DNA of 64,000 nt. Origin: SAR92 clade bacterium H921. Lineage in GTDB: Bacteria > Pseudomonadota > Gammaproteobacteria > Pseudomonadales > Porticoccaceae. This document shows positions 1 to 64,000 of the stretch, one piece after another. The stretch's first letter is position 1, and each line of letters opens with the position of its first letter. Location: NCBI GenBank assembly GCA_025153755.1, contig JAOALD010000003.1, positions 1-64,000 on the forward strand, written 5' to 3'. A model generated the notes under the pieces. That model was not told where the DNA came from and did not search any database. It worked only from the letters and a program-made list of their open reading frames with translations. Made by a program: the position numbers and the translations under genes.

Positions 1-178
1 CGGGCTATCTCCGATAGAGTATGAAAGACAATATTTTAACGAGACTGAAAAGTGTCTAGTTAACTAGTGGCGATTCATAGGGCTTAGGGCTACTTGCTGC
101 TTCCTTAGGATACTTATGGTTATTACTTAATAGATATACCTTTAAGGATTAATACTATTGTTAAACTCTTCGGTAAGT

Positions 179-1300
179 TTATCTAGCTTTTAACTTTTCA
201 TTAAAATCTACTAAATGTGGCTTCAATGCGGACTCCAGTCTAACCATGGAATCCGTCATAGTTTCTATCATCATAGGCCATTGCTCATCATCAAATACGT
301 TGCCATCAAAAGAGGCTTTGATACGACAGGCTCTCTTGCCATCAAGTCTCTCCCACGTCAATTGACCACCAAAGTCCTTCTCTATCTGAGATTTCAAGCC
401 AAACAACCTGTCGAAGATAAACTTGTTTTCCTCAGAGGCGCGATCTATGTATAACTCAGCACGACCATAAGACTTAGATACAACGAATACAAATCTAACC
501 CTAGAAATACCTGATCCTGCTCCAATGTAGTGGCCAGTCATAGGACTAATGTTACTGAATAGACTAGAGGCACTTGCATTCATCTTGGATAGCAATTGAG
601 ACCAGAACTGCTTTCTGACTATATGTCGATTTTTTAACTCAGTGTGAGAATCTGTTTCATCTTGGGCCTTGTCAGCCATCCCAATCATGTACTCTTCAGC
701 ATCTTGTGTAGGAATTATTTGCTCTACATTCAGGAAGAGTTCCTCACCCATAGCATAGGGTGTTGCGCGAAAGCACTGCATTCGTACTTTGTAGTTCATC
801 AACCACAAGACAGTGCTAGTCACCTCTTTTCTAAACTTAGCGGCAATTAGTATGATACGTTGAGATATACCTTTATTTAGCTGCATCTCCTCATAATCAA
901 CACCGTCCATAAAATCTACTAAGCGTTCCTGAGCATTTGCCCCCTGTTCATGACTATCCAAATAATCTTGAAAAATTTTGGTAATGTTTCCCTTAGTCAA
1001 ACCTGAGCAATAAGAAGCGTACTTCATTGCCTGCCATGTCACATCTTTTCCGGAGTCATCTAATTTATTCTCAATAATCACTAACGCTCCATTTTTATCA
1101 AGCGCTAACAGATCTAAACGTTCCTGAGTATCTTCAAATCCAGAGAATTCCTTTTGAATTATTAAAAGATCTTCCCCCAAGACATCTGGCTGTTTCGCGA
1201 TCCACTCTTGAAGGTGATCTCTTTCACGAAACCCTAATGAAGAAAAGGACATTCTTTTTAATTGCTGAATACTATTTGATGACTTGTTGATCTTATACAT
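179..1300 (-). CDS. DUF4268-type protein with PD-(D/E)XK nuclease-like N-terminus
   Basis: 373 residues. The N-terminal half carries a nuclease-fold signature: an acidic residue near 32, D63 in an RLDLLALD strand, and E77-x-K79 in VIIENKL, followed by a helix with WQAMKYASY. This is the PD-(D/E)XK arrangement of NucS-like and restriction-type domains. The C-terminal ~140 residues (QFWSQLL onward, with a strand-rich RVRFVFVVSKSYGRAELYI segment) resemble DUF4268, which is often fused to such domains. The role is not established; DNA cleavage or defence is possible by family. It stands alone at the left edge with about 290 bp of non-coding DNA upstream, in AT-rich accessory DNA next to a recombinase remnant. 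No clear Shine-Dalgarno sequence precedes the ATG, so the start is less sure than the frame. Confidence 0.7.
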   Translation of the reverse strand: MYKINKSSNSIQQLKRMSFSSLGFRERDHLQEWIAKQPDVLGEDLLIIQKEFSGFEDTQERLDLLALDKNGALVIIENKLDDSGKDVTWQAMKYASYCSGLTKGNITKIFQDYLDSHEQGANAQERLVDFMDGVDYEEMQLNKGISQRIILIAAKFRKEVTSTVLWLMNYKVRMQCFRATPYAMGEELFLNVEQIIPTQDAEEYMIGMADKAQDETDSHTELKNRHIVRKQFWSQLLSKMNASASSLFSNISPMTGHYIGAGSGISRVRFVFVVSKSYGRAELYIDRASEENKFIFDRLFGLKSQIEKDFGGQLTWERLDGKRACRIKASFDGNVFDDEQWPMMIETMTDSMVRLESALKPHLVDFNEKLKAR

Positions 1301-1587
1301 AAGAAATTAATTTTCAGGGCGTATTCATGCTAGTATAGCGGGGGCTGTCAGTAATAGAAATAAAAGGCCAGATACAGCACCGTTTAGAACGCACTACAGG
1401 GCATCTCAAGGCCCTTCTCAGCATGCTTATCTAGCATCATGAACCCAGCAATATCGTGGCTTACAGGGCGATCTGAGGTGTTCTATGGTGTACTGTGGAG
1501 CGAGGTTTGGAGGATTAGAGAGGGAAGAGCAAAATACGCTTATATAGTACCTATTTACACCCCTCCTTCTCACATTTGGTAACGAGG

Positions 1588-2184
1588 TCAGTCCATTAAC
1601 AGCGACATACCTGAATTAGGGACAAACTCATTATTAACATCTTTGCCCCAGTTTGATGCAATTATTGGGGCCCATGTTTTCATCAATTTGTTAAGTTGTG
1701 TGATTGCGCCCCTTGAGGTCAACTCCATGCTCCATAGGATCTTTGGGTTATCAGGTAGTGAGCTTGCTTCGTAGATATTTAACAAAAATACTCGTTCATA
1801 TTTCACTGAGCTGACAGTATGGCCGGGCGTATAACTGCTAGTGCCTGTTCCACTACAAACCCCTCCAGCACAAGACGCTGCGCTTGAAGAACTCCCTACA
1901 CCCGGTACAGATAAGGTTTCCACATGCCCATTTCCAATTTCATGGGCCCAAACTCCAATAACATAAGGTTCTTCACAACTAATTAGAAGTCCTTCTTTTT
2001 GTAATTCGGCTTTAAGCATATCATTTGAATTAAATGCTGAGGGCGAAGTTTTTGCCGGTTTGAGGCATATATTGTTGTTTTCGGGAAAAGAGTAAGCGAG
2101 CCTTGAGTTAACAAAATTACCCGGTACGAGGCTACTACATCCAGAAATGAAAAGAATTGTTACTAAAATTTTTATAAGTTTCAT
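1588..2184 (-). CDS. Predicted lipoprotein of unknown function
   Basis: 198 residues with a short basic N-terminus, a hydrophobic stretch and a lipobox ISGC, so Cys16 should be lipidated and the protein membrane-anchored. The central part is Ser/Gly/Cys rich (around residues 95-115, with two Cys that could form a disulphide). The C-terminal part alternates strands and ends in a helix with WAPIIASNWG. The plan (lipobox, then a compact domain with a conserved VFLLNIY-like strand) recalls small DUF4136-like lipoproteins, but I do not recognise the family. It is monocistronic, on the same strand as the metal operon but separated from it by the left copy of the 300-bp direct repeat. Confidence 0.6.
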   Translation of the reverse strand: MKLIKILVTILFISGCSSLVPGNFVNSRLAYSFPENNNICLKPAKTSPSAFNSNDMLKAELQKEGLLISCEEPYVIGVWAHEIGNGHVETLSVPGVGSSSSAASCAGGVCSGTGTSSYTPGHTVSSVKYERVFLLNIYEASSLPDNPKILWSMELTSRGAITQLNKLMKTWAPIIASNWGKDVNNEFVPNSGMSLLMD

Positions 2185-2382
2185 AAAGGCTTATATCGAC
2201 GTAGAGTTACAGTTAGAGTTACAGTTTTAAACCAATATCTGGCAGTATAGTACAAGACAGAAGACAGTATGAGAAAGAAACAGAGTGTCTCGTTTTAATT
2301 TTTAAAGATGATATACCCTAGATGATTGCCTATACAAGAGTAAATAGATCAATGATAAGCCTTAATTTTATAAAACCACCCT

Positions 2383-2679
2383 TAATGTATCTCCCCAGAT
2401 ACAGTAACAATCACAAGCACTCAGCAGCCCCCCCGGGCCCCTAAAGGCTACCCCAATGGAATACTCATGGACGCCTTGTGTGAGTCTGAGGTAGACAAAA
2501 TGGTAGACGTAAATGTGCCTTTGACAATGAACTGGAGGGGTGTCAACATCAGTAGACACAAGGATCAAGGGCATTACAGGTGCCTGCTTAGGGCAATGAC
2601 GGGAGGCCCCGGGCACCATAGATTCACGTAACTCGTTGATTTACTTGATTATTTATCAAATTGCATAGGTAGGGTAGAC
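2383..2679. repeat. Direct repeat, left copy (DR-L), 297 bp
   Basis: Colinear with 4422-4719 over its whole length with a single 1-nt gap and scattered substitutions (roughly 80-90 % identity by eye). It begins at TAATGTATCTCCCC and ends at AGGTAGGGTAGAC, where similarity stops abruptly. Inside it the heptamer GGTAGAC occurs at 2490 and 2502, and GGGTAGAC closes the block. The last base overlaps the stop codon of the CsoR-like gene. In the right copy the same end lies directly before the ATG of a recombinase fragment. That makes this a likely attachment/regulatory region of an integrative element, left behind when the metal operon was inserted or the element was rearranged. Confidence 0.85.
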
Positions 2680-2942
2680 TAGGCTCGCTTAAGTATTTTT
2701 ACTAATTCAGCGATTTTGATTTCGCTCTGGTCCTGGCTATTCAGAGAATCTCTGACACATTCTTCAATATGCTTTTCCAGTATCTTTGCCTCAACTGTGG
2801 CTATGGCTGATTTGGCGGCTTTAAGCTGATTGAGGATATCTATGCAGTACTGGCCCTCATTAACCATTTTGCCGATACCATTAATCTGCCCGGAAATACG
2901 GTTGATATTGGGAATCAATTTTTTGTGGCAGGGATGTGTCAT
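2679..2942 (-). CDS. CsoR/RcnR-family (DUF156) metal-sensing repressor
   Basis: 87 residues, the usual family length. The DUF156 pattern is complete: RISGQINGIGKM (15-26), YCIDILNQLKA (32-42), EKHIEECV (56-63). The metal-site residues C33, H58 and C62 give the Cys-His-Cys set of Cu(I)-binding CsoR rather than the His-rich Ni/Co set of RcnR; H3 and C5 at the N-terminus could contribute. Members are all-helical dimers of dimers that leave the operator when metal binds. It is the last gene of the four-gene metal operon, 9 bp after the MerT-like gene, and probably autoregulates through the ATACCC-N5-GGGTAT palindrome before the first gene. The inducer (Cu, Hg or other) cannot be fixed from sequence. 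Confidence 0.88.
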   Translation of the reverse strand: MTHPCHKKLIPNINRISGQINGIGKMVNEGQYCIDILNQLKAAKSAIATVEAKILEKHIEECVRDSLNSQDQSEIKIAELVKILKRA

Positions 2943-2951
2943 GGCTTCTAC

Positions 2952-3317
2952 TCAGATAAATTTGGGCACTATGTAAGTGAAAATGCTCGCGCAGATAAAG
3001 ATGCCTGTGGATATAGTATAAATCCTTCGCGAACGCTGTCTTATCTGTAAGCAGGCGCGACCTAGATCCGGGTCAGCAGGGCATGGCATTCTGGCTGTTT
3101 TATAGTTGACCATACCGGCTACCACGAGCATTACCAGTGCAAACAGGCTAATGGCTATTTTGTATTGGGACAGCACAATCAAAAAGGGGAATACGCTCAG
3201 CAGACTAGCAAAGCTGGCCCCAGCGCCCAAGGTGACAAAGAGTGCCGGTAGGGCGCAGCAGATCAATGTCGAAGTAGAGGCGAATAGTGAAAAGAAACTG
3301 GCTGCTCTTTCTTGCAT
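2952..3317 (-). CDS. MerT-like inner-membrane metal transporter
   Basis: 121 residues with three predicted membrane spans. The first contains a vicinal Cys pair (LICCALPALF), and the loop after span two carries a second Cys pair in a CPADPDLGRAC segment. This matches MerT, where the cysteine pair in the first helix accepts Hg(II) from MerP and a loop Cys pair passes it to the cytoplasm. It lies 1 bp after the periplasmic HMA-domain gene, consistent with a MerP-MerT relay. No merA or merR is present, and the operon has a CsoR-type regulator, so the metal may not be mercury. The family assignment rests on topology and Cys placement rather than strong identity. Confidence 0.7.
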   Translation of the reverse strand: MQERAASFFSLFASTSTLICCALPALFVTLGAGASFASLLSVFPFLIVLSQYKIAISLFALVMLVVAGMVNYKTARMPCPADPDLGRACLQIRQRSRRIYTISTGIFICASIFTYIVPKFI

Positions 3318-3318
3318 A

Positions 3319-3732
3319 TTATTTGCCTACGAACTGGATGGCCACGGTGTTTAGGCCGTTATTAAGAATATTTTGCTTAATACCAGCGCGGTTTATTTCT
3401 GTCTCTGGGGCGAAGGCCAGCAGGACTTTTCCTGAGGCCAGATCTACATCTATTTTGGTCACGGTGCTGTCTTTACCAAAGGTCTTTTCAATACCGCGGG
3501 CACAGAAGTCACAGACCATGCCCTGGACACTGATCACTACTATTTGATCCCCGAGAACGGCGTTAACGAAGTTATCGAAACGCTCGGCATCCACGCTGAG
3601 CTTTTGGCCATCGACCATGGTGTCGTGCAAATGGCTTTTGGGGGAATGCATATGTCCCATTTCATGGTGGGCGGCCTGAGTTGCTGTTGCAGTAAGTAAT
3701 AATGTTGCCAGTAAGAATTTATTCATAATCAT
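3319..3732 (-). CDS. Periplasmic MerP-like heavy-metal-associated (HMA) domain protein
   Basis: 137 residues. Signal peptide at 1-20 (FLLATLLLTATATQA, cleavage before AHHE). A His-rich linker follows (HHEMGHMHSPKSHLHD). Then comes an HMA fold of about 70 residues with the metal loop GMVCDFCARGIEK, in which the two Cys of CDFC chelate a soft metal. The extra ~45 residues between signal and HMA domain distinguish it from plain MerP (about 91 residues) and add histidines that could hold Cu or Zn. It is 10 bp after the outer-membrane protein gene and 1 bp before the MerT-like gene, so a periplasmic carrier between the two membranes is the natural role. Confidence 0.8.
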   Translation of the reverse strand: MIMNKFLLATLLLTATATQAAHHEMGHMHSPKSHLHDTMVDGQKLSVDAERFDNFVNAVLGDQIVVISVQGMVCDFCARGIEKTFGKDSTVTKIDVDLASGKVLLAFAPETEINRAGIKQNILNNGLNTVAIQFVGK

Positions 3733-3742
3733 CCATCCTCTA

Positions 3743-4342
3743 TTAGAATCTATACATCAAATGAATATCCCAGTCGGTTTTTTTGTGATAGCCGACTTCA
3801 ATCAAGCCACCACCTTTAAAAAACCGCAGCACAGGGTAGGTGATGCGCTTGTCGTCCAAGTCATCTTTTTTGCTCTCAATCATCAACCAAGTATGCAGGT
3901 CGCCGTAGGCACCCAGATAGGGGGCTACCCCTAGTTTTACCCTCTGCTCAAAAAGGTCATAGCCAATGCCTGAGACTTGTTTGGCGGAGAAACTGCCAAA
4001 CAGGCGCCGAGTCTCCCAGTCACCACTGAGTGAGTAAAAGTGGTTGTCGCTGCTATCGAGCCCAAAGCCGGTTTTTACGTACAGGTTGCGCTGAGAGGTA
4101 GCGGTATTCTTGCGGTTGATCAGATAGGTCAATCTGGCTGAGGGAAACGCTTCACCACTGATTTTATCTTTTTGATAATCCAAGCCTAATGAGTACTTGA
4201 TATTGGGCGTGAAGTGCCAGTAGATATTATCTGACTGTGCTCCGGAGTTAGCCATTAAGGTATGGCCTCCCACATAGGAGATGGGTCGGCTAATTGAGCT
4301 TGGGGCGACAAGCAGGGAGATAATAATGATCAGTGCTATCAT
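3743..4342 (-). CDS. Small outer-membrane beta-barrel protein of the metal operon
   Basis: 199 residues. A hydrophobic N-terminus (about 1-18) can serve as signal peptide although it lacks a basic residue. The rest consists of alternating amphipathic strands, and the protein ends in MYRF, the C-terminal aromatic typical of outer-membrane barrels. No known family recognised. It is the first gene of the metal operon and may let the metal cross, or sense it at, the outer membrane. Start problem: the ATG overlaps the predicted CsoR operator, and the -10 region ends only about 8 bp upstream, so translation would be leaderless. The next in-frame ATG (residue 30) has a GGAGG ten bases upstream but would remove the signal peptide. 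Confidence 0.6.
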   Translation of the reverse strand: MIALIIIISLLVAPSSISRPISYVGGHTLMANSGAQSDNIYWHFTPNIKYSLGLDYQKDKISGEAFPSARLTYLINRKNTATSQRNLYVKTGFGLDSSDNHFYSLSGDWETRRLFGSFSAKQVSGIGYDLFEQRVKLGVAPYLGAYGDLHTWLMIESKKDDLDDKRITYPVLRFFKGGGLIEVGYHKKTDWDIHLMYRF

Positions 4343-4378
4343 ACCCCCACAGGGTATATGAAATTAAGCTGTTGTCAA
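4341..4378 (-). promoter_or_regulatory. Promoter with CsoR-type operator of the metal operon
   Basis: On the minus strand a perfect TTGACA (-35, at 4373-4378) is followed after 16 bp by TACCCT (-10, 4351-4356). Over the -10 lies the palindrome ATACCC-CCACA-GGGTAT (4341-4357). ATACCC-N-GGGTAT is the operator type used by CsoR/RcnR (DUF156) repressors, one of which is encoded by the last gene of this operon. Repressor bound here would block RNA polymerase directly. The predicted transcription start falls at or next to the ATG of the first gene. Confidence 0.7.
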
Positions 4379-4421
4379 TGTAATTCCCTCCATTAGTAAC
4401 CGAGCTTTTAAAGTTAGTTTT

Positions 4422-4719
4422 TAATGTATCTCCCCAGATACAGTATCAATCACAAGAAACATAAAGCCTCCCCCGGGGCCTTAAAGGCTGCCCCAATGGA
4501 ATACTCACGGGTGCCTTCTGAGGGTTTGAGGTAGACAAAATGGTAGACGTAAATGTGCCTTTGACAATGCACTGGAGGGGTGTCAACATCAGTAAGCAAA
4601 AGGATCAAGGGCATTACAGGTGCCTACCTAGGGCAATGACGGGAGGCCCCGGGCACCATAGTTTCACGTAACCCATTGTTTTGCTTGTGTATTTACCAGA
4701 TTATATAGGTAGGGTAGAC
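4422..4719. repeat. Direct repeat, right copy (DR-R), 298 bp, abutting recombinase ATG
   Basis: Second copy of the 2383-2679 block. It ends AGGTAGGGTAGAC at 4719, two bases before the ATG of the integrase fragment, so the repeat is exactly the upstream region of that gene. The GGTAGAC heptamers are conserved here too, with the same spacing. The two copies differ at many scattered positions, so this is either an old duplication or two related elements using the same site. Confidence 0.85.
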
Positions 4720-4720
4720 A

Positions 4721-4999
4721 ATGCGGTATACACCAAAGCATGCTCAACACACATATACCAGACGTGATGTATATTACTTCTCTAGAGTAATTCCTAGTGA
4801 TTTGAAGCATCACTACATTAAGCCTCGTATTATTCAGAGCCTAAAAACCAAGTCAGCGTACAAGGCTGCAGTTGCTTCCAAGATATTGTTAGCCAAGCTA
4901 GATGATTACTGGTTAGGCTTGAGACTCAAACAAGACGATGTTCCTACATCTCATTTGCTGATCAGTGGTGCTACCGCCAATCAAATATCAATGGCATAA
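4721..4999 (+). pseudogene. Tyrosine recombinase (integrase) N-terminal fragment
   Basis: 92 residues. The start region YYFSRVIPSDLKHHY followed by RIIQSLKTKSAYKAAVASKILLAKLD (split here for length) is the N-terminal, DUF6538-like segment of phage-type integrases, which normally run to about 350-450 residues. The core-binding and catalytic domains (R-H-R-Y) are absent: the frame stops at 4999 and unrelated chromosomal DNA follows. The gene is therefore a remnant and cannot recombine DNA by itself. Its position immediately after DR-R ties the repeat family to integrase-driven insertion. Confidence 0.7.
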
Positions 5000-5117
5000 G
5001 ATACCTGTAACGTTGTCTTTGCTAATAGATGCGCCAGTAGCGGTTTAAATAAGCGCATCAAAAGTGGAGGTTTGGCAAGAAATTACGCTAAAATATTGGT
5101 CTTTCCCTGAGATAAAC

Positions 5118-5702
5118 ATGAAATACACGCTTTTTACGACTCCTGTAATAAGCCCAATATTACGAGTGATATCGAAAATTACGTTAAAAATCATTCGATG
5201 GCGGGTTGTTGGTAAGCTTCCTGAAGGGCAGGGCAAGTATGTTCTTATAGTTGCACCCCACACTTCAAATTGGGATTTTTTTCTGTTTGTTTTGGCGGTA
5301 TCAGTGTTGCGTCTCAAGCCCAGTGTACTGATTAAGAGTACTCTTTTTATAGGGCCTCTGGGTTGGTTTTTGCGTTATAGCGGCGCTATTCCGGTTAATC
5401 GACTTCAAGCGAGCTCATTAGTAGATTACATTGCCGGCATCTATGCAGAGCGCGAAGAGTTCGTCTTAATTATCACTCCTGAGGGTACCCGAAGCGCAAA
5501 CCCTCGATGGAAACAAGGATTCCATCATGTAGCAACAGCCGCCAAGGTACCAATACTAGTTGTCTATGTAGATAGCACTATCAAGACCATTGGAATTGAG
5601 GGTTTAATGGAGCCCTCTGGGGACGTTGATGAGGATTTGCGCCAGCTCAAAAAGTTTTATGACACTAAAAGTGGTTTGAGACCAAAAAATTACTCCTCCT
5701 AG
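5118..5702 (+). CDS. 1-acyl-sn-glycerol-3-phosphate acyltransferase-like (PlsC family)
   Basis: About 195 residues from the ATG at 5118; a GTG at 5064 in the same frame would add 18 residues. Acyltransferase block I is HTSNWDF (H-x4-D, the catalytic dyad), and block III is TPEGTRS, with a GAIPVNR-type block between them. These motifs define the PlsC/LPLAT fold, which transfers an acyl chain to lysophosphatidate or a related acceptor at the inner membrane. The protein is shorter than housekeeping PlsC (about 240) and fits the small 'glycerol acyltransferase' group seen as extra copies in marine bacteria. It appears monocistronic between the recombinase remnant and the Zur operon; the acceptor is unknown. 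Confidence 0.8.
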   Translation: MKYTLFTTPVISPILRVISKITLKIIRWRVVGKLPEGQGKYVLIVAPHTSNWDFFLFVLAVSVLRLKPSVLIKSTLFIGPLGWFLRYSGAIPVNRLQASSLVDYIAGIYAEREEFVLIITPEGTRSANPRWKQGFHHVATAAKVPILVVYVDSTIKTIGIEGLMEPSGDVDEDLRQLKKFYDTKSGLRPKNYSS

Positions 5703-5890
5703 TGCTAGCTCATTATTTTAATACGCGGCTGTGTAGCACCTTAGGCCTCTGGGCTCTGATTTTTAGATGTTCTTGTTATCGCCTATATCCATTTTTGAAT
5801 TCTAGCGTCATAGGTTTTATGCCCAAGTTATAGGCTAGGGAGGACTGCTTCATCTTATTGCAAGATTACCCAGAAGTGTGAGCATAAGAT

Positions 5891-5907
5891 ATGATATACT
5901 GTATCAT
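5891..5907 (+). promoter_or_regulatory. Zur box upstream of zur operon
   Basis: ATGATATACTGTATCAT is an inverted repeat (ATGATA-N5-TATCAT) that agrees with the gammaproteobacterial Zur consensus ATGTTATANTATAACAT at nearly every position. It contains a -10-like TATACT. It lies about 165 bp upstream of zur and the zinc genes, so Zur bound to zinc should repress the whole operon, including itself. Confidence 0.8.
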
Positions 5908-6071
5908 GGATGCTTTGACAGGCACGGTGTTTTATCGCTTAAGGTTAGGGTGAACTTATTGGATATTTTTCCCAATATAGAAAAAATCAATCTGATGTGG
6001 CTCACTGATACTGAGCAGGGTGCTTTAGATCAGACCTCCACACTCGATATCATCGCATTGAGGTAATGCCT

Positions 6072-6533
6072 ATGAGTAATATACAAACAGTGATTAATCA
6101 TGCTGAGATTAGCTGTAAATCCCATGGTGCAAAATTAACTAATAAGCGTAAGCAAGTACTTTCGGGTTTATTACAATCCGATAAAGCCAGGTCAGCCTAT
6201 GAATTGGTCGAATACTGCAGAGAAGAATTTGGTGAAACGCTGCCAGCTATGTCGGTTTACCGTATTCTTGATTTTTTACAAGATGAATCTTTAGTTCACA
6301 AGTTAAAGTTGGCTAATAAATATATCGCCTGCTCCCATATAACCTGTGATCACAGTCATGGCATTGTGCAATTTTTGATTTGTGGTAATTGCCAAAGTGT
6401 AAAGGAAATTACTGTAGATAAAACATCTATAAATAATTTAAGAGATACTATTAAAAAGGCGGGATTTCATTTGCTCAGTCCTCAATTAGAAATAAGTTGT
6501 CTTTGCCATAATTGTAAACATCAAGCCGTTTAA
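6072..6533 (+). CDS. zur: Zinc uptake regulator Zur (Fur family)
   Basis: About 153 residues from the ATG at 6072, preferred over the ATG at 6066 because the GAGG at 6059 is then 9 bp away. The winged-helix part includes the recognition segment MSVYRILDFL. The dimerisation part carries the two structural-zinc Cys pairs, CGNC near residue 115 and CHNC near the C-terminus, as in Zur and Fur. The HITCDHSHG stretch supplies sensory-site ligands. Zur represses zinc-acquisition and zinc-sparing genes when zinc is sufficient. It opens an operon of zinc-related genes behind a Zur box, which supports Zur over Fur or PerR. Confidence 0.9.
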   Translation: MSNIQTVINHAEISCKSHGAKLTNKRKQVLSGLLQSDKARSAYELVEYCREEFGETLPAMSVYRILDFLQDESLVHKLKLANKYIACSHITCDHSHGIVQFLICGNCQSVKEITVDKTSINNLRDTIKKAGFHLLSPQLEISCLCHNCKHQAV

Positions 6534-6554
6534 TCCTTACCTGAATAGTTAATA

Positions 6555-6953
6555 ATGAAAAACATACAAGCTCTATCAGACAAGTCAGCAATCACGCTAT
6601 CCTTTCTTTGCATAGTTCACTGCCTGGCACTGCCCGTAGTGGTTGTCCTATTGCCTGTTATCGCATCATACAATTTGCAGGATGAAGTCGTGCATTGGTG
6701 GATGTTATTCGCAGTCGTTCCCATAAGTCTTTTTGCGTTAACCATGGGCTGTAAAAAGCATAAAAATTATAATGTTATGGCGTTTGGACTTCTCGGTTTA
6801 GTTATTTTAATTGTCACGCCTTTTTTGGGTCATGACCTTCTTGGGGAGTCAGGAGAGCGTTTAATGACTACCATTGGGACCCTTGTCATTGCTGGAGGGC
6901 ACGTAATAAACCAGCGGCTATGTAGGCGCTCAGATTGCCAATGTAGTTCGTAG
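6555..6953 (+). CDS. MerC-domain inner-membrane protein
   Basis: 132 residues with four predicted membrane helices. The first helix holds LCIVHCLALPV, the C-x3-HC motif of MerC-type proteins, and the C-terminus ends with RRSDCQCSS, another Cys cluster. MerC in Tn21 imports Hg(II). MerC-like genes beside zur and COG0523 are recurrent in marine proteobacteria and are more likely involved in zinc or another divalent metal; that role is inferred from context. It is 21 bp after zur and 13 bp before the hisI paralogue, clearly cotranscribed. Confidence 0.8.
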   Translation: MKNIQALSDKSAITLSFLCIVHCLALPVVVVLLPVIASYNLQDEVVHWWMLFAVVPISLFALTMGCKKHKNYNVMAFGLLGLVILIVTPFLGHDLLGESGERLMTTIGTLVIAGGHVINQRLCRRSDCQCSS

Positions 6954-6966
6954 TCACGATTTTCTT

Positions 6967-7398
6967 ATGCAAAACATATTTTTTGAAACTATTGAAAGTT
7001 TAGAGGACGGACAGTCCCTAGTTCTGCAATCCCTAATTGATGAATTGAACTTTACCGACAATGGTCTTATTCCTGTTATCACTCAAGACGTCTCCAGCAA
7101 AGATGTCTTGATGTTAGCCTGGATGAATAGGGAGGCAATAAATACAACGCTGTCTACGGGCCTGATGACGTACTGGTCGCGCAGTCGGCGAACGCTTTGG
7201 GTAAAAGGCGAGACTAGCGGTAACGGTCAGGTATTAGCCACCATGCAGATTGACTGTGATGGGGATGCTTTATTATGCATGGTCAGTCAAACTGGCGTTG
7301 CCTGTCATACAGGCCAAGATAATTGTTTTTATTTTAAGGTGGACAGAGAAAACATGTCAGCGTCGGTACAAGGGTCTCCAAAGAATCATTCACAATGA
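6967..7398 (+). CDS. hisI: Phosphoribosyl-AMP cyclohydrolase (HisI) paralogue in Zur operon
   Basis: 143 residues. The PRA-CH core is intact: VLMLAWMN, the TYWSRSRRTLW substrate loop, and the metal motif DCDGDALL ... ACHTG ... NCFYF supplying the three zinc-ligand cysteines and the Mg-binding aspartates. The enzyme hydrolyses phosphoribosyl-AMP in histidine biosynthesis. It is not with other his genes but inside a zinc-starvation operon, followed with a 4-bp overlap by a COG0523 GTPase. Duplicates of zinc-dependent enzymes under Zur control (hisI, folE2 and others) are an established pattern. Here the zinc cysteines are retained, so a working model is that the COG0523 partner metallates this copy when zinc is scarce. 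Confidence 0.88.
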   Translation: MQNIFFETIESLEDGQSLVLQSLIDELNFTDNGLIPVITQDVSSKDVLMLAWMNREAINTTLSTGLMTYWSRSRRTLWVKGETSGNGQVLATMQIDCDGDALLCMVSQTGVACHTGQDNCFYFKVDRENMSASVQGSPKNHSQ

Positions 7399-8396
7399 CA
7401 GAATTACTTAATAGAATTGAAGCTGTTCCGACTAATATTATTACTGGTTTTTTGGGGGTAGGTAAAACATCGGCGATTTTACATCTTCTACAATCAAAGC
7501 CAACTAATCAGCGCTGGGCGATTCTGGTCAATGAGTTTGGCGAGATTGGTGTGGATGGAAGTCTGTTCCAAGACAAGCATTCTGAAGACGGTAATATCTT
7601 TATTCGAGAGGTGCCAGGTGGTTGTATGTGCTGTGCTGCAGGTCTACCAATGCAGGTAGCACTCAATCAGTTGCTCGCGCGAGCTCAACCAGATCGCTTA
7701 TTAATTGAGCCAACAGGCCTAGGGCACCCGGTTGAAGTGCTCGATGTTTTGACGGCAGAGCACTATTCTAAGGTTCTTTCAATTGAGAAAATTATCACTT
7801 TGGTTGATGCGCGGAATCTAAGCGATCCACGCTACACCGAGAACGCAACATTTAATCAGCAAATTGCCATAGCAGATGTGATTGTTGGTAACAAAAATGA
7901 CCTTTATCAGTACCAAGATAGAGTCCAGCTTGAGGATTACGTGAAGTCAAAATCTCAGCCGGATACAAAGATCGTATTTACTGAGCAGGGCCAATTAAGC
8001 TTAGATCTCTTAGCGGGAGTAACGACTGCATCTGTCGGCTCACATCATAGTCACGATCATCCAGTAGGCAGCGAGCAACTTAGTTTTGCGACCATGCCGT
8101 TACCTGAGTCAGGTTATATAAAAGCAGTTAATAAAGCACAGGGGTTTCATAGCATAGGTTGGCGTTTTGACTCTAGTAAAGTATTTAACCGACAGGCCTT
8201 GTTTGTGTTTTTAAGTGGTGTCGAAGCCATAAGGGTGAAGGCAGTCTTTATTACTCAAAGTGGTGTGTTCGGTTACAACATCACCTCTGACGCTCTCACC
8301 GAAGTGGAAATGGATGATTGTTTTGAGAGTCGCATTGATATTATTACCAGTGACATCGATAGTCAGTGGGAAGCGCAGTTGTTTGCATGTCTTTAA
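7395..8396 (+). CDS. COG0523 GTPase, putative zinc metallochaperone
   Basis: 333 residues. Walker A GFLGVGKTS near residue 18, the metal motif CMCC (GGCMCCAAG) near residue 78, and NKNDL for guanine specificity. A His-rich loop (SHHSHDH) around 218 separates the GTPase from the C-terminal CobW_C domain. COG0523 proteins deliver metal to client enzymes using GTP; the CxCC motif binds zinc. The start overlaps hisI by 4 bp (ATGA), implying translational coupling and suggesting HisI as client. Last gene of the Zur operon. No cobalamin genes are nearby, so CobW is unlikely. Confidence 0.9.
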   Translation: MTELLNRIEAVPTNIITGFLGVGKTSAILHLLQSKPTNQRWAILVNEFGEIGVDGSLFQDKHSEDGNIFIREVPGGCMCCAAGLPMQVALNQLLARAQPDRLLIEPTGLGHPVEVLDVLTAEHYSKVLSIEKIITLVDARNLSDPRYTENATFNQQIAIADVIVGNKNDLYQYQDRVQLEDYVKSKSQPDTKIVFTEQGQLSLDLLAGVTTASVGSHHSHDHPVGSEQLSFATMPLPESGYIKAVNKAQGFHSIGWRFDSSKVFNRQALFVFLSGVEAIRVKAVFITQSGVFGYNITSDALTEVEMDDCFESRIDIITSDIDSQWEAQLFACL

Positions 8397-8442
8397 ATAG
8401 TTCTTTGCTAGGCCTTCGAAATCTATTGTGAATAGACGGCTG

Positions 8443-8784
8443 TTATTGCTCATAAGCTTCATAGCTGGCCATCTCTAACGCATAAGCGGCGGTAGCTAGA
8501 TCATTCTTCACCAGAGATGTTTTTAGAACACCGGATACCCAAAACCACTAGTAGAGGGCGTCAATCTCTACTCCTTTGGCATATTTTACCTGAATCTTTT
8601 GGTTCGGTGCTGGCGGCGGCATAGGTAGGCAGGCCCCAAAGTAGGGTACTAAGAAAAACTCCGTTATTACCTGTTGGTCATCAAATTCTAAAGGAACAAT
8701 AAATCCTGAAATGCTGAGGGTGCGGCCGTCCATCTCAGGCTTTATGTTCGTTGACGCCAGAGCATGTTGATATCGGTCTGCCAT
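8443..8784 (-). pseudogene. DUF3299 protein gene interrupted by an in-frame amber codon
   Basis: The open part (8548-8784, 78 residues) reads MDGRTLSISGFIVPLEFD, then EFFLVPYFGACLPMPPPAP, the DUF3299 signature. After EIDALY comes TAG (8548-8550). Reading through in the same frame continues with family-like sequence (WFWVSGVLKTSLVKN, then TAAYALEM and an AYEQ end) to TAA at 8443-8445. The gene is thus split by a single nonsense codon, perhaps CAG to TAG. The 5' end also looks shortened: no Shine-Dalgarno and no signal peptide before the ATG. DUF3299 genes commonly travel with zinc-uptake or ABC genes, which fits the neighbouring Zur operon; this link is from memory. Confidence 0.75.
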
Positions 8785-8912
8785 ACTATCGATAATGGCA
8801 TTTAACCAGCCCCGTCATCGCGATTGATATAACACCACAATGAAAAGTTAGCTGTCCTCGGCTACTTCAGCCTTTAAATAGATAAAGTTGATGTCTCAGT
8901 TGATATTCTGTG

Positions 8913-8935
8913 TGTTGCACAAAAGCGGTGCAACA
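8913..8935 (+). promoter_or_regulatory. NtrC-type binding palindrome
   Basis: TGTTGCAC-N7-GTGCAACA is a perfect 8+8 inverted repeat whose core TGCAC-N7-GTGCA equals the classical NtrC site layout (TGCACY...RGTGCA). It sits about 100 bp upstream of a sigma-54 promoter, the normal distance for an enhancer-bound activator. Nitrogen-limitation control of the FNT/cyanase operon is the direct reading. Confidence 0.75.
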
Positions 8936-9023
8936 AAGCGGAATTATTCGTCGGTTATGCTTCATTAAAAGTCATTAAAGAAAAATCTTGGCCGAAATAG
9001 GCCGCTATTTAGCATTTTAAAAG

Positions 9024-9040
9024 TTGGCATCCTTCTTGCA
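9024..9040 (+). promoter_or_regulatory. Sigma-54 (-24/-12) promoter
   Basis: TTGGCATCCTTCTTGCA matches YTGGCAC-N5-TTGCW at all but one consensus position, with GG and GC exactly 10 bp apart. Transcription should start near 9051, giving a leader of about 45 nt before the FNT gene that contains an early AGGAGG far from the ATG. Together with the NtrC palindrome it defines a nitrogen-regulated promoter. Confidence 0.82.
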
Positions 9041-9096
9041 AAGCCGTAGGAGGAAACATTATCCACCCACCAACTTTTTATTTAGAGATCTAAATT

Positions 9097-9909
9097 ATGG
9101 CTTATATAGAACCCAGTGAATTTGTGACAAAAATGGTTGACGCCGGAGAATCAAAACTCTACATGTCAACGAAAGATACCCTAGTACGTGCGTTTATGGC
9201 AGGCGCAATTCTCGGATTGGCGGCTTTCTTTGCGATTAGCGTTATTACCATGACAGGCAATCTATTAGTGGGTTCGCTCCTATTTCCTGTTGGATTTATT
9301 ATGCTTTATCTAATGAAGTTTGATTTGCTTACTGGCGTTTTTACGTTGGTACCATTATCACTTTTAGATAAAAGACCAGGAGCTACAGTGCCCAATATGC
9401 TTCGTAACTGGGGCCTAGTATTTGTAGGTAACTTTGCTGGTGCGCTTACGGTAGCTTTTTTTGCTTCTTTCATCCTGACCTATGGATATAACACCGATGG
9501 TGGGGCTCTGGCAGCTAAGGTTGGCAGTATTGGTGAGTCAAGAACTCTGGGTTATCAAGAGCACGGCACAGCTGGCTGGTTCACTATCTTTATTCGCGGC
9601 ATGTTATGTAACTGGATGGTATCAATGGGTGTAGTTGGAGCTATGATCTCTACCTCTGCTGGCAGTAAAATGGCAGCGATGTGGATGCCTGTAATGTTGT
9701 TCTTCTTCATGGGTTTTGAGCATTCTATTGTAAACATGTTTCTATTTCCGTTTTCCATGATCATGGGCGGAGAGTTCACTATTTTTGACTACCTAGTGTG
9801 GAACGAAATTCCAACTGTATTGGGCAACCTGTTTGGTGGACTGTTTTTGGTTGGACTGCCACTTTATTGGACCCACGTAAGAACTAACGCAGAACGCAAA
9901 CTAACTTAA
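9097..9909 (+). CDS. Formate/nitrite transporter (FNT) family channel
   Basis: 270 residues with six predicted membrane helices. FNT landmarks are present: the GNFAGAL segment, the RGMLCNWMV helix start and GFEHSIVNM, where the His is the central pore residue that protonates the permeating anion. FNT pentamers pass small monovalent anions such as formate, nitrite or hydrosulphide. Because the next gene is cyanase and the promoter is NtrC/sigma-54 type, the natural substrate is likely cyanate, or nitrite as nitrogen source; this is inference. A hairpin directly after the stop codon may protect or separate the message from cynS. Confidence 0.9.
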   Translation: MAYIEPSEFVTKMVDAGESKLYMSTKDTLVRAFMAGAILGLAAFFAISVITMTGNLLVGSLLFPVGFIMLYLMKFDLLTGVFTLVPLSLLDKRPGATVPNMLRNWGLVFVGNFAGALTVAFFASFILTYGYNTDGGALAAKVGSIGESRTLGYQEHGTAGWFTIFIRGMLCNWMVSMGVVGAMISTSAGSKMAAMWMPVMLFFFMGFEHSIVNMFLFPFSMIMGGEFTIFDYLVWNEIPTVLGNLFGGLFLVGLPLYWTHVRTNAERKLT

Positions 9910-9916
9910 TAACAAC

Positions 9917-9948
9917 AGCCACCCTTACTAACTCAGTAGGGGTGGCTT
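9917..9948 (+). terminator. Intercistronic hairpin between FNT gene and cynS
   Basis: AGCCACCC and GGGTGGCT pair perfectly, and the stem can extend inward through TACT/AGTA around a 5-nt loop. No T-run follows, so this is more likely a partial terminator or RNA-stabilising hairpin that sets different levels of channel and cyanase than a full stop. Confidence 0.55.
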
Positions 9949-9988
9949 AAGAGCGACTAATTTCTATATCAATTTAAGGTGTTAAATA

Positions 9989-10429
9989 ATGAACAAAGAA
10001 GCAATGTCAGATTTAATTATTTCGACAAAGTCAGAGAAAGGATTGACCTGGGAAAAAATAGCGACCGACCTATCTATGTCACCGGTTTGGCTAACATCTG
10101 TATGTCTAGGTATGAACAGCGCACCGCAGGACAAGGCGTTGGCAATCTCAGACTATCTGGGCTTGGGGGAAGAGGTAACTGCTGCACTAGCAGCTTTTCC
10201 GACTAAGATATGGGATCAGGCTGTACCGACCGATCCACTTGTTTATCGCCTCTATGAAGTAGTTGGAGTTTATGGCGACACACTCAAAGAAGTTATTCAA
10301 GAAAAGTTTGGTGACGGAATTATGAGCGCTATTGACTTCTCAATGGAAGTGGACAAAATTGAGAATCCCAAAGGTGATCGCGTTCTACTGACCCTTAACG
10401 GCAAATTCCTGCCCTATGCGTCCTGGTAA
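9989..10429 (+). CDS. cynS: Cyanate hydratase (cyanase)
   Basis: 146 residues; E. coli CynS has 156. Cyanase decomposes cyanate with bicarbonate to ammonia and two CO2, allowing cyanate as nitrogen source and detoxifying it. The catalytic triad is visible: R87 and E90 in YRLYE and S113 in IMSAIDFSME. The N-terminal helical DNA-binding-like domain (SEKGLTWEKIATDLSMSPVW) and the C-terminal beta domain ending in NGKFLPYASW are complete. An AAGGTG precedes the ATG. No cynR or cynT is present; control appears to come from the upstream NtrC/sigma-54 promoter. Confidence 0.96.
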   Translation: MNKEAMSDLIISTKSEKGLTWEKIATDLSMSPVWLTSVCLGMNSAPQDKALAISDYLGLGEEVTAALAAFPTKIWDQAVPTDPLVYRLYEVVGVYGDTLKEVIQEKFGDGIMSAIDFSMEVDKIENPKGDRVLLTLNGKFLPYASW

Positions 10430-10456
10430 GAAAACGTGGAACCTATTGGTTAAAAT

Positions 10457-10483
10457 ATCGGCTGCCCAGCTTTGGGTAGCCGA
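10457..10483 (+). terminator. Hairpin between cynS and the PP2C-kinase gene
   Basis: ATCGGCTGCCC and GGGTAGCCGAT pair except for one mismatch around a short loop. No T-run follows. The downstream start codon is only 24 bp away, so read-through is expected and the hairpin may attenuate the regulatory third gene. Confidence 0.5.
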
Positions 10484-10506
10484 TTATAAAGGCTAGCTAA
10501 ATCAAA

Positions 10507-12243
10507 ATGAACAAAGCATTATCCGTTACCTTAGGCGCATATAGTGATGCTGGTATAAAATCTATTAATCAGGATTTCTTTGGTGCCTGTATTCCTAGTG
10601 AGCCGCTGTTACATAGTAAAGGTATCGCGCTTGCTATTGCCGATGGCATCAGCAGTAGTGATGTCAGTCAGGTTGCAAGTCAGACATCGGTTGCCAGCTT
10701 CTTAGACGACTATTACTGTACCCCAGATGTGTGGTCAGTTAAGAACTCAGTCCTCAAAGTACTTAGTGCTACTAACTCTTGGTTATTCTCTCAGACCCAC
10801 AATAGCCCCCATAGATTTAATAAAGAAAAAGGTTATATCTGCACCTTCGGTAGTCTTGTTATTAAGTCACAGACGGCCCATGTTTTTCACTGCGGTGATT
10901 CACGTATATATCATCACTCTACCAATGGACTAGAATGTCTGACTCAGGATCACCGGCATGTCATTACTGAACAGTCGAGTTATCTGACAAGGGCACTGGG
11001 AATAAACAATACTGTTGACATTGACTACACCAGTCGGTCAGTTGAACAGGGCGATTACTTTATTCTATGCACCGATGGTATCCATGAATTTGTTTCCAAT
11101 AAACAACTTTGCAACTGGCTAAGTGATAGCGATGTCAATGCTACTAACGATGATCTGGACGCCCTGGCTAAGACTATTGCCCAAGCCGCATTAGATGCTG
11201 GTAGTGATGATAACATCAGTCTACAAATTGTTCGTTTAGATCAGTTGCCAGATAAATCAGCTACTGAAATAGGTCGAGCTGTAAGTCATTTGCCCCTGGC
11301 ACCACTAATAAAGCCCCGAATGGATTTTGAGGGTTACAGGATAATCAGACCAATTTATATTAGTAGTCGTAGCCATGTTTTTCTAGCCCAGGCTAACGAG
11401 TCAGGTGAAAGTGTAGCCTTAAAGTTTCCGTCTGCTGAGCTTAAAAAGGACACTGAGTATTTAGAAAGTCTCCTGCGTGAAGACTGGATCGCTCAGCGCA
11501 TTGATAATCCCCATGTATTAAAAGCGAAACCCTCGGTACAAAAGAAAAATTATCTCTATACAGTTACCGAATATATTGACGGCCAGAATCTAATGCAATG
11601 GATGATCGATAATCCCACTCCGTCATTAGAAGAGGTACGTAAAATAATTGAACAAATCGCTAAAGGCCTTCAGGCATTCCATCGTCGTGAAATGATCCAT
11701 CAAGATCTGCGGCCACAAAATATTATGATAGATTCATTGGGCACAGTAAAAATTATCGATTTTGGCAGTACCAAGGTGGCGGGTATTTCAGACATTCATG
11801 CCAATAATGAGGGCATAGTTGGTACGCTACAGTATTCGTCGCCAGAATATTTTGTTAATGATCCTATTACATCACGAGTGGATATTTTCTCGCTCGGAGT
11901 TATTGCCTATCAAATGCTATCGGGAAGATTCCCTTATGGTCAAAAGGTATCTAGGGCTAAAAGTGTTTTTGAACAACGTAAATTAATTTATTTATCGCTA
12001 AATAGTCACGGAATAAAGGTGCCCGGTTGGGTTGAAGAAAGTCTGCGCAAGGCCGTAAGCATAAGTCCTCTAAAGCGATACAGCGAAGTCTCTGAATTTA
12101 TCTATGATATGAGAGTCCCTAATAAAACGTTTACGGCCAAAGAACAGCTACCTCTGATGGAAAGTAACCCTCTTGCATTCTGGCGAGGATTATCTTTAAT
12201 CCTGGTGCTGATTATTATTTTGCAGATTATTTTTTTGAATTAA
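10507..12243 (+). CDS. Bifunctional PP2C phosphatase - Ser/Thr protein kinase, membrane-anchored
   Basis: 578 residues. Residues 1-245 are a PP2C phosphatase with metal-binding acids in NQD (21-23), ADGIS (D46), GDSR (D131) and SDDNIS near 237. Residues about 275-535 are a Hanks-type kinase with the VALKF lysine, catalytic loop HQDLRPQN (398-405), DFGS and SPEY; the usual R of HRD is Q, so activation-loop control may be weak. A single helix near 556-577 (ISL-type hydrophobic tail) anchors it. The same two-domain protein accompanies nitrate-assimilation genes in pseudomonads (the PA1782 type), which agrees with this cyanate/FNT operon. It probably tunes transport or assimilation by reversible phosphorylation; the target is unknown. 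Confidence 0.9.
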   Translation: MNKALSVTLGAYSDAGIKSINQDFFGACIPSEPLLHSKGIALAIADGISSSDVSQVASQTSVASFLDDYYCTPDVWSVKNSVLKVLSATNSWLFSQTHNSPHRFNKEKGYICTFGSLVIKSQTAHVFHCGDSRIYHHSTNGLECLTQDHRHVITEQSSYLTRALGINNTVDIDYTSRSVEQGDYFILCTDGIHEFVSNKQLCNWLSDSDVNATNDDLDALAKTIAQAALDAGSDDNISLQIVRLDQLPDKSATEIGRAVSHLPLAPLIKPRMDFEGYRIIRPIYISSRSHVFLAQANESGESVALKFPSAELKKDTEYLESLLREDWIAQRIDNPHVLKAKPSVQKKNYLYTVTEYIDGQNLMQWMIDNPTPSLEEVRKIIEQIAKGLQAFHRREMIHQDLRPQNIMIDSLGTVKIIDFGSTKVAGISDIHANNEGIVGTLQYSSPEYFVNDPITSRVDIFSLGVIAYQMLSGRFPYGQKVSRAKSVFEQRKLIYLSLNSHGIKVPGWVEESLRKAVSISPLKRYSEVSEFIYDMRVPNKTFTAKEQLPLMESNPLAFWRGLSLILVLIIILQIIFLN

Positions 12244-12484
12244 TTCCGATCAGGTAGACTTTTAGCTGTACAGGTAAGTTGAGTAGATTTACAGCGAACG
12301 TTTTGTGGCTGCAACTACATGATAATTTTTGCCTAGGTCCATGCCTGTTGTAACGAGATTCTCAAACAAGAGCCTCGCCAGCATAGAGGCATCTATTGAG
12401 ACTAGGCTGATCTCGCAGGCCGGCACTGGCAAAAACTGTCGCTGGTTTAGAGTGATAAATACGAATGTTAATATCGGTAGCTTT

Positions 12485-14512
12485 TTACTCAGTTTGAGAT
12501 TTGACTCTGATGCTCGATGATATGCCTATAAACGCATTAGCATCTGGATCATATCCCCGATGACTTATACGGTATTCGCCTGCTGTTATTCCTGGCTCAA
12601 TAGCCCAGCTCAACTCAGCAACAAAAGACTTTTTTTCTACTCGCCATCTTGTCGTAGTACTCCAATCATTATCGGTGGCAATGGTCTTCCAGTTATCATC
12701 TATTTTCTGCTCCACCAACAGAAAATTATTGTCAGCTCTGTAATTGGTGTTGGGATTACTCGACCAAAATTTAACGCTAACAATGTCACCAACGGTATAG
12801 TCGCCGTGCTGTTGTGGAAGGGGGGCTCCATAGGTGTAGCCCTTAGGTGGTCGCCGAGTATCAGGGCTGCCTAAAAATGTTTCCGGCGACTTGCCGCGCC
12901 AATCATCGTATTTTAGGGTTGATTCAACCGCTGAGTTAGTTTCTATAGCATTAGCCAGACGGCTGACCACCTGCTGATAAGCTGGCAGTGTCCAGCGCCC
13001 ATGAAGGGTGTGCCCCCCCTCGTATTGTTGCACTAGGTATTCTTCAGGTGTGGTGATGTAACCTGCATAGCCATTTGAATATCCTGCCAGAACTACATGT
13101 TTGGCCCATTCACCAAGCCCATTGATCACAGTCGTGCGTAAGCGTCGGCCGGACATAGTGGCTACCTCAGTCGGCATTGCTAAAATAACCAGCTGTCCTA
13201 TACGGGCCAAAGTAACTGAGCGTATTTGTGATTGCATCGGTGGCGTACCACTGCCTGTTTCAAATAGGACAGGTTTGGGTGACTGGCACTCTTTTACGGT
13301 GTCAGTCGACTTTGGTGCGCCAGTTAGCCAGCTAATTAAAAAATCTAAATACCAATGTTGTTTGGTCATACCCTCTTTAAACAACAGATGTCCACCGCCA
13401 TCTTCGGTGGAGCCGCCAGCAAAGGAATAGCCGTATGCGGATGGGCAGGTCTGTTGGGGTCCGGCTTGGGTAAATTGGTCGGCTACTTTGTAGTTACTCA
13501 GATTTACGTATATTTGACGGGTCTCAATTGGGCCGTGCAGTGGTTCTTTGGCGTTGTCGAATAGTTGTAATGCCACTTCCAACTGGCGGTCACCCATAAT
13601 TTGTGTGGTCTCTACATCCGTTGCGCCCGGTCCAGTGTTATCAAGGTTGGTATTTGGAGTAACATCTCCTGGGTCAGCCTGAGCAAAGGCGGCCACAAAG
13701 TCATTCTTAGCACTGTAACTGGTGCCCTTTAACTGCTCCATCATCAGCGCGGCGTAGCCTTTGTGATCTCCTGAGATTAAACGGTTGTAGTAGTTCATTG
13801 CGGTAGGGTGCAGGGCGTACCAGTTAAGCATCCCAATTGCTCCTGAGTCATCGACAAACTTCATTAGGCTCATTTCAGTTGGTGTATTTCCACTGTAACT
13901 ATCTCTTTCACTTTGGGGGTTTTGTAAATAGGCGGCTACAGATCGATTAGCACCGGCATTAGTGACATTACCCTTGCTGTGATAGATATTACCCGGCTGT
14001 AAATCATTATGTGCGCTGATAATAGATGCAGTAATACCATCGACAATAATCTTGAAATGTTGCGGATAAAATCCGCCATCTAAGCCAAGGTCGCTCCTTG
14101 AGTGCCAATAGCCGCCCGGACCTGCATGGGTGTGAGTGGCACTGATAATCACGTTGTCAATGCTATAGCTATCGCCATACAGTTGCTGTAATCGATCAAT
14201 AACAGATAGGGTTATGTGATGTTCAATACTGCCTAGGTCGGCACTAACTAGAACTAACCGTTTACTGGGATCACTTATCTCAGCTATTACAAAGGCCCGT
14301 GATCGCTGGCGAATATGTAGACCTTCGGTGGTCTGATCTTGGCGCCCGAAACCCCACATTTGAACGCCATAGATAGGTCCAGTAATGTCTGACATACCAC
14401 GACCTATCAGATAGGACTCGGTGTTATCCGATGCTTGGATTACTCCCGATAAAGAAGCAAGCAGATAACACATACCACAGTAAAGAATCTGTTTTATTGT
14501 CACAGGAGTCAT
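12485..14512 (-). CDS. Neutral/alkaline ceramidase
   Basis: 675 residues with a signal peptide (about 1-27). The large N-terminal domain carries zinc ligands in ATHTHAGPGG and in the ALHPTAM segment; the C-terminal Ig-like domain includes VGDIVSVKFWSSNPN. The enzyme hydrolyses the amide of ceramide to sphingosine and fatty acid, outside the cytoplasm. In family members the nucleophile is the Ser of a GDVSPN-type motif; here the corresponding stretch reads PGDVTPN, so Thr replaces Ser and activity or substrate may differ. It follows the acyl-CoA ligase gene by 17 bp on the same strand, so a released fatty acid could be activated by the partner. Confidence 0.88.
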   Translation of the reverse strand: MTPVTIKQILYCGMCYLLASLSGVIQASDNTESYLIGRGMSDITGPIYGVQMWGFGRQDQTTEGLHIRQRSRAFVIAEISDPSKRLVLVSADLGSIEHHITLSVIDRLQQLYGDSYSIDNVIISATHTHAGPGGYWHSRSDLGLDGGFYPQHFKIIVDGITASIISAHNDLQPGNIYHSKGNVTNAGANRSVAAYLQNPQSERDSYSGNTPTEMSLMKFVDDSGAIGMLNWYALHPTAMNYYNRLISGDHKGYAALMMEQLKGTSYSAKNDFVAAFAQADPGDVTPNTNLDNTGPGATDVETTQIMGDRQLEVALQLFDNAKEPLHGPIETRQIYVNLSNYKVADQFTQAGPQQTCPSAYGYSFAGGSTEDGGGHLLFKEGMTKQHWYLDFLISWLTGAPKSTDTVKECQSPKPVLFETGSGTPPMQSQIRSVTLARIGQLVILAMPTEVATMSGRRLRTTVINGLGEWAKHVVLAGYSNGYAGYITTPEEYLVQQYEGGHTLHGRWTLPAYQQVVSRLANAIETNSAVESTLKYDDWRGKSPETFLGSPDTRRPPKGYTYGAPLPQQHGDYTVGDIVSVKFWSSNPNTNYRADNNFLLVEQKIDDNWKTIATDNDWSTTTRWRVEKKSFVAELSWAIEPGITAGEYRISHRGYDPDANAFIGISSSIRVKSQTE

Positions 14513-14529
14513 CCGTTTTATTGTTGTCT

Positions 14530-16098
14530 TTAGTTAATCTGTCTCTGGTGTTTTTCCCAGTAGGGGGCGCGCAATTCTCGTTTGAGGAGTTTGCCGGTAG
14601 GATTGCGAGGTAAGGATTGAACAAAGTCGATACTTTTTGGAGTTTTGTAACCAGCGATTCGACTTTTTGCAAAATTAATAATATCTTTTTCTATAGCAGT
14701 TGAGCCCGGGTGCAATACCACTACTGCTTTTACCGCCTCGCCCCATTTTTCGTCGGGCACTCCAATTACAGCTACATCACTTATATCTGGGTGGTCGAAG
14801 AGGACATTTTCTACTTCTGCTGGATAGACATTTTCGCCTCCCGATACAATCATGTCTTTAATTCTGTCATGGATGTATAGATAGCCTTCGGTATCGAGAT
14901 AGCCGGCGTCGCCGGTGTAAAACCAGCCATCGATAATAGCCTTTGCGGTGGCAATTTCATTTTTCCAATAGCCCTTCATAAGGCTACCAGATTTGTAGAG
15001 AATCTCGCCAACTTCGTTGGGGGCGGCATCTGTGCCGTCACGACTAAGGATTCTGATTTGGGAAGATTGTGCCGGTTTGCCGCAGGAGAGCAGTTTGCCG
15101 CGAGATGGATCATGGTCTTCGGGTAATAGTACCGTACCGCCACCGCCCGTTTCCGTGAGTCCATATACTTGGCAAAACTCGCACTTAAAGATATTTTGGG
15201 CTGTACTTAGAACATCCTGTGAGATCGGGCTGGCCCCGTAAAGAATAGTTTCCAAATTAGAAAAGTCGCGATCTCGAACTCCGGGGATCGAGTTTAGAAA
15301 TAAGATTACAGCTGGCACAAAAAAAGCGTAGCGCACACGATATTGTTCTAGCACATCAAGAATAACCACCGGATCAACGTCTCTAATAACAATATTTCTA
15401 AGTCCCTGAGCAAGACCGAGCACTCCTGCGTTGGCACCAGCTACATGAAATATGGGCATTGCGACAATGGTTGATTCACCATTTTCCCAGTCGCCCCAAC
15501 CACCATTGGCCGCCTGATCTAATAGATCTAAGTAATTACCGTTAGTGAGTTGTACACCTTTGGGGTGACCAGTGGTGCCGCTGGTATACATCTGTACTAC
15601 ATCGTCATCCTTATCTATGGGAAGCATTGGATCAGTATCGCTATGGGAATCGCGCCATTGGCGAAAGTCTGGCCATTCGCTGTGACCACCATCGATAGCA
15701 ATGATTTGTCTCACTGTGCTTAATGTAGGAACTAATTGTTCAATAAGATCATAAAATTCAGCGCCGACAAAAAGAATCTCCGCCTGTGCATCATTAAGCA
15801 CATAGTCGATCTCAGGTGCCGCCAACCGCCAGTTAATACCGGCAATAGCAACGTTTGCCTTAAATGCTCCACTGAGTAACTCAAAGTAGACATCACTATT
15901 TTTACCCAAATAGCCGATACGCGCACCTGGGCTACAATGACCAGACAGCAGCCCATTGGCAATGCGGCTAGCCCTTTGATCAAGTTCATCATAGGTGGTT
16001 TCGCGACCCTCAAATATTAAGGCAGTATTTGAGCCATTAATACGAGCCTGATAGCGGCTTATATCCGCAACACAGCTTAACTCTTGCAGTTGTATCAT
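14530..16098 (-). CDS. Acyl-CoA synthetase (AMP-forming ligase)
   Basis: 522 residues. ANL-superfamily motifs in order: A3 YTSGTTGHPKGV near 175, the YGLTETGG A5 region near 315, A7 YTGDAGY near 395, A8 hinge IKDMIVSGGENVYPAEVE near 415 and the catalytic Lys in PRNPTGKLL near 505. It activates a carboxylic acid, most likely a medium or long chain fatty acid, to the CoA thioester through an acyl-adenylate. First gene of a two-gene operon with the ceramidase, so activation of ceramide-derived fatty acid is the natural hypothesis. Divergent from the PhyH gene across about 200 bp. Confidence 0.9.
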   Translation of the reverse strand: MIQLQELSCVADISRYQARINGSNTALIFEGRETTYDELDQRASRIANGLLSGHCSPGARIGYLGKNSDVYFELLSGAFKANVAIAGINWRLAAPEIDYVLNDAQAEILFVGAEFYDLIEQLVPTLSTVRQIIAIDGGHSEWPDFRQWRDSHSDTDPMLPIDKDDDVVQMYTSGTTGHPKGVQLTNGNYLDLLDQAANGGWGDWENGESTIVAMPIFHVAGANAGVLGLAQGLRNIVIRDVDPVVILDVLEQYRVRYAFFVPAVILFLNSIPGVRDRDFSNLETILYGASPISQDVLSTAQNIFKCEFCQVYGLTETGGGGTVLLPEDHDPSRGKLLSCGKPAQSSQIRILSRDGTDAAPNEVGEILYKSGSLMKGYWKNEIATAKAIIDGWFYTGDAGYLDTEGYLYIHDRIKDMIVSGGENVYPAEVENVLFDHPDISDVAVIGVPDEKWGEAVKAVVVLHPGSTAIEKDIINFAKSRIAGYKTPKSIDFVQSLPRNPTGKLLKRELRAPYWEKHQRQIN

Positions 16099-16304
16099 GG
16101 TCTATCCCCCACGCTTGATGGTGGCTCTGTGATTTTCTGTCTAACGAGTGTACCGCTCTAATATCTGCACGCAACTATTGACGACTTTTGCATCTCAGCC
16201 GTCTAGCTGTAAACAGTCAGTTTTTACAGTACACTTCGAGCAAAAATTATAGAACGCCTCCGATTGCTCAAATAACGGGGCGAGCATGATCAACCAGTAA
16301 TGAG

Positions 16305-17483
16305 GTGAGTATGTTCCAAGATGTCAGCAAATCTATTGAGACCTGTGCAGCGTTTTATGGCGATGATGCACAGGCTATGAAGCAGTACCTAATTGAGGGG
16401 CAGCAAAGGGCTATATCGCTACCCAACAGAGGGCCTATTAAGTTTGACGGAAACGGCGCTATTCACGGCGACATCCTCGAGGCTTATTCGACCTATGGGT
16501 TCTATATTTTTGAAAACATCCTCAATGAGACGGAACTGAAAGATCTTGCCGATGATCTTGAAAGCCTGCGGGAAAATTTTCCAACTGAAATGGGTGCGAC
16601 TACAGATGCCTCTGGGCGTCCCGCTCTAGGCGTTGACAACAAAGCTATGACATTACAATGGGCCAAGCCATTGTCGGACCCGCTCGGCGGGACAGCGATT
16701 GCTAATGGTCGTCATCAGGTAAAGCTATTTGAGCCGCAACCAGGGGTTGATGCGCCTCAGGCGACCCCCTTTTATCTTGCGGGATCACTGCAGTTTTCAT
16801 TGGCCTGTCTTCGAACCTATGGCCACCCAGGGTTATTAAAAATGGCAGAAGCTATTAATGGCAAAGACTTTACGCCGTTTCATGAGGGGCTATTTATTAA
16901 GTATGCAGGACTGGGGGCCGCGGTGTCCTGGCATCAGGATGGCGATACTCATTGGGATAATCCTGATGCAGGCCAGGATAGTCATGGCTTCAATTTTATG
17001 GGTCAGGTCTATGGCAGTACCGCCGTTAACGGAGTTTGGGTAGTTCCGGGTAGCCATAAACAGGGTAGGTTGGATATTGTTAAGATGGTAGCTGACGCGG
17101 GTAGCGAACGCCTGCCTGATGCAGTGCCAATTATCTGTAACCCGGGAGATGTAGTGATTAATAATCGCCAACTGCTGCATGGGTCTTTTGCTAACACTGG
17201 TTTTGAAACCAGAGTGACGGTTAACTTTGGTTTTCATCGCCGTTCATCTGTATTAAATGTACTTGGTGCCGGTATTCACGCTGACGCAGCTACCTTTGAT
17301 GAGGAGTTTATTACTCAGCGTTCGCGAGTGATTGGAATGGCAATTGCCGCTAGGCAGCAGCGCTTTCCCGATGAGGTGCCATACGAGTATGCGCCTGATG
17401 CCGATGAACGAGACCCTTTAATCTGGCGCGATGATATGCAGGCTTCGCTAAAGGACTACAACTTAATGGATCTGAGTATCTAG
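16305..17483 (+). CDS. Phytanoyl-CoA dioxygenase (PhyH) family oxygenase
   Basis: 392 residues (GTG start; an ATG two codons later is equally possible, both behind a GAGG). The Fe(II) facial triad is visible: H-x-D in SWHQDGD near 209-211 and the distal His in LLHGS near 290, followed by the 2-oxoglutarate Arg in ETRVTVNFGF. Members hydroxylate phytanoyl-CoA and many other small molecules using 2-oxoglutarate and O2. Longer than human PhyH; substrate unknown. The next gene, a serine hydrolase, starts 2 bp after its stop, so the two are cotranscribed and probably act on the same compound. Confidence 0.88.
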   Translation: MSMFQDVSKSIETCAAFYGDDAQAMKQYLIEGQQRAISLPNRGPIKFDGNGAIHGDILEAYSTYGFYIFENILNETELKDLADDLESLRENFPTEMGATTDASGRPALGVDNKAMTLQWAKPLSDPLGGTAIANGRHQVKLFEPQPGVDAPQATPFYLAGSLQFSLACLRTYGHPGLLKMAEAINGKDFTPFHEGLFIKYAGLGAAVSWHQDGDTHWDNPDAGQDSHGFNFMGQVYGSTAVNGVWVVPGSHKQGRLDIVKMVADAGSERLPDAVPIICNPGDVVINNRQLLHGSFANTGFETRVTVNFGFHRRSSVLNVLGAGIHADAATFDEEFITQRSRVIGMAIAARQQRFPDEVPYEYAPDADERDPLIWRDDMQASLKDYNLMDLSI

Positions 17484-17485
17484 CG

Positions 17486-18709
17486 GTGAAGTTAATGTTT
17501 AAAAGACCAATTAACATTGGTCTGGCACTGTTGCTGGTTGTCGTAGCGGCTGTATGGGTCGGTTTTGGTGATCGAATCGCCAGAGTGCAGGTGGTCAGTA
17601 CCTTATTTACCGGTGCCGAGCAGTCAACTAATTTTAATCGAATGCATAGTATGTTTCCGATAAAAACTATGCCTGCATCCTCACAGCCCAAATCCTTTGA
17701 GCTGGGTGAACAAATTGAATTGCCCAGTAACTTTGCCTTCAGTGGCGAGGTGGTCGAGACGACTGAGTTTTTAGCGCGTACAGACACGGCAGCGCTGCTA
17801 ATTCTTAAAAATGGCCAGATAACATTTGAACAATATTGGCTAAGTGGTGGTCCAGAGCAAACCTGGCTGTCGATGTCGGTGGCCAAAAGTTTTATCTCAG
17901 CCCTAATTGGTATTGCTATAGAGCAGGGTCATATCGACGATGTAAACCAACCTATTACCGACTATGTGCCCAAGCTTTTTGGTTCTGCTTATGACAATGT
18001 GCCTATTAAAGATATTTTGCAAATGTCGTCCGGCGCCTCTTGGAATGAAGACTATGGTGACCCAGAATCGGATATCAGTAAATTCAGCCGTATTTTTGCA
18101 CTGGGTGGCTCGATGAATACCTTCACTGCTACCTTGGAAAATGAGTTGCCTCCAGGGACCTACAATCGCTATAACTCAACGGATACCCAGGCTCTTGGAA
18201 TGCTGTTGACTAATGCAGTTGGCCGGCCGATCTCGGAATACATGAGTGCAATGCTCTGGCACCCCATGGGCGCTGAGAATCAGGCCTATTGGTTAACTGA
18301 CTCAGAGGATATGGAAATGGCTTTTGCAGGTCTCAATGCAACAGCTCGAGATTACGCCAAACTAGGTGAGATATATCGTCTCGGCGGTTTTTTTAATGGG
18401 CGCCAAATTGTGCCATCACAGTGGGTAGAGGACTCCATTACTCCTGACGCGCCGCACCTAATTGCAGGCGATAATCCGGCCTCGGACTGGCCCCTTGGGT
18501 ACGGCTACCAGTGGTGGATACCCGAAGGGGAACAGGGTGAATTTATGGCTATTGGCGTGTACAACCAGTTTATCTATGTCGCGCCACAATCGGATACAGT
18601 TATTGTTAAACTCTCAGCCAACAGTGCTTATGGCACAGCTGATGATGATGGCGCCGCCAGTGAATTTGAGACGATAGCGTTTTTTCGCCAGATCTCTGTT
18701 GCTGAATAA
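17486..18709 (+). CDS. Serine hydrolase of the beta-lactamase (class C / esterase) family
   Basis: 407 residues. N-terminal hydrophobic segment (about 10-28) acts as membrane anchor or signal. Catalytic S-x-x-K is SVAK near 131-134, and Y-x-N is the YNS segment near 229; the fold-typical ILQMSSGASWNEDY follows the nucleophile. Such proteins are carboxylesterases, D-amino-acid peptidases or amide hydrolases (the 6-aminohexanoate-dimer hydrolase group has a similar layout) rather than true beta-lactamases. The start is GTG at 17486, with an in-frame ATG at 17495 as alternative. Coupled to the PhyH gene by a 2-bp gap. Confidence 0.87.
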   Translation: MKLMFKRPINIGLALLLVVVAAVWVGFGDRIARVQVVSTLFTGAEQSTNFNRMHSMFPIKTMPASSQPKSFELGEQIELPSNFAFSGEVVETTEFLARTDTAALLILKNGQITFEQYWLSGGPEQTWLSMSVAKSFISALIGIAIEQGHIDDVNQPITDYVPKLFGSAYDNVPIKDILQMSSGASWNEDYGDPESDISKFSRIFALGGSMNTFTATLENELPPGTYNRYNSTDTQALGMLLTNAVGRPISEYMSAMLWHPMGAENQAYWLTDSEDMEMAFAGLNATARDYAKLGEIYRLGGFFNGRQIVPSQWVEDSITPDAPHLIAGDNPASDWPLGYGYQWWIPEGEQGEFMAIGVYNQFIYVAPQSDTVIVKLSANSAYGTADDDGAASEFETIAFFRQISVAE

Positions 18710-18749
18710 TTTTTAGTCCAGACGCGGCAATGGCTGCCTCTGGAGCATA

Positions 18750-19868
18750 CTAAGGTACCTTTTTTGTAGCGCTCTTTTTCCGAGGTTTAGGTATTGGGTT
18801 CTGTGCAATAAACTCTACTAATATTGATGAAAGTTTCTCTGCTTTTTTCCACTGAAAAAAATGGCCTCCACCGATGTTACAGTGGGGTTGCCCATTGGTT
18901 CCTGGGACCTTGGATAACCAAGGTTTCTCAAAGCCATTAGTAACTGGATCATTCCCTGCGCCAATACATAAAAATGGCTTTGTAAATTTTTCAAAAAATT
19001 CCCATGCTTTTTTCTGTGCCTCTAACGACTCGTCGGGGATAGTAGGTACTTGGCTTGGCATAGCACGAGGCGCCATTTTGTAAGCTGGGCTGGGAAAGGG
19101 CGCCTCATAGGCCTTAGTTATGTCGGTACGAAAAGGCGATATGCTACGCAGTCCAATCGAGCCCATAAATAGCTCGGAGGTTAAAGATAATTTACTGCGG
19201 TGTTCCATTTGCGAGGAGGCAATGATGCCCGCCGGAACATCCGGGGTCTCCCAAGTATATTTTTGCCAATAGGCAAAGAGGTCGCTCCCAGATTGTTTGT
19301 CAAAACCGTTCATTTTTTGAATCTTTCGCATCATGCTAAACAAAGTAAGTTTATTGGGGTCTGCTCTCAAGGCCTTTATTTTATCGATGGTGCTTTGCGG
19401 AACATCTGGATTGTAGGGCAGTCCTGTATTGCCGATAGCCACTCGAGCAAAACGCTCGTCGTTGTCGACAACCATACGCAGCCCGATCAGGCCACCCCAA
19501 TCCTGCCCAAAAAAAGTGATGTTGCCAAAATTGTTTTGTACTAGCCACTGGTTCATCCAGTCAACTTGACGCTGGTAACTGTAGTCCTCTCTGGCAGCGG
19601 GTTTATCCGATTTGCCGTAACCGGGCAGATCTGGAGCGATTACCCGTATACCAGCTTTGACGAGATGAGGAATCATGCGCGCATAGAGATAGCTCCATAC
19701 AGGCTGACCATGCATACACAGCATAATTGGGCCGTCTCTTGGTCCCTCGTCAATATGATGGATTCGCAGATCACTGTCGTCATGCGTTTTAACCACTGTA
19801 TATTGCGGTTCAAATGGGTATTCCGAGAGTGAGGTAAAACGGCTTTCAGGCGTTCGCAGTATTTTCAT
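18750..19868 (-). CDS. Haloalkane dehalogenase-like alpha/beta hydrolase (HLD-I type)
   Basis: 372 residues. The N-terminal layout (LRTPESRF, SEYPFEPQY) and the oxyanion motif HGQPVWSYLY follow DhlA of Xanthobacter closely. The nucleophile is D123 in FGQDWGG, with the halide-binding Trp next to it, and a C-terminal His lies in GGGHFFQW. This supports a dehalogenase that releases halide from alkyl halides, but some relatives are epoxide hydrolases or esterases, so activity needs assay. A basic tail (PKPRKKSATKK) ends the protein. Single gene, convergent with the serine hydrolase and divergent from the HMG-CoA reductase gene. Confidence 0.82.
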   Translation of the reverse strand: MKILRTPESRFTSLSEYPFEPQYTVVKTHDDSDLRIHHIDEGPRDGPIMLCMHGQPVWSYLYARMIPHLVKAGIRVIAPDLPGYGKSDKPAAREDYSYQRQVDWMNQWLVQNNFGNITFFGQDWGGLIGLRMVVDNDERFARVAIGNTGLPYNPDVPQSTIDKIKALRADPNKLTLFSMMRKIQKMNGFDKQSGSDLFAYWQKYTWETPDVPAGIIASSQMEHRSKLSLTSELFMGSIGLRSISPFRTDITKAYEAPFPSPAYKMAPRAMPSQVPTIPDESLEAQKKAWEFFEKFTKPFLCIGAGNDPVTNGFEKPWLSKVPGTNGQPHCNIGGGHFFQWKKAEKLSSILVEFIAQNPIPKPRKKSATKKVP

Positions 19869-20076
19869 GTATTATTCCGTTGAACTTTAGCACTAAGGTT
19901 TTACAGATTATAACTATATTGGCACTATAAATGCCAATAAATTCTGGGCATTGTGAGATTGCCACCGCCAAGCTGGTTTGCAATTGACTCATCAGTCAGT
20001 TTTTGTGCGGGATGGTCGCTATGTTTGGGCGCTTAGTACAATATACTGGCGTGACACCAACAAAACGAGTCTCCTA

Positions 20077-21243
20077 ATGTCCGAAAGAATCCCACGCAAT
20101 AAAGACAATGACTACAGTGAAGAAATTGCTCGGCAACGACGTGACTTTGTTAGTCAAAAAACCTCTACAACTCTCGATAATGTCGGTCACTATTCTATTG
20201 ATCCGGCGGCGACGGCGGGCAACATTGAAAATTTTATTGGCGTGGCGCAGGTACCTATGGGACTTATTGGTCCATTGAGAGTAAATGGCGAACATGCTGC
20301 TGGGGATTTTTATGTGCCCATGGCCACTAGCGAAGGTACATTAATAGCGAGCTATAATCGTGGTGCGCGGCTACTCAGTGAATCTGGTGGTGCCAAGGTC
20401 ACTGTAGTCGATGATGCAATGCAACGGGCGCCAGTATTTGTTTTTGACGACGCGAGAGCTGCACGAGATTTTGGTCACTGGGTCGACGAGAATTTTGCCG
20501 AGATAGCGGCGCAGGCAGAGACGACCACTAACTCTGGAAAGTTGCGGGATATCCAGCAGTTTGCTGCGGGATGCCTGCGTTATTTACGCTTTAACTTCAC
20601 TACCGGCGATGCTGCCGGTCAAAACATGGTAGGGAAGGCCACATTCGTCGCCTGTGAATGGATCGCGGCTAATTATCCAGGTATTAAACGCTATATGCTG
20701 ACCGGTGCTATGGATACCGACAAGAAGCATTCCCAGCTCAATACATTGCATACTCGAGGCAAGAGAGTCATTGCCGAAGTAACAATCCCTAATGATTTAT
20801 TAAAATCGAGAATGAATACCTCTGCCGAAGCACTTTTTAAGGCCCGTTCGATTAATCAGGTAGGCGCTTTCATGGCAGGGTCTAATAACACAGGCGCACA
20901 TTCTGCCAATGGTATTACGGCGGTATTTATTGCCACAGGGCAAGATGTGGCTAATGTGGCAGAATCTTCAGCGGCGGTTATCTATGCCGATGTTGATGAC
21001 AGTGGTAACTACTATCTAAGTATTACGATTCCCTCATTGATTGTTGCTACCTATGGTGGTGGTACAGGGTTACCCACGCAGCAGGAATGTCTAAATTTAC
21101 TTGGTTGTAATGGTACCGGAAAGGTACATAAGTTGGCCGAGATTATTGGCGCGACGGTGCTGGCTGGGGAGATATCACTAATGAGTGCTGTTTTAGCTGG
21201 CGACTGGGTTACCAGCCATGATGCCCTAGGGCGAAATCGCTAA
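20077..21243 (+). CDS. Hydroxymethylglutaryl-CoA reductase
   Basis: About 388 residues from ATG 20077; the frame is open to 19978 but the upstream part has no recognisable N-terminus. Catalytic residues typical of HMGR are present: Glu in ATSEGTL, Lys in DKKHSQLN, Asp in GQDVAN and His in SHDALGRN near the C-terminus. ENFIGVAQVPMGLIGPL is the dimer/substrate motif. HMGR interconverts HMG-CoA and mevalonate. Most gammaproteobacteria make isoprenoids by the MEP route, so a lone reductase suggests mevalonate use, HMG-CoA turnover or an acquired pathway. No other mevalonate gene is in the window. It shares the strand with the DUF3604 gene 95 bp downstream. Confidence 0.9.
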   Translation: MSERIPRNKDNDYSEEIARQRRDFVSQKTSTTLDNVGHYSIDPAATAGNIENFIGVAQVPMGLIGPLRVNGEHAAGDFYVPMATSEGTLIASYNRGARLLSESGGAKVTVVDDAMQRAPVFVFDDARAARDFGHWVDENFAEIAAQAETTTNSGKLRDIQQFAAGCLRYLRFNFTTGDAAGQNMVGKATFVACEWIAANYPGIKRYMLTGAMDTDKKHSQLNTLHTRGKRVIAEVTIPNDLLKSRMNTSAEALFKARSINQVGAFMAGSNNTGAHSANGITAVFIATGQDVANVAESSAAVIYADVDDSGNYYLSITIPSLIVATYGGGTGLPTQQECLNLLGCNGTGKVHKLAEIIGATVLAGEISLMSAVLAGDWVTSHDALGRNR

Positions 21244-21338
21244 ATTAATCAGTCGATTGCTAATGAGTCGCTCTGGGTGCAGAGTTATAAGCGTTTGATC
21301 ATTAAACTGTCATATAAAACAATAAAAGAGGCGACATA

Positions 21339-23294
21339 ATGAAAAAAAATTCAAGGCCGTTTCAGATTACTTTTTCAACAGCACTACTGATATTGCTGGC
21401 CGGTTGCAGTGAATCTCAGCTACCTATATCTCAAGATGTCAAACCCGCTGTTAGCAGTGAGTCGGGTAATTGCGAAAGATTTGATGAAAACCGCACAGCA
21501 TTGTTCGGTGATCTGCATATACATACTAGCTATTCGTTTGATGCAGCTGCAAACAGCACGGGGGCGACGCCAGAGGATGCCCATCGCTATGCGCGGGGCG
21601 AATCAATTCCTATTTTTCCAATCAATGAGCAGGGGGTAGCCACTGGGCGTACTCAGATTGACCGCCCTTTGGACTTTTTGGCGGTTACAGACCATGGTGA
21701 ATTTCTTGGTGAGCGTGCACTGTGCCGGAGTCAGGGGTCGCCGGTTTATGATACCGAATTCTGTGTCGCCTACAGATCTGATGAGCGGCAAGGCATGATG
21801 ATGTTGGGTACAGTTATTACCACTGAGACCCCAGCCCGAATCCCCGAAATTTGTGGTGCTAGTGGCAGTCTGTGCCGTGATTTTGCCCTGTCACCTTGGC
21901 AAAATATTCAGGCTGCCTCCAACAGTGCCAACACGCCTTGTGAATTCACAAGTTTCATCGCCTATGAATATACGGGCACTCCTGGAACCAGTAACTATCA
22001 CCGCAATGTGATCTTTAGAAATGATGCAGTACCTGGGCTACCGGTCAGCTACATAGATGCTCCCATCGACAGTAAACTGTGGTCGGCTCTAGATGCGGTC
22101 TGTGATATTGACGCTGGATGTGACTATCTAACTATTCCTCACAACTCTAATTTAGCCAATGGGCGCATGGCCCCCTACATGCAACTTGAGGATACAGATG
22201 TCGCGAAAATCGCCTATGCTCGGAGTCGCTTGAAACGCGAGCCGATTATGGAAATTTTTCAACATAAAGGAGGCTCAGAGTGTATAAATGGTTTGAGTTC
22301 TGTTTTCGGTGCGCCTGATGAGTTATGCGAAGTTGAAGCAGTAAGGCGCATGGGGCAAAACAAAACTTATACAACTCGAGATATGTCTTCGTCAACACTA
22401 GTTGTCGGTGAGGCGACTGAAGTCACAGCTGAATGTGCCGAAGGCACTGTTGGTGCCAATGGTATGGTCGGCGCAGGCTGTGTGCACGCCACAGATTTTC
22501 AGCGGTCAGCACTGTTAGTAGGGCTTAAAGAAGAGCAGGCCATAGGCTTAAATCCAATTAAGTTGGGCGTCATTGCTGCCACCGATACTCATTCTGCCAC
22601 CTCCGGTGGAGTCAAAGAATCTGAATGGGTTGGCGCAGTAACAGCTGAAGCCACTCCTTTGGAGCGTTTGCAACCTGGTTTGTTGACCAGCGGTATTGAC
22701 GGTAACCCCGGAGGCTTGGCTGGTGTTTGGGCGAGAGAGAATACCCGCGATGAGATCTTCGATGCGATGCTGCGCAAAGAGGTATTTGGTACCTCAGGCC
22801 CACGAATACGCCCGCGGTTTTTTGCTGGCTGGGAGCTTGATGCAGGTCTCTGTGACGCCAGTGACATGGTGAGCCAGGCCTACGCTACTGGTGTGCCTAT
22901 GGGCGGAGATTTAAGCGCCGCTACTATTTCCGACAAACCCTCCTTCCTCGCCTATGCGGCGAAAGACCCTGAGGGGCTAAAGTTACAGGAGCTCCAGTTA
23001 ATCAAAGGCTGGATAGATGCTGAGGGTAAAATGAATACTCAGGTATTGCCCATTGCTACAGCGGAAGCTGGCGCTGATAGCCTGTGTAAAGTCTACACTG
23101 ATCAGGGTTTTGATCCGGCTCAGTCAGCTTACTACTATTTGCGTGCTGTCGAGCCCAGGTCGCCACGCTGGCACACCTATGACTGTGATGCTATTGCCGA
23201 GGCTGAGCGTCCCGATGTCTGCACTAATGGCGCTTACCCAGGCAGTATTCGAGAAATGGCCTGGACCTCACCCATCTGGTACCAGGGACGCTAG
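21339..23294 (+). CDS. DUF3604 lipoprotein with PHP-like metal site
   Basis: 651 residues. Signal peptide with lipobox LLAGC (Cys near 23), so membrane-anchored. The body is DUF3604: FGDLHIHTSYSFDA gives an H-x-H metal motif, VTDHGEFLG a D-H pair, and IPHNSNLANG plus ATDTHSA further ligands, the pattern of PHP phosphoesterases. About a dozen cysteines (several in LCRSQGS, CDIDAGCDY and GAGCVHA) suggest disulphides, consistent with a periplasmic location. DUF3604 genes are abundant in marine gammaproteobacteria and often sit with sulfatases or receptors; biochemical function is unproven. Preceded by AAGAGGCGA 6 bp before the ATG. Confidence 0.85.
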   Translation: MKKNSRPFQITFSTALLILLAGCSESQLPISQDVKPAVSSESGNCERFDENRTALFGDLHIHTSYSFDAAANSTGATPEDAHRYARGESIPIFPINEQGVATGRTQIDRPLDFLAVTDHGEFLGERALCRSQGSPVYDTEFCVAYRSDERQGMMMLGTVITTETPARIPEICGASGSLCRDFALSPWQNIQAASNSANTPCEFTSFIAYEYTGTPGTSNYHRNVIFRNDAVPGLPVSYIDAPIDSKLWSALDAVCDIDAGCDYLTIPHNSNLANGRMAPYMQLEDTDVAKIAYARSRLKREPIMEIFQHKGGSECINGLSSVFGAPDELCEVEAVRRMGQNKTYTTRDMSSSTLVVGEATEVTAECAEGTVGANGMVGAGCVHATDFQRSALLVGLKEEQAIGLNPIKLGVIAATDTHSATSGGVKESEWVGAVTAEATPLERLQPGLLTSGIDGNPGGLAGVWARENTRDEIFDAMLRKEVFGTSGPRIRPRFFAGWELDAGLCDASDMVSQAYATGVPMGGDLSAATISDKPSFLAYAAKDPEGLKLQELQLIKGWIDAEGKMNTQVLPIATAEAGADSLCKVYTDQGFDPAQSAYYYLRAVEPRSPRWHTYDCDAIAEAERPDVCTNGAYPGSIREMAWTSPIWYQGR

Positions 23295-23678
23295 ATATAG
23301 CAATGTCCAATGAGCTACTAGGTTGTTGAACCAGTGGCTCATAATCTTCGACTGGCTAGTCGCCCGCTAATGTGGATGAACTAGCATCAATATTAGGCAG
23401 CGGTCCCATAGTTGACAGGCTCTAGTTTGGCGCAGTGCTTTGCATGTCTCGTAGCACCTGATGGTCAAGACATTAGTTTTGTGCGAATTTTCTATTATTA
23501 AATACCTGTTTTAAAAGATACATGCCGTAAACGCGATGAGTAGCGGAGTTTCGCGCTGAATGGTCGCTAGTCCAGTAGACATTACATACGCTGGTAACGT
23601 AATTTGTTTCGCTGCAGAGCCTAAGGTTGGCGCTCACATGAACTATTCGCAAATAACTAAACTGGGGTAACAATAATC
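23295..23678. other. Intergenic region, 384 bp
   Basis: Between the DUF3604 gene and the 259-residue hypothetical gene. I see no RNA gene, repeat or convincing small ORF; both strands are broken by stops. It must contain the promoter of the downstream gene, but no clear -35/-10 pair stands out. Confidence 0.5.
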
Positions 23679-24458
23679 ATGGGCTTTAAATCACCTGATG
23701 CTTCTAAGGCCACAGTTTCATCACGTGGTTGCGTGGAAAAAAAGTATACAACCGCATCTGAAACGGCAACCACTGGCCTGGCGGATGGAGCTTTCCTGCT
23801 TAGCGATGTTACCTTGACTGAAAAGGGTGAGGTGAGGGTTCTTAAACGTTCACAGATGAAGATCTATTCCAATGATCGCTATATGTTTGCCTTTATGCAT
23901 GAAGGTACTGGTAAGCCTGATGTTGCCGCGGGGCTCACAGACTGGAAAGATGACGCATTGATTGAGTCACCTATTTTCAATCAAGAAGGTCCTCTGGAGG
24001 GTTTGCATTTTACTCTCGACATCAAAGAGACCAAAAGTGGCTTTTTGCAAAGTCTCGAAGGTTTAGAATCTAACGGCCATGTTTACGACATGGTGGAGAC
24101 ATGGTATCGGCAGCCAGGTAAAGCATCTGCGTTTGATGGTTTGTGGAAGTTGCAGACTCGCGAGAGTGAAGAGGGTAGTGAAATAGCGCAATTCTCCGAA
24201 ATTAAAATGTTTGGTGGGGGGCACTTCATATTTTCTCAAAGCTATATGAAAGAGGGTGAGAAGCAGCTGCATTTTGGCTTTGGTGAATTCGCTATCGATG
24301 CCGATGGAGTTATAACTGAGATGGGTATTGCCAGTTCTTTTGAAGATTTTGCAGGTACTCAACATAGGCTAATTGTTGAGTTAGTTGATGAAAATCAGTT
24401 TAATCAAACATTCCAGTGGCAGGGCAAGTCGATAACGCAGTCTTACATCAGGCAGTAA
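23679..24458 (+). CDS. Hypothetical protein with two lipocalin-like lobes
   Basis: 259 residues, no signal peptide. The protein appears to contain two similar beta-rich halves. Lobe 1 runs from GAFLLSDVTLTEKG to YMFAFMHEG and lobe 2 from GLWKLQTRESEEG to FIFSQSYMKEG; both have G-x-[FW]-x-L, a polar turn, a strand with QMKIY / EIKMF and an aromatic strand F-x-F / F-I-F followed by M-x-EG. The pattern is that of DUF4488/lipocalin-like small barrels that bind hydrophobic ligands. The ending (FNQTFQWQGKSITQSYIR) is typical of such barrels. Function unknown; monocistronic. Confidence 0.72.
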   Translation: MGFKSPDASKATVSSRGCVEKKYTTASETATTGLADGAFLLSDVTLTEKGEVRVLKRSQMKIYSNDRYMFAFMHEGTGKPDVAAGLTDWKDDALIESPIFNQEGPLEGLHFTLDIKETKSGFLQSLEGLESNGHVYDMVETWYRQPGKASAFDGLWKLQTRESEEGSEIAQFSEIKMFGGGHFIFSQSYMKEGEKQLHFGFGEFAIDADGVITEMGIASSFEDFAGTQHRLIVELVDENQFNQTFQWQGKSITQSYIRQ

Positions 24459-24514
24459 TCTAAGCCAAAGAAAATAAGCCACTATTGATTAGCGGCTTTT
24501 TGAATTTCAAAAGT

Positions 24515-25507
24515 TTAGGTTTTTTTTACTTGGTCTCTACTGGCCTTTTTATTGGCTTTCTTTGCTTCTCTGCGTCGCTGCGTGACTTCTAATGCTGCGT
24601 TTCCTATATGCTCTTCGCCTCTCGCCTTAGCCAGTTCTATTTGTTTTTGCCGCTGGGCAAAACGCTGCTTTTGTTCGTCACTTACGGTACCATGACAATG
24701 TAGACAGGAGAGCCCCTCAGCATAGGTTGAGAGCAGTTTTTCCTGCTCGGTAATAGGCATGCGGCAGGCGTGACACTGGTCATAGGAGCCGCGTTTTAAG
24801 TTATGGTCAACGGCTACACGGTTATCGAAGACGAAGCATTCTCCCTGCCATAGAGTTTGTTCACTGGGTATCTCTTCGAGGTATTTTAAAATACCACCTT
24901 CAAGATGATAGACCTCGTCAAAGCCCTGTTCTTTCATATAGGCAGTAGATTTTTCACAGCGTATACCGCCGGTGCAAAACATCGCAACTTTCTTATGTTT
25001 TTTGCGATCAAGGTTATTCTTAGCCCAGTTTGGAAAGTCTCGAAACGACTTTGTTTGCGGGTCTATGGCATTTTTGAAGGTGCCAATTTCAACTTCATAA
25101 TCATTGCGTGTATCGACGACTACTACATCCGGATCTGATATTAAAGCGTTCCAATCTGCAGGTTTGACGTAGGTGCCCACTACCTGTTTTGGATCTATGC
25201 CTTCGACTCCCATAGTGACAATTTCTTTTTTTAATTTGACCTTGGATCGATAGAATGGAATTTCGTCATCAAAGGACTCTTTGGTATCTATATTGTCCAG
25301 TCCAGGCTGCTGATCAAGCCATGTGAGTAAGATGTCTATGTCGTCGCGGCGGCCAGATATAGTGCCGTTGATGCCTTCGGCGGCCAGTAGCAGGGTGCCA
25401 AAAACATTATTGTCGGTCATAACCTTTAATAATGGGTGGCGAATAGAGCCATAGTTTGGCAGGGCGACAAATTTATATAGCGCACAGGTAACATACTGGG
25501 TGGGCAT
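24515..25507 (-). CDS. trhO: tRNA uridine(34) hydroxylase TrhO (rhodanese-type, YceA family)
   Basis: 330 residues. N-terminal UPF0176 domain ([13 protein letters not shown]) followed by a rhodanese domain with active-site loop [10 protein letters not shown] (first Cys catalytic) and a C-terminal zinc-type region with CHACRMP and CLHCHG. TrhO makes 5-hydroxyuridine at position 34 of tRNA using O2, a step toward cmo5U/mo5U modification. The very basic, Lys/Arg-rich tail fits tRNA binding. Single gene with its own promoter; the convergent hypothetical gene ends about 55 bp away. Confidence 0.93.
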
Positions 25508-25819
25508 AATGAATCCTACTATTATATTCGGCTAACCAAATCGCAAATTTGGCGCGGTTTTCTATGCCGCCTATTGTATCAAATGGCGTTGACCTGAGGC
25601 TAGGTTGGATGCAGTGACAATGCCGAGATGAATTTGCCTAGACTAAAATACAATATGTCGTTGATCTGCCAACAATATCCAGACCTATTAGCCCGCATGT
25701 GAGAGTTACCTAAAGGCTCTAGGTGTCCTGTTGGTGATATGTAATATAAATTTTCTCGCAGATATCGATAACTCTATGGCTGTGGGCTTCTGTAGTTTAA
25801 ACCATCCAAGGACGGCTAT

Positions 25820-25951
25820 TTGATCGTATACTCAACTTCTGTAACGGCTAAAGGCATTAATGGCGGGACTACATTGGTGCAGGTACTTGCATTGCTAGGC
25901 GTGGCCGTCATAATCGGCGCCGTCCTCCAACAAGCCCACTACCAATGGTGA
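25820..25951 (+). CDS. Possible 43-residue membrane peptide (TTG start)
   Basis: In the 495-bp gap 25508-26002 the + strand has a short frame from TTG 25820 to TGA 25951. It encodes a polar N-terminus (VYSTSVTAKGINGG) and one continuous hydrophobic helix (LVQVLALLGVAVIIGAV) ending QQAHYQW. Such a regular single-span peptide is unusual by chance, but there is no ATG and no clear Shine-Dalgarno sequence. The frame is open upstream to 25796. Nothing else of note is seen in the gap, which lies between trhO and the ABC exporter. Confidence 0.25.
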   Translation: MIVYSTSVTAKGINGGTTLVQVLALLGVAVIIGAVLQQAHYQW

Positions 25952-26002
25952 TAGCCTATTAACAGCCCTTTCGTTTCTAAATCTCAGGAGTCATCGTTAA
26001 AA

Positions 26003-27754
26003 ATGTCGGTATTTTTGGCTCTTGTTCAGTTTTTAAAACCCTATCAGTTGCGGGTGTGGATATTTCTCGGGGCACTGGTTTTTACCGCCGCGGTCACTCT
26101 GTCGATTGGGCAGGGACTACGATTGTTGATTGACCAAGGGTTCGCAGAACAATCCCAGTCGCAACTGAATATGGCGATATTATTTGTACTTGTTGCCTCG
26201 GCTCTGATGGCTTTGGGCACCTATATTAGGTTTTATCTTATCTCCTGGCTTGGCGAGCGAGTCAGTGCAGATATTCGCACTGCGGTATTTGACCATATTA
26301 TTGATTTGCATCCGGCATTTTTTGAAACCAATCGCAGCGGTGACATTATGTCGCGCCTCACCTCTGATACTACATTACTGCAGTCGATTATCGGCTCATC
26401 AGTATCCATTGCTCTGCGCAGTTTCATTAGTTTTACTGGTGCATTGGTGATGCTATTGGTCACCAACATAAAGTTAACTTTTTTTATTGTCCTAGCAGTG
26501 CCAGTGGTGCTGATACCAGTGCTGGTGTTTGGCCGCAAGGTGCGGAGCCTATCCAGGGCGAGTCAAGATAGCATTGCTGATGTAGGCTCGTTCGCTGGAG
26601 AAATTATCCAACACATTAAAACCGTGCAGAGCTTTACTCAAGAGGTTCAGGAGAAACGTGCATTTTCATTAGAGGTTGAGCGCGCCTTTGCCGTGGCAAA
26701 ACGTCGAGTGAGTAACCGGGCGATCTTGATGGCCGCAGTTATTCTGCTAGTGTTTGGGGCACTATCGGTGATGCTTTGGGTAGGCGGTACTGATGTTATT
26801 AATGGCAATATGAGCGGAGGTGAGTTGGGCGCCTTTATTTTCTATGCCATTTTGATGGCAACTGGGGCGGCTTCATTGTCTGAGGTTTATGGTGAGTTGC
26901 AAAGAGCTGTTGGCGCGACTGAGCGTTTAATGGAATTAATGCATGCCGATAATGAGATTTTGGTAGTTGACGATCCGCGAGATATTTCTCTATTACCAGC
27001 AGTCTTAGATTTTAGGAATCTCCGATTTTGCTATCCATCAAGACCTGAGCAACCAGCCTTATTCGATTTTTCCTTGCAGATTGAGAAAGATAAAATAATT
27101 GCGCTGGTCGGCCCCTCAGGTGCGGGTAAGTCGACCCTATTTGATTTGATACAGCGTTTTTATGACCCACAACAGGGTCAGATATGTTTTGGCGACTGCG
27201 ATATTCGACAGCTAGACCCTAGCGAGTTGCGAGAGCAAATAGCCGTAGTTCAGCAGCAACCAACGCTATTTACTGGTGATGTGATGTATAACATCCGCTA
27301 TGGTCGATCCTCTGCGACAGATGCACAAGTGATAGCCGCGGCGGTGGCTGCTCATGCCGATGAATTTATCCGCAAACTACCTAATGGGTATCACAGTGAT
27401 TTAGGTGAGCAGGGCGTGCGACTATCTGGTGGCCAGCGTCAGCGTATTGCCATTGCGCGTGCGTTGCTCAAAGACCCCCGCATACTGTTATTAGACGAAG
27501 CAACCAGTGCACTTGATGCCGAGAGTGAATACAAGGTTCAGTTGGCATTGGATAAATTAATGAAGGGCCGTACAACGATAATTATTGCCCACCGGCTGGC
27601 AACAATACTCCATGCCGATCAGATTGTGGTAATGGATGCTGGTCGCAAGGTGGCTCAGGGCTCTCATCAGCAACTTCTGGTCAGCAGCACGCTCTATGCG
27701 CGTTTGGCAAAACTTCAATTTTCAGCCGATGCAGTAATTTCTCCTGAGGTTTAA
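26003..27754 (+). CDS. ABC exporter, fused permease-ATPase (MsbA/TAP-like half transporter)
   Basis: 583 residues: six-helix ABC_membrane domain (1-310) and an ATPase (about 340-570) with Walker A GPSGAGKST, Q-loop VVQQQPTLF, signature LSGGQRQR, Walker B ILLLDEATSALD and switch H in IIAHRL. It should work as homodimer exporting lipids, drugs or peptides. An MsbA function in lipid A export is possible, but there is no lpxK or kdsB neighbour, so a general lipid or multidrug exporter is safer. SD AGGAG about 10 bp before the ATG. Stands alone. Confidence 0.9.
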   Translation: MSVFLALVQFLKPYQLRVWIFLGALVFTAAVTLSIGQGLRLLIDQGFAEQSQSQLNMAILFVLVASALMALGTYIRFYLISWLGERVSADIRTAVFDHIIDLHPAFFETNRSGDIMSRLTSDTTLLQSIIGSSVSIALRSFISFTGALVMLLVTNIKLTFFIVLAVPVVLIPVLVFGRKVRSLSRASQDSIADVGSFAGEIIQHIKTVQSFTQEVQEKRAFSLEVERAFAVAKRRVSNRAILMAAVILLVFGALSVMLWVGGTDVINGNMSGGELGAFIFYAILMATGAASLSEVYGELQRAVGATERLMELMHADNEILVVDDPRDISLLPAVLDFRNLRFCYPSRPEQPALFDFSLQIEKDKIIALVGPSGAGKSTLFDLIQRFYDPQQGQICFGDCDIRQLDPSELREQIAVVQQQPTLFTGDVMYNIRYGRSSATDAQVIAAAVAAHADEFIRKLPNGYHSDLGEQGVRLSGGQRQRIAIARALLKDPRILLLDEATSALDAESEYKVQLALDKLMKGRTTIIIAHRLATILHADQIVVMDAGRKVAQGSHQQLLVSSTLYARLAKLQFSADAVISPEV

Positions 27755-28029
27755 TCAAGGTCTGCTAAATGCTCATCGGTAAGCCTGTGACGATAAAGAA
27801 GCTTGAAGAGATCCGCAGTTAAGAGGGTCTCTGTAGTTGTGGTGCCTTTTTGGCAGAACCTAGTAGTGGTAGCTCAGAACTGATTTTAGCGATAGCCTGT
27901 GTCTAATGCGGTTGTTTTAATTCGTAGCTGCTGGGTGATCGGCTAAGGAGGCTATCGCGTATCAGATGGAGTACAGCCCAAAGCACTGCTGTGACATAAT
28001 AATAACGTAAAACATACGAGAAGCTTGCT

Positions 28030-29838
28030 ATGACTCGATTTATAATAATTGCCTCAGTAATGCTCTCGGCCTGTCAGTTGGTGACTCCGACTGAGCCACA
28101 GATAGATCGTCTTTTAGCTCATAATATTCAAACCTCCAGCGGTATAGTGCAGGGCCAGTCTATTCCCGAGTCCAGCGCAGACGTGGTCTCTTGGTTTGAT
28201 ATTCCGTACGCCCAGCCTCCGGTTGGAGAGCTCCGGTGGAAAGCCACTAGAGCGCTACAATCACCGCAACATATTATTGTTGATCAAGATGAGACGGCAT
28301 GTGTACAGAAGGCCAGTCGTTATGCCGGAGCCAGTGGCGAGGGAATAGTGGGTGCAGAGGACTGCTTATATCTAGACATACGCGCGCCCGCAGACTTCGC
28401 CACCAAGCAGTATCCGGTCATGGTGTGGATTCATGGAGGGGCCAATACCACAGGATTGAAAGATTACTATGACTTTACCCAGTTGGTGGCCAGTCAAGAT
28501 GTGGTGGTTGTCACCATTAACTATCGTCTCGGGGCGCTGGGGTGGTTTACCCATCCCGCAATCCAGGGCCCTCAACATGGCTTAGATAAGGCCTCTAATT
28601 TTGGTACTCTCGATATTATCGAGTCATTAAAATGGGTGCAAAGAAACATTCAAAGCTTTGGTGGCGATGCTAATAATGTAACTGTCTTTGGCGAGTCAGC
28701 AGGAGCGCACAATACACTTGCACTGCTGGCATCACCTCTGAGTAAAGGCCTATTTCACAAGGCTATTTCTCAGTCGGGTTACACTACCAGTGCGCCACTT
28801 GATGATGCCTATAATCACAATAACGGGAATCCTCTAGTTGGTCGCGGTTCTTGGCAGATCGTCAATAAAATCCTAGAAAAGCCGCAGTCTCAGTACAGTG
28901 AAGCCGAACTTAGAATGCGACTTCTAAACATGGATGCGCGTGAGTTCATTGGTCTGTATTATGAAACCGAGGGCTACGATTCAATCCCACTGACTACCTC
29001 AGATAGCGTAGTGATTCCTAAAGAGGGTGTGCTAGGTGCTTTGGGAACCGCTAAATATGCAAAAAATATTCCTGTTATTGCTGGTGCCACCAAAGACGAA
29101 GTCTCTTTCTGGCTCGGCCTGCATCGCTATTTTGCTGATACCAGCTACATTTTTACTAAGCTATTGCCCCCCAAGATCACTATTAAAAATCCAGAGGTAT
29201 TTGAACTCTGGGTGCGCACCAGATCACATGCTTGGAAACTACGCGGAGTTGATGATGCGTTGATGGCAATGGAGGCGGCAGGATACCAGGATCTCTTTGC
29301 TTACAGATTTGATTGGGACCATCAGAAAAGCTCTATGCTTATTGATATTCCTAATATCGTAGGAGCGGCCCATGGCACTGATATCGCATTTGTCACAGGT
29401 AACTACATTTACGGACCTATTACATCTTATATTTATCCCGAGGGGCCGGCGCGAGATCAAATGGGTAAAACGGTCATGGGCGCCTGGAGTAATTTTGCCC
29501 GCACAGGAAATCCGAGCGCTGATATGCCCTTTGAATGGAGCAGGTTTGCAACAACCGCTCCAGCCTATGTGCATCTAGACAAGGACGATTTGTTAAGAAT
29601 GGATATAGAAGTCGACGATATGGACTCTCTGCTCGGTAGGATTGCGGTGCATCAGGGCTTTACTGCGCTAGAAAAATGTTTTGTGGCCTGGGAGTCATTT
29701 ACCAATGTCGGTGATCATATGCTGACGGATTATTACAGCTGGAATGATGGTCTGTGTAATCAGTTTGACATCAAAGCCGAACAGCGGGACTTGGATGCCA
29801 AGCTGATAAAGGAATATGGATCCATAGAAGTATTTTAG
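28030..29838 (+). CDS. Type-B carboxylesterase lipoprotein
   Basis: 602 residues. Lipobox LSAC (Cys15) indicates a lipid-anchored protein. The esterase/lipase fold shows WFDIPYAQPPVGELRW at the N-terminus, EDCLYLDI, the oxyanion loop HGGAN, the nucleophile Ser in FGESAGAHN near 222 and catalytic His in GAAHGTD near 448. It hydrolyses carboxylic esters in the periplasm or at the cell surface. Unlike compact bacterial p-nitrobenzyl esterases (about 490 residues) it has an extended C-terminus (about 530-602) with two Cys. Followed after 21 bp by a DoxX gene, probably one transcript. Confidence 0.9.
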   Translation: MTRFIIIASVMLSACQLVTPTEPQIDRLLAHNIQTSSGIVQGQSIPESSADVVSWFDIPYAQPPVGELRWKATRALQSPQHIIVDQDETACVQKASRYAGASGEGIVGAEDCLYLDIRAPADFATKQYPVMVWIHGGANTTGLKDYYDFTQLVASQDVVVVTINYRLGALGWFTHPAIQGPQHGLDKASNFGTLDIIESLKWVQRNIQSFGGDANNVTVFGESAGAHNTLALLASPLSKGLFHKAISQSGYTTSAPLDDAYNHNNGNPLVGRGSWQIVNKILEKPQSQYSEAELRMRLLNMDAREFIGLYYETEGYDSIPLTTSDSVVIPKEGVLGALGTAKYAKNIPVIAGATKDEVSFWLGLHRYFADTSYIFTKLLPPKITIKNPEVFELWVRTRSHAWKLRGVDDALMAMEAAGYQDLFAYRFDWDHQKSSMLIDIPNIVGAAHGTDIAFVTGNYIYGPITSYIYPEGPARDQMGKTVMGAWSNFARTGNPSADMPFEWSRFATTAPAYVHLDKDDLLRMDIEVDDMDSLLGRIAVHQGFTALEKCFVAWESFTNVGDHMLTDYYSWNDGLCNQFDIKAEQRDLDAKLIKEYGSIEVF

Positions 29839-29859
29839 ATTTCATGTAGGTCAATAATT

Positions 29860-30279
29860 ATGTTTCAACGAATCTCTCAGGTTCTAAAGTTACCCGCAAG
29901 CCGAGCAAAAACTATAGCCCTTTTGGGGCTTGCGGTATTCTTCATCAATATAGGCATAGACCACTTTGTAAATCCAGATTTTTACCTCAACATCATGCCC
30001 AGTTATCTCCCTCTGCATCTGGAGGCTGTCTATATAAGCGGCTTTTTTGAGATTGTTGGGGGTGTCTGTGTATTAATACCGAGGCTACGGTCTGCTGCCG
30101 GCTGGGGTCTGGTCGCTCTTTTGATAGCAGTGTATCCGGCGAATATTTACATGGCCCTGAACCCTGAACTATTTCCAGATATTGCTCTGAGCCTGCTCTA
30201 TATACGACTGCCCATGCAGTTTATTTTTATCTACTGGGCTTACAGTGCCACGCGGCCTAGTGTTTTAATCAGCGCCTGA
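29860..30279 (+). CDS. DoxX-family membrane protein
   Basis: 139 residues, four membrane helices. The family feature is a GIDHFVNPDFYLNIMPSY stretch after helix one and a FEIVGGVCVLIPRLR segment between helices two and three. DoxX-like proteins are small quinone- or thiol-linked membrane proteins of mostly unknown function. Located 21 bp downstream of the carboxylesterase gene on the same strand and likely cotranscribed. Confidence 0.82.
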   Translation: MFQRISQVLKLPASRAKTIALLGLAVFFINIGIDHFVNPDFYLNIMPSYLPLHLEAVYISGFFEIVGGVCVLIPRLRSAAGWGLVALLIAVYPANIYMALNPELFPDIALSLLYIRLPMQFIFIYWAYSATRPSVLISA

Positions 30280-30639
30280 TGTGGATGAGTTGGATTTAGG
30301 TAAATGGTCTCAGTTCAATTGCCAATAGATAAACCAGGGTCCGGCACTTCGTTCTGTCGTAGACGGTTACTCTAGGGTTCGGATCGTTTCACTGCCAGCT
30401 GTCTGCAAACCCTGTAAGCTTGCATCCGGAGTTCGTATCTAGGGTAGGGTGATCTGCATTAGTCTCTGGTTCAAGGGCTACAATTATCTCAACTAGGTCA
30501 TCTGGCAACTGGGCATATTTTTATCTTGGCTTGTCAGGGCGGAAATAAGTGCCTTAGTGGGCCAACTAAGCTTATGTGCTAGCTATATAAGCGAGGTCTA
30601 TGCGAACTATAGGGTCATGTTTTTTAGTTTACACAGAGC
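30280..30639. other. Intergenic region, 360 bp
   Basis: No gene, RNA or repeat recognised between the DoxX gene and the acyl-CoA dehydrogenase. It probably holds the promoter of the dehydrogenase-receptor unit. Confidence 0.5.
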
Positions 30640-30690
30640 ATGATTCACAATGATACTTGTACCCTACAAGTAATTTTCGAGTCTAAATCT

Positions 30691-32469
30691 ATGTCGCTTT
30701 ACAAAGTTCCGCAAAAAGAAATCTCATTCATTCTTGACGAGCTAGTCGGTTACGAGGAGCACTGCAAACTGCCTGGCTATGAAGAAGCCAGCAGTGATAT
30801 GGTGGCCGCGATTTTACCTGAGGCAGCGAAATTCTTTGAAGAGATGGTAGCTCCTACCAATTGGGAAGCCGATACCCAGCCTGCCCATCTCCATGAGGGT
30901 GCGGTAGTTACCGCCCCGATGCTAGAGAGTGTTTACACGCAAATGGTCGACGCTGGCTGGTGTTGTTTAAGCGGTGATACCGACTATGATGGTGCTGGTT
31001 TCCCTGGCGTGGTTGATGTGGCGGTGCAGGAGATGTTGCAGTCGGCTAATCTAGGCTTCAGTTTACTACCTATGCTAAGTCGCGGGGTTATTCACGCTCT
31101 TAGCTTGTATGGCTCCGACGAGCAAAAACAAACCTATCTGAGCCAGCTAATTTCAGGTAATTGGTCCGGAACTATGAATCTGACCGAGCCGCAGGCGGGA
31201 ACTGACTTATCAGCGGTAAAAACCAAAGCTGTCCCCGAGGGTGATCATTACTTGGTCAGTGGGCAAAAAATTTATATTACCTGGGGCGATCATGAACTTG
31301 CCGATAACGTGATTCACCTAGTACTGGCGCGACTACCCGATGCGCCGGCAGGGAATCATGGTATCTCGCTCTTCTTAGTGCCCAAATACCTTATAAATGC
31401 CGATGGAAGCCTAGGTGAGCGCAACGATGTAAAGGCTGTCGGCGTAGAGCACAAACTGGGTATTCACAGCAGTCCTACTTGCACCATGGCCTTTGGTGAC
31501 AATGGCGGTGCAGTGGGTTATTTAGTTGGACCGTTAAACCAGGGTCTAATGTGCATGTTCAGTATGATGAATAATGCGCGGCTGTCAGTTGGGCATCAGG
31601 GTGTTGGCGTCGGCGAACGAGCCTATCAGCAAGCTGTGGCCTATGCTTCAGACCGTGTGCAGGGCAAGGTTCAGGGTGTCGAGGGCAATGCGCCTATTAT
31701 CAATCATCCAGATGTCAAGCGCATGCTTATGCAGATGCGTGCTCTTACCGAAGCTGGTCGTGCCATGTCATTCTTTACCATTGCTGCTGAAGATCGCAGT
31801 CATCGTCATTGCGATGCCGACCAGCGCGCCAGGGATGCTATGTTAGTGGAAGTTATGACGCCGTTAGTTAAAGGCTGGTGTACCGAAGTGGCGATGGAAA
31901 GTACCTCTTTGGGTGTGCAGGTTCATGGTGGTATGGGCTTCATCGAAGAGACTGGGGCTGCCCAGCACATGCGGGATGCTCGTATATTGCCTATCTATGA
32001 AGGCACTAATGGCATTCAGGCACTTGATTTTGTTGGCCGCAAATGTCTCCGTGACGGCGGTGAAACTATCAGTCTCTTGCTCGCCGCAATGCAGCAGACG
32101 GCGTCTGAGTTGTCTGCCGCCAATGGGGCTATTGGAGAGTTATCAACAGCGCTGACCAACACTGTTGAGCAGTGTCAGCAGGCGTTGGATTATGTTTTGG
32201 CCAATAGCGCGAAGTCGCCCTCATTGGCCTACAACTTCCTTATGCTATTTGGCAATAGTGTGTCTTTCTGGTTGTTAGTCAAATTGGCGGCGGCTGCTCA
32301 AAAACGTATTGATCAGGGTTCTAGCGATCCCTTTTATGGGCAAAAAATCAAAACCACTAGCTTCTTTTCAAGCCAAATTCTAACGCGTAATTTAGCCTAT
32401 TTGGCAAGTGTAATCACTGCTTCAAACTATGCAGAAGACTTAGTAGCAGCAGACTTTCAAGCCCTTTAA
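30691..32469 (+). CDS. Acyl-CoA dehydrogenase (long, DmdC/FadE-like), intact copy
   Basis: 592 residues from ATG 30691 (MSLYKVP is the usual N-terminus of this group; an ATG at 30640 would add 17 residues). Motifs: MNLTEPQAGTDL flavin/substrate segment, YITWGDHEL, MFSMMNNARLSVG, the base-region GGMGFIEETGAAQHMRDARILPIYEGT (written in parts: GGMGF, RDARILPIYEGT) and a C-terminal helical extension. FAD-dependent alpha,beta-desaturation of an acyl-CoA. Its 3' half is repeated almost exactly at 35431-36157. The next gene is a TonB receptor, and the same pair recurs downstream, so receptor and dehydrogenase may serve one imported substrate. Confidence 0.92.
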   Translation: MSLYKVPQKEISFILDELVGYEEHCKLPGYEEASSDMVAAILPEAAKFFEEMVAPTNWEADTQPAHLHEGAVVTAPMLESVYTQMVDAGWCCLSGDTDYDGAGFPGVVDVAVQEMLQSANLGFSLLPMLSRGVIHALSLYGSDEQKQTYLSQLISGNWSGTMNLTEPQAGTDLSAVKTKAVPEGDHYLVSGQKIYITWGDHELADNVIHLVLARLPDAPAGNHGISLFLVPKYLINADGSLGERNDVKAVGVEHKLGIHSSPTCTMAFGDNGGAVGYLVGPLNQGLMCMFSMMNNARLSVGHQGVGVGERAYQQAVAYASDRVQGKVQGVEGNAPIINHPDVKRMLMQMRALTEAGRAMSFFTIAAEDRSHRHCDADQRARDAMLVEVMTPLVKGWCTEVAMESTSLGVQVHGGMGFIEETGAAQHMRDARILPIYEGTNGIQALDFVGRKCLRDGGETISLLLAAMQQTASELSAANGAIGELSTALTNTVEQCQQALDYVLANSAKSPSLAYNFLMLFGNSVSFWLLVKLAAAAQKRIDQGSSDPFYGQKIKTTSFFSSQILTRNLAYLASVITASNYAEDLVAADFQAL

Positions 32470-32487
32470 ATTCCTTTCGCACTAACA

Positions 32488-32513
32488 ACTAGACCGCGTT
32501 AAATCGGTCTAGT
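32488..32513 (+). terminator. Hairpin after intact acyl-CoA dehydrogenase
   Basis: ACTAGACCG and CGGTCTAGT form a perfect 9-bp stem with an 8-nt loop 18 bp after the stop codon, followed by TATTAGTG and not a T-run. Likely end or partial end of the dehydrogenase message. The B copy has a different hairpin (GGGTCGCTATATAGCGGCCC at 36311) at the same place. Confidence 0.6.
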
Positions 32514-32877
32514 TATTAGTGCTGTCCAAAATCAATAGGGGTGTCAATCAGCACATCACACTAGTCAGTAAGGTCCTTTTAAAATGGACCAAAATTGTCT
32601 CTGTATCTCTAAAAATGGGAAGCCCACGCGTATTTCCAGCCCTTACTTTGACTCGAAAGTTAGTATTTTTGACACGTGTTATTACTGGGTCAAGCTGTGG
32701 GAAACAACGGATTGTTTCAGAGTTTTAAACTCTGTAGGGTCACAATATGTCGCATTAAGCGGCTAGATGGTCATTTATTGCACCTCAAAAAAGATGACTA
32801 TAGCGAAGTTAACTAGGCATTGAGTCATCAGGGGTCGCAATATTAGACGTAATTTCTAACGTACTTCGCGCTTTAAA
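32514..32877 (+). other. Gap between dehydrogenase and first TonB receptor, hairpin-rich
   Basis: No gene. It contains GAAACA-N6-TGTTTC followed at once by the palindrome CAGAGTTT-T-AAACTCTG (about 32700-32735). The 13-mer TTTAAAATGGACC occurs twice, at 32578 and at 32872 where it includes the receptor ATG. About 320 bp of this gap are missing from unit B. It may be a regulatory leader for the receptor. Confidence 0.55.
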
Positions 32878-35280
32878 ATGGACCTTAATAACTCATGGAG
32901 AGTCACGTTGAAAAATCTATTAACTAAGTCAGTTCTAGCGGTCGCTGTGTCAGCTTCGGCCACCATTTCCAATGCAGCCTTACTTGAAGAAATTGTCGTG
33001 ACAGCGCAGCAGCGCTCAGAGTCATTGCAGGATGTCCCTATTTCGATCGCCGCGGTCACTGCACAGAAAATGTCTAACTTAAGCGTTGTTGATCTGCAGG
33101 GCCTATCTGAATTAGTGCCTAACTTTAGTATTAATGAAACCGGTATTTCTAGCACTATAACTATTCGTGGTATTAGTTCCGGTATTAATCCCGGTTTTGA
33201 ACAGTCTGTCGGTATCTATAACGACGGTATTTTCTTTGGTCGTGACCGTTTAGCTCGAATCCCGATGCTGGATCTGGAGCGTGTGGAAGTACTGCGCGGT
33301 CCGCAGGGTATTCTATTTGGTAAAAACAGTATCGCCGGTGCCGTTAACCAGGTTAGTGCCAAGCCGACTGATGACTTTGAAGGGTTTATTACAGCACTGT
33401 ATGAGCCTGATCATGGCGAGCAAGATGTGCGTTTAGTGTTATCTGGGCCTATGACCGAAAGCCTCAGCGGTCGCATAGCAGTTCTAGACCGTTCGTTTGA
33501 TGGTTATGTGTTTAATACTGTTTCGCAACAGGATGAGCAACGCGAAGATGAGCAGGTTTTTCGTGGTTCATTGCGTTGGGCTGTAACTGACGATGTGACT
33601 GCAAATTTACAAGTATCACAGGCTACATTTGACACTGTGGGTAGAAATATTGAAGTTTATAACAGTATTGGCACACCGGCGCATATTGCAACATTAAATG
33701 CGTTGCAGCCTTACCCGGTAGATGCAGAGTTAAACTTCTTGACTGATAACAACGGTCATCAGAGTGATAGTGAGGTTAAGGCCGCGACACTATCTGTCGA
33801 CTGGGATTTGGACGGTCTTGCGTTAACCTCGGTCACTGGCTTTGTCGAGTATAAAGTTGACGAAGTTTGTGACTGTGATTTTACCGGTGCCTCTGTTTTT
33901 TTCGCCTCGGGTCAGGAAAAGTACGAGCAGTTTAGTCAGGAGTTACGTTTTACTTCTGATTTAGGTGGTGACTTTGACTATATTGCTGGCCTATTTTTTC
34001 AGTCAACTGACTTAAAATTTAAGGATCAAATCAGCCTGCCCGACCCAACAGTGATCACGACGGTATTAACCAATACCGGTCCAGCCGCCGCTTTAGCACC
34101 TCTGGCCGCGGGTTCTTCGACCAATCGCGAATTTAATCAAGACGGTGATATTTGGGCGCTATTTGCTCAGACAAGCTGGGTGGTCAGCGAGGACGTACGC
34201 ATAACGGTTGGTGGCCGTTATACCCGTGAGACTAAGGATGCTGACCGTATTCAGCAGCATGTTTCCAGTCTCACCTCACCCTTTGCCGGTGCAACGCTTC
34301 CGGTGGGAGTAGCGACTGATCCTTACAACTTACTGTATGGTGTTTTTGCCGTTGAACCTTACGAGAGAATTTTTGGTGATTTGGATGATGATACTTTTAC
34401 GCCTGTGATCACTTTGGAATGGGATGCTAGTGAAGATACGATGGCCTATGCGACCTGGACTAAGGGCCATAAATCTGGCGGTTTTGATGCCCGTTCTAAC
34501 GGTCACCCAGATGAATCGGTTAATAATGCTATCAACCCACTTAGCGGAAGTCCTATTACCGGTAGCTGGGAATTTGAGCGAGAAGAAGCGACTAGTATTG
34601 AGTTAGGTTCAAAAATGACCCTTGCAGAGGGCGCCGCAGAGCTAAATGTAGCTCTTTATATGACTGAATACAGCGACTTGCAGGTCTCTCAGTTTGACGG
34701 CACCCTAGGGTTTAATGTGACCAATGCGGGTGAAGCGACGGTACAGGGTCTTGAAGCTGATGGTCGTTGGGCCGTATCAGAAAACGTCACTTTGACTGGT
34801 TCGGCAGCTTACCTAGACTTTAACTACGACAAGTTTCCTAACTCACAGTGCTACTTTGGTCAGACAGCTAACTCAACCGTTGCTCCTGGTCTTTGTGATG
34901 TGTCAGGACAGCGCAAAGAGTACACCCCTGAGTTGCAAGCCAATATTGGTGGTGCCTGGACCGGTGATATAGCCGAAGGATTAGTGCTTAATGCATCAGT
35001 TGAGCTGGCCTATCTGGATGACTATATCTATGCGTCAAATCTTGATCCGCGCACCGAACAAGATGCGAGTACTCAGGTGAGTGGGCGCCTTGCATTGAGT
35101 GACGACGAAGGTGCTTGGGAAGTGGCCCTGATCGGCCGCAACCTAACCGATGAGAGGGTGATTAACTTCGGTGGTAATACGCCATTGGGTAGCGCTCTGA
35201 CAGGCGGTGGTGGCAACTCTTACTACGCGTTTGTTAACCGACCACTGAATGTTGCACTGCAAGCTAGGTACAATTTCTAA
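32878..35280 (+). CDS. TonB-dependent receptor, copy A
   Basis: 800 residues. Signal peptide, then LLEEIVVTAQQR (TonB-box-like segment), plug domain (PNFSINETGISSTITIRGI; VEVLRGPQGILFGKNSIAG) and a 22-strand barrel ending NVALQARYNF with the terminal Phe needed for outer-membrane assembly. It imports a substrate across the outer membrane using TonB energy. The substrate is unknown, but pairing with an acyl-CoA dehydrogenase suggests a lipid-like or carboxylic molecule. Start: ATG 32878 gives ten extra residues before the signal; TTG at 32908 preceded by GGAGAG gives a tidier signal peptide. Roughly 70-75 % identical by eye to copy B. Confidence 0.94.
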   Translation: MDLNNSWRVTLKNLLTKSVLAVAVSASATISNAALLEEIVVTAQQRSESLQDVPISIAAVTAQKMSNLSVVDLQGLSELVPNFSINETGISSTITIRGISSGINPGFEQSVGIYNDGIFFGRDRLARIPMLDLERVEVLRGPQGILFGKNSIAGAVNQVSAKPTDDFEGFITALYEPDHGEQDVRLVLSGPMTESLSGRIAVLDRSFDGYVFNTVSQQDEQREDEQVFRGSLRWAVTDDVTANLQVSQATFDTVGRNIEVYNSIGTPAHIATLNALQPYPVDAELNFLTDNNGHQSDSEVKAATLSVDWDLDGLALTSVTGFVEYKVDEVCDCDFTGASVFFASGQEKYEQFSQELRFTSDLGGDFDYIAGLFFQSTDLKFKDQISLPDPTVITTVLTNTGPAAALAPLAAGSSTNREFNQDGDIWALFAQTSWVVSEDVRITVGGRYTRETKDADRIQQHVSSLTSPFAGATLPVGVATDPYNLLYGVFAVEPYERIFGDLDDDTFTPVITLEWDASEDTMAYATWTKGHKSGGFDARSNGHPDESVNNAINPLSGSPITGSWEFEREEATSIELGSKMTLAEGAAELNVALYMTEYSDLQVSQFDGTLGFNVTNAGEATVQGLEADGRWAVSENVTLTGSAAYLDFNYDKFPNSQCYFGQTANSTVAPGLCDVSGQRKEYTPELQANIGGAWTGDIAEGLVLNASVELAYLDDYIYASNLDPRTEQDASTQVSGRLALSDDEGAWEVALIGRNLTDERVINFGGNTPLGSALTGGGGNSYYAFVNRPLNVALQARYNF

Positions 35281-35304
35281 GGGTCAGTACGTCGTAATCT
35301 AAAG

Positions 35305-35334
35305 GCCACCTTTTGTATTAAGGTGGCTTTTTTT
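35305..35334 (+). terminator. Rho-independent terminator after receptor A
   Basis: GCCACCTT and AAGGTGGC pair around a 7-nt loop and are followed by seven T. The equivalent terminator follows receptor B, so it was duplicated with the unit. Confidence 0.9.
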
Positions 35335-35337
35335 AGT

Positions 35338-35430
35338 TATTACTCAGAACAAAGCCGATTATGGTGGCTATCGTTGAGATAAAAAAACATGTAAAAACAA
35401 ACCCGCCAATAATAAAAGCAAGCGGATTGG
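35338..35430 (-). pseudogene. Fragment of the DUF2970 gene 3' end at the duplication junction
   Basis: About 93 bp align colinearly with 38845-38938, the last codons of the intact DUF2970 gene, with scattered substitutions. The alignment ends at GGATTGGC (35424-35431), where the sequence switches into acyl-CoA dehydrogenase codons. It marks the breakpoint that created the tandem duplication and shows that the receptor originally lay next to the DUF2970 gene. Confidence 0.8.
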
Positions 35431-36292
35431 CGTCGGCGAGCGAGCCTGCCAGCAAGCTGTGGCCTATGCTTCAGATTGTGTGCAGGGCAAGGTTCAGGGT
35501 GTCGAGGGCAATGCGCCTATTATCAATCATCCAGATGTCAAGCGCATGCTTATGCAGATGCGTGCTCTTACCGAAGCTGGTCGTGCCATGTCATTCTTTA
35601 CCATTGCTGCTGAAGATCGCAGTCATCGTCATTGCGATGCCGACCAGCGCGCCGCTGATGCCCAATTAGTAGAAGTAATGACGCCGTTAGTTAAAGGCTG
35701 GTGTACCGAAGTGGCGATGGAAAGTACCTCTTTGGGTGTGCAGGTTCATGGTGGTATGGGCTTCATCGAAGAGACTGGGGCTGCCCAGCACATGCGGGAT
35801 GCTCGTATATTGCCTATCTATGAAGGCACTAATGGCATTCAGGCACTTGATTTTGTTGGCCGCAAATGTCTCCGTGACGGCGGTGAAACTATCAGTCTCT
35901 TGCTTGCCGCAATGCAGCAGACGGCGTCTGAGTTGTCTGCCGCCAATGGGGCTATTGGAGAGTTATCAACAGCGCTGACCAACACTGTTGAGCAGTGTCA
36001 GCAGGCGTTGGATTATGTTTTGGCCAATAGCGCGAAGTCGCCCTCATTGGCCTACAACTTTCTTATGCTATTTGGCAATAGTGTGTCTTTCTGGTTGTTA
36101 GTCAAATTGGCGGCGGCTGCTCAAAAACGTATTGATCAGGGTTCTAGTGATCTTTTTTATACGCAGAAGATAAAAACTACGCGCTTCTTTTCAAGTCAAA
36201 TTCTAACTCGCAACCTAGGCTATCTAGCAAGCATTGTTACCCAGACAAATTATTCAGAAGAACTCATTGCGGAAGACTTTCAAACACTGTAG
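35431..36292 (+). pseudogene. Truncated acyl-CoA dehydrogenase, copy B
   Basis: Only the C-terminal ~285 residues remain; an in-frame ATG at 35459 leaves a 277-residue reading frame. The lost part includes the N-terminal helices and the beta domain that bind FAD and substrate, so the product should be inactive. From 35431 to about 36157 it matches 31607-32334 with roughly 17 differences in 725 bp, nine of them in one ~28-bp patch (35654-35681). The last 135 bp diverge by about 30 %, as do the receptors. The frame is still open, either because the conversion is recent or because the fragment is kept for another reason. Confidence 0.82.
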
Positions 36293-36359
36293 ATTCCCCC
36301 GCGTGTTAATTGGGTCGCTATATAGCGGCCCTGAACACGGAGTCTTTAATAATAACAAA

Positions 36360-36373
36360 GCGGTTCGAACCGC
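36360..36373 (+). promoter_or_regulatory. Perfect 14-bp palindrome before receptor B
   Basis: GCGGTTCGAACCGC ends 3 bp before the ATG of receptor B, where a ribosome binding site would normally lie. It has the size and symmetry of a LacI/TetR-type operator. It is absent from the equivalent place before receptor A, so the paralogues are probably controlled differently. If translation begins at the TTG (36416), it lies in the 5' leader. Confidence 0.5.
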
Positions 36374-36376
36374 ATA

Positions 36377-38788
36377 ATGAAAAACTTTCAACCTTTAACC
36401 TTGTGGGGATTCACCTTGAACAAACTATTATCTAGATCAATCTTAGCCGTCGCTATTTCAGCTACGGCCGCTACATCTAATGCGTCTTTACTTGAAGAAA
36501 TTGTGGTCACGGCACAACAGCGTGCCGAATCACTTCAAGACGTACCCGTTTCAGTTGCTGCTGTTACCGCCGCGAAGATATCAGACAGTGGTATTGTCGA
36601 TTTACAGGGCCTTTCTGAGTTAGTGCCTAACTTCTCGATTAACGAGACAGGCATTTCTACTACTGTCACTATTCGTGGTATTAGCTCCGGTATTAACCCA
36701 GGGTTTGAACAATCTGTAGGTATGTACAACGATGGCATCTTTTATGGGCGCGATCAGTTAGCACGGGTACCTATGATCGATATGGAGCGAGTGGAAGTGC
36801 TGCGTGGTCCTCAGGGTATTCTGTTTGGTAAAAACAGTATTGCTGGCGCAGTGAGTCAAATCTCCGCTAAGCCAACGGATGAATTCGAGGGTTCTATTAC
36901 TGCACTCTACGAGCCAGACCATGGCGAGACAGATTTACGTTTGGTGCTATCCGGTCCTTTGACTGACAGCCTCAGCGGAAGATTGGCATTCTTGACTCGT
37001 GACCTTGATGGCTACATGAAAAATAGTGCTTCTGGTCAGGATGAGCAAAATGAGGACGAGCAGGTTATTCGCGGATCACTGCGCTGGAATGTTAACGATA
37101 ATGTTACCGCTAACCTTAAGCACTCTCAGTCGACCTTTGATGTTGTGGGCCGTAACATGGAAGTCTACCAGAGCTTCGGACATCTTGAGGCTCTAAATAG
37201 CGTATACAACGACCCAAATGCCCCATGGGCAATTGACACTGAGCTCAACTATATTTCTGACAACAATGGTCACTTCAGTAACAATGAAGTTAATAATACG
37301 ACACTGACGGTTGACTGGGATCTAGAGGGTTTTACTTTAACTTCTACCACCGGCTTTGTTGATTATGAATTTGACGAAAGCTGCGACTGTGACTTCACCA
37401 GTGCAACAGTCTTCAGTGCGGCGCGTCAGGAAGATTACGAGCAACTGAGTCAGGAATTCCGTTTTACCTCAGATCTGGGCGGAGACTTTGACTATATCGC
37501 AGGCTTGTTTTATCAGGATACTGAGCTGAAATATAACGATCAGATTGTGTTGCCAGACCCCACTGTAATCAATGTTGCCCTTGGTCTTTTGGGTGCAGGA
37601 GCGCTGCAGCCTTTTGCTCCTGGCTCTTCAACCGATCGCAACTTTAATCAGAATGGTGAGGTTATTGCTTTGTTTGCTCAGGGTAGCTGGACCATTTCGG
37701 ATGCTTTGCGACTGACAGTCGGTGGACGTTACACCGAAGAGAAAAAAGATGCAGATCGTGCTCAGCGTCACCGCGCCAATGCAACTTTCGGAGGTCAGTA
37801 TCAGTCATCTGAGACCGTTGATGCAGTCTCCGGTGCCTATAATACTCTTTATGGCATTTTTGCTGTTGAGCCCTATGAGGGTCTTACTGGCGAACTTGAT
37901 GACAGTTCATTCTCTCCAGTTGTGACTCTAGAATGGGACGCGAACGAAGACACAATGGCCTATGCAACTTGGACAAAAGGGCACAAGTCCGGGGGCTTTG
38001 ATGCGCGCTCAAACGGCCATCCAGATCCAGCTGTAAGCAACGCACTTAAGAGTGGCAATGAGATTATTGGCTCTTGGGAGTTTGACAATGAAAAAGCTAC
38101 CAGCATTGAGCTAGGCTCTAAAATGAGCTTAGCTGATGGCGCTGCGGAGTTGAGTGTCGCTTGGTATATGACTGACTACACCGATCTTCAGGTCTCACAG
38201 TTTGATGGTACTCTGGGCTTTAACGTCACCAACGCCGGTGAAGCAAAGGTTCAGGGCCTAGAAGCCGACGGTCGTTGGGCCGTATCTGAGAATGTTACCT
38301 TGACGGGTTCTCTTGCCTACCTCGACTTTAACTATGAGAAGTTTCCTAACTCACAGTGCTACTTCCAGCAGGTGGACACGGATGGCACCGCTGATGGACT
38401 CTGTGATGCCGGTGGTGAGCGCAAAGAGTACACCCCTGAACTGCAGGCTAATATAGGCGCTTCTTGGAATGGCGATATCGCTGAAGGCATGGTTTTGAAT
38501 GCATCATTGGATCTGTCCTACATGGATGATTATCTGTATGCAGCTAACCTTGATCCACGCTCTAAGCAGGACGCATATACAATGGTCAACGCACGTATTG
38601 CTCTGTCTAATTCGCAGGGTGACTGGGAAGTGGCGCTTATTGGTCGCAACCTAAGTGATGAGACTGTCATTAACTTTGGTGGTAACACGCCCTTAGGTGG
38701 AACGCTGACTGGAGGCGCTGGTAATTCCTACTACGCCTTTGTTAATCGCCCGCTGAACGTAGCACTGCAAGCTAAATATAACTTTTAA
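36377..38788 (+). CDS. TonB-dependent receptor, copy B
   Basis: 803 residues, same architecture as copy A: signal peptide, LLEEIVVTAQQR, plug with RGPQGILFGKNSIAG and barrel ending in NVALQAKYNF. Conserved between copies are the plug and barrel-core motifs (WTKGHKSGGFDARSNGHPD; YTDLQVSQFDGTLGFNVTN). Differences concentrate in probable surface loops (around 210-250, 390-400, 450-480 and 660-680), consistent with altered substrate preference after duplication. TTG at 36416, at the position equivalent to the TTG in copy A, is an alternative start. The gene before it is a broken dehydrogenase, so this receptor is no longer paired with an enzyme of its own. Confidence 0.94.
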   Translation: MKNFQPLTLWGFTLNKLLSRSILAVAISATAATSNASLLEEIVVTAQQRAESLQDVPVSVAAVTAAKISDSGIVDLQGLSELVPNFSINETGISTTVTIRGISSGINPGFEQSVGMYNDGIFYGRDQLARVPMIDMERVEVLRGPQGILFGKNSIAGAVSQISAKPTDEFEGSITALYEPDHGETDLRLVLSGPLTDSLSGRLAFLTRDLDGYMKNSASGQDEQNEDEQVIRGSLRWNVNDNVTANLKHSQSTFDVVGRNMEVYQSFGHLEALNSVYNDPNAPWAIDTELNYISDNNGHFSNNEVNNTTLTVDWDLEGFTLTSTTGFVDYEFDESCDCDFTSATVFSAARQEDYEQLSQEFRFTSDLGGDFDYIAGLFYQDTELKYNDQIVLPDPTVINVALGLLGAGALQPFAPGSSTDRNFNQNGEVIALFAQGSWTISDALRLTVGGRYTEEKKDADRAQRHRANATFGGQYQSSETVDAVSGAYNTLYGIFAVEPYEGLTGELDDSSFSPVVTLEWDANEDTMAYATWTKGHKSGGFDARSNGHPDPAVSNALKSGNEIIGSWEFDNEKATSIELGSKMSLADGAAELSVAWYMTDYTDLQVSQFDGTLGFNVTNAGEAKVQGLEADGRWAVSENVTLTGSLAYLDFNYEKFPNSQCYFQQVDTDGTADGLCDAGGERKEYTPELQANIGASWNGDIAEGMVLNASLDLSYMDDYLYAANLDPRSKQDAYTMVNARIALSNSQGDWEVALIGRNLSDETVINFGGNTPLGGTLTGGAGNSYYAFVNRPLNVALQAKYNF

Positions 38789-38809
38789 TGGTAGCAGGTC
38801 TTTAAATTG

Positions 38810-38842
38810 GGGCCACCTTAGGTTTTAAGGTGGCCCTTTTTT
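38810..38842 (+). terminator. Terminator after receptor B
   Basis: GGGCCACCTT and AAGGTGGCCC form a 10-bp stem followed by six T. It overlaps the end of the convergent DUF2970 gene and corresponds to the terminator after receptor A. Confidence 0.9.
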
Positions 38843-39053
38843 AATTATTACTAAGAATCAGGCCGACTATGGTGGCTATGGTCGCAATAAACAAAAAGGT
38901 AAAAACAAAGCCGCCGAGAATAAAGGCAAGTGGGTTGCCTTGATTAAAGTCCTGCTCACGATTTTTGTCCGTCTGTACACCAATAGCTGCGGCCAAAATA
39001 CTTCTTACTAGGGCGCCTATTCCGGGCTTTTTGGGATCTTGTTCTTGAGTCAT
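38841..39053 (-). CDS. DUF2970 small membrane protein
   Basis: 70 residues from the ATG at 39051-39053; the frame is open a little further upstream but that part lies in the metH end. The N-terminal polar part (MTQEQDPKKPG) is followed by the DUF2970 signature SILAAAIGVQTDKNREQDF and one C-terminal membrane helix. Function unknown; common in gammaproteobacteria. It begins 11 bp after the metH stop codon and is likely cotranscribed with metH. A fragment of its 3' end sits at 35338-35430 because of the tandem duplication. Confidence 0.85.
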   Translation of the reverse strand: MTQEQDPKKPGIGALVRSILAAAIGVQTDKNREQDFNQGNPLAFILGGFVFTFLFIATIATIVGLILSNN

Positions 39054-39064
39054 GTTAGATATAC

Positions 39065-42000
39065 CTAGTCGTTGAGAATGGGCGTCAACCAACGCTCCAT
39101 GTCGGGTAGCGAATAACCTTTGCGCTGGGCCAGAGATTCTACTTGGTCGGGGGCAATCTTACCTGTATTAAAATACTTCGCGTCTGGATTACCGAAATAC
39201 CATCCACTTACTGCTGCAGCCGGAGCCATTGCAAAACTCTCGGTTAATTCTAAGCCGATATTTTCAGTTACATTAAGTAGTTTGAACAAAGACGCCTTCT
39301 CGGTGTGATCTGGACAGGCAGGATAGCCAGGCGCAGGGCGAACACCACGATACTTTTCTTTGATCAAAGCTTCATTGTCCAGCGCCTCGTCTTCGGCGTA
39401 ACCCCAGTATTCTGTGCGCACACGATGATGTAGATGCTCTGCGAATGCCTCGGCTAAACGATCGGCTAGAGCTTTAACCATAATAGAATTATAGTCATCG
39501 TGTTTGGCCTCGTACTCGGCTGCTAGCTCATCTGCGCCAATACCTGTGGTAACCGCAAAGGCGCCTATGTAATCAGTTAGTTCGGTTTCTTTGGGAGCGA
39601 TAAAGTCGGCGAGTGAGGCGAGTTCCTCACTGGCTCCAGGTTTTTGAATTTGCTGACGTATCTGGTGCAGTTTTACCGCAGTTGAACCGTCTGGATTGTA
39701 TACCTCGATATCATCATGGTTGACCGTGTTTGCAGGAAATAAGCCAAATACAGCTCGCGCTGTTAAGCGTTTGTTGTCAATAATATCGTTTAGTAGTTTC
39801 TGGGCATCGGCAAATAGGTTAGTCGCCGCTTCGCCTACTACATCGTCATTTAAAATTTTTGGATACTTGCCAACCAGGTCCCAAGTAATAAAAAATGGTG
39901 TCCAATCTATATAGGGTACTAGTGCTTCCAGCGGGTAATCATCGAGTACAGTCACGCCCAGCTTTTTGGGGGTCTCTGGTTTATAGTCCCTCCAGTTAAG
40001 CTGAGGTTTTTGTTTGACCGCATCAGCGTAGGCAAATAGCGTACCCCTCGGAGTTCGATTGGCTGTACGCAACCGGACTGCATCGTAGTCCAGTTGGATT
40101 TCCGCGATAAATTCGTCACGGCTATCTTTGCTGATTAGTTTGCTGGCTACACCCACAGCACGGGAGGCATCGGATACATAAATCGCCTGATTATTTTCAT
40201 AACCGGGGGCAATCTTGACCGCAGTATGGGCCTTAGATGTCGTAGCTCCACCAATCATGAGCGGCACACTAAAACCTTGACGCTGCATCTCTTTACCCAA
40301 TGTGACCATCTCATCTAAAGACGGAGTAATTAGGCCAGATAGACCTATAATATCGACATTGTGAGCCTTGGCAGCATCCAGAATCTTTTGCGCCGGTACC
40401 ATCACACCGAGGTCAATGACCTCGTAGTTATTACATTGGAGAACAACGGCGACGATGTTTTTGCCAATATCGTGCACATCACCTTTTACCGTGGCCATAA
40501 GTATCTTGCCGTTAGCACTGGCGGCGGTATCTTTCTCATCTTCAATATAGGGCTGTAAATAGGCAACAGCTTGCTTCATTACTCGGGCAGATTTCACCAC
40601 TTGAGGCAGAAACATTTTACCGGAACCAAATAGGTCACCGACTATATTCATGCCATCCATCAGCGCGCCTTCGATCACATGCAGCGGACGCTCAGCGCCC
40701 TGGCGAGCTTCTTCAGTATCCTCTTCAATAAACTCAGTTATGCCTTTGACTAGGGCATGTTCAAGACGACGATTCACATTACCTTCGCGCCAAGTTAGAT
40801 CCTCGGTCTTTGCTTGGGTGGAGCCATCGCCACGATATTTGTCGGCAATTGCCAGCAGGTTTTCAGTACCAGCAGGGGTGCGAAATAGCACCACATCTTC
40901 AACCACCTGACGCAGTTCATCGGGCAGGTCGTCATACACAGCTAACTGGCCTGCATTTACAATACCCATGCTCAGACCTTCGCGAATAGCATGGTAGAGA
41001 AATACTGAGTGGATAGCTTCGCGCACTGGGTTGTTACCGCGAAACGAGAAAGATACATTAGAGATACCGCCACTAATCAGAGCATGGGGTAGATTCTTAT
41101 TAATCCAGCCGCTGGCTTCAATAAAATCAAGACCGTAGCGATTGTGCTCTTCAATACCCGTAGCTACTGCAAACACATTGGGGTCAAAGATTATATCTTC
41201 CGCAGGGAAGCCAATTTCATTAACCAGTATGTCATAACTGCGCTGGCAAATTTGCTGGCGGCGCTCAAGATTATCTGCTTGACCGTCTTCATCGAATGCC
41301 ATGACCACAATAGCGGCACCGTGCTTTTTACATAGCTTAGCTTTATCAATAAACTCAGTTTCGCCTTCTTTAAGGCTAATGCTGTTAACGATTGACTTGC
41401 CCTGAATACACTTGAGCCCAGCTTCGATCACTTCCCACTTGGAAGAGTCGACCATTATAGGTACACGAGAGATCTCCGGTTCAGAGGCGATTAGGTTGAG
41501 AAAAGTGACCATGGCTGGCAGCGACTCGAGCATGCCTTCATCCATATTCACATCGATAATTTGTGCGCCATTTATCACCTGTTGGCGGGCAACTGTGAGC
41601 GCGGCATCATAATTCTCTTCTAGAATCAGGCGCTTAAAAACTGCAGAGCCTGTGACATTACAGCGCTCGCCTACATTCACAAATAATGAGTCAGCGGCAA
41701 TGGTAAAGGGCTCTAAACCAGAAAGACGACAGGCAGGTTCAATAACCGGCACCTGCCTGGGATCTATGTTTGCAACAGCATCGGCAATCGCACGAATGTG
41801 CTCCGGTGTCGTACCACAGCAACCCCCTACAATATTGAGAAGGCCGGCACGAGCAAATTCAGCCACTGTCTCGGCCATATTCCTGGGGTCTAGATCATAG
41901 CCACCAAATTCATTGGGTAGGCCGGCATTGGGGTGGGCACTAACTAAGGTGTCAGCCACTGTAGAAATTTCCAGCAGGTGAGGGCGCAACTCTTTCGGCC

Positions 42001-42733
42001 CCAGAGCGCAGTTCAGACCTATACTAACTGGTTTGGCGTGGCGCACTGAGTTCCAAAATGCCTCCGGAGTTTGTCCAGATAATGTCCGGCCACTGGCATC
42101 GGTAATGGTGCCGCTGATCATAATGGGTAGTTCTTGATCAAGCTCTTCAAATACTAGTTGAACGGCAAATAGAGCGGCTTTCGCATTTAATGTATCGAAA
42201 ATAGTTTCGATCATGATCAGATCCACGCCCCCTTCAATAAGCGCGTGGGTCGACTCGACATAGTTTGCTACTAACTCGTCAAAGGTAACATTGCGCGCAC
42301 CGGGATCATTTACATCCGGTGATAGAGATGCCGTGCGGCTGGTAGGGCCTAAAACACCTGCTACAAAACGCGGGCGCTCGGGAGTAGAGAATTCGTCCGC
42401 AGCAGTTCGAGCCAGCTGTGCAGAGACAATATTAATTTCACGCGAAATATCTTCCATCTGATAATCAGCCTGAGATACGCGAGTAGAATTAAAAGTGTTG
42501 GTCTCGACAATATCGGCACCGGCCTCAAGGTAGGCACGGTGTATGTCACAGATAATATCAGGCTGTGTCAGGCTGAGAAGATCATTGTTACCTTTGAGGT
42601 CAGAATGCCAATCGATAAAACGCTCACCGCGAAAATGCTTTTCCTCCAGTGTATGGCGCTGGATCATAGTACCCATGGCGCCATCGAGAACTAAAATTCG
42701 TTGCTGGGTCATCTGGGTGATGTTGTTACTCAT
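39065..42733 (-). CDS. metH: Cobalamin-dependent methionine synthase
   Basis: 1222 residues, full length. Four modules: homocysteine S-methyltransferase (1-320, zinc cysteines in GLNCALG and [11 protein letters not shown]), pterin-binding domain (about 350-620), B12 domain with DVHDIGKN (the lower-axial His) near 750, and the AdoMet reactivation domain ending in [14 protein letters not shown] near 1130. It transfers the methyl of 5-methyl-tetrahydrofolate to homocysteine through methylcobalamin, so the organism needs B12. Divergent from nfuA. No B12 riboswitch was recognised in the 180-bp upstream gap, but a perfect 18-bp palindrome is there. Confidence 0.97.
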
Positions 42734-42774
42734 AATGCTTGCCTAATTCCTTGAGGGGCTTGCCCTGACTACTT

Positions 42775-42792
42775 CATCAAAATATTTTGATG
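42775..42792. promoter_or_regulatory. Perfect 18-bp palindrome in the metH-nfuA gap
   Basis: CATCAAAATATTTTGATG is fully symmetric and lies 42 bp upstream of the metH ATG and about 125 bp from nfuA. It could be an operator for a dimeric regulator of metH. It is not a MetJ box (AGACGTCT repeats) and no T-run follows in either direction. Confidence 0.45.
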
Positions 42793-42915
42793 GACTAGCA
42801 TGATACCAAAATAAATCTAAAAAGCGACCTTTAATACAAACTAAGCGTTGGCCTGTAGAATTCAATGGCGTAAAATGGTCAAAACTTTTTCAAGACTAAG
42901 CCCCAGGAAATTAAT

Positions 42916-43497
42916 ATGCTCAATGTCACCATTACGGATTCAGCCCAGGTATATCTTGCTGGTCTGTTGGAAAAGCAAAATTGCGAAGGTATTGGCGTGC
43001 GAATGTTTGTCAGTGACCCCGGCACTCCCAAAGCAGAAACCTGTATTGCCTACAGTCGCCCAGGCGAGCATAACGAAGAAGATATGGTTGTTGAGTACGA
43101 TGCGTTCAATGCGTACTTCGAGCAACGCAGTATTCCCTTTTTAGATGAGGCAAAAGTGGACTTTGCTGAGGACAAGTTTGGTGGCCAGCTAACCATTCGT
43201 GCGCCTAACTCGAGACTGCCCAATATCAGCGATGACAGCCCGATTGAAGATAAGGTCAATTACTTGCTGTATAACGAAATTAATCCCGGTCTTGCCTCTC
43301 ATGGTGGCGTGGTGTCTCTGTCTGAGATGTCCGAAGGCTTCGCTATTTTAGAGTTTGGCGGTGGCTGTCAGGGCTGCTCCGCAGTAGATTTGACTCTAAA
43401 GGAGGGTGTTGAAAAAACACTTATGGAAAAGATTCCTGAACTGAAGGGTGTTAAGGATGTGACAGACCATACGGATACTTCTAACGCCTATATGTGA
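42916..43497 (+). CDS. nfuA: Fe/S biogenesis scaffold NfuA
   Basis: 193 residues. N-terminal degenerate A-type domain (about 1-95) lacking the full cysteine set, and C-terminal Nfu domain with the C-x-x-C cluster site in GGGCQGCSAVD. NfuA receives [4Fe-4S] clusters and delivers them to targets such as aconitase, lipoyl synthase and other dehydratases, under oxidative or iron stress. AGGAAATTA precedes the ATG. Its neighbour acnB is a classical client, convergent across a shared terminator. Confidence 0.95.
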   Translation: MLNVTITDSAQVYLAGLLEKQNCEGIGVRMFVSDPGTPKAETCIAYSRPGEHNEEDMVVEYDAFNAYFEQRSIPFLDEAKVDFAEDKFGGQLTIRAPNSRLPNISDDSPIEDKVNYLLYNEINPGLASHGGVVSLSEMSEGFAILEFGGGCQGCSAVDLTLKEGVEKTLMEKIPELKGVKDVTDHTDTSNAYM

Positions 43498-43580
43498 CAG
43501 ACCGTTGCTATTAAAGCGCCCGAGGTGAAGTAACCAGTTTTGATCCATCGATAAATAGATTTTCAATACAGCCTGCCCAT

Positions 43581-43609
43581 AAAAAAACCCCGCTTTTGCG
43601 GGGTTTTTT
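43581..43609. terminator. Bidirectional terminator nfuA / acnB
   Basis: AAAACCCCGC-TTTT-GCGGGGTTTT, a perfect stem with A-run before and T-run after, between convergent nfuA and acnB. Confidence 0.95.
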
Positions 43610-43679
43610 ATGAGCAGATACTGTGCCAGACGCCTGGAGCCAATCCTTGGGCCTGCTGTACCTGAGAATGACTGGGCCC

Positions 43680-46301
43680 TCAGGCTCCAGTTACCTCTAC
43701 AATCTGTTCTGCGGCTATTAACTTACCCTGCTCAGCTGACTTCTGGAATGATTCGATCTGGTCAAAATTCATATAGCTATATACTTCACTGGCCATTGAA
43801 TCGATCTTACTGGCATATTCCATATACTCAGCGGGGGTTGGCAGTCGGCCCAGGATACCACCGACAGAGGCGAGCTCTGCACTCGTTAGATAAACATTGG
43901 CGCCATCGCCCAAACGATTAGGGAAGTTTCGAGTAGAGGTCGATAACACGGTCGCTCCAGCTAATACACGTGCCTGATTACCCATGCATAGTGAGCAGCC
44001 TGGCATCTCTGTACGAGCACCAACTTTGCCATAGATATTGTAGTAGCCTTCTTCCATGAGCGTATGGGCATCCATACGGGTTGGTGGGCAGATCCAGAAT
44101 CTAGAGTCTACCGAGCCAGCTTCGTCGAGAAGTTTGCCTGCGGCGCGGAAGTGACCTATGTTGGTCATACAGGAGCCGATAAAGATTTCATCTACCTTAT
44201 CGCCAGCTACTTCTGACAGTAGTTTGGCATCATCTGGGTCATTGGGGCAGCAGACAATAGGCTCTTTAATATCAGCAAGATCAATTTCAATAACTGCGGC
44301 ATATTCTGCATCTGTGTCTGCTGACATCAGCGTCGGCTCTGCCAGCCACTCTTCCATTTTGCGCACGCGGCGCTCTAGGGTACGCACATCGCCATATCCT
44401 TCGGCGATCATCCAACGGAGTAGGGTAGCGTTTGATTTTAGATACTCTGCAACTGAATCTTCGCTCAGCTTAATGGTACAGCCGGCAGCTGAGCGCTCGG
44501 CAGAGGCGTCAGATAATTCAAAGGCTTGCTCTACGGTGAGGCTCTCAATGCCTTCACCTTCGATTTCTAGAATCCGGCCGCTGAAGAAGTTCTTTTTACC
44601 TTTTTTCTCTACGGTCAACAAACCTTCTTTGATGCCGTAGTAAGGGATAGCATGGACTAGATCACGCAGGGTGATCCCGGGCTGCATCTTGCCTTTGAAG
44701 CGCACTAGCACTGACTCTGGCATATCCAATGGCATAACACCGGTTGCCGCGGCGAAGGCAACTAGGCCGGAACCGCCGGGGAATGAAATACCCATAGGGA
44801 ATCTAGTGTGTGAGTCACCACCTGTGCCCACTGTATCTGGCAGCAGCATACGGTTAAGCCAGCTATGAATAATACCGTCACCAGGGCGCAATGAGACACC
44901 GCCGCGATTCATGATGAAGTCGGGCAGGCTGTGCTGAGTGCTTATGTCCACAGGCTTTGGATAGGCTGCAGTATGACAGAATGACTGCATCACCAAGTCC
45001 GTTGAAAAGCCTAGGCAAGCCAGATCTTTTAATTCGTCTCTAGTCATAGGGCCAGTTGTATCCTGCGAACCAACGGTAGTCATTTTGGGTTCACAGTAGG
45101 TGCCAGGGCGGATGCCGTTGACACCACAGGCTTTGCCGACCATTTTCTGGGCGAGGGTATAGCCTGCGTTGGATTCTATGGGTGCGGCTGGCTGACGGAA
45201 TACGTCTGATGGGGCAAGGCCCATATGCTCGCGAGCACGCTGGGTGAGGCCACGACCTACAATTAGATTAATACGGCCATCGGCCTGCACTTCATCGAGA
45301 ATCACCTCAGATTTGTGTTCAAATTCTGAAACAACGTCACCGGCTTCGTTAAGAATTTTGCCTTCATATGGGAAAATCTCAATCACATCACCGTTGTTAA
45401 TATTGTCTACTGGCGCTTCAAAAACCAGAGCGCCTGCGTCTTCCATGGTATTGAAGAAGATTGGGGCGACTTTGCTGCCAAAGCAAATGCCACCACTGCG
45501 CTTGTTGGGTACGCCGGGCATATCTTCCCCAAAAAACCATAGCACTGAGTTTGTAGCTGACTTACGAGATGAACCTGTTCCCATCACGTCACCAATAAAA
45601 GCTACTGGCAGGCCACGAGCTTTCAGTTCGTCGATTTGGGTCATGGGGCCGGTTACACCATGCTCTTCAGGGTGCATGCCATCTCGTGTCATTTTAAACA
45701 TAGCGCGCGCATGTAGAGGGATGTCAGGGCGCGACCATGCATCCTGCGCGGGAGAGAGGTCATCCGTATTGATTTCGCCCGTAGCCTTGAATACAGCCAC
45801 TTTAATGCTCTGGGGAACGGCATCATTACTAGTGAACCATTCCGCATCGGCCCAGGACTGCATCACAGCGCTGGCATTGGCGTTGCCTGAGTCTGCTTTT
45901 TCGGCAACATCAAAGAAGGCGTCAAATACTAACAGGGTGCTCTTAAGCTCTTCTGCGGCTTGGCCTGCCAGACTGGCATCGTCAAGTAGAGCAACCAGTG
46001 TAGCTACGTTATAGCCACCATGCATATTGCCCAGCAGAGTCACTGCGGCGCTGCGATCAATGAGGGGAGAGCTGGCCTCACCATTAACGATAGCGCTTAA
46101 GAAGCCTGCTTTTACATAGGCGGCTTCATCAACACCGGGTGGTACGCGATTGGCGATCAGGTCGAGCAGAAAATCTTCTTCACCGGCTGGTGGATTCTTT
46201 AATAATTCAACCAAACCTGCTGTCCATTCTGGGTCTAGCGGTTTGGCGGGGATATTCTGTAATGCTCGTTCTGCGACATGGGCGCGATAGGCTTCTAGCA
46301 C
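43680..46301 (-). CDS. acnB: Aconitate hydratase B
   Basis: 873 residues, normal for AcnB (about 865). N-terminal HEAT-like domain (1-160), then the swivelling domain 4 equivalent (GDVMGTGSSRKSATN near 245) ahead of the core domains, the order unique to AcnB. Cluster cysteines lie near FIGSCMTNIG and PGCSLCMGNQA. Interconverts citrate and isocitrate in the TCA cycle; the apo-form of AcnB can also bind mRNA. Single gene transcribed toward the shared terminator with nfuA. Confidence 0.97.
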   Translation of the reverse strand: MLEAYRAHVAERALQNIPAKPLDPEWTAGLVELLKNPPAGEEDFLLDLIANRVPPGVDEAAYVKAGFLSAIVNGEASSPLIDRSAAVTLLGNMHGGYNVATLVALLDDASLAGQAAEELKSTLLVFDAFFDVAEKADSGNANASAVMQSWADAEWFTSNDAVPQSIKVAVFKATGEINTDDLSPAQDAWSRPDIPLHARAMFKMTRDGMHPEEHGVTGPMTQIDELKARGLPVAFIGDVMGTGSSRKSATNSVLWFFGEDMPGVPNKRSGGICFGSKVAPIFFNTMEDAGALVFEAPVDNINNGDVIEIFPYEGKILNEAGDVVSEFEHKSEVILDEVQADGRINLIVGRGLTQRAREHMGLAPSDVFRQPAAPIESNAGYTLAQKMVGKACGVNGIRPGTYCEPKMTTVGSQDTTGPMTRDELKDLACLGFSTDLVMQSFCHTAAYPKPVDISTQHSLPDFIMNRGGVSLRPGDGIIHSWLNRMLLPDTVGTGGDSHTRFPMGISFPGGSGLVAFAAATGVMPLDMPESVLVRFKGKMQPGITLRDLVHAIPYYGIKEGLLTVEKKGKKNFFSGRILEIEGEGIESLTVEQAFELSDASAERSAAGCTIKLSEDSVAEYLKSNATLLRWMIAEGYGDVRTLERRVRKMEEWLAEPTLMSADTDAEYAAVIEIDLADIKEPIVCCPNDPDDAKLLSEVAGDKVDEIFIGSCMTNIGHFRAAGKLLDEAGSVDSRFWICPPTRMDAHTLMEEGYYNIYGKVGARTEMPGCSLCMGNQARVLAGATVLSTSTRNFPNRLGDGANVYLTSAELASVGGILGRLPTPAEYMEYASKIDSMASEVYSYMNFDQIESFQKSAEQGKLIAAEQIVEVTGA

Positions 46302-46825
46302 GGGGTGCTTCTCCTGTAATAATTTGGATAATCTAATACATGGGTACGGATCTTTTCGTGGTCGAGACTATACGCGAATCTGTAGTTTATTTACAGAGTT
46401 ATGGATTATAACGGCTATACCTGCCGGCAATATTTATCCAGTGTCTGGAGAGGTTTGAGGTGGTCAAGTTACAGGCTCAGGCGCTCAGTAATTGTATCTT
46501 TATGGCTGAGGTCTCTACGCTCGAAAAGGATTTCGGCAGAGGGTATTTATACATAACATTTATGTAAAACTAGCATGTATGATTCTCCGCACGGAGGTGT
46601 CCCCAAAATGGCTGTGGTTAATTATGGGATTTGATTATCAGTATTCCATGGCTGGTGGAACGGATGAGGTTACTTCCTAAGGGGTCTGAGATTACCCAGA
46701 TGGATAAGGCCATTGTGAAGGCTCTGTGTCGGTTATGAGCGAACTGAAATCCCTGTTCTGGTCTAGGGGTTACCCCTCTAATAATGATAGAATTGGCAGA
46801 GAAAAATTACTTGTAGAAACACCTT
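46302..46825. other. Intergenic region, 524 bp
   Basis: Between the divergent acnB and miaE genes. It includes a small stem AGGGG-TTA-CCCCT about 50 bp before miaE. An Arg-rich frame at 46401-46556 lacks a ribosome site and is not credited. No RNA gene or repeat recognised; it must contain both promoters. Confidence 0.5.
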
Positions 46826-47458
46826 ATGACAGCAGTTGCTTTAAGAACAGTTTATGCAGACGTATTAGATGAGATTCAGGCATTCTTGCCCTGTGCGACG
46901 CCAGACCGTTGGGTTGAAAATGCTCTGGAGTATCCTGCTCTTATGCTTATCGATCATGCTAACTGTGAGAAGAAGGCGGCGAGTACAGCTATTAGCTTAA
47001 TTAATCGCTATACCGACAATTTTGAATTGTTAAATAAAATGTCCCGCCTAGCTCGAGAAGAAATGCGTCATTTTGAGCAGGTTATTGCCCTGATGAAGCG
47101 TCGTGGTGTTGCCTATACTCATGTCAGTGCATCTCGTTATGCCGGCGGTTTGCGTGAGTTGGCGCGTCGAGATGATCCGGGTAAGTTAGTAGATGTACTG
47201 GTGATTGGCGCGTTTATCGAGGCCCGCTCCTGTGAGCGTTTTGCTCGTCTGGCACCCTACTTAGATGAAGAGTTGGCGGCCTTTTACACCTCGTTACTCA
47301 AATCGGAAGGGCGCCATTATCAGGACTATCTTGGTCTGGCACAAAAAGCGTCAGATGGGGCAGATGTTGATGATCGCATTGCCCTGTTCGCGGAGCGTGA
47401 ACGGCAGTTGGTTGAGGCACCTGACTGTGAGTTTCGCTTTCATTCGGGACCCCTGTAG
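46826..47458 (+). CDS. miaE: tRNA-(ms2io6A)-hydroxylase
   Basis: 210 residues. A ferritin-like di-iron protein: the motifs EEMRHFEQV and EARSCERF plus SEGRHYQDY provide the two E-x-x-H-type ligand pairs. MiaE hydroxylates the isopentenyl group of ms2i6A37 in tRNAs reading UNN codons, using O2. Present in Pseudomonas and many marine gammaproteobacteria. Single gene with a bidirectional terminator shared with gltA. Confidence 0.95.
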   Translation: MTAVALRTVYADVLDEIQAFLPCATPDRWVENALEYPALMLIDHANCEKKAASTAISLINRYTDNFELLNKMSRLAREEMRHFEQVIALMKRRGVAYTHVSASRYAGGLRELARRDDPGKLVDVLVIGAFIEARSCERFARLAPYLDEELAAFYTSLLKSEGRHYQDYLGLAQKASDGADVDDRIALFAERERQLVEAPDCEFRFHSGPL

Positions 47459-47514
47459 AGGCTGTTGTTCGTCTCTTGCAGGCCTAAAAGTGATAGTTCT
47501 CTCGGCCACACATA

Positions 47515-47543
47515 CAAAAAAAGGCAGCCTAGGCTGCCTTTTC
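47515..47543. terminator. Bidirectional terminator miaE / gltA
   Basis: AAGGCAGCC-TA-GGCTGCCTT with an A-run before and TTTTC after, between convergent miaE and gltA. Confidence 0.92.
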
Positions 47544-47562
47544 TCTGCTATCTGTCACCGCA

Positions 47563-48849
47563 CTATCTATCTTTAACTGGGGTGTAATCGCGAGCATCTG
47601 CGCCAGTGTATAGCTGTCGTGGACGTCCAATACGATAGGGGTGGGTAATCATCTCATTCCAGTGAGAAATCCAACCAACTGTGCGGCCTGTGGCGAAGAT
47701 TACTGTGAACATTTCGACGGGAATTCCCAGCGCTTTGAGAATAATGCCAGAGTAGAAATCTACATTTGGGTAGAGTTTTTTACTGACAAAGTACTCATCT
47801 TCCAGGGCAATTTTCTCTAGTTTTTTGGCTAAACGGAACAGTGGATCATTTTCTAGGCCTAGGACTTCGAGAACTTCATCGCAGCTCTCACGCATCACAG
47901 TGGCTCTAGGATCATAGTTCTTGTAGACCCGGTGTCCAAAGCCCATCAGGCGGAATGGATCGTTTTTATCTTTGGCCTTGGCAACAAATTCTTCAATATT
48001 GTCCTCGTGGCCAATCTCTTCGAGCATAACCAGAACCGCTTCATTAGCACCACCATGAGCTGGTCCCCAAAGAGCAGCGATACCCGCTGCAATGCAGGAG
48101 AAAGGGTTTGCTCCAGAAGATCCAGCCAGTCGCACTGTGGATGTAGAGGCGTTTTGCTCATGGTCCGCATGAAGAAGGAAAATTCGGTCCATAGCTTTGG
48201 CGATTGCGGGCTCTACTTTGTAGGGTTCGCAGGGCGTGCCGAACATCATATGCAGAAAGTTTTCTGAGTAAGACAGGCTGTTGTCTGGGTAGATAAACGG
48301 CTGTCCACTAAAGTGCTTGTGGCACATGGCAGCAATCGTTGGCATTTTTGCAATTAATCGATGAGCCGAAATTTTGCGATGCTTTTCGTTAGTGATGTCC
48401 AAAGAATCATGGTAGAACGATGACATGGCGCCAACAACGCCGCAAAGCATCGCCATTGGATGTGCATCATAGCGAAAGCCACTGATAAAATGCTCTATCG
48501 AGCGATTGACCATAGTGTGGTATTTGATGGTGTTTTCGAACTCTTCTTTTTGTTCTGCATTGGGCAGACAGCCCTCAAGAAGCAGGTAGCAAGTTTCTAA
48601 ATAATCTGATTTTTCAGCCAGCTCTTCAATTGGGTAGCCGCGGTGAAGTAAAACCCCTTTTTCGCCGTCGATATAAGTTATATCTGACTGGCAGGCTGCG
48701 GTGGCGGAAAATCCTGGGTCATAGGTAAAAAAGCCGTGGCTGCCCAAAGAGCCAATATCTACTACATCTTGGCCAAGGGTTCCTTTGAGAACTGGAAGTT
48801 CTATGGGGGCTTCACCCTCAATACTCAGAATTGCTTTGCGTTCGGTCAT
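47563..48849 (-). CDS. gltA: Citrate synthase (type II)
   Basis: 428 residues, the normal length of hexameric gram-negative enzyme. Substrate and catalytic motifs: [32 protein letters not shown] and the late catalytic Asp in DFYSG. Condenses oxaloacetate and acetyl-CoA, entering the TCA cycle; allosterically inhibited by NADH in this type. Ribosome site GAGGATCC before the ATG. Divergent from sdhC across 440 bp, the arrangement found in Pseudomonas. Confidence 0.97.
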
Positions 48850-49290
48850 ACTGGATCCTCGGGGAAAACTTGAGTGGAATGGGTCTGAAAAAGCGACTGC
48901 AATGATAGTTGTTCAGTGTAAATTGTCAACTCGAATACCCCAGATTGCGATCGGACAGACCGCACTACTCGGGGCCGGCAGTCGCTTTTGGATACCCGTT
49001 ATTCATATGTCGAATGGAGAGACAGCCTAAATTGCAGCCAGTTATGGCAACTGCCTGCTACTGCTATCACCGGGGGGGAACCGCTGGTCACTATTAAAAG
49101 AGACAGTCCGAATTAGTTAGCCTTGTCCTAATTGTTTTAGTCAATTGAATTTGCGTGCCGATGTAACTATACTTCTGCGCCATCAAACAGCCGGTAGCCA
49201 CGAACGTCAATCGTTGGCAAACCCTGCATTGTATTAATCAGCTAAATCCATTTCCGTTGATACGGATCACCTTAAAAGGGATTACCCGTC
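48850..49290. other. Divergent promoter region gltA / sdhC, 441 bp
   Basis: No gene. Short frames on the + strand have no ribosome site. Contains the promoters for gltA and for the sdh operon; an AAAAGGGAT lies just before sdhC. I cannot name individual operators. Confidence 0.55.
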
Positions 49291-49671
49291 GTGGACAAGA
49301 AAAGACCTGTAAATCTTGATCTGGGGACTATTAAGCTTCCCATAACATCCTATGTTTCTATTTTACATCGCGCCTCTGGTGTCATTATGTTCCTCGCCGT
49401 TGCTGTTTTGCTGTGGATTCTTGAGGCGAGTTTAGCCTCAGAAGCAAGTTTTAATGCGCTTGGTGATGTAATGGCCAATCCTCTGTGCCAAGTGATTATC
49501 TGGGGCAGCTTAGCCGCGTTGGCTTATCATGCAATTGCCGGTATACGTCACTTGATTATGGATTTCGGTGTGGGCGAAGACAGTTTCGAAGCTGGCCGGC
49601 TCAGCGCCTGGGTTGCAGTGGTGGTTGCCGCTGTTGTTATTGCTCTAATTACTGCGTGGGTGTTCCTATGA
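49291..49671 (+). CDS. sdhC: Succinate dehydrogenase cytochrome b556 subunit
   Basis: 126 residues, three membrane helices. Contains RPVNLDL at the N-terminus, HRASGVIMF (quinone-site region) and a heme-ligand His in AYHAIAGIRHLIMD. Starts with GTG (49291). With SdhD it anchors the catalytic subunits and carries heme b and the ubiquinone site. Ends in a 4-bp ATGA overlap with sdhD. First gene of sdhCDAB. Confidence 0.95.
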   Translation: MDKKRPVNLDLGTIKLPITSYVSILHRASGVIMFLAVAVLLWILEASLASEASFNALGDVMANPLCQVIIWGSLAALAYHAIAGIRHLIMDFGVGEDSFEAGRLSAWVAVVVAAVVIALITAWVFL

Positions 49672-50036
49672 TTACTACAGTAACCAGCTTGGGTCGCAGC
49701 GGCCTTTCTGATTGGTTAGTGCAGCGTGTCTCGGCTTTCGTGATGACTGCTTACCTTGTTTTTATCGTTGGCTATCTCATTGCCAATCCTGATCTTAATT
49801 ACAGTCAATGGGCAACCCTCAACAGCAGCTTGCCGATGCGCATGTTTAGCCTGCTGACTATGGTGTCGATTGCTGCCCATGCTTGGATTGGCATGTGGTG
49901 TGTGTTAACTGACTATATTACAGAGCGACTGATTGGGCCAAAGGCCACTGCTATTCGTATCTTCTTTCAGTTGGGCATGATCGCGGTGACCATGCTGTAC
50001 GTAATTTGGGCTATCGATATTCTGTGGGGAATCTAA
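49668..50036 (+). CDS. sdhD: Succinate dehydrogenase membrane anchor subunit
   Basis: 122 residues, three membrane helices. The start is the ATG at 49668 overlapping the sdhC stop; the frame is open further upstream but that is sdhC sequence in another frame. VQRVSAFVM corresponds to the first-helix region, and [17 protein letters not shown] contains the His and Asp/Tyr of the heme and quinone environment. Four bases before sdhA. Confidence 0.94.
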
Positions 50037-50040
50037 GTAC

Positions 50041-51813
50041 ATGGCTAATATGAGAACAATGAGTTTTGATGCTGTAATCGTTGGTGGTGGCGGTTCTGGC
50101 ATGCGCGCGGCGTTGCAGTTGTCGCAATCTGGTTATAAAACCGCCGTAATTACAAAGGTTTTCCCAACTCGCTCTCACACAGTGTCAGCTCAGGGTGGTA
50201 TTACCTGTGCAATTGCCAGCGATGATCCCAACGATCAGTGGCAGTGGCATATGTATGACACGATCAAAGGATCAGACTACATTGGTGATCAGGAAGCGAT
50301 TGAGTATATGTGTCAGACCGGCCCAGAGGCGATTTTTGAGCTAGAGCATATGGGTCTTCCCTTTTCTCGTACTGAAGAAGGTCGCATCTATCAGCGTCCC
50401 TTCGGTGGTCAGTCAAAAGACTTTGGCAACGGTGGCCAAGCGGCCCGAACCTGTGCTGCTGCAGATAGAACCGGTCACGCGCTCTTACATACCCTTTATC
50501 AGGGCAACCTGAAAAGTGAGACCACGTTCCTCAACGAATGGTATGCGGTTGACATTGTAAAGAACGAAGACAACGCAGTGGTTGGTGTCGTTGCGATTGA
50601 TATCGAAACCGGTGAAACGGTATATGTGAAGTCTAAGGCGACTGTATTCGCTACGGGTGGTGCAGGGCGTATCTACGCGTCTACCACTAACGCACATATC
50701 TGTACCGGTGACGGTGTGGGTATGGCATTGCGAGCGGGCTTCCCGGTTCAGGATATTGAAATGTGGCAGTTCCACCCGACTGGTATTCATGGAGCTGGCA
50801 CCCTGGTGACCGAGGGCTGTCGCGGTGAGGGTGGTTATCTAATCAATAAAGATGGCGAGCGCTTTATGGAGCGTTATGCTCCCAATGCGAAAGATCTGGC
50901 GGGTCGAGATGTGGTCGCTCGCTCTATGGTGTTGGAGATTCTTGAAGGTCGTGGTTGCGGCCCAGATGGGGATCATGTGTACCTGAAGTTAGATCATCTG
51001 GGTGAAGAGACCCTGAACGCTAAGTTACCGGGTATTCTTGAGCTGTCACGAACCTTTGCTCATGCCGATCCAGTGGTCGAACCCATTCCAGTGGTTCCCA
51101 CCTGCCACTATATGATGGGCGGTATTCCGACCAATGTAGATGGCCAGGCTCTGACCATTGACGCAGAGGGTAATGATCAGGTCATCGAGGGCTTTTATGC
51201 CTGTGGTGAAGCAGCCTGTGTTTCTGTGCATGGTGCTAACCGCCTGGGCGGTAATTCGCTGCTGGATTTGGTGGTCTTTGGTCGTGCCTCTGGCATGTTT
51301 ATCGAGAAGCAGTTGCGCGAGGGCATCAATCTTAAAGATGCCAGCGAAGCTGATATTGAGCGCGCTATGACTGGCCTCAATCGAATCAATAACTCCTCCG
51401 ATGGAGAACAGGCCTCAGTATTGCGCGCAGAACTTCAGACCATTATGCAGAATTATTTTGGTGTGTTCCGTCGTGGTGATTTTATGAAGCAGGGTATTGA
51501 GAAACTTAATGCACTGCGGCCACGTATTGAGAATGTAGCTCTGGACGATAAGAGCAACGCCTTCAATACCGCTCGCATTGAAGCTTTGGAGTTGCAAAAT
51601 CTTTTCGCTACGGCAGAGGCTACGGCAATTGCTGCGGAGGGGCGTACTGAAAGTCGCGGTGCTCATGCCCGTGAAGACTTCCAGGAGCGGGACGATGAAA
51701 ACTGGCTTTGCCACTCGGTTTACTTCCCAGGCAGCAAGACCCTCGGCAAGCGCGGAGTTAACTTCAATTTGAAAACTCGCGAAGCATTCGAACCTAAAAT
51801 ACGTACCTATTAA
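50041..51813 (+). CDS. sdhA: Succinate dehydrogenase flavoprotein subunit
   Basis: 590 residues. Dinucleotide motif [12 protein letters not shown], the covalent FAD His in [10 protein letters not shown], the substrate region [11 protein letters not shown] and [18 protein letters not shown] with catalytic Arg residues. Oxidises succinate to fumarate, passing electrons to SdhB. Normal length; no anomalies. Confidence 0.98.
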
Positions 51814-51830
51814 TAGGGGCTCACAGACAT

Positions 51831-52535
51831 ATGTTAAATGTAAGTATTTATCGCTATAACCCTGAGGTTGATTCAGAGCCTTATATGCAAGACTATCAGG
51901 TCGATACTCAAGGCAAAGATGTAATGGTCTTGGATGTGTTAGAAAAGTTGAAGGTCGAAGATCCTAGCCTGAGTTTTCGTCGCTCCTGTCGAGAGGGCGT
52001 CTGTGGTTCTGATGGGTTGAATATCTCGGGTAAAAACGGTCTCGCCTGTATCACTCCGCTATCATCTGCGGTCAAGGGTAATAAGTTAGTCATTCGTCCA
52101 CTGCCGGGCCTGCCCGTGATTCGTGATCTGGTGATTGATATGAGCCAGTTCTATGCACAGTACGAAAAGATTCAGCCGTACATGATTAATAACTCCCCAG
52201 CACCAGCTATCGAACGCCTGCAGTCTCCAGAAGAGCGGGCTAAATTGGACGGGCTCTATGAATGTATTCTATGCGCCTGTTGCTCAACGGCTTGCCCATC
52301 TTTTTGGTGGAACCCAGAAAAATTTATTGGCCCATCTGGTTTGTTGCAGGCTTACCGGTTTTTGGCTGACAGCCGAGATACAGCCACCGAAGAGAGGCTT
52401 GCGAACCTGGATGATCCTTTCAGTGTGTTCCGTTGTCATGGCATTATGAATTGTGTGCAAGTCTGTCCAAAAGGGCTGAATCCGACCAAGGCTATTGGTC
52501 ATATTCGCAATATGCTGGTCAGAAGCGCTACCTAA
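51831..52535 (+). CDS. sdhB: Succinate dehydrogenase iron-sulfur subunit
   Basis: 234 residues. The plant-type [2Fe-2S] cysteines are in RRSCREGVCGSDG and LACIT; the [4Fe-4S] and [3Fe-4S] cysteines are in ECILCACCSTACPS and CHGIMNCVQVCPKGLNP. Relays electrons from SdhA to ubiquinone. Last gene of the sdh operon, closed by a hairpin terminator before sucA. Confidence 0.98.
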   Translation: MLNVSIYRYNPEVDSEPYMQDYQVDTQGKDVMVLDVLEKLKVEDPSLSFRRSCREGVCGSDGLNISGKNGLACITPLSSAVKGNKLVIRPLPGLPVIRDLVIDMSQFYAQYEKIQPYMINNSPAPAIERLQSPEERAKLDGLYECILCACCSTACPSFWWNPEKFIGPSGLLQAYRFLADSRDTATEERLANLDDPFSVFRCHGIMNCVQVCPKGLNPTKAIGHIRNMLVRSAT

Positions 52536-52575
52536 AGTGTTGTATAGCCTCCTGAGAGGGGTTAAATAGCTCGAT

Positions 52576-52600
52576 ACGGCCAGTTTTTACTGGCCGTTTT
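52576..52600 (+). terminator. Terminator between sdhB and sucA
   Basis: ACGGCCAGT-TTTT-ACTGGCCGT, a perfect 9-bp stem followed by TTT. It separates sdhCDAB from sucAB-lpd-sucCD, so the suc genes either have their own promoter in the 70 bp that follow or depend on partial read-through. Confidence 0.85.
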
Positions 52601-52671
52601 GCCATTAGAGGTTTAGAATACCGGCCATATTTATGCGGCTGATACACAGTATTTAAAGGGGAATAACACTG

Positions 52672-55509
52672 ATGCCTGAGGGCTTAATGGAGCAATTTCT
52701 CAGCTCCTCCCACTTTTCTGGTGGAAATGCGTCATACATTGAAGGGCTTTACGAAACCTACTTGCATGATCCTAACGGAGTGCCAGAGGAGTGGAGCAGC
52801 TTTTTCGACTCCCTACCTCGAACAAATGGCAGTATTACTCCGGATATTTCCCACGACACAATAATCCAGCATTTTGAACTACTGGGTCGCCGACAGGCGC
52901 GTCCGACGCCTGCGCCGGGATCTGGTGGCATTCATCTCGAGCACGAGCGCAAGCAAGTTAAAGTTGTTCAGCTCATCAGTTCTTACCGTTTTCGCGGTCA
53001 TCAAAAAGCCAGTCTTGACCCCTTGGGCATTATGCAGCGCGAAGATGTCCCAGATCTGCATCTCCATTTCCATGGTCTGACCGATGCCGATTTAGATACA
53101 ACTTTCCAAACTAGCCCGCTGTATTTTGGTAAGCCTGAGGCTACTCTGCGTGAGATTGTCGAGACCTTAGAAGAAACCTACTGTGGCCATCTTGGGCCAG
53201 AGTTTATGCACATTACCAGCTTTGCTGAAAAACAATGGCTAGCGCAGCGCTTTGAGTCCGTGCGCTCTAAACCGACTTACGGTGATGAGGCGCGTATTGA
53301 TGTGCTTAATCGTCTCACTGCAGCTGAGGGCCTAGAAAAACACCTGGATTCAAAGTATCCGGGCACCAAGCGTTTTGGTCTTGAGGGTGGCGAGAGTCTA
53401 ATTCCATTGCTGGACTGTCTGGTGAGGCGCTCCGGAGAATATGGCGGCAAAGAGATTGTTATGGCCATGGCTCATCGTGGCCGTCTTAACGTATTGGTTA
53501 ATGTTCTGGGTAAAAATCCGGCCGAGATGTTTGAGGAATTTGAAGGCAGGCGCCTAGTAAACACATCAGGGGACGTAAAGTATCACCAAGGCTTTTCATC
53601 CAATGTGATGACCCCAGGCGGCGAAGTGCATATGGCTTTGGGTTTCAACCCTTCTCATTTAGAGATTTCATGTCCGGTAGTAGTGGGTTCAGGTCGCGCG
53701 CGACAGGATCGCCGCAATGATCCTACCGGTCAGAAAGTGGTACCTATCTTGATGCATGGTGATGCCGCCTTTGCTGGTCAGGGTGTGGTGATGGAGACCT
53801 TCCAGTTGTCTCAGACCCGTGCCTATAAAACCGGTGGCACCATTCATATTGTGATCAATAATCAAGTTGGATTTACCACCAGCCGTCAGGATGATGCCCG
53901 CTCAACTGAATACTGCACAGATATTGCCAAAATGGTGCAGGCGCCGATTCTACATGTAAATGGCGACAATCCTGATGCCGTGATGTTTGCCGCGATGCTA
54001 GCCATGGATTATCGCTATGAGTTTGGCAAAGATGTGGTGATCGATCTGGTCTGCTACCGCCGTCGTGGTCACAATGAAACCGATGAGCCATCCTCCACTC
54101 AGCCTCTGATGTACAATGTTATCCGCAAGCACTCTACCACTAGAACTCTTTATGCACAGAAGCTGGTATCTGAGGGTATTTTAGAGCAGGACCAGGCCAA
54201 TGAGATGGCCAATGAATATCGTGCTAGTTTAGATAACGGTGACTTTGTGGTGCACAACCTTGTGCGTGAGCCGGATACTAGCCTATTTGTTAATTGGGAA
54301 CCTTACCTCGGCCATGACTGGCGCACGCCAGCTAACACTGGTTTAGATCTTAAGATTTTGCAGACTGTGGCCACCCAGATTACGACTATCCCAGATGGGA
54401 TTCAGGCACAGCGTCAGGTCGCTAAAATTTATGATGATCGCCGCAAGATGGCCGGTGGAGCGTTGCCGCTAAACTGGGGTATGGCCGAGTTACTTGCCTA
54501 TGGCACATTGCTCGAAGAGGGTTACCCGATTCGTATCACTGGTCAAGATGTGCGGCGCGGTACCTTCTCTCATCGCCATGCAGTAGTGCTCAATCAGAAA
54601 GATGGCGAAGCCTATCTGCCACTGGCTAATATGTCGGACGATCAACCGCGCTTTGATATTTACGATTCAGTGCTTTCAGAGGAAGCCGTGCTGGCATTTG
54701 AATATGGCTACGCCACCACAGCACCAGCTGGTTTAATTATTTGGGAAGCGCAGTTTGGTGACTTTGCCAACGGCGCACAGGTTGTGATTGATCAGTTTAT
54801 TGCCAGTGGCGAGCATAAGTGGGGGCGCCTGTCTGGTCTCACCATGATGCTACCTCATGGTTTTGAGGGGCAGGGCCCAGAGCACTCATCCGCGCGCCTA
54901 GAGCGCTTCTTGCAACTTTGTGCTGAGCACAATATGCAAATCTGTAATCCAACGAGTCCGGCGCAAATTTTCCACCTGCTACGCCGTCAGGCTATTCGCC
55001 CCATGCGCCGCCCTCTGATTATAATGAGCCCTAAATGGATTCTGCGTCACAAGCTGGCGACATCTTCGTTAGAAGAGTTGGCAAACGGCGAGTTTAAAAC
55101 TGTGATTGCCGACCCAGGTATGGAGGCTGCCGCCGCTAAGCGTGTCATCCTGTGTTCTGGTAAGGTCTATTACCATATGCTTGAAGAACGTGAAGTGCGA
55201 GGCATCACTGATATTGCCCTAGTGCGTTTAGAGCAACTCTACCCATTCCCAGATCTTGAGCTGGAAGAGGTGCTTAAAACCTACCCCAATATTAGCGACA
55301 TTGTCTGGTGTCAGGAAGAGCCAATGAATCAGGGCGCCTGGTACAGTAGTCAACACCATATGCGTAATGTTATTCAGCGCACACACCCGCAATTGCATCT
55401 TAGTTATGTCGGTCGTGAGAGTTCAGCGGCCCCAGCGGCGGGATATATGTCTGTTCATTTAGAAGAGCAGAAAAAATTTATTGATGAAGCTCTCAGCTTC
55501 GACTCTTAA
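52672..55509 (+). CDS. sucA: 2-oxoglutarate dehydrogenase E1 component
   Basis: 945 residues. N-terminal E1o helix with SYIEGLYETYLHDP, the domain start EKQWLAQRFE, the TPP motif HGDAAFAGQGVV ... NNQVGFTTS, and the C-terminal EGQGPEHSSARLERFLQL segment. Decarboxylates 2-oxoglutarate and passes the succinyl group to lipoyl-SucB. Start at ATG 52672 behind AAAGGGGAA. 19 bp before sucB. Confidence 0.97.
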   Translation: MPEGLMEQFLSSSHFSGGNASYIEGLYETYLHDPNGVPEEWSSFFDSLPRTNGSITPDISHDTIIQHFELLGRRQARPTPAPGSGGIHLEHERKQVKVVQLISSYRFRGHQKASLDPLGIMQREDVPDLHLHFHGLTDADLDTTFQTSPLYFGKPEATLREIVETLEETYCGHLGPEFMHITSFAEKQWLAQRFESVRSKPTYGDEARIDVLNRLTAAEGLEKHLDSKYPGTKRFGLEGGESLIPLLDCLVRRSGEYGGKEIVMAMAHRGRLNVLVNVLGKNPAEMFEEFEGRRLVNTSGDVKYHQGFSSNVMTPGGEVHMALGFNPSHLEISCPVVVGSGRARQDRRNDPTGQKVVPILMHGDAAFAGQGVVMETFQLSQTRAYKTGGTIHIVINNQVGFTTSRQDDARSTEYCTDIAKMVQAPILHVNGDNPDAVMFAAMLAMDYRYEFGKDVVIDLVCYRRRGHNETDEPSSTQPLMYNVIRKHSTTRTLYAQKLVSEGILEQDQANEMANEYRASLDNGDFVVHNLVREPDTSLFVNWEPYLGHDWRTPANTGLDLKILQTVATQITTIPDGIQAQRQVAKIYDDRRKMAGGALPLNWGMAELLAYGTLLEEGYPIRITGQDVRRGTFSHRHAVVLNQKDGEAYLPLANMSDDQPRFDIYDSVLSEEAVLAFEYGYATTAPAGLIIWEAQFGDFANGAQVVIDQFIASGEHKWGRLSGLTMMLPHGFEGQGPEHSSARLERFLQLCAEHNMQICNPTSPAQIFHLLRRQAIRPMRRPLIIMSPKWILRHKLATSSLEELANGEFKTVIADPGMEAAAAKRVILCSGKVYYHMLEEREVRGITDIALVRLEQLYPFPDLELEEVLKTYPNISDIVWCQEEPMNQGAWYSSQHHMRNVIQRTHPQLHLSYVGRESSAAPAAGYMSVHLEEQKKFIDEALSFDS

Positions 55510-55528
55510 TTTAACCAGGAATAGATAA

Positions 55529-56725
55529 ATGGCCATTGAAATTAAGGCACCAACCTACCCAGAATCAGTACAAGAAGGCACATTGGCGACTTGGCATAAA
55601 AATGTCGGCGACTCAGTGAGCCGCGATGAGCTACTTGTCGACATTGAAACTGACAAAGTTGTGTTGGAAGTAGTAGCTCCAGCGAACGGTGTGTTGGCAG
55701 AAGTCCTCAAAGCCGAAGGCGAAACAGTCGAGAGCAATGAAATTATTGCCCGAATTGAGGAGGGAGCGGCAGCCGCTCCTGGCGCCGCAACACCAGCGGC
55801 TAAACAAGAAGAAGTTGATATTCAGGTGGCTGAGTCTCTGGTCAATCCAGCGGCAAAAAAACTCGCCGATGAGCGAGACATTGATCTGAGTCAGGTTTCC
55901 GGTACGGGTAAAGGTGGCAGAATCACAAAGGAAGATGTTGTTAACTTTGTTCCACCAGCAACAGCACCGGCGGCGGCACCTGCAGTGGCAGCTGTTGCCG
56001 ATGCAGAGTTTGAAGTTGGAGAGCGAGTTGAACGCCGTGTGGCCATGTCGCGTATGCGCACTCGTATTGCGGAGCGTCTGTTGGATGTTACCCATACCAC
56101 AGCATCACTGACTACTTTTAATGAAGTAGATATGTCGGCTTTGATGGGCTTGCGTCGCCAATACCAAGACGAATTTACTAAGACCCATAACGGTACCCGT
56201 CTGGGTTTTATGGGCTTTTTTGTAAAGGCCGCAGTGGAAGCACTAAAACGCTTCCCCCTAGTCAACGCATCTATTGATGGAACCGATATTGTCTACCACG
56301 GTTACCAGGACATCGGAGTAGCAGTTTCTACTGACCGAGGCCTAGTTGTTCCTGTGCTACGCAATGCTGAGAATATGAGTATTGCCACGGTGGAAAACAG
56401 CATTAGTTCCTACGCTGGCAAAGCCCGCGATGGTAAGTTAACTATCGACGAAATGACCGGTGGAACATTTACTATCACCAACGGTGGTGTCTATGGATCT
56501 TTGCTCTCAACACCTATTATCAACCCGCCTCAGTCAGCTATTTTGGGTATGCATACTATCCAGCAGCGTCCGGTAGCGGTTAATGGGCAGGTTGAAATTC
56601 GACCAATGATGTACTTAGCTATGTCTTATGATCACCGTCTTATCGATGGTAAGGAAGCCGTACAATTCTTGGTTACGATTAAGCAGTTAATCGAAGATCC
56701 TGCCAAAATTTTACTTGAAATTTAA
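55529..56725 (+). CDS. sucB: Dihydrolipoyl succinyltransferase E2 (2-oxoglutarate dehydrogenase)
   Basis: 398 residues. One lipoyl domain (1-75) with the modified Lys in [11 protein letters not shown], an Ala-rich linker, the E3-binding domain ([16 protein letters not shown]) near 108, a second Pro/Ala linker and the catalytic domain ending with SYDHRLIDG (catalytic His and Asp). Forms the 24-mer core that transfers succinyl to CoA. Between sucA and lpd in one operon. Confidence 0.97.
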
Positions 56726-56755
56726 CGCTTAAGTAATCGAAAAATAGGAATCTAA

Positions 56756-58198
<1,443 letters not shown>

Positions 58199-58225
58199 CG
58201 TTTTATAAATACCTTTAACCATCCT

Positions 58226-58246
58226 GGAACACCGACTTGGTGTTCT
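58226..58246 (+). terminator. Hairpin between lpd and sucC
   Basis: GGAACACC-GACTT-GGTGTTCT, followed by GGGATTTTAT. A weak terminator or attenuator about 30 bp after lpd; it may lower sucCD relative to sucAB-lpd. Confidence 0.5.
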
Positions 58247-58286
58247 GGGATTTTATCCATCCGAAAGATTTAACGGGAAGAGAAGT

Positions 58287-59453
58287 ATGAATCTGCACGA
58301 ATATCAGGGTAAGCAGCTATTTGCTGAGTATGGTCTGCCAGTGTCTAAGGGCATTGCAGCAGAAACTGCACAGGAAGCCGCAGCTGCTGCCGATACTATT
58401 GGCGGTGACAAGTGGGTAGTTAAGGCCCAGGTTCACGCTGGAGGTCGGGGTAAAGCCGGCGGTGTAAAGCTAGTGAGTTCCAAAGCTGAAATTGAAGAGT
58501 TCGCCAACAACTGGTTGGGTAAAAATCTGGTAACCTACCAGACAGATGCCAATGGCCAGCCGGTCAGTCGTATTCTGGTTGAGACCTGCACCGATATTGA
58601 CCAAGAGCTATACCTGGGTGCTGTTGTAGATCGCGCCACTCGCCGTATTATCTTTATGGCCTCCACCGAAGGCGGTGTCGAAATCGAGAAAGTTGCGGAA
58701 GAGACTCCCGAAAAAATTCTTAAAGCCATTATCGATCCTCTCACTGGCGCACAGCCTTATCAGGGTCGTGATCTGGCGTTTAAACTGGGCCTCAAAGGTG
58801 TTCAGATTAAGCAGTTTGTACAGATCTTTATGGGTCTGGCCAAAATGTTCAAAGAGAAGGACCTAGAGCTTTTGGAGATTAACCCACTGGTTATCACTGA
58901 CGAAGGCAATCTGCACTGCTTAGATGCCAAGGTCATAATTGATGGCAACGCCATGTACCGTCAGCCAGCCATCAAGGAAATGCACGATCCCTCTCAGGAA
59001 GATGCCCGTGAAGCTCACGCAGCCTCTTTCGAGCTGAACTATGTTGCCCTAGATGGCAATATTGGCTGTATGGTCAATGGTGCTGGTCTGGCCATGGGTA
59101 CCATGGATATCGTTCATCTACACGGCGGTTCGCCAGCTAACTTCCTCGATGTGGGGGGCGGTGCAACCAAAGAACGCGTGGTAGAAGCGTTTAAAATTAT
59201 TCTCTCCGACAGCAATGTTAAGGCCGTACTGATCAATATCTTTGGCGGTATCGTGCGCTGTGATCTGATTGCCGATGGTGTGATTGGTGCAGTAGAAGAG
59301 GTAGGAGTTAAAATTCCAGTGGTAGTGCGCCTCGAGGGCAACAATGCCGAACTGGGTACTAAAAAGCTGGCCGAATCCGGTCTCGCCATTATCGCAGCAA
59401 CCAGTTTGACTGATGCCGCACAACAAGCCGTTAAAGCCGCAGGAGGTAACTAA
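58287..59453 (+). CDS. sucC: Succinyl-CoA synthetase beta subunit
   Basis: 388 residues, identical in length to E. coli SucC. ATP-grasp fold with [10 protein letters not shown] near 53, [12 protein letters not shown] (metal site) and the CoA-ligase domain [15 protein letters not shown]. Generates ATP or GTP from succinyl-CoA. Stop codon directly precedes sucD, whose AGGAGG lies inside the end of sucC. Confidence 0.98.
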
Positions 59454-59454
59454 T

Positions 59455-60327
59455 ATGTCTATCTTAATCAATAGCGATACTAAGGTTATCTGTCAGGGTT
59501 TTACTGGCGGACAGGGTACCTTTCACTCAGAACAAGCACTCGAGTATGGTACAAAAATGGTTGGCGGTGTAACCCCAGGTAAGGGCGGTACTGAGCACCT
59601 TGGCCTACCTGTCTTTAATACAGTAGCAGAGGCCGTAGAAGCCACAGGCGCAGAAGCCTCGGTTATCTATGTACCAGCACCATTTTGTAAAGACTCCATA
59701 TTAGAAGCGGCTAATGCTGGCCTAAAGCTGGTCGTCTGTATTACAGAAGGCATTCCTACCCAGGATATGCTCGACTGCAAAGTGGTTTGTGACACATTGG
59801 GCGTACGCCTGATTGGACCAAACTGCCCAGGTGTTATCACCCCAGGCGAATGCAAGATCGGTATTATGCCCGGTCATATTCATCTGCCCGGCAAAGTCGG
59901 CATTGTATCTCGTTCAGGTACGTTGACCTATGAAGCGGTTAAGCAGACTACAGATTATGGTTTTGGTCAGTCTACCTGCGTAGGTATTGGTGGCGACCCC
60001 ATCCCGGGTTCCAGCTTTATTGATATTCTTGCGCTATTTGAAAAAGACCCAGCCACTGAAGCCATCGTAATGATCGGTGAGATTGGCGGTACTGCTGAAG
60101 AAGAAGCAGCGGCTTATATCAAAGCCAATGTCACCAAGCCTGTTGTGTCTTATATTGCTGGTGTTACCGCACCTGCAGGCAAGCGCATGGGCCATGCTGG
60201 TGCGATTGTTTCTGGCGGTAAGGGTACTGCAGATGAGAAGTTTGCGGCGCTTGAAGATGCTGGTGTTAAGACGGTTCGTAGTTTGGCTGATATTGGTAAT
60301 GGCCTGAAAGAAATTACCGGTTGGTAA
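59455..60327 (+). CDS. sucD: Succinyl-CoA synthetase alpha subunit
   Basis: 290 residues from ATG 59455, one base after the sucC stop; AGGAGG at 59441 sets this start. CoA-binding domain ([15 protein letters not shown]), [21 protein letters not shown] and the phosphorylated His in [17 protein letters not shown]. Last gene of the suc operon, followed by a strong terminator. Confidence 0.98.
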
Positions 60328-60348
60328 GGTTTTTCTTGGCATGCAAAG

Positions 60349-60373
60349 AAGCGGCTTTAGGGCCGCTTTTTTT
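60349..60373 (+). terminator. Terminator after sucD
   Basis: AAGCGGC and GCCGCTT stem with a 6-nt loop followed by seven T. It ends the core metabolic block; accessory DNA begins to its right. Confidence 0.93.
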
Positions 60374-60591
60374 ATGTGTGGGATTTTTTACTGGCTTTAC
60401 GATGCCCCTGTTATCTCGACCGTAGGGACTATTTAGATTTTCTACTTTTGCTGCCTTTGGTCCACTGGGGGATTACAGATCCATATCGAGAGCTACCTAC
60501 TGAATTTTGAGTTCCTTTGTTAGTTATTTTCCGGCTCTAGTTTAATGAAATAGAAGTATTCCTTCGTAGTGCTTTTTTATTGATTTAGAAG

Positions 60592-61161
60592 CTATTTCTT
60601 GTTACCTAGCGCCTCATCATCTGAGGGGACACTGGTTACAGCAATTGGGATAGATGCATTTTTGAGAAATACGGTTGCTAATTTATGACGAATAATGTCA
60701 GTTTCAAATTCTCTTCTTTCGAAGGCCACAGGATTATAGATTGTCTTCATAATATGTGCTTTATCAAAACCGAATCCCAACGAGTCGCTCATTTCAAACA
60801 AAAGATCAGTTAGCCGATGACTCCTCGTTTCTCTCCAACCTTCGTTATATATGTCATCATTATTTGGAGGAGAACGCAGGTGGCCAAGGTAGTTTTCCCA
60901 GGCATTAACAACCTTCCCATACTCTTTCTCATTGAACTCAAGCCCAACCATAGTGAGAGCAGACACATGCTGAACATCCGTGGTCGAGTTTCTAGTAATC
61001 ATTAAATCGCTAAAGACCTTTAGCCTTCTATTTCTAGTCTCAGATTTTCCATCAATGTATTTCTGTATTTGGACTGCTATAACCGGGCCAGAAATAACTG
61101 CCAGTATCATTAGCCAATCACTAATTGTAATTCCCACACTTATAATCTCTTTTGCTTCCAT
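60592..61161 (-). CDS. DUF6680-type protein with N-terminal membrane helix (cassette gene)
   Basis: 189 residues. One membrane span near 12-32 (DWLMILAVISGPVIAVQI), then a cytoplasmic helical domain with SDLMITRNSTTDVQHVSALTMVGLEF (parts: LMITRN, HVSALTMVGLEF), NAWENYL and a central RSHRLTDLLFEM. The H-V-x-A-L-x-M-[IV]-x-x-E-F pattern after a membrane helix is that of DUF6680, unknown function, usually found on islands. The start lies 22 bp after the 3' end of an attC site, as expected for a gene in an integron cassette. The other end shows no attC that I can recognise. Confidence 0.72.
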   Translation of the reverse strand: MEAKEIISVGITISDWLMILAVISGPVIAVQIQKYIDGKSETRNRRLKVFSDLMITRNSTTDVQHVSALTMVGLEFNEKEYGKVVNAWENYLGHLRSPPNNDDIYNEGWRETRSHRLTDLLFEMSDSLGFGFDKAHIMKTIYNPVAFERREFETDIIRHKLATVFLKNASIPIAVTSVPSDDEALGNKK

Positions 61162-61183
61162 AGACTGAACTCTCTTGTGTTGA

Positions 61184-61251
61184 CTAATGTCCGTATTTGC
61201 AGCTGGTTTGGAGCGCAGCGGAAAACCAGCCCGACAACATACGCTTGTTAG
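61184..61251 (-). repeat. Integron attC recombination site
   Basis: Read on the minus strand the 68-bp element starts CTAACAAGCGTATG and ends AATACGGACATTAG. The outer boxes CTAA/TTAG pair, and the next arms GCGTAT/ATACG pair. Inside, GCTGGTTT and AAACCAGC (61223-61230 and 61202-61209) form a perfect 8-bp stem around TTCCGCTGCGCTCC, an inner sequence common in chromosomal-integron attC sites. It lies directly after the thioesterase stop codon and just before the DUF6680 start. That is exactly the cassette layout, in minus-strand orientation. Confidence 0.8.
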
Positions 61252-61266
61252 TACTGGACCCCAAGT

Positions 61267-61616
61267 CTAAAACCACTTTGAGATCCTCCTGATTAGGGCA
61301 GTAGCAGTTGATCTAGCGACAAGCTTACCGTCTTGCGTAAGCTCTCCTTCTACTACACAAACACTACAACCTTTAAAAACAACAGAGCCTTGTCCATATA
61401 TTTTCCCCACTTTGGCCGGTGCAATAAAAGTAGTTTTGAGCGCTAGCGTTGGGTTGAATTGATTGTCATTTAGGGCTGCAGTTAGTGCGGGTGCCATTGT
61501 GTCGTAAAGCATTGCAGCTAGAAAACCACCCTGATTACTCCCCGATCAACTAGGAAAGTCTCCTTTTGCATCGAATTCTACGTTAACAGTTTTATGGCCG
61601 CTATCAACCTCAATAA
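61267..61616 (-). pseudogene. PaaI-type hotdog thioesterase gene with in-frame stop
   Basis: The open 81 residues (61267-61512) begin at the internal MLYDTMAPAL. Upstream in the same frame family sequence continues: NQGGFLAA directly before, then TGA at 61546-61548, then EVDSGHKTVNVEFDAKGDFP. The hotdog signature F-x-A-x-x-x-F-P-x-x-x-G-x-x-QGGFLAAML-x-DTM is therefore split by one stop. A second TGA lies at 61624-61626. The ~20 N-terminal residues before it are missing, replaced by an attC-like sequence that abuts the protease gene. The strands after LALKTTF and the EGELTQDGKLVA end are normal. Members hydrolyse acyl-CoA thioesters; this copy should be non-functional unless the stop is a sequencing error. 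Confidence 0.7.
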
Positions 61617-61652
61617 TGGGCAGTCAATGGCGGCCGTTGATTGACTTGTTAA
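61600..61652 (-). repeat. Partial attC-like sequence after protease gene
   Basis: On the minus strand TTAACAAG starts in the protease stop codon, followed by AGTCAAT-N11-ATTGACT and then CCCATTATTGAGGTTGATAG. TTAACAAGTCAATCAAC and a TTATTGAGG-type right end are familiar in attC sites, but at about 50 bp it is short and its right part runs into thioesterase codons. Probably a deleted or fused attC. Confidence 0.4.
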
Positions 61653-62494
61653 GTTGCATTTGCACCTTGCCTAAAAATTGCTTCAAAGGCTTCTAGTTGG
61701 GATGCCTTTATAACGATGCCTAAATTATTAAAGTAAGGTGATACTGGCACAGAGATATTCTGTATGGGGACTTGAACCACCTCAGTTTCACCTTTTATCG
61801 GGTATTTAAATCCAGCGCGTAAAATCCCGAGTAATTTAACCCTACTTTTGCCAATGACCATAACCCCAGTTTTAGACGAGTAACCACTCTGATTGAAGAG
61901 AAAAACCGGAGAACCGCTTGAACCAGGGAAACAAGCAGCATCAATTAAAGACTCAGGGTTCCCGTTCCAATCAATATTTGGGTGAGTGGCTGTTATGCCT
62001 TTTCTGACAATTGGCATATTGTTAGCTTGATCCCACATTCCGTTTGGGTAGCCAACCATGACTACATCCTCCATCGCCGTTAGCTCATGGAGTTCCTCAG
62101 AGGTGAGCAAATCTGACTTGTTTATATAAATGCAAAAAAAATTCAGCTTTCTAGAATTAGCTTCATTTAAGATCGGAGCAATTGGCATTACGCAAAGATC
62201 AATATCGGGGTTAGGGTGGGCAGTCCAGAGACGCCCAAAGTCATCAAAGTTAAGCTCATGGTACTTACCCATTACAGGAGAATTATTTTCGTCTTTTTCT
62301 GTAAGAACAAACTTACCACTGATTGCTCCTTGGACTACATGTTTGTTGGTTACTATGGCTGGGGTACCATTCTCGCCATTTATAGCGAAATGGTAAAAGA
62401 AACCTGTACCCTGACAACTACCAGCTGAGGTAGTCGTTTCAATCCTTACGGTGCTATGTGCGAGTTGTTCTGATATGGATAATTGATGTGCCAC
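61649..62494 (-). CDS. Trypsin-like serine protease (cassette gene)
   Basis: 281 residues from GTG (62492-62494), with AGGAGA 7 bp upstream. The catalytic triad is clear: His in VTNKHVV near 50, Asp in PDIDLCVMP near 98 and Ser in PGSSGSPVF near 192. No signal peptide, so the protein is cytoplasmic, unlike DegP-type proteases, and there is no PDZ domain. Such stand-alone trypsin-like proteins occur in defence islands and integron cassettes. The stop codon is embedded in an attC-like sequence. Confidence 0.82.
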   Translation of the reverse strand: MAHQLSISEQLAHSTVRIETTTSAGSCQGTGFFYHFAINGENGTPAIVTNKHVVQGAISGKFVLTEKDENNSPVMGKYHELNFDDFGRLWTAHPNPDIDLCVMPIAPILNEANSRKLNFFCIYINKSDLLTSEELHELTAMEDVVMVGYPNGMWDQANNMPIVRKGITATHPNIDWNGNPESLIDAACFPGSSGSPVFLFNQSGYSSKTGVMVIGKSRVKLLGILRAGFKYPIKGETEVVQVPIQNISVPVSPYFNNLGIVIKASQLEAFEAIFRQGANAT

Positions 62495-62915
62495 TATCTC
62501 TCCTTGAAACTAAACAGTCTAATTATGAGGCCTATAAGCCTCATATTATTATCGGGGTGCCCCTGTAATAGGTTATTAGCGGCATCTTGGCATTCTTTAG
62601 CGGATTCATTTATTTCCAAAAACTATCAAGGCTAAAGTGCATGTCTTTACTATCGAGGCACTTTTTTGAGATGAGCCATTGCGTTATAGAAATAACTTGA
62701 AATGTTGTGGTTCTCGGCAGGATTCTGAAGAGGGCGTTTCGCAATGTTGTCATCACCATTCCTTTGGTCAGTGCGCGAATATGTGTTCGTTAGGTTCTAT
62801 AGTAATAGCATAGTAAACCCATAATTCAAGCTACCGATAAAGATAGGCGAGTAAAACATACAGACGTTAACGCTAAATGGATAGAAAAGCAGACAAAGTC
62901 GCAGGTAACCAAGCG
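62495..62915. other. Gap with hairpins and a Cys-rich frame, 421 bp
   Basis: Contains three structures. TATGAGGC-CTATAA-GCCTCATA (62524-62545). AAAGTGC-N17-GCACTTT followed by T-run (62634-62667), a + strand terminator with no gene in front of it. A 9-bp inverted repeat GTTAACGCT / AGCGTTAAC spans 62866-62920 and includes the stop codon of the efflux permease. The region looks like residue of lost genes. Confidence 0.6.
62679..62813 (+). CDS. Possible Cys/His-rich 44-residue peptide
   Basis: From TTG 62679 to TAG 62813 the + strand encodes a short protein with LKCCGSRQD, VSQCCHHHSFG and QCANMCSLG: six cysteines and three histidines in about 27 residues. The composition is that of a soft-metal-binding peptide and recalls the CC-rich loop of the adjacent efflux permease. 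A GAGATGAG precedes the TTG. It has no homologue I recognise and could be chance or a remnant. Confidence 0.25.
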   Translation: MRYRNNLKCCGSRQDSEEGVSQCCHHHSFGQCANMCSLGSIVIA

Positions 62916-63977
62916 TTAACCTTGTTGGTGGGATAGATATTTGCCCATCAACCCATAAACCATCAACCCAGCCAATAGAATACTGGTGCCATAAGTTATT
63001 GTGGGACTAACCATGCTGTGCACATGCTGCGCCTGGGCCAAAAAATCCATTCCCCATAATGCCGCCAGATAATTGGTTAGATAACCAAAGGCAAAGCCAA
63101 CCCCCACAACGCTGGCTAGATAAATAGCTAGAGTGCGATTACCCAGTTCGGTTTTGACCAGCCCCATTGTGGCTATATTAGTTGCTGGCCCCACTAGCAT
63201 AAACACCAGAGTCGCGCCGGGAGAGACGCCGGAAAACAGCAGGCCTGCAGCAATAGGTGTGGAGGCGGTGGCGCAGATATACATAGGTACGCCCACCAGT
63301 GCCATTACTACAAAGGCCATAAAACCATCACCCCATTGCAGCAGGAATTCGGCGGGAATAAAGGTCTTGATCAATGCTGCAAAGCCGAGGCCTATTACCA
63401 GCCATAGGCTGATATCTCTTACCAGATCGATATAGGTAAAGCGTAGGCCTTCTGCCAGTTTGTTTAACGTGGTGGCTTGCTTTATCTGTGCTTTTTCGTT
63501 GCTACAGCAGGGCTCTGGTTCCGGGGTTTTGCTGGCGCAGCACGTTTCTGCTGGCTGGTCGCTGGCACTGGCCGGAATGCTGTTCTCTGTGCCGACTAAT
63601 ATCCCGGCGGTAATTGCGCTGGTGATCGCCGCAATAGGTCGAATAATGGCCATAAAGGGCCCTAGCATGGCGTAGGAAATAGAAACGCTGTCCACACCTG
63701 TCTCTGGTGTAGATATCAGGAAAGAGGTGGTGGCGGCTTTGGAGGCACCACTGCGGCGCAGGCCCAGTGCTGCGGGTATAACACCACAGGAGCACAGGGG
63801 CAATGGTGCGCCAAACAGGGCGGCTTTGACGGTCGCCATAGGGCCGGATTTCCCCAGATGCTTAGCCATTAGTTGGCTGGGCACCAGTACTTTCATAATG
63901 CCTGCCACGGTGAGGCCGAGTATTAGCCAGGGGGCTGATTCTAAAAATAGGGCAATAAAGTTTTCAATAAGTAACAT
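62916..63977 (-). CDS. SO_0444-family Cu/Zn efflux permease (DUF318 type)
   Basis: 353 residues, complete, eight or more membrane helices. N-terminal half has GAPLPLCSCGVIPAALGLRRSGASKAA, the permease signature (CSCGV metal Cys; S-x-x-TPETG following). The central cytoplasmic loop near 150-175 is metal-binding: ETCCASK and EPCCSNEK. The C-terminal half repeats the fold with GVPMYICATASTPIAAGL. Exports copper, zinc or arsenic-like species. It is not linked to the left metal operon. AGGA lies before the ATG, 23 bp from the window end. Its stop codon is part of a 9-bp inverted repeat. Confidence 0.88.
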   Translation of the reverse strand: MLLIENFIALFLESAPWLILGLTVAGIMKVLVPSQLMAKHLGKSGPMATVKAALFGAPLPLCSCGVIPAALGLRRSGASKAATTSFLISTPETGVDSVSISYAMLGPFMAIIRPIAAITSAITAGILVGTENSIPASASDQPAETCCASKTPEPEPCCSNEKAQIKQATTLNKLAEGLRFTYIDLVRDISLWLVIGLGFAALIKTFIPAEFLLQWGDGFMAFVVMALVGVPMYICATASTPIAAGLLFSGVSPGATLVFMLVGPATNIATMGLVKTELGNRTLAIYLASVVGVGFAFGYLTNYLAALWGMDFLAQAQHVHSMVSPTITYGTSILLAGLMVYGLMGKYLSHQQG

Positions 63978-64000
63978 GGCTTAGTCCTGACTGGTTTGGT

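Follow-up and report, generated by a model that had tools for sequence, protein, structure and literature searches.

The window, the whole 64,000-nt stretch analysed here from a contig of SAR92 clade bacterium H921, carries near its left end a metal operon of four genes enclosed by two direct repeats of about 300 bp (Table 1). The genes at 179-2184, left of the repeats, are possibly the remains of the body of a left-hand element. To the right lie the 5' remnant of a tyrosine integrase gene (int) and a run of genes that is presumably part of the same island, since an acyltransferase homologue (G040) and Fur and CobW homologues (G018) occur behind tRNA-Leu in relatives. NCBIfam matches for the Zur and CobW assignments, and every NCBIfam match of the metal cassette proteins, fell below cut-off.

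Table 1. Features of the window from left to right. Motif model R1 was built from 21 motif copies, both window copies among them.
Feature	Position	Strand	Basis and remarks
Putative insertion sequence (IS) end	1-77; conserved end 52-77		contig begins inside; IS identity is our reading
DUF4268 protein	179-1300	-	ORF; Pfam DUF4268, E 7.2e-32
Lipoprotein-like protein	1588-2184	-	ORF; no Pfam family; lipoprotein judged by eye
End motif, copy 1	2384-2445	+	palindrome GTATCTCCCCAGATAC, then AGTAACAATCACAAG, C-rich run; R1 E 2.7e-18 in own genome
P arm, attP copy 1	2446-2604	+	GGTAGAC at 2490-2496 and 2502-2508, putative arm-type sites
Core, copy 1, GGCCCCGGGCACCA	2605-2618	+	exact match to tRNA-Leu(UAA) 3' end; tRNA-Leu at L008:6313-6399
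P' arm (int leader), copy 1	2619-2679	+	ends GGTAGGGTAGAC, no int behind; alignment to leader plus int references stops at 2679
Metal cassette, four genes	2679-4390	-	Pfam, NCBIfam, matching block in two other genomes
CsoR/RcnR-family repressor	2679-2942	-	Pfam Trns_repr_metal, E 4.4e-25
MerT-like membrane protein	2952-3317	-	Pfam MerT, below its cut-off
HMA-domain protein	3319-3732	-	Pfam HMA, exactly at cut-off
199-aa protein, perhaps outer-membrane	3743-4342	-	no known family (Pfam)
End motif, copy 2	4423-4484	+	R1 E 3.0e-14
P arm, attP copy 2	4485-4644	+	GGTAGAC at 4530-4536 and 4542-4548
Core, copy 2 (tRNA-Leu(UAA) 3' end)	4645-4658	+	exact match; alignment with C8 copy starts here
P' arm (int leader), copy 2	4659-4719	+	core plus P' arm 76/76 identical to C8 copy
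DUF6538 tyrosine integrase 5' remnant, ~87 homologous codons	4721-4999	+	Pfam DUF6538, E 3.8e-17; homology to intact int ends at ~4982
Acyltransferase, Zur/Fur-like, MerC, HisI-like and CobW-like genes behind array	5064-8396	+	Pfam: acyltransferase, FUR, MerC; HisI by eye

BLAST, MAFFT and repeat finding agreed that the direct repeat described in the first-pass annotation is real (2382-2679 and 4421-4719), and alignment of its copies gave 299 columns with 88.0% identity, 35 mismatches and one gap (BLAST E 1.5e-108). Both copies close on the same base, as had been noted, with AGGGTAGAC at 2671-2679 and 4711-4719. A single base (A, 4720), rather than the two first counted, separates the right copy from the int ATG at 4721. 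The left copy does run up to the end of the CsoR-like gene; the exact joint is its final C (2679), which opens the CTA that encodes the stop codon on the reverse strand. Identity between the copies differs by part, with 50/62 in the end motif, 146/160 in the P arm, 14/14 in the core and 50/61 in the P' arm. The 14-base core occurs exactly twice in the window, with 0.30 matches expected at up to two mismatches; the sole other match, at 11291, has two mismatches, and thus no attR closes the array within the window. Either copy can be read as a full attP belonging to a DUF6538 tyrosine integrase, composed of end motif, P arm, core and P' arm up to the int start codon.

The tRNA-Leu(UAA) locus and the integrase

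On another contig of the same genome (C8), tRNA-Leu(UAA), core, P' arm and int follow one another in direct succession, and the window from 4645 to 4982 (block end plus int remnant) is 99.1% identical to that copy over 338 nt. The core is the 3' end of the tRNA and int adjoins that tRNA on C8, as in elements that target tRNA genes; together with the attP layout, this arrangement substantiates the original proposal that the repeat is the attachment region of an integrase family. The P' arm of the right copy matches C8 at 60/60 positions and that of the left copy at 48/60, consistent with the suggestion that the two copies stem from different, related elements of one att type. Two direct copies flanking an operon could also arise if the operon had simply been duplicated or transposed along with a flanking repeat, integration playing no part. 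We consider this barely credible: the repeats are 12% diverged and contain a tRNA 3' end, other genomes have the same block downstream of tRNA genes, and the C8 locus with tRNA-Leu and int contradicts it.

The first-pass annotation had held that its integrase reading would suffer if the block were peculiar to this DNA or stood elsewhere with no integrase beside it. Pieces of the block were found in 23 of 94 genomes, all 23 of this genus, and a search of a plasmid collection with the block gave no match. Blocks lacking an intact int do exist (G027, G020, G003 and G024), but int codons follow the P' arm in each, so we read them as derivatives of the same element. The G027 example, at tRNA-Leu, consists of the tRNA, P' arm, ~6 int codons, ~2 kb of cargo, end motif, P arm and a second core. 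The tRNA-Leu(UAA) locus was recovered from 34 of 50 genomes; the P' arm lies directly 3' of the tRNA in six of the 18 flanks compared, and the remaining 12 resemble no other, a pattern that fits a hot spot.

An intact relative of the integrase (L043) combines DUF6538 with the catalytic Phage_integrase domain (PF00589, E 9e-15), and the window retains only the N-terminal remnant. In six measured truncated copies, int breaks off after ~0, 6, 14, 20, 30 and 87 codons (partial int genes of G032, G016 C73, G026, G007, G011 and G043, which are at contig ends or are more distant copies, were left out). Such varied ends are expected from independent deletions, with the clean break at the ATG as the zero-codon case. 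The idea of a modular element that exchanges its cargo exactly at the int start codon, put forward from the coincidence of both window copies ending at the int ATG and the CsoR stop, thus fails in five of these six copies, where the break is ~6 to 87 codons into int. It also fits poorly with the two other genomes that carry the metal operon, described below, in which the left border of the cassette falls between CTGCCC and TAGGC, without a P' arm of the Leu-element type, and we judge it very improbable.

No intact int of the DUF6538 family was found in the own genome, so the array may now be stranded. C8 and the contig of the window (C7) are unjoined in the assembly, and we take them to be adjacent in the genome. 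The IS-end pattern has six matches in this genome, none of them farther than 80 bases from a contig end; C7:52-77 and C8:147196-147221 are two of these. With an IS end at six contig ends, joins other than C8-C7 are possible.

The metal cassette at other tRNA genes

Between 2679 and 4423 of the window no int was found, though a P' arm and a P arm are both present; the metal cassette thus has no integrase gene and retains both att ends, as CIMEs do. The operon recurs in two related genomes. In G022 it is 93% identical, with tRNA-Arg(ACG) on one side and an 18-base piece of this tRNA on the other; in G013 it is 91% identical and ends at a weak end-motif match, with Ser-type arm repeats and tRNA-Ser(GGA). 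No int was found in between in either genome. An integrase-free metal cassette therefore seems to have reached three different tRNA genes (Leu, Arg and Ser) in related bacteria. Identity of uvrC to both genomes is 76%, compared with 91-93% for the operon, which argues that the cassette moved horizontally. The motif cannot be the sole joint, as it is absent from the G022 cassette.

Across elements, a tRNA 3' end lies within 450 bp on the outer side of 24 of the 43 end-motif copies examined and on the inner side of none (0/43), compared with 119 of 2000 windows drawn at random from these loci. Some of the other 19 copies are at contig ends and others are in arrays without arms. The motif is conserved and pairs with at least four types of arm repeat. 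The palindrome within it seemed compensated in L116 and L117, yet is imperfect in many other copies, and we do not claim selection on it.

Our data are best explained, at a probability of roughly 0.8, if the window holds a tandem accretion array of elements that target tRNA-Leu(UAA), including an integrase-free metal element moved in trans by a DUF6538 integrase. Each 300-bp block would be an attP junction at which the right end of one element (end motif plus P arm) meets, across the tRNA-derived core, the next element's left end (P' arm). The metal operon would be a small element (~2 kb), with a P' arm on its left and end motif plus P arm on its right, which lost its integrase or never carried one. 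The integrase would presumably bind the GGTAGAC repeats, and would excise and integrate the metal element in trans through its att ends. Often the conserved end motif would be the joint between cargo and att module, which would let one cargo turn up beside the attachment module of a different tRNA.

An element that lost int only after integrating would leave an identical structure. In that case an autonomous element of the tandem array decayed in place, losing int and most of its body, and the operon could at no time move without int (a CIME that arose in situ). The many lengths of int remnants at related loci and the IS ends nearby agree with such decay, and random deletion could leave zero int codons where the P' arm joins the operon. 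What speaks for mobility is that two other genomes have this operon, its left end unchanged, at two further tRNA genes, with no int found in between and with an identity far above that of uvrC. We regard decay in place as possible, if on the doubtful side of even; it differs from our preferred explanation in trans mobility only, the att reading being common to both, and the two are not exclusive in their odds.

A further explanation is that the cassettes are phage satellites packaged in virions, with the end motif serving as the packaging site of a helper phage. Elements that differ in arm repeats and targets have one motif in common, which would be expected of a site recognised by a helper. 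A conserved 410-aa protein matches phrog_4756 (function unknown), and an HNH-HIT protein of one element matches phrog_4581 (named terminase small subunit; E 9.5e-9), albeit through its HNH stretch and ranked below many HNH endonuclease families. Against this, three exact motif patterns had no matches in IMG/VR. A method that finds close relatives only returned none there for the 410-aa protein and a single relative for int (26%, query residues 49-196). Apart from the HNH match, the nine proteins scanned against PHROGs had no packaging or capsid family among the matches listed (25 of 41 for the HNH-HIT protein). The phage-satellite idea is thus little supported, and we consider it improbable. 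The 410-aa protein had been taken by eye for a family A DNA polymerase. That name was dropped, since comparison of profiles with genuine PolA from the group yielded a probability of 0.1%, neither Pfam nor NCBIfam returned a match, and PDB offered nothing better than E 0.088.

Inverted att copies around int

Unexpectedly, in eight of the nine main-subfamily loci that cover both int ends, core plus P' arm stands on both sides of int, the two copies being inverted relative to each other. These arms are 94-100% identical: 97-100% in seven of the eight elements and 94% in G035, whose int is frame-broken. At the ninth locus (G024 C28), the contig ends 185 bp after int, and that stretch has no P' arm match. 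At G044 C88 only 37 bases of the inverted copy precede the contig end, and behind int of G007 C74 (3' half only) none of seven P' arm sequences tried gave a match. Between elements agreement is lower, as the P' arms of five bracketed elements match one another at no more than 48-58 of 60 positions (inverted copies from G039 and G044 C2 were left out of this comparison). Recombination between the two arms of an element would be expected to give such near-identity within elements alongside divergence between them. Two complete elements (G039 C2 and C4) have a full inverted attP between int and the body.

These arrangements allow the speculative reading that the intact parents form a new class of integrative elements, with an architecture like that of the yeast 2-micron circle. 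In the excised G039 circle, two inverted attP blocks of ~300 bp are predicted to separate the integrase gene from the rest, so that circle isomers would be expected. Recombination by Int between its own two sites could flip the replicating circle and thereby amplify it, and an exchange of att specificity by Int could shed int-less cassettes such as the metal operon. Against it, int has the same direction relative to the target at all eight bracketed loci, which gives no sign that integrated elements invert often, and no gene could be established as a replication gene. Moreover, the second integrase subfamily (29-32% similar) showed no inverted repeat at the two loci compared (G038 C9 and G040 C155; G022 C39 and G016 C77 were left out). 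We consider this reading unlikely.

Relation to known systems

The yeast 2-micron plasmid uses Flp/FRT and has 599-bp inverted repeats (PMC6594588). As deduced for the excised G039 circles, two inverted blocks of recombinase sites part its recombinase gene from the rest; the elements here differ in being bacterial, integrating at tRNA genes and having blocks of ~300-325 bp, with circle, inversion and amplification as predictions. Strand-biased circularizing integrative elements (SE), as characterised in PMC10214605, are likewise gammaproteobacterial integrative elements, termed putatively non-mobilizable, with intA-tfp-intB-srap core genes and a median length of 15.7 kb. The elements here have tRNA targets and one DUF6538 integrase, and the ORF lists of L043 and L230 place one int inside the element. 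Integron cassette arrays and CALIN, as presented in PMC11389934, are also rows of small cassettes lacking an integrase, with a conserved site behind every cassette (L112 in our set). Here, by contrast, the cores are tRNA 3' ends, the site is not attC-like by inspection, and the integrase is of DUF6538 phage type, scoring 22 of 220 bits, far below cut-off, against an NCBIfam model that includes integron integrases.

Likenesses are also found among tRNA-linked elements. The elements share with Islander tRNA-targeting islands (PMC4383910, in the parts consulted) an int beside the tRNA 3' end, an intact tRNA on one side and a tRNA fragment at the far end; unlike those, most intact relatives here have int bracketed by inverted core plus P' arm, and two complete relatives hold a full inverted attP inside the element. 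Tycheposons of Prochlorococcus and Methylophilaceae, 4-200 kb long (PMC10872708), are also marine and tRNA-linked, with a tyrosine recombinase and variable cargo; the passages of that paper on which we draw mention neither a common end motif nor inverted repeats bracketing int. CIMEs and the tandem accretion of ICE/IME-type elements, for example in Streptococcus thermophilus (PMC5704250, consulted in part), provide a further parallel, as an element without integration genes keeps both att ends and stands in tandem with an int-bearing relative at one target. By eye, no transfer genes were noticed in the ORF lists of the relatives. The metal cassette departs from the CIME pattern in being only ~2 kb long and in recurring at other tRNA genes with other att modules. 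The array suggests a way in which a marine bacterial clade can move single operons between tRNA sites with minimal equipment: besides the end motif and an att module specific to the target, only an integrase from another source would be needed.

The attachment-site repeat around the metal operon

The metal operon lies between two diverged, colinear direct repeats (299 aligned columns, 88.0% identity, 35 mismatches, one gap, E 1.5e-108), as the first-pass annotation had described, and the similarity of these blocks far exceeds chance. Both copies terminate in AGGGTAGAC, with 2679 and 4719 as their last bases; the shared end base was read correctly, but the gap between the right copy and the ATG of the integrase gene (int, a DUF6538 tyrosine integrase) is one base, not two. 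The final 80 bases of the block occur once more in this genome, near the end of another contig, C8, with a tRNA-Leu(UAA) gene directly before them and an integrase frame of 245 codons, stopping at an apparent insertion sequence, directly after. The 3' end of this tRNA gene corresponds to 14 bases within both window blocks, GGCCCCGGGCACCA, which have only these two exact matches in the window. Because the C8 copy adjoins tRNA-Leu(UAA) and int, and the 14-base core is the tRNA 3' end, the block has the layout of an attP site: an outer end motif, a P arm with two GGTAGAC repeats (putative integrase arm sites), the tRNA-derived core, a P' arm with GGTAGGGTAGAC, and int. The earlier proposal that the block is the attachment region of an integrase family is therefore borne out. 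Between the two copies, identity is 50/62 in the end motif, 146/160 in the P arm, 14/14 in the core and 50/61 in the P' arm.

Over 338 nt, the end of the right block together with its int remnant matches the C8 copy at 99.1% identity, but only 48/60 positions of the left P' arm agree with that copy. The window thus holds junctions of at least three elements: a left one (the DUF4268 and lipoprotein-like genes may belong to its body), the metal element, and a right one with 87 int codons left. No third core closing the array was found within the window. The tRNA-Leu(UAA) locus was found in 34 genomes; among 18 flanks compared, six have the P' arm in common and the other 12 show no likeness to any other flank over up to 200 nt. 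In a relative, G019, tRNA-Leu is followed by genes that correspond, in the same order, to those of window 16.3-23.3 kb; the first ~16 kb, with the acyltransferase and the zinc-type genes (5.1-8.4 kb), are therefore probably a variable island at tRNA-Leu(UAA). We infer that C8 joins the window's contig, C7, although the IS end that would link them is present at six contig ends of this genome.

Integrase remnants and probable movement of the metal cassette

When 94 genomes (50 from the window's genus) were searched at the DNA level, 23 had pieces of the block, all within the genus. One relative, G027, carries a complete int-less element at tRNA-Leu, consisting of the tRNA, core, P' arm, ~6 int codons, ~2 kb of different cargo, end motif, P arm and core. 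Behind the P' arm, the int remnant comprises about 0 codons at the window's left block, 6 in G027, 14 in G020, 20 in G003, 30 in G024 and 87 at the window's right block. Break points so spread indicate independent breaks and no switch at the start codon, and the suggestion that cargo is swapped there is not supported. Most likely, the metal operon is a cassette that lacks int, has attP ends and belongs to an accretion array, with mobilisation in trans probable; we put the probability of this attachment and accretion reading as a whole at about 0.8, with trans mobility its least certain step. The rival reading of decay in place, in which int was lost on the spot, overlaps with it.

Counting the window's own, 17 of the 50 genus genomes have matches to the operon's HMA protein, and operon DNA was compared at eight of the 16 loci outside the window's genome. 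The G022 operon, 93% identical to window 2679-4381, lacks an end motif and is flanked by tRNA-Arg(ACG) on one side and an 18-base fragment of the same tRNA on the other. That of G013 matches window 2679-3696 and 3794-4453 at 91-92% identity and terminates in an end-motif match that is weak (E 0.0056); Ser-type arm repeats and tRNA-Ser(GGA) follow. The uvrC genes of G022 and G013 are 76% identical to that of the window's genome. These three tRNA settings of the same operon suggest that the metal cassette moves, with att modules for three kinds of tRNA carrying a single cargo. Cargo and end motif are joined alike in the window and G013, but the sequences beyond the motif differ, so that cargo is likely to be linked to its att module at the motif; the motif-less G022 cassette shows that this is not the sole joint. 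Identity is lower elsewhere (72-81% in G019, G028, G004 and G038; 67-68% in G015 and G007). A gene that is presumably a porin is common to one side of the operon in G019, G028 and G004, and what we take to be an SMP-30-like sequence lies on the other side in G019, G004 and G038, which suggests that the flanks in these four genomes mark the operon's ancestral chromosomal place.

With matches accepted at E up to 0.01, a sequence model of the end motif (R1), built from 21 copies including both in the window, gave 60 matches in 25 of the 50 genus genomes; of 293 genomes sampled from the order, five had matches at E up to 0.001, four belonging to the genus and the fifth to the same family. Among 43 copies from the retrieved loci, an exact 11-nt tRNA 3' end (Leu, Arg, Ser or Met isoacceptors) lies within 450 bp on the outer side of 24 and on the inner side of none, compared with 119 of 2000 random windows from the same loci. 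The 19 without an outer tRNA end include intergenic copies lacking arms and core, such as a row of four in G047, and copies that stand at contig ends or are truncated. Arm repeats vary with target (GGTAGAC, GCTACAAA, GACTACAAA and GTACACACA types), and copies at tRNA-Met have none of these four.

Coordinates of blocks, attP repeats and neighbouring genes (L, loci from relatives' genomes)
Feature	Locus	Positions	Remark
Left block	window	2382-2679	
Right block	window	4421-4719	
Metal operon	window	2679-4390	
Internal inverted attP, two inverted-repeat sets (around int, around body)	L043; L230	7464-7790 and 12400-12640; 8973-9297 and 4148-4409	
P arms ending in different tRNA-like cores	L043	7532-7778; 12396-12640	Inner core Arg type, far-end core Leu-like (by eye), as though a single element had two target specificities
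Conserved ~410-aa protein in element bodies	L118; L045; L043	10455-11678; 7605-8861; 9424-10671	L118 copy matches phrog_4756
C-terminal pieces of ~410-aa protein	C8, window's genome	21160; 30317	Short pieces also 0.2 to about 4 kb from motif copies in G022, G038, G040, G048
HNH endonuclease fused to HIT hydrolase domain	L118; L045	11900-12907; 6429-7415	Beside ~410-aa protein; Pfam for L118 only
1157-aa collagen-like protein (by eye)	L230	4550-8023	Main cargo of complete element
Four end motifs, one orientation, ~1.7-2.1 kb apart, no arms or tRNA cores	L112 (G047 C10:128000-147000)	8114-13637	Each after same-strand genes: amidohydrolases and small HNH-like protein (by eye), sulfotransferase/hydroxylase fusion (Pfam); looks like a cassette array
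Flagellin with inserted FG-GAP repeat domain	L114; L057	9067-11478; 4562-6940	Beside end motif, two genomes; Pfam for L114 only
End motif with SMP-30-like gene fragment (by eye) and metal operon directly behind	L116 (G038 C8)	771-3165	Looks like capture of a chromosomal stretch beside the motif
Zur/Fur-like, MerC and CobW-like genes	window; L122; L044	6066-8396; 5527-7837; 3385-5465	Near end motifs or window's island, three genomes; HisI-like gene in two of the three loci

Intact relatives with int between inverted repeats

Matches to int occur in 15 of the 50 genus genomes, and nine loci of the main subfamily cover both of its ends. In eight of these, inverted copies of the tRNA 3' end and P' arm bracket int (80/80 in both G039 C2 and G044 C2; 37/37, up to the contig end, in G044 C88; 72/74 in G022; 74/74 in G029; 89/89 in G008, at tRNA-Ser(GCT); 82/82 in G039 C4; 60/64 in G035, at tRNA-Phe and with a frame-broken int). 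The ninth, G024 C28, has no inverted match, its contig stopping 185 bp after int, and bracketing repeats are absent from both loci examined of a second integrase subfamily. Compared with one another, the P' arms of G022, G029, G039 C2, G044 C2 and G044 C88 are alike at 48 to 58 of 60 positions. The start of int adjoins the tRNA end (a tRNA-like end in G039 C4) in each of the eight bracketed loci, and this uniform direction speaks against frequent inversion while integrated.

Two elements are complete, those of G039 C2 (L043) and G039 C4 (L230). Both run from an inverted P' arm through a core and a P arm, likewise inverted, and then the body to a P arm in direct orientation; the C4 element has an extra gene between int and the inverted P' arm. 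A second inverted repeat surrounds the body (247 columns at 96.4% in C2, 262 columns at 99.2% in C4). With an inverted attP inside and a direct P arm at the far end, the excised circle of either element would, judging from this arrangement, carry two inverted attP blocks.

Comparison with known systems

For the SAR92 clade or Porticoccaceae, no paper describing such elements turned up among the matches listed, nor did one on DUF6538 or on a 2-micron-like int flanked by inverted repeats, in searches covering few subscription journals. In structure, the metal element matches a CIME placed in tandem by accretion, as excerpts of PMC5704250 define it, although no transfer genes of a parent were noticed when the gene lists of relatives were read by eye. 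Tycheposons (PMC10872708), SE elements (PMC10214605) and CALIN arrays (PMC11389934), as excerpts of those papers describe them, have only parts in common with the metal element. The circle with two inverted sites deduced for the G039 elements recalls, in the part of the account available, the 2-micron plasmid (PMC6594588).
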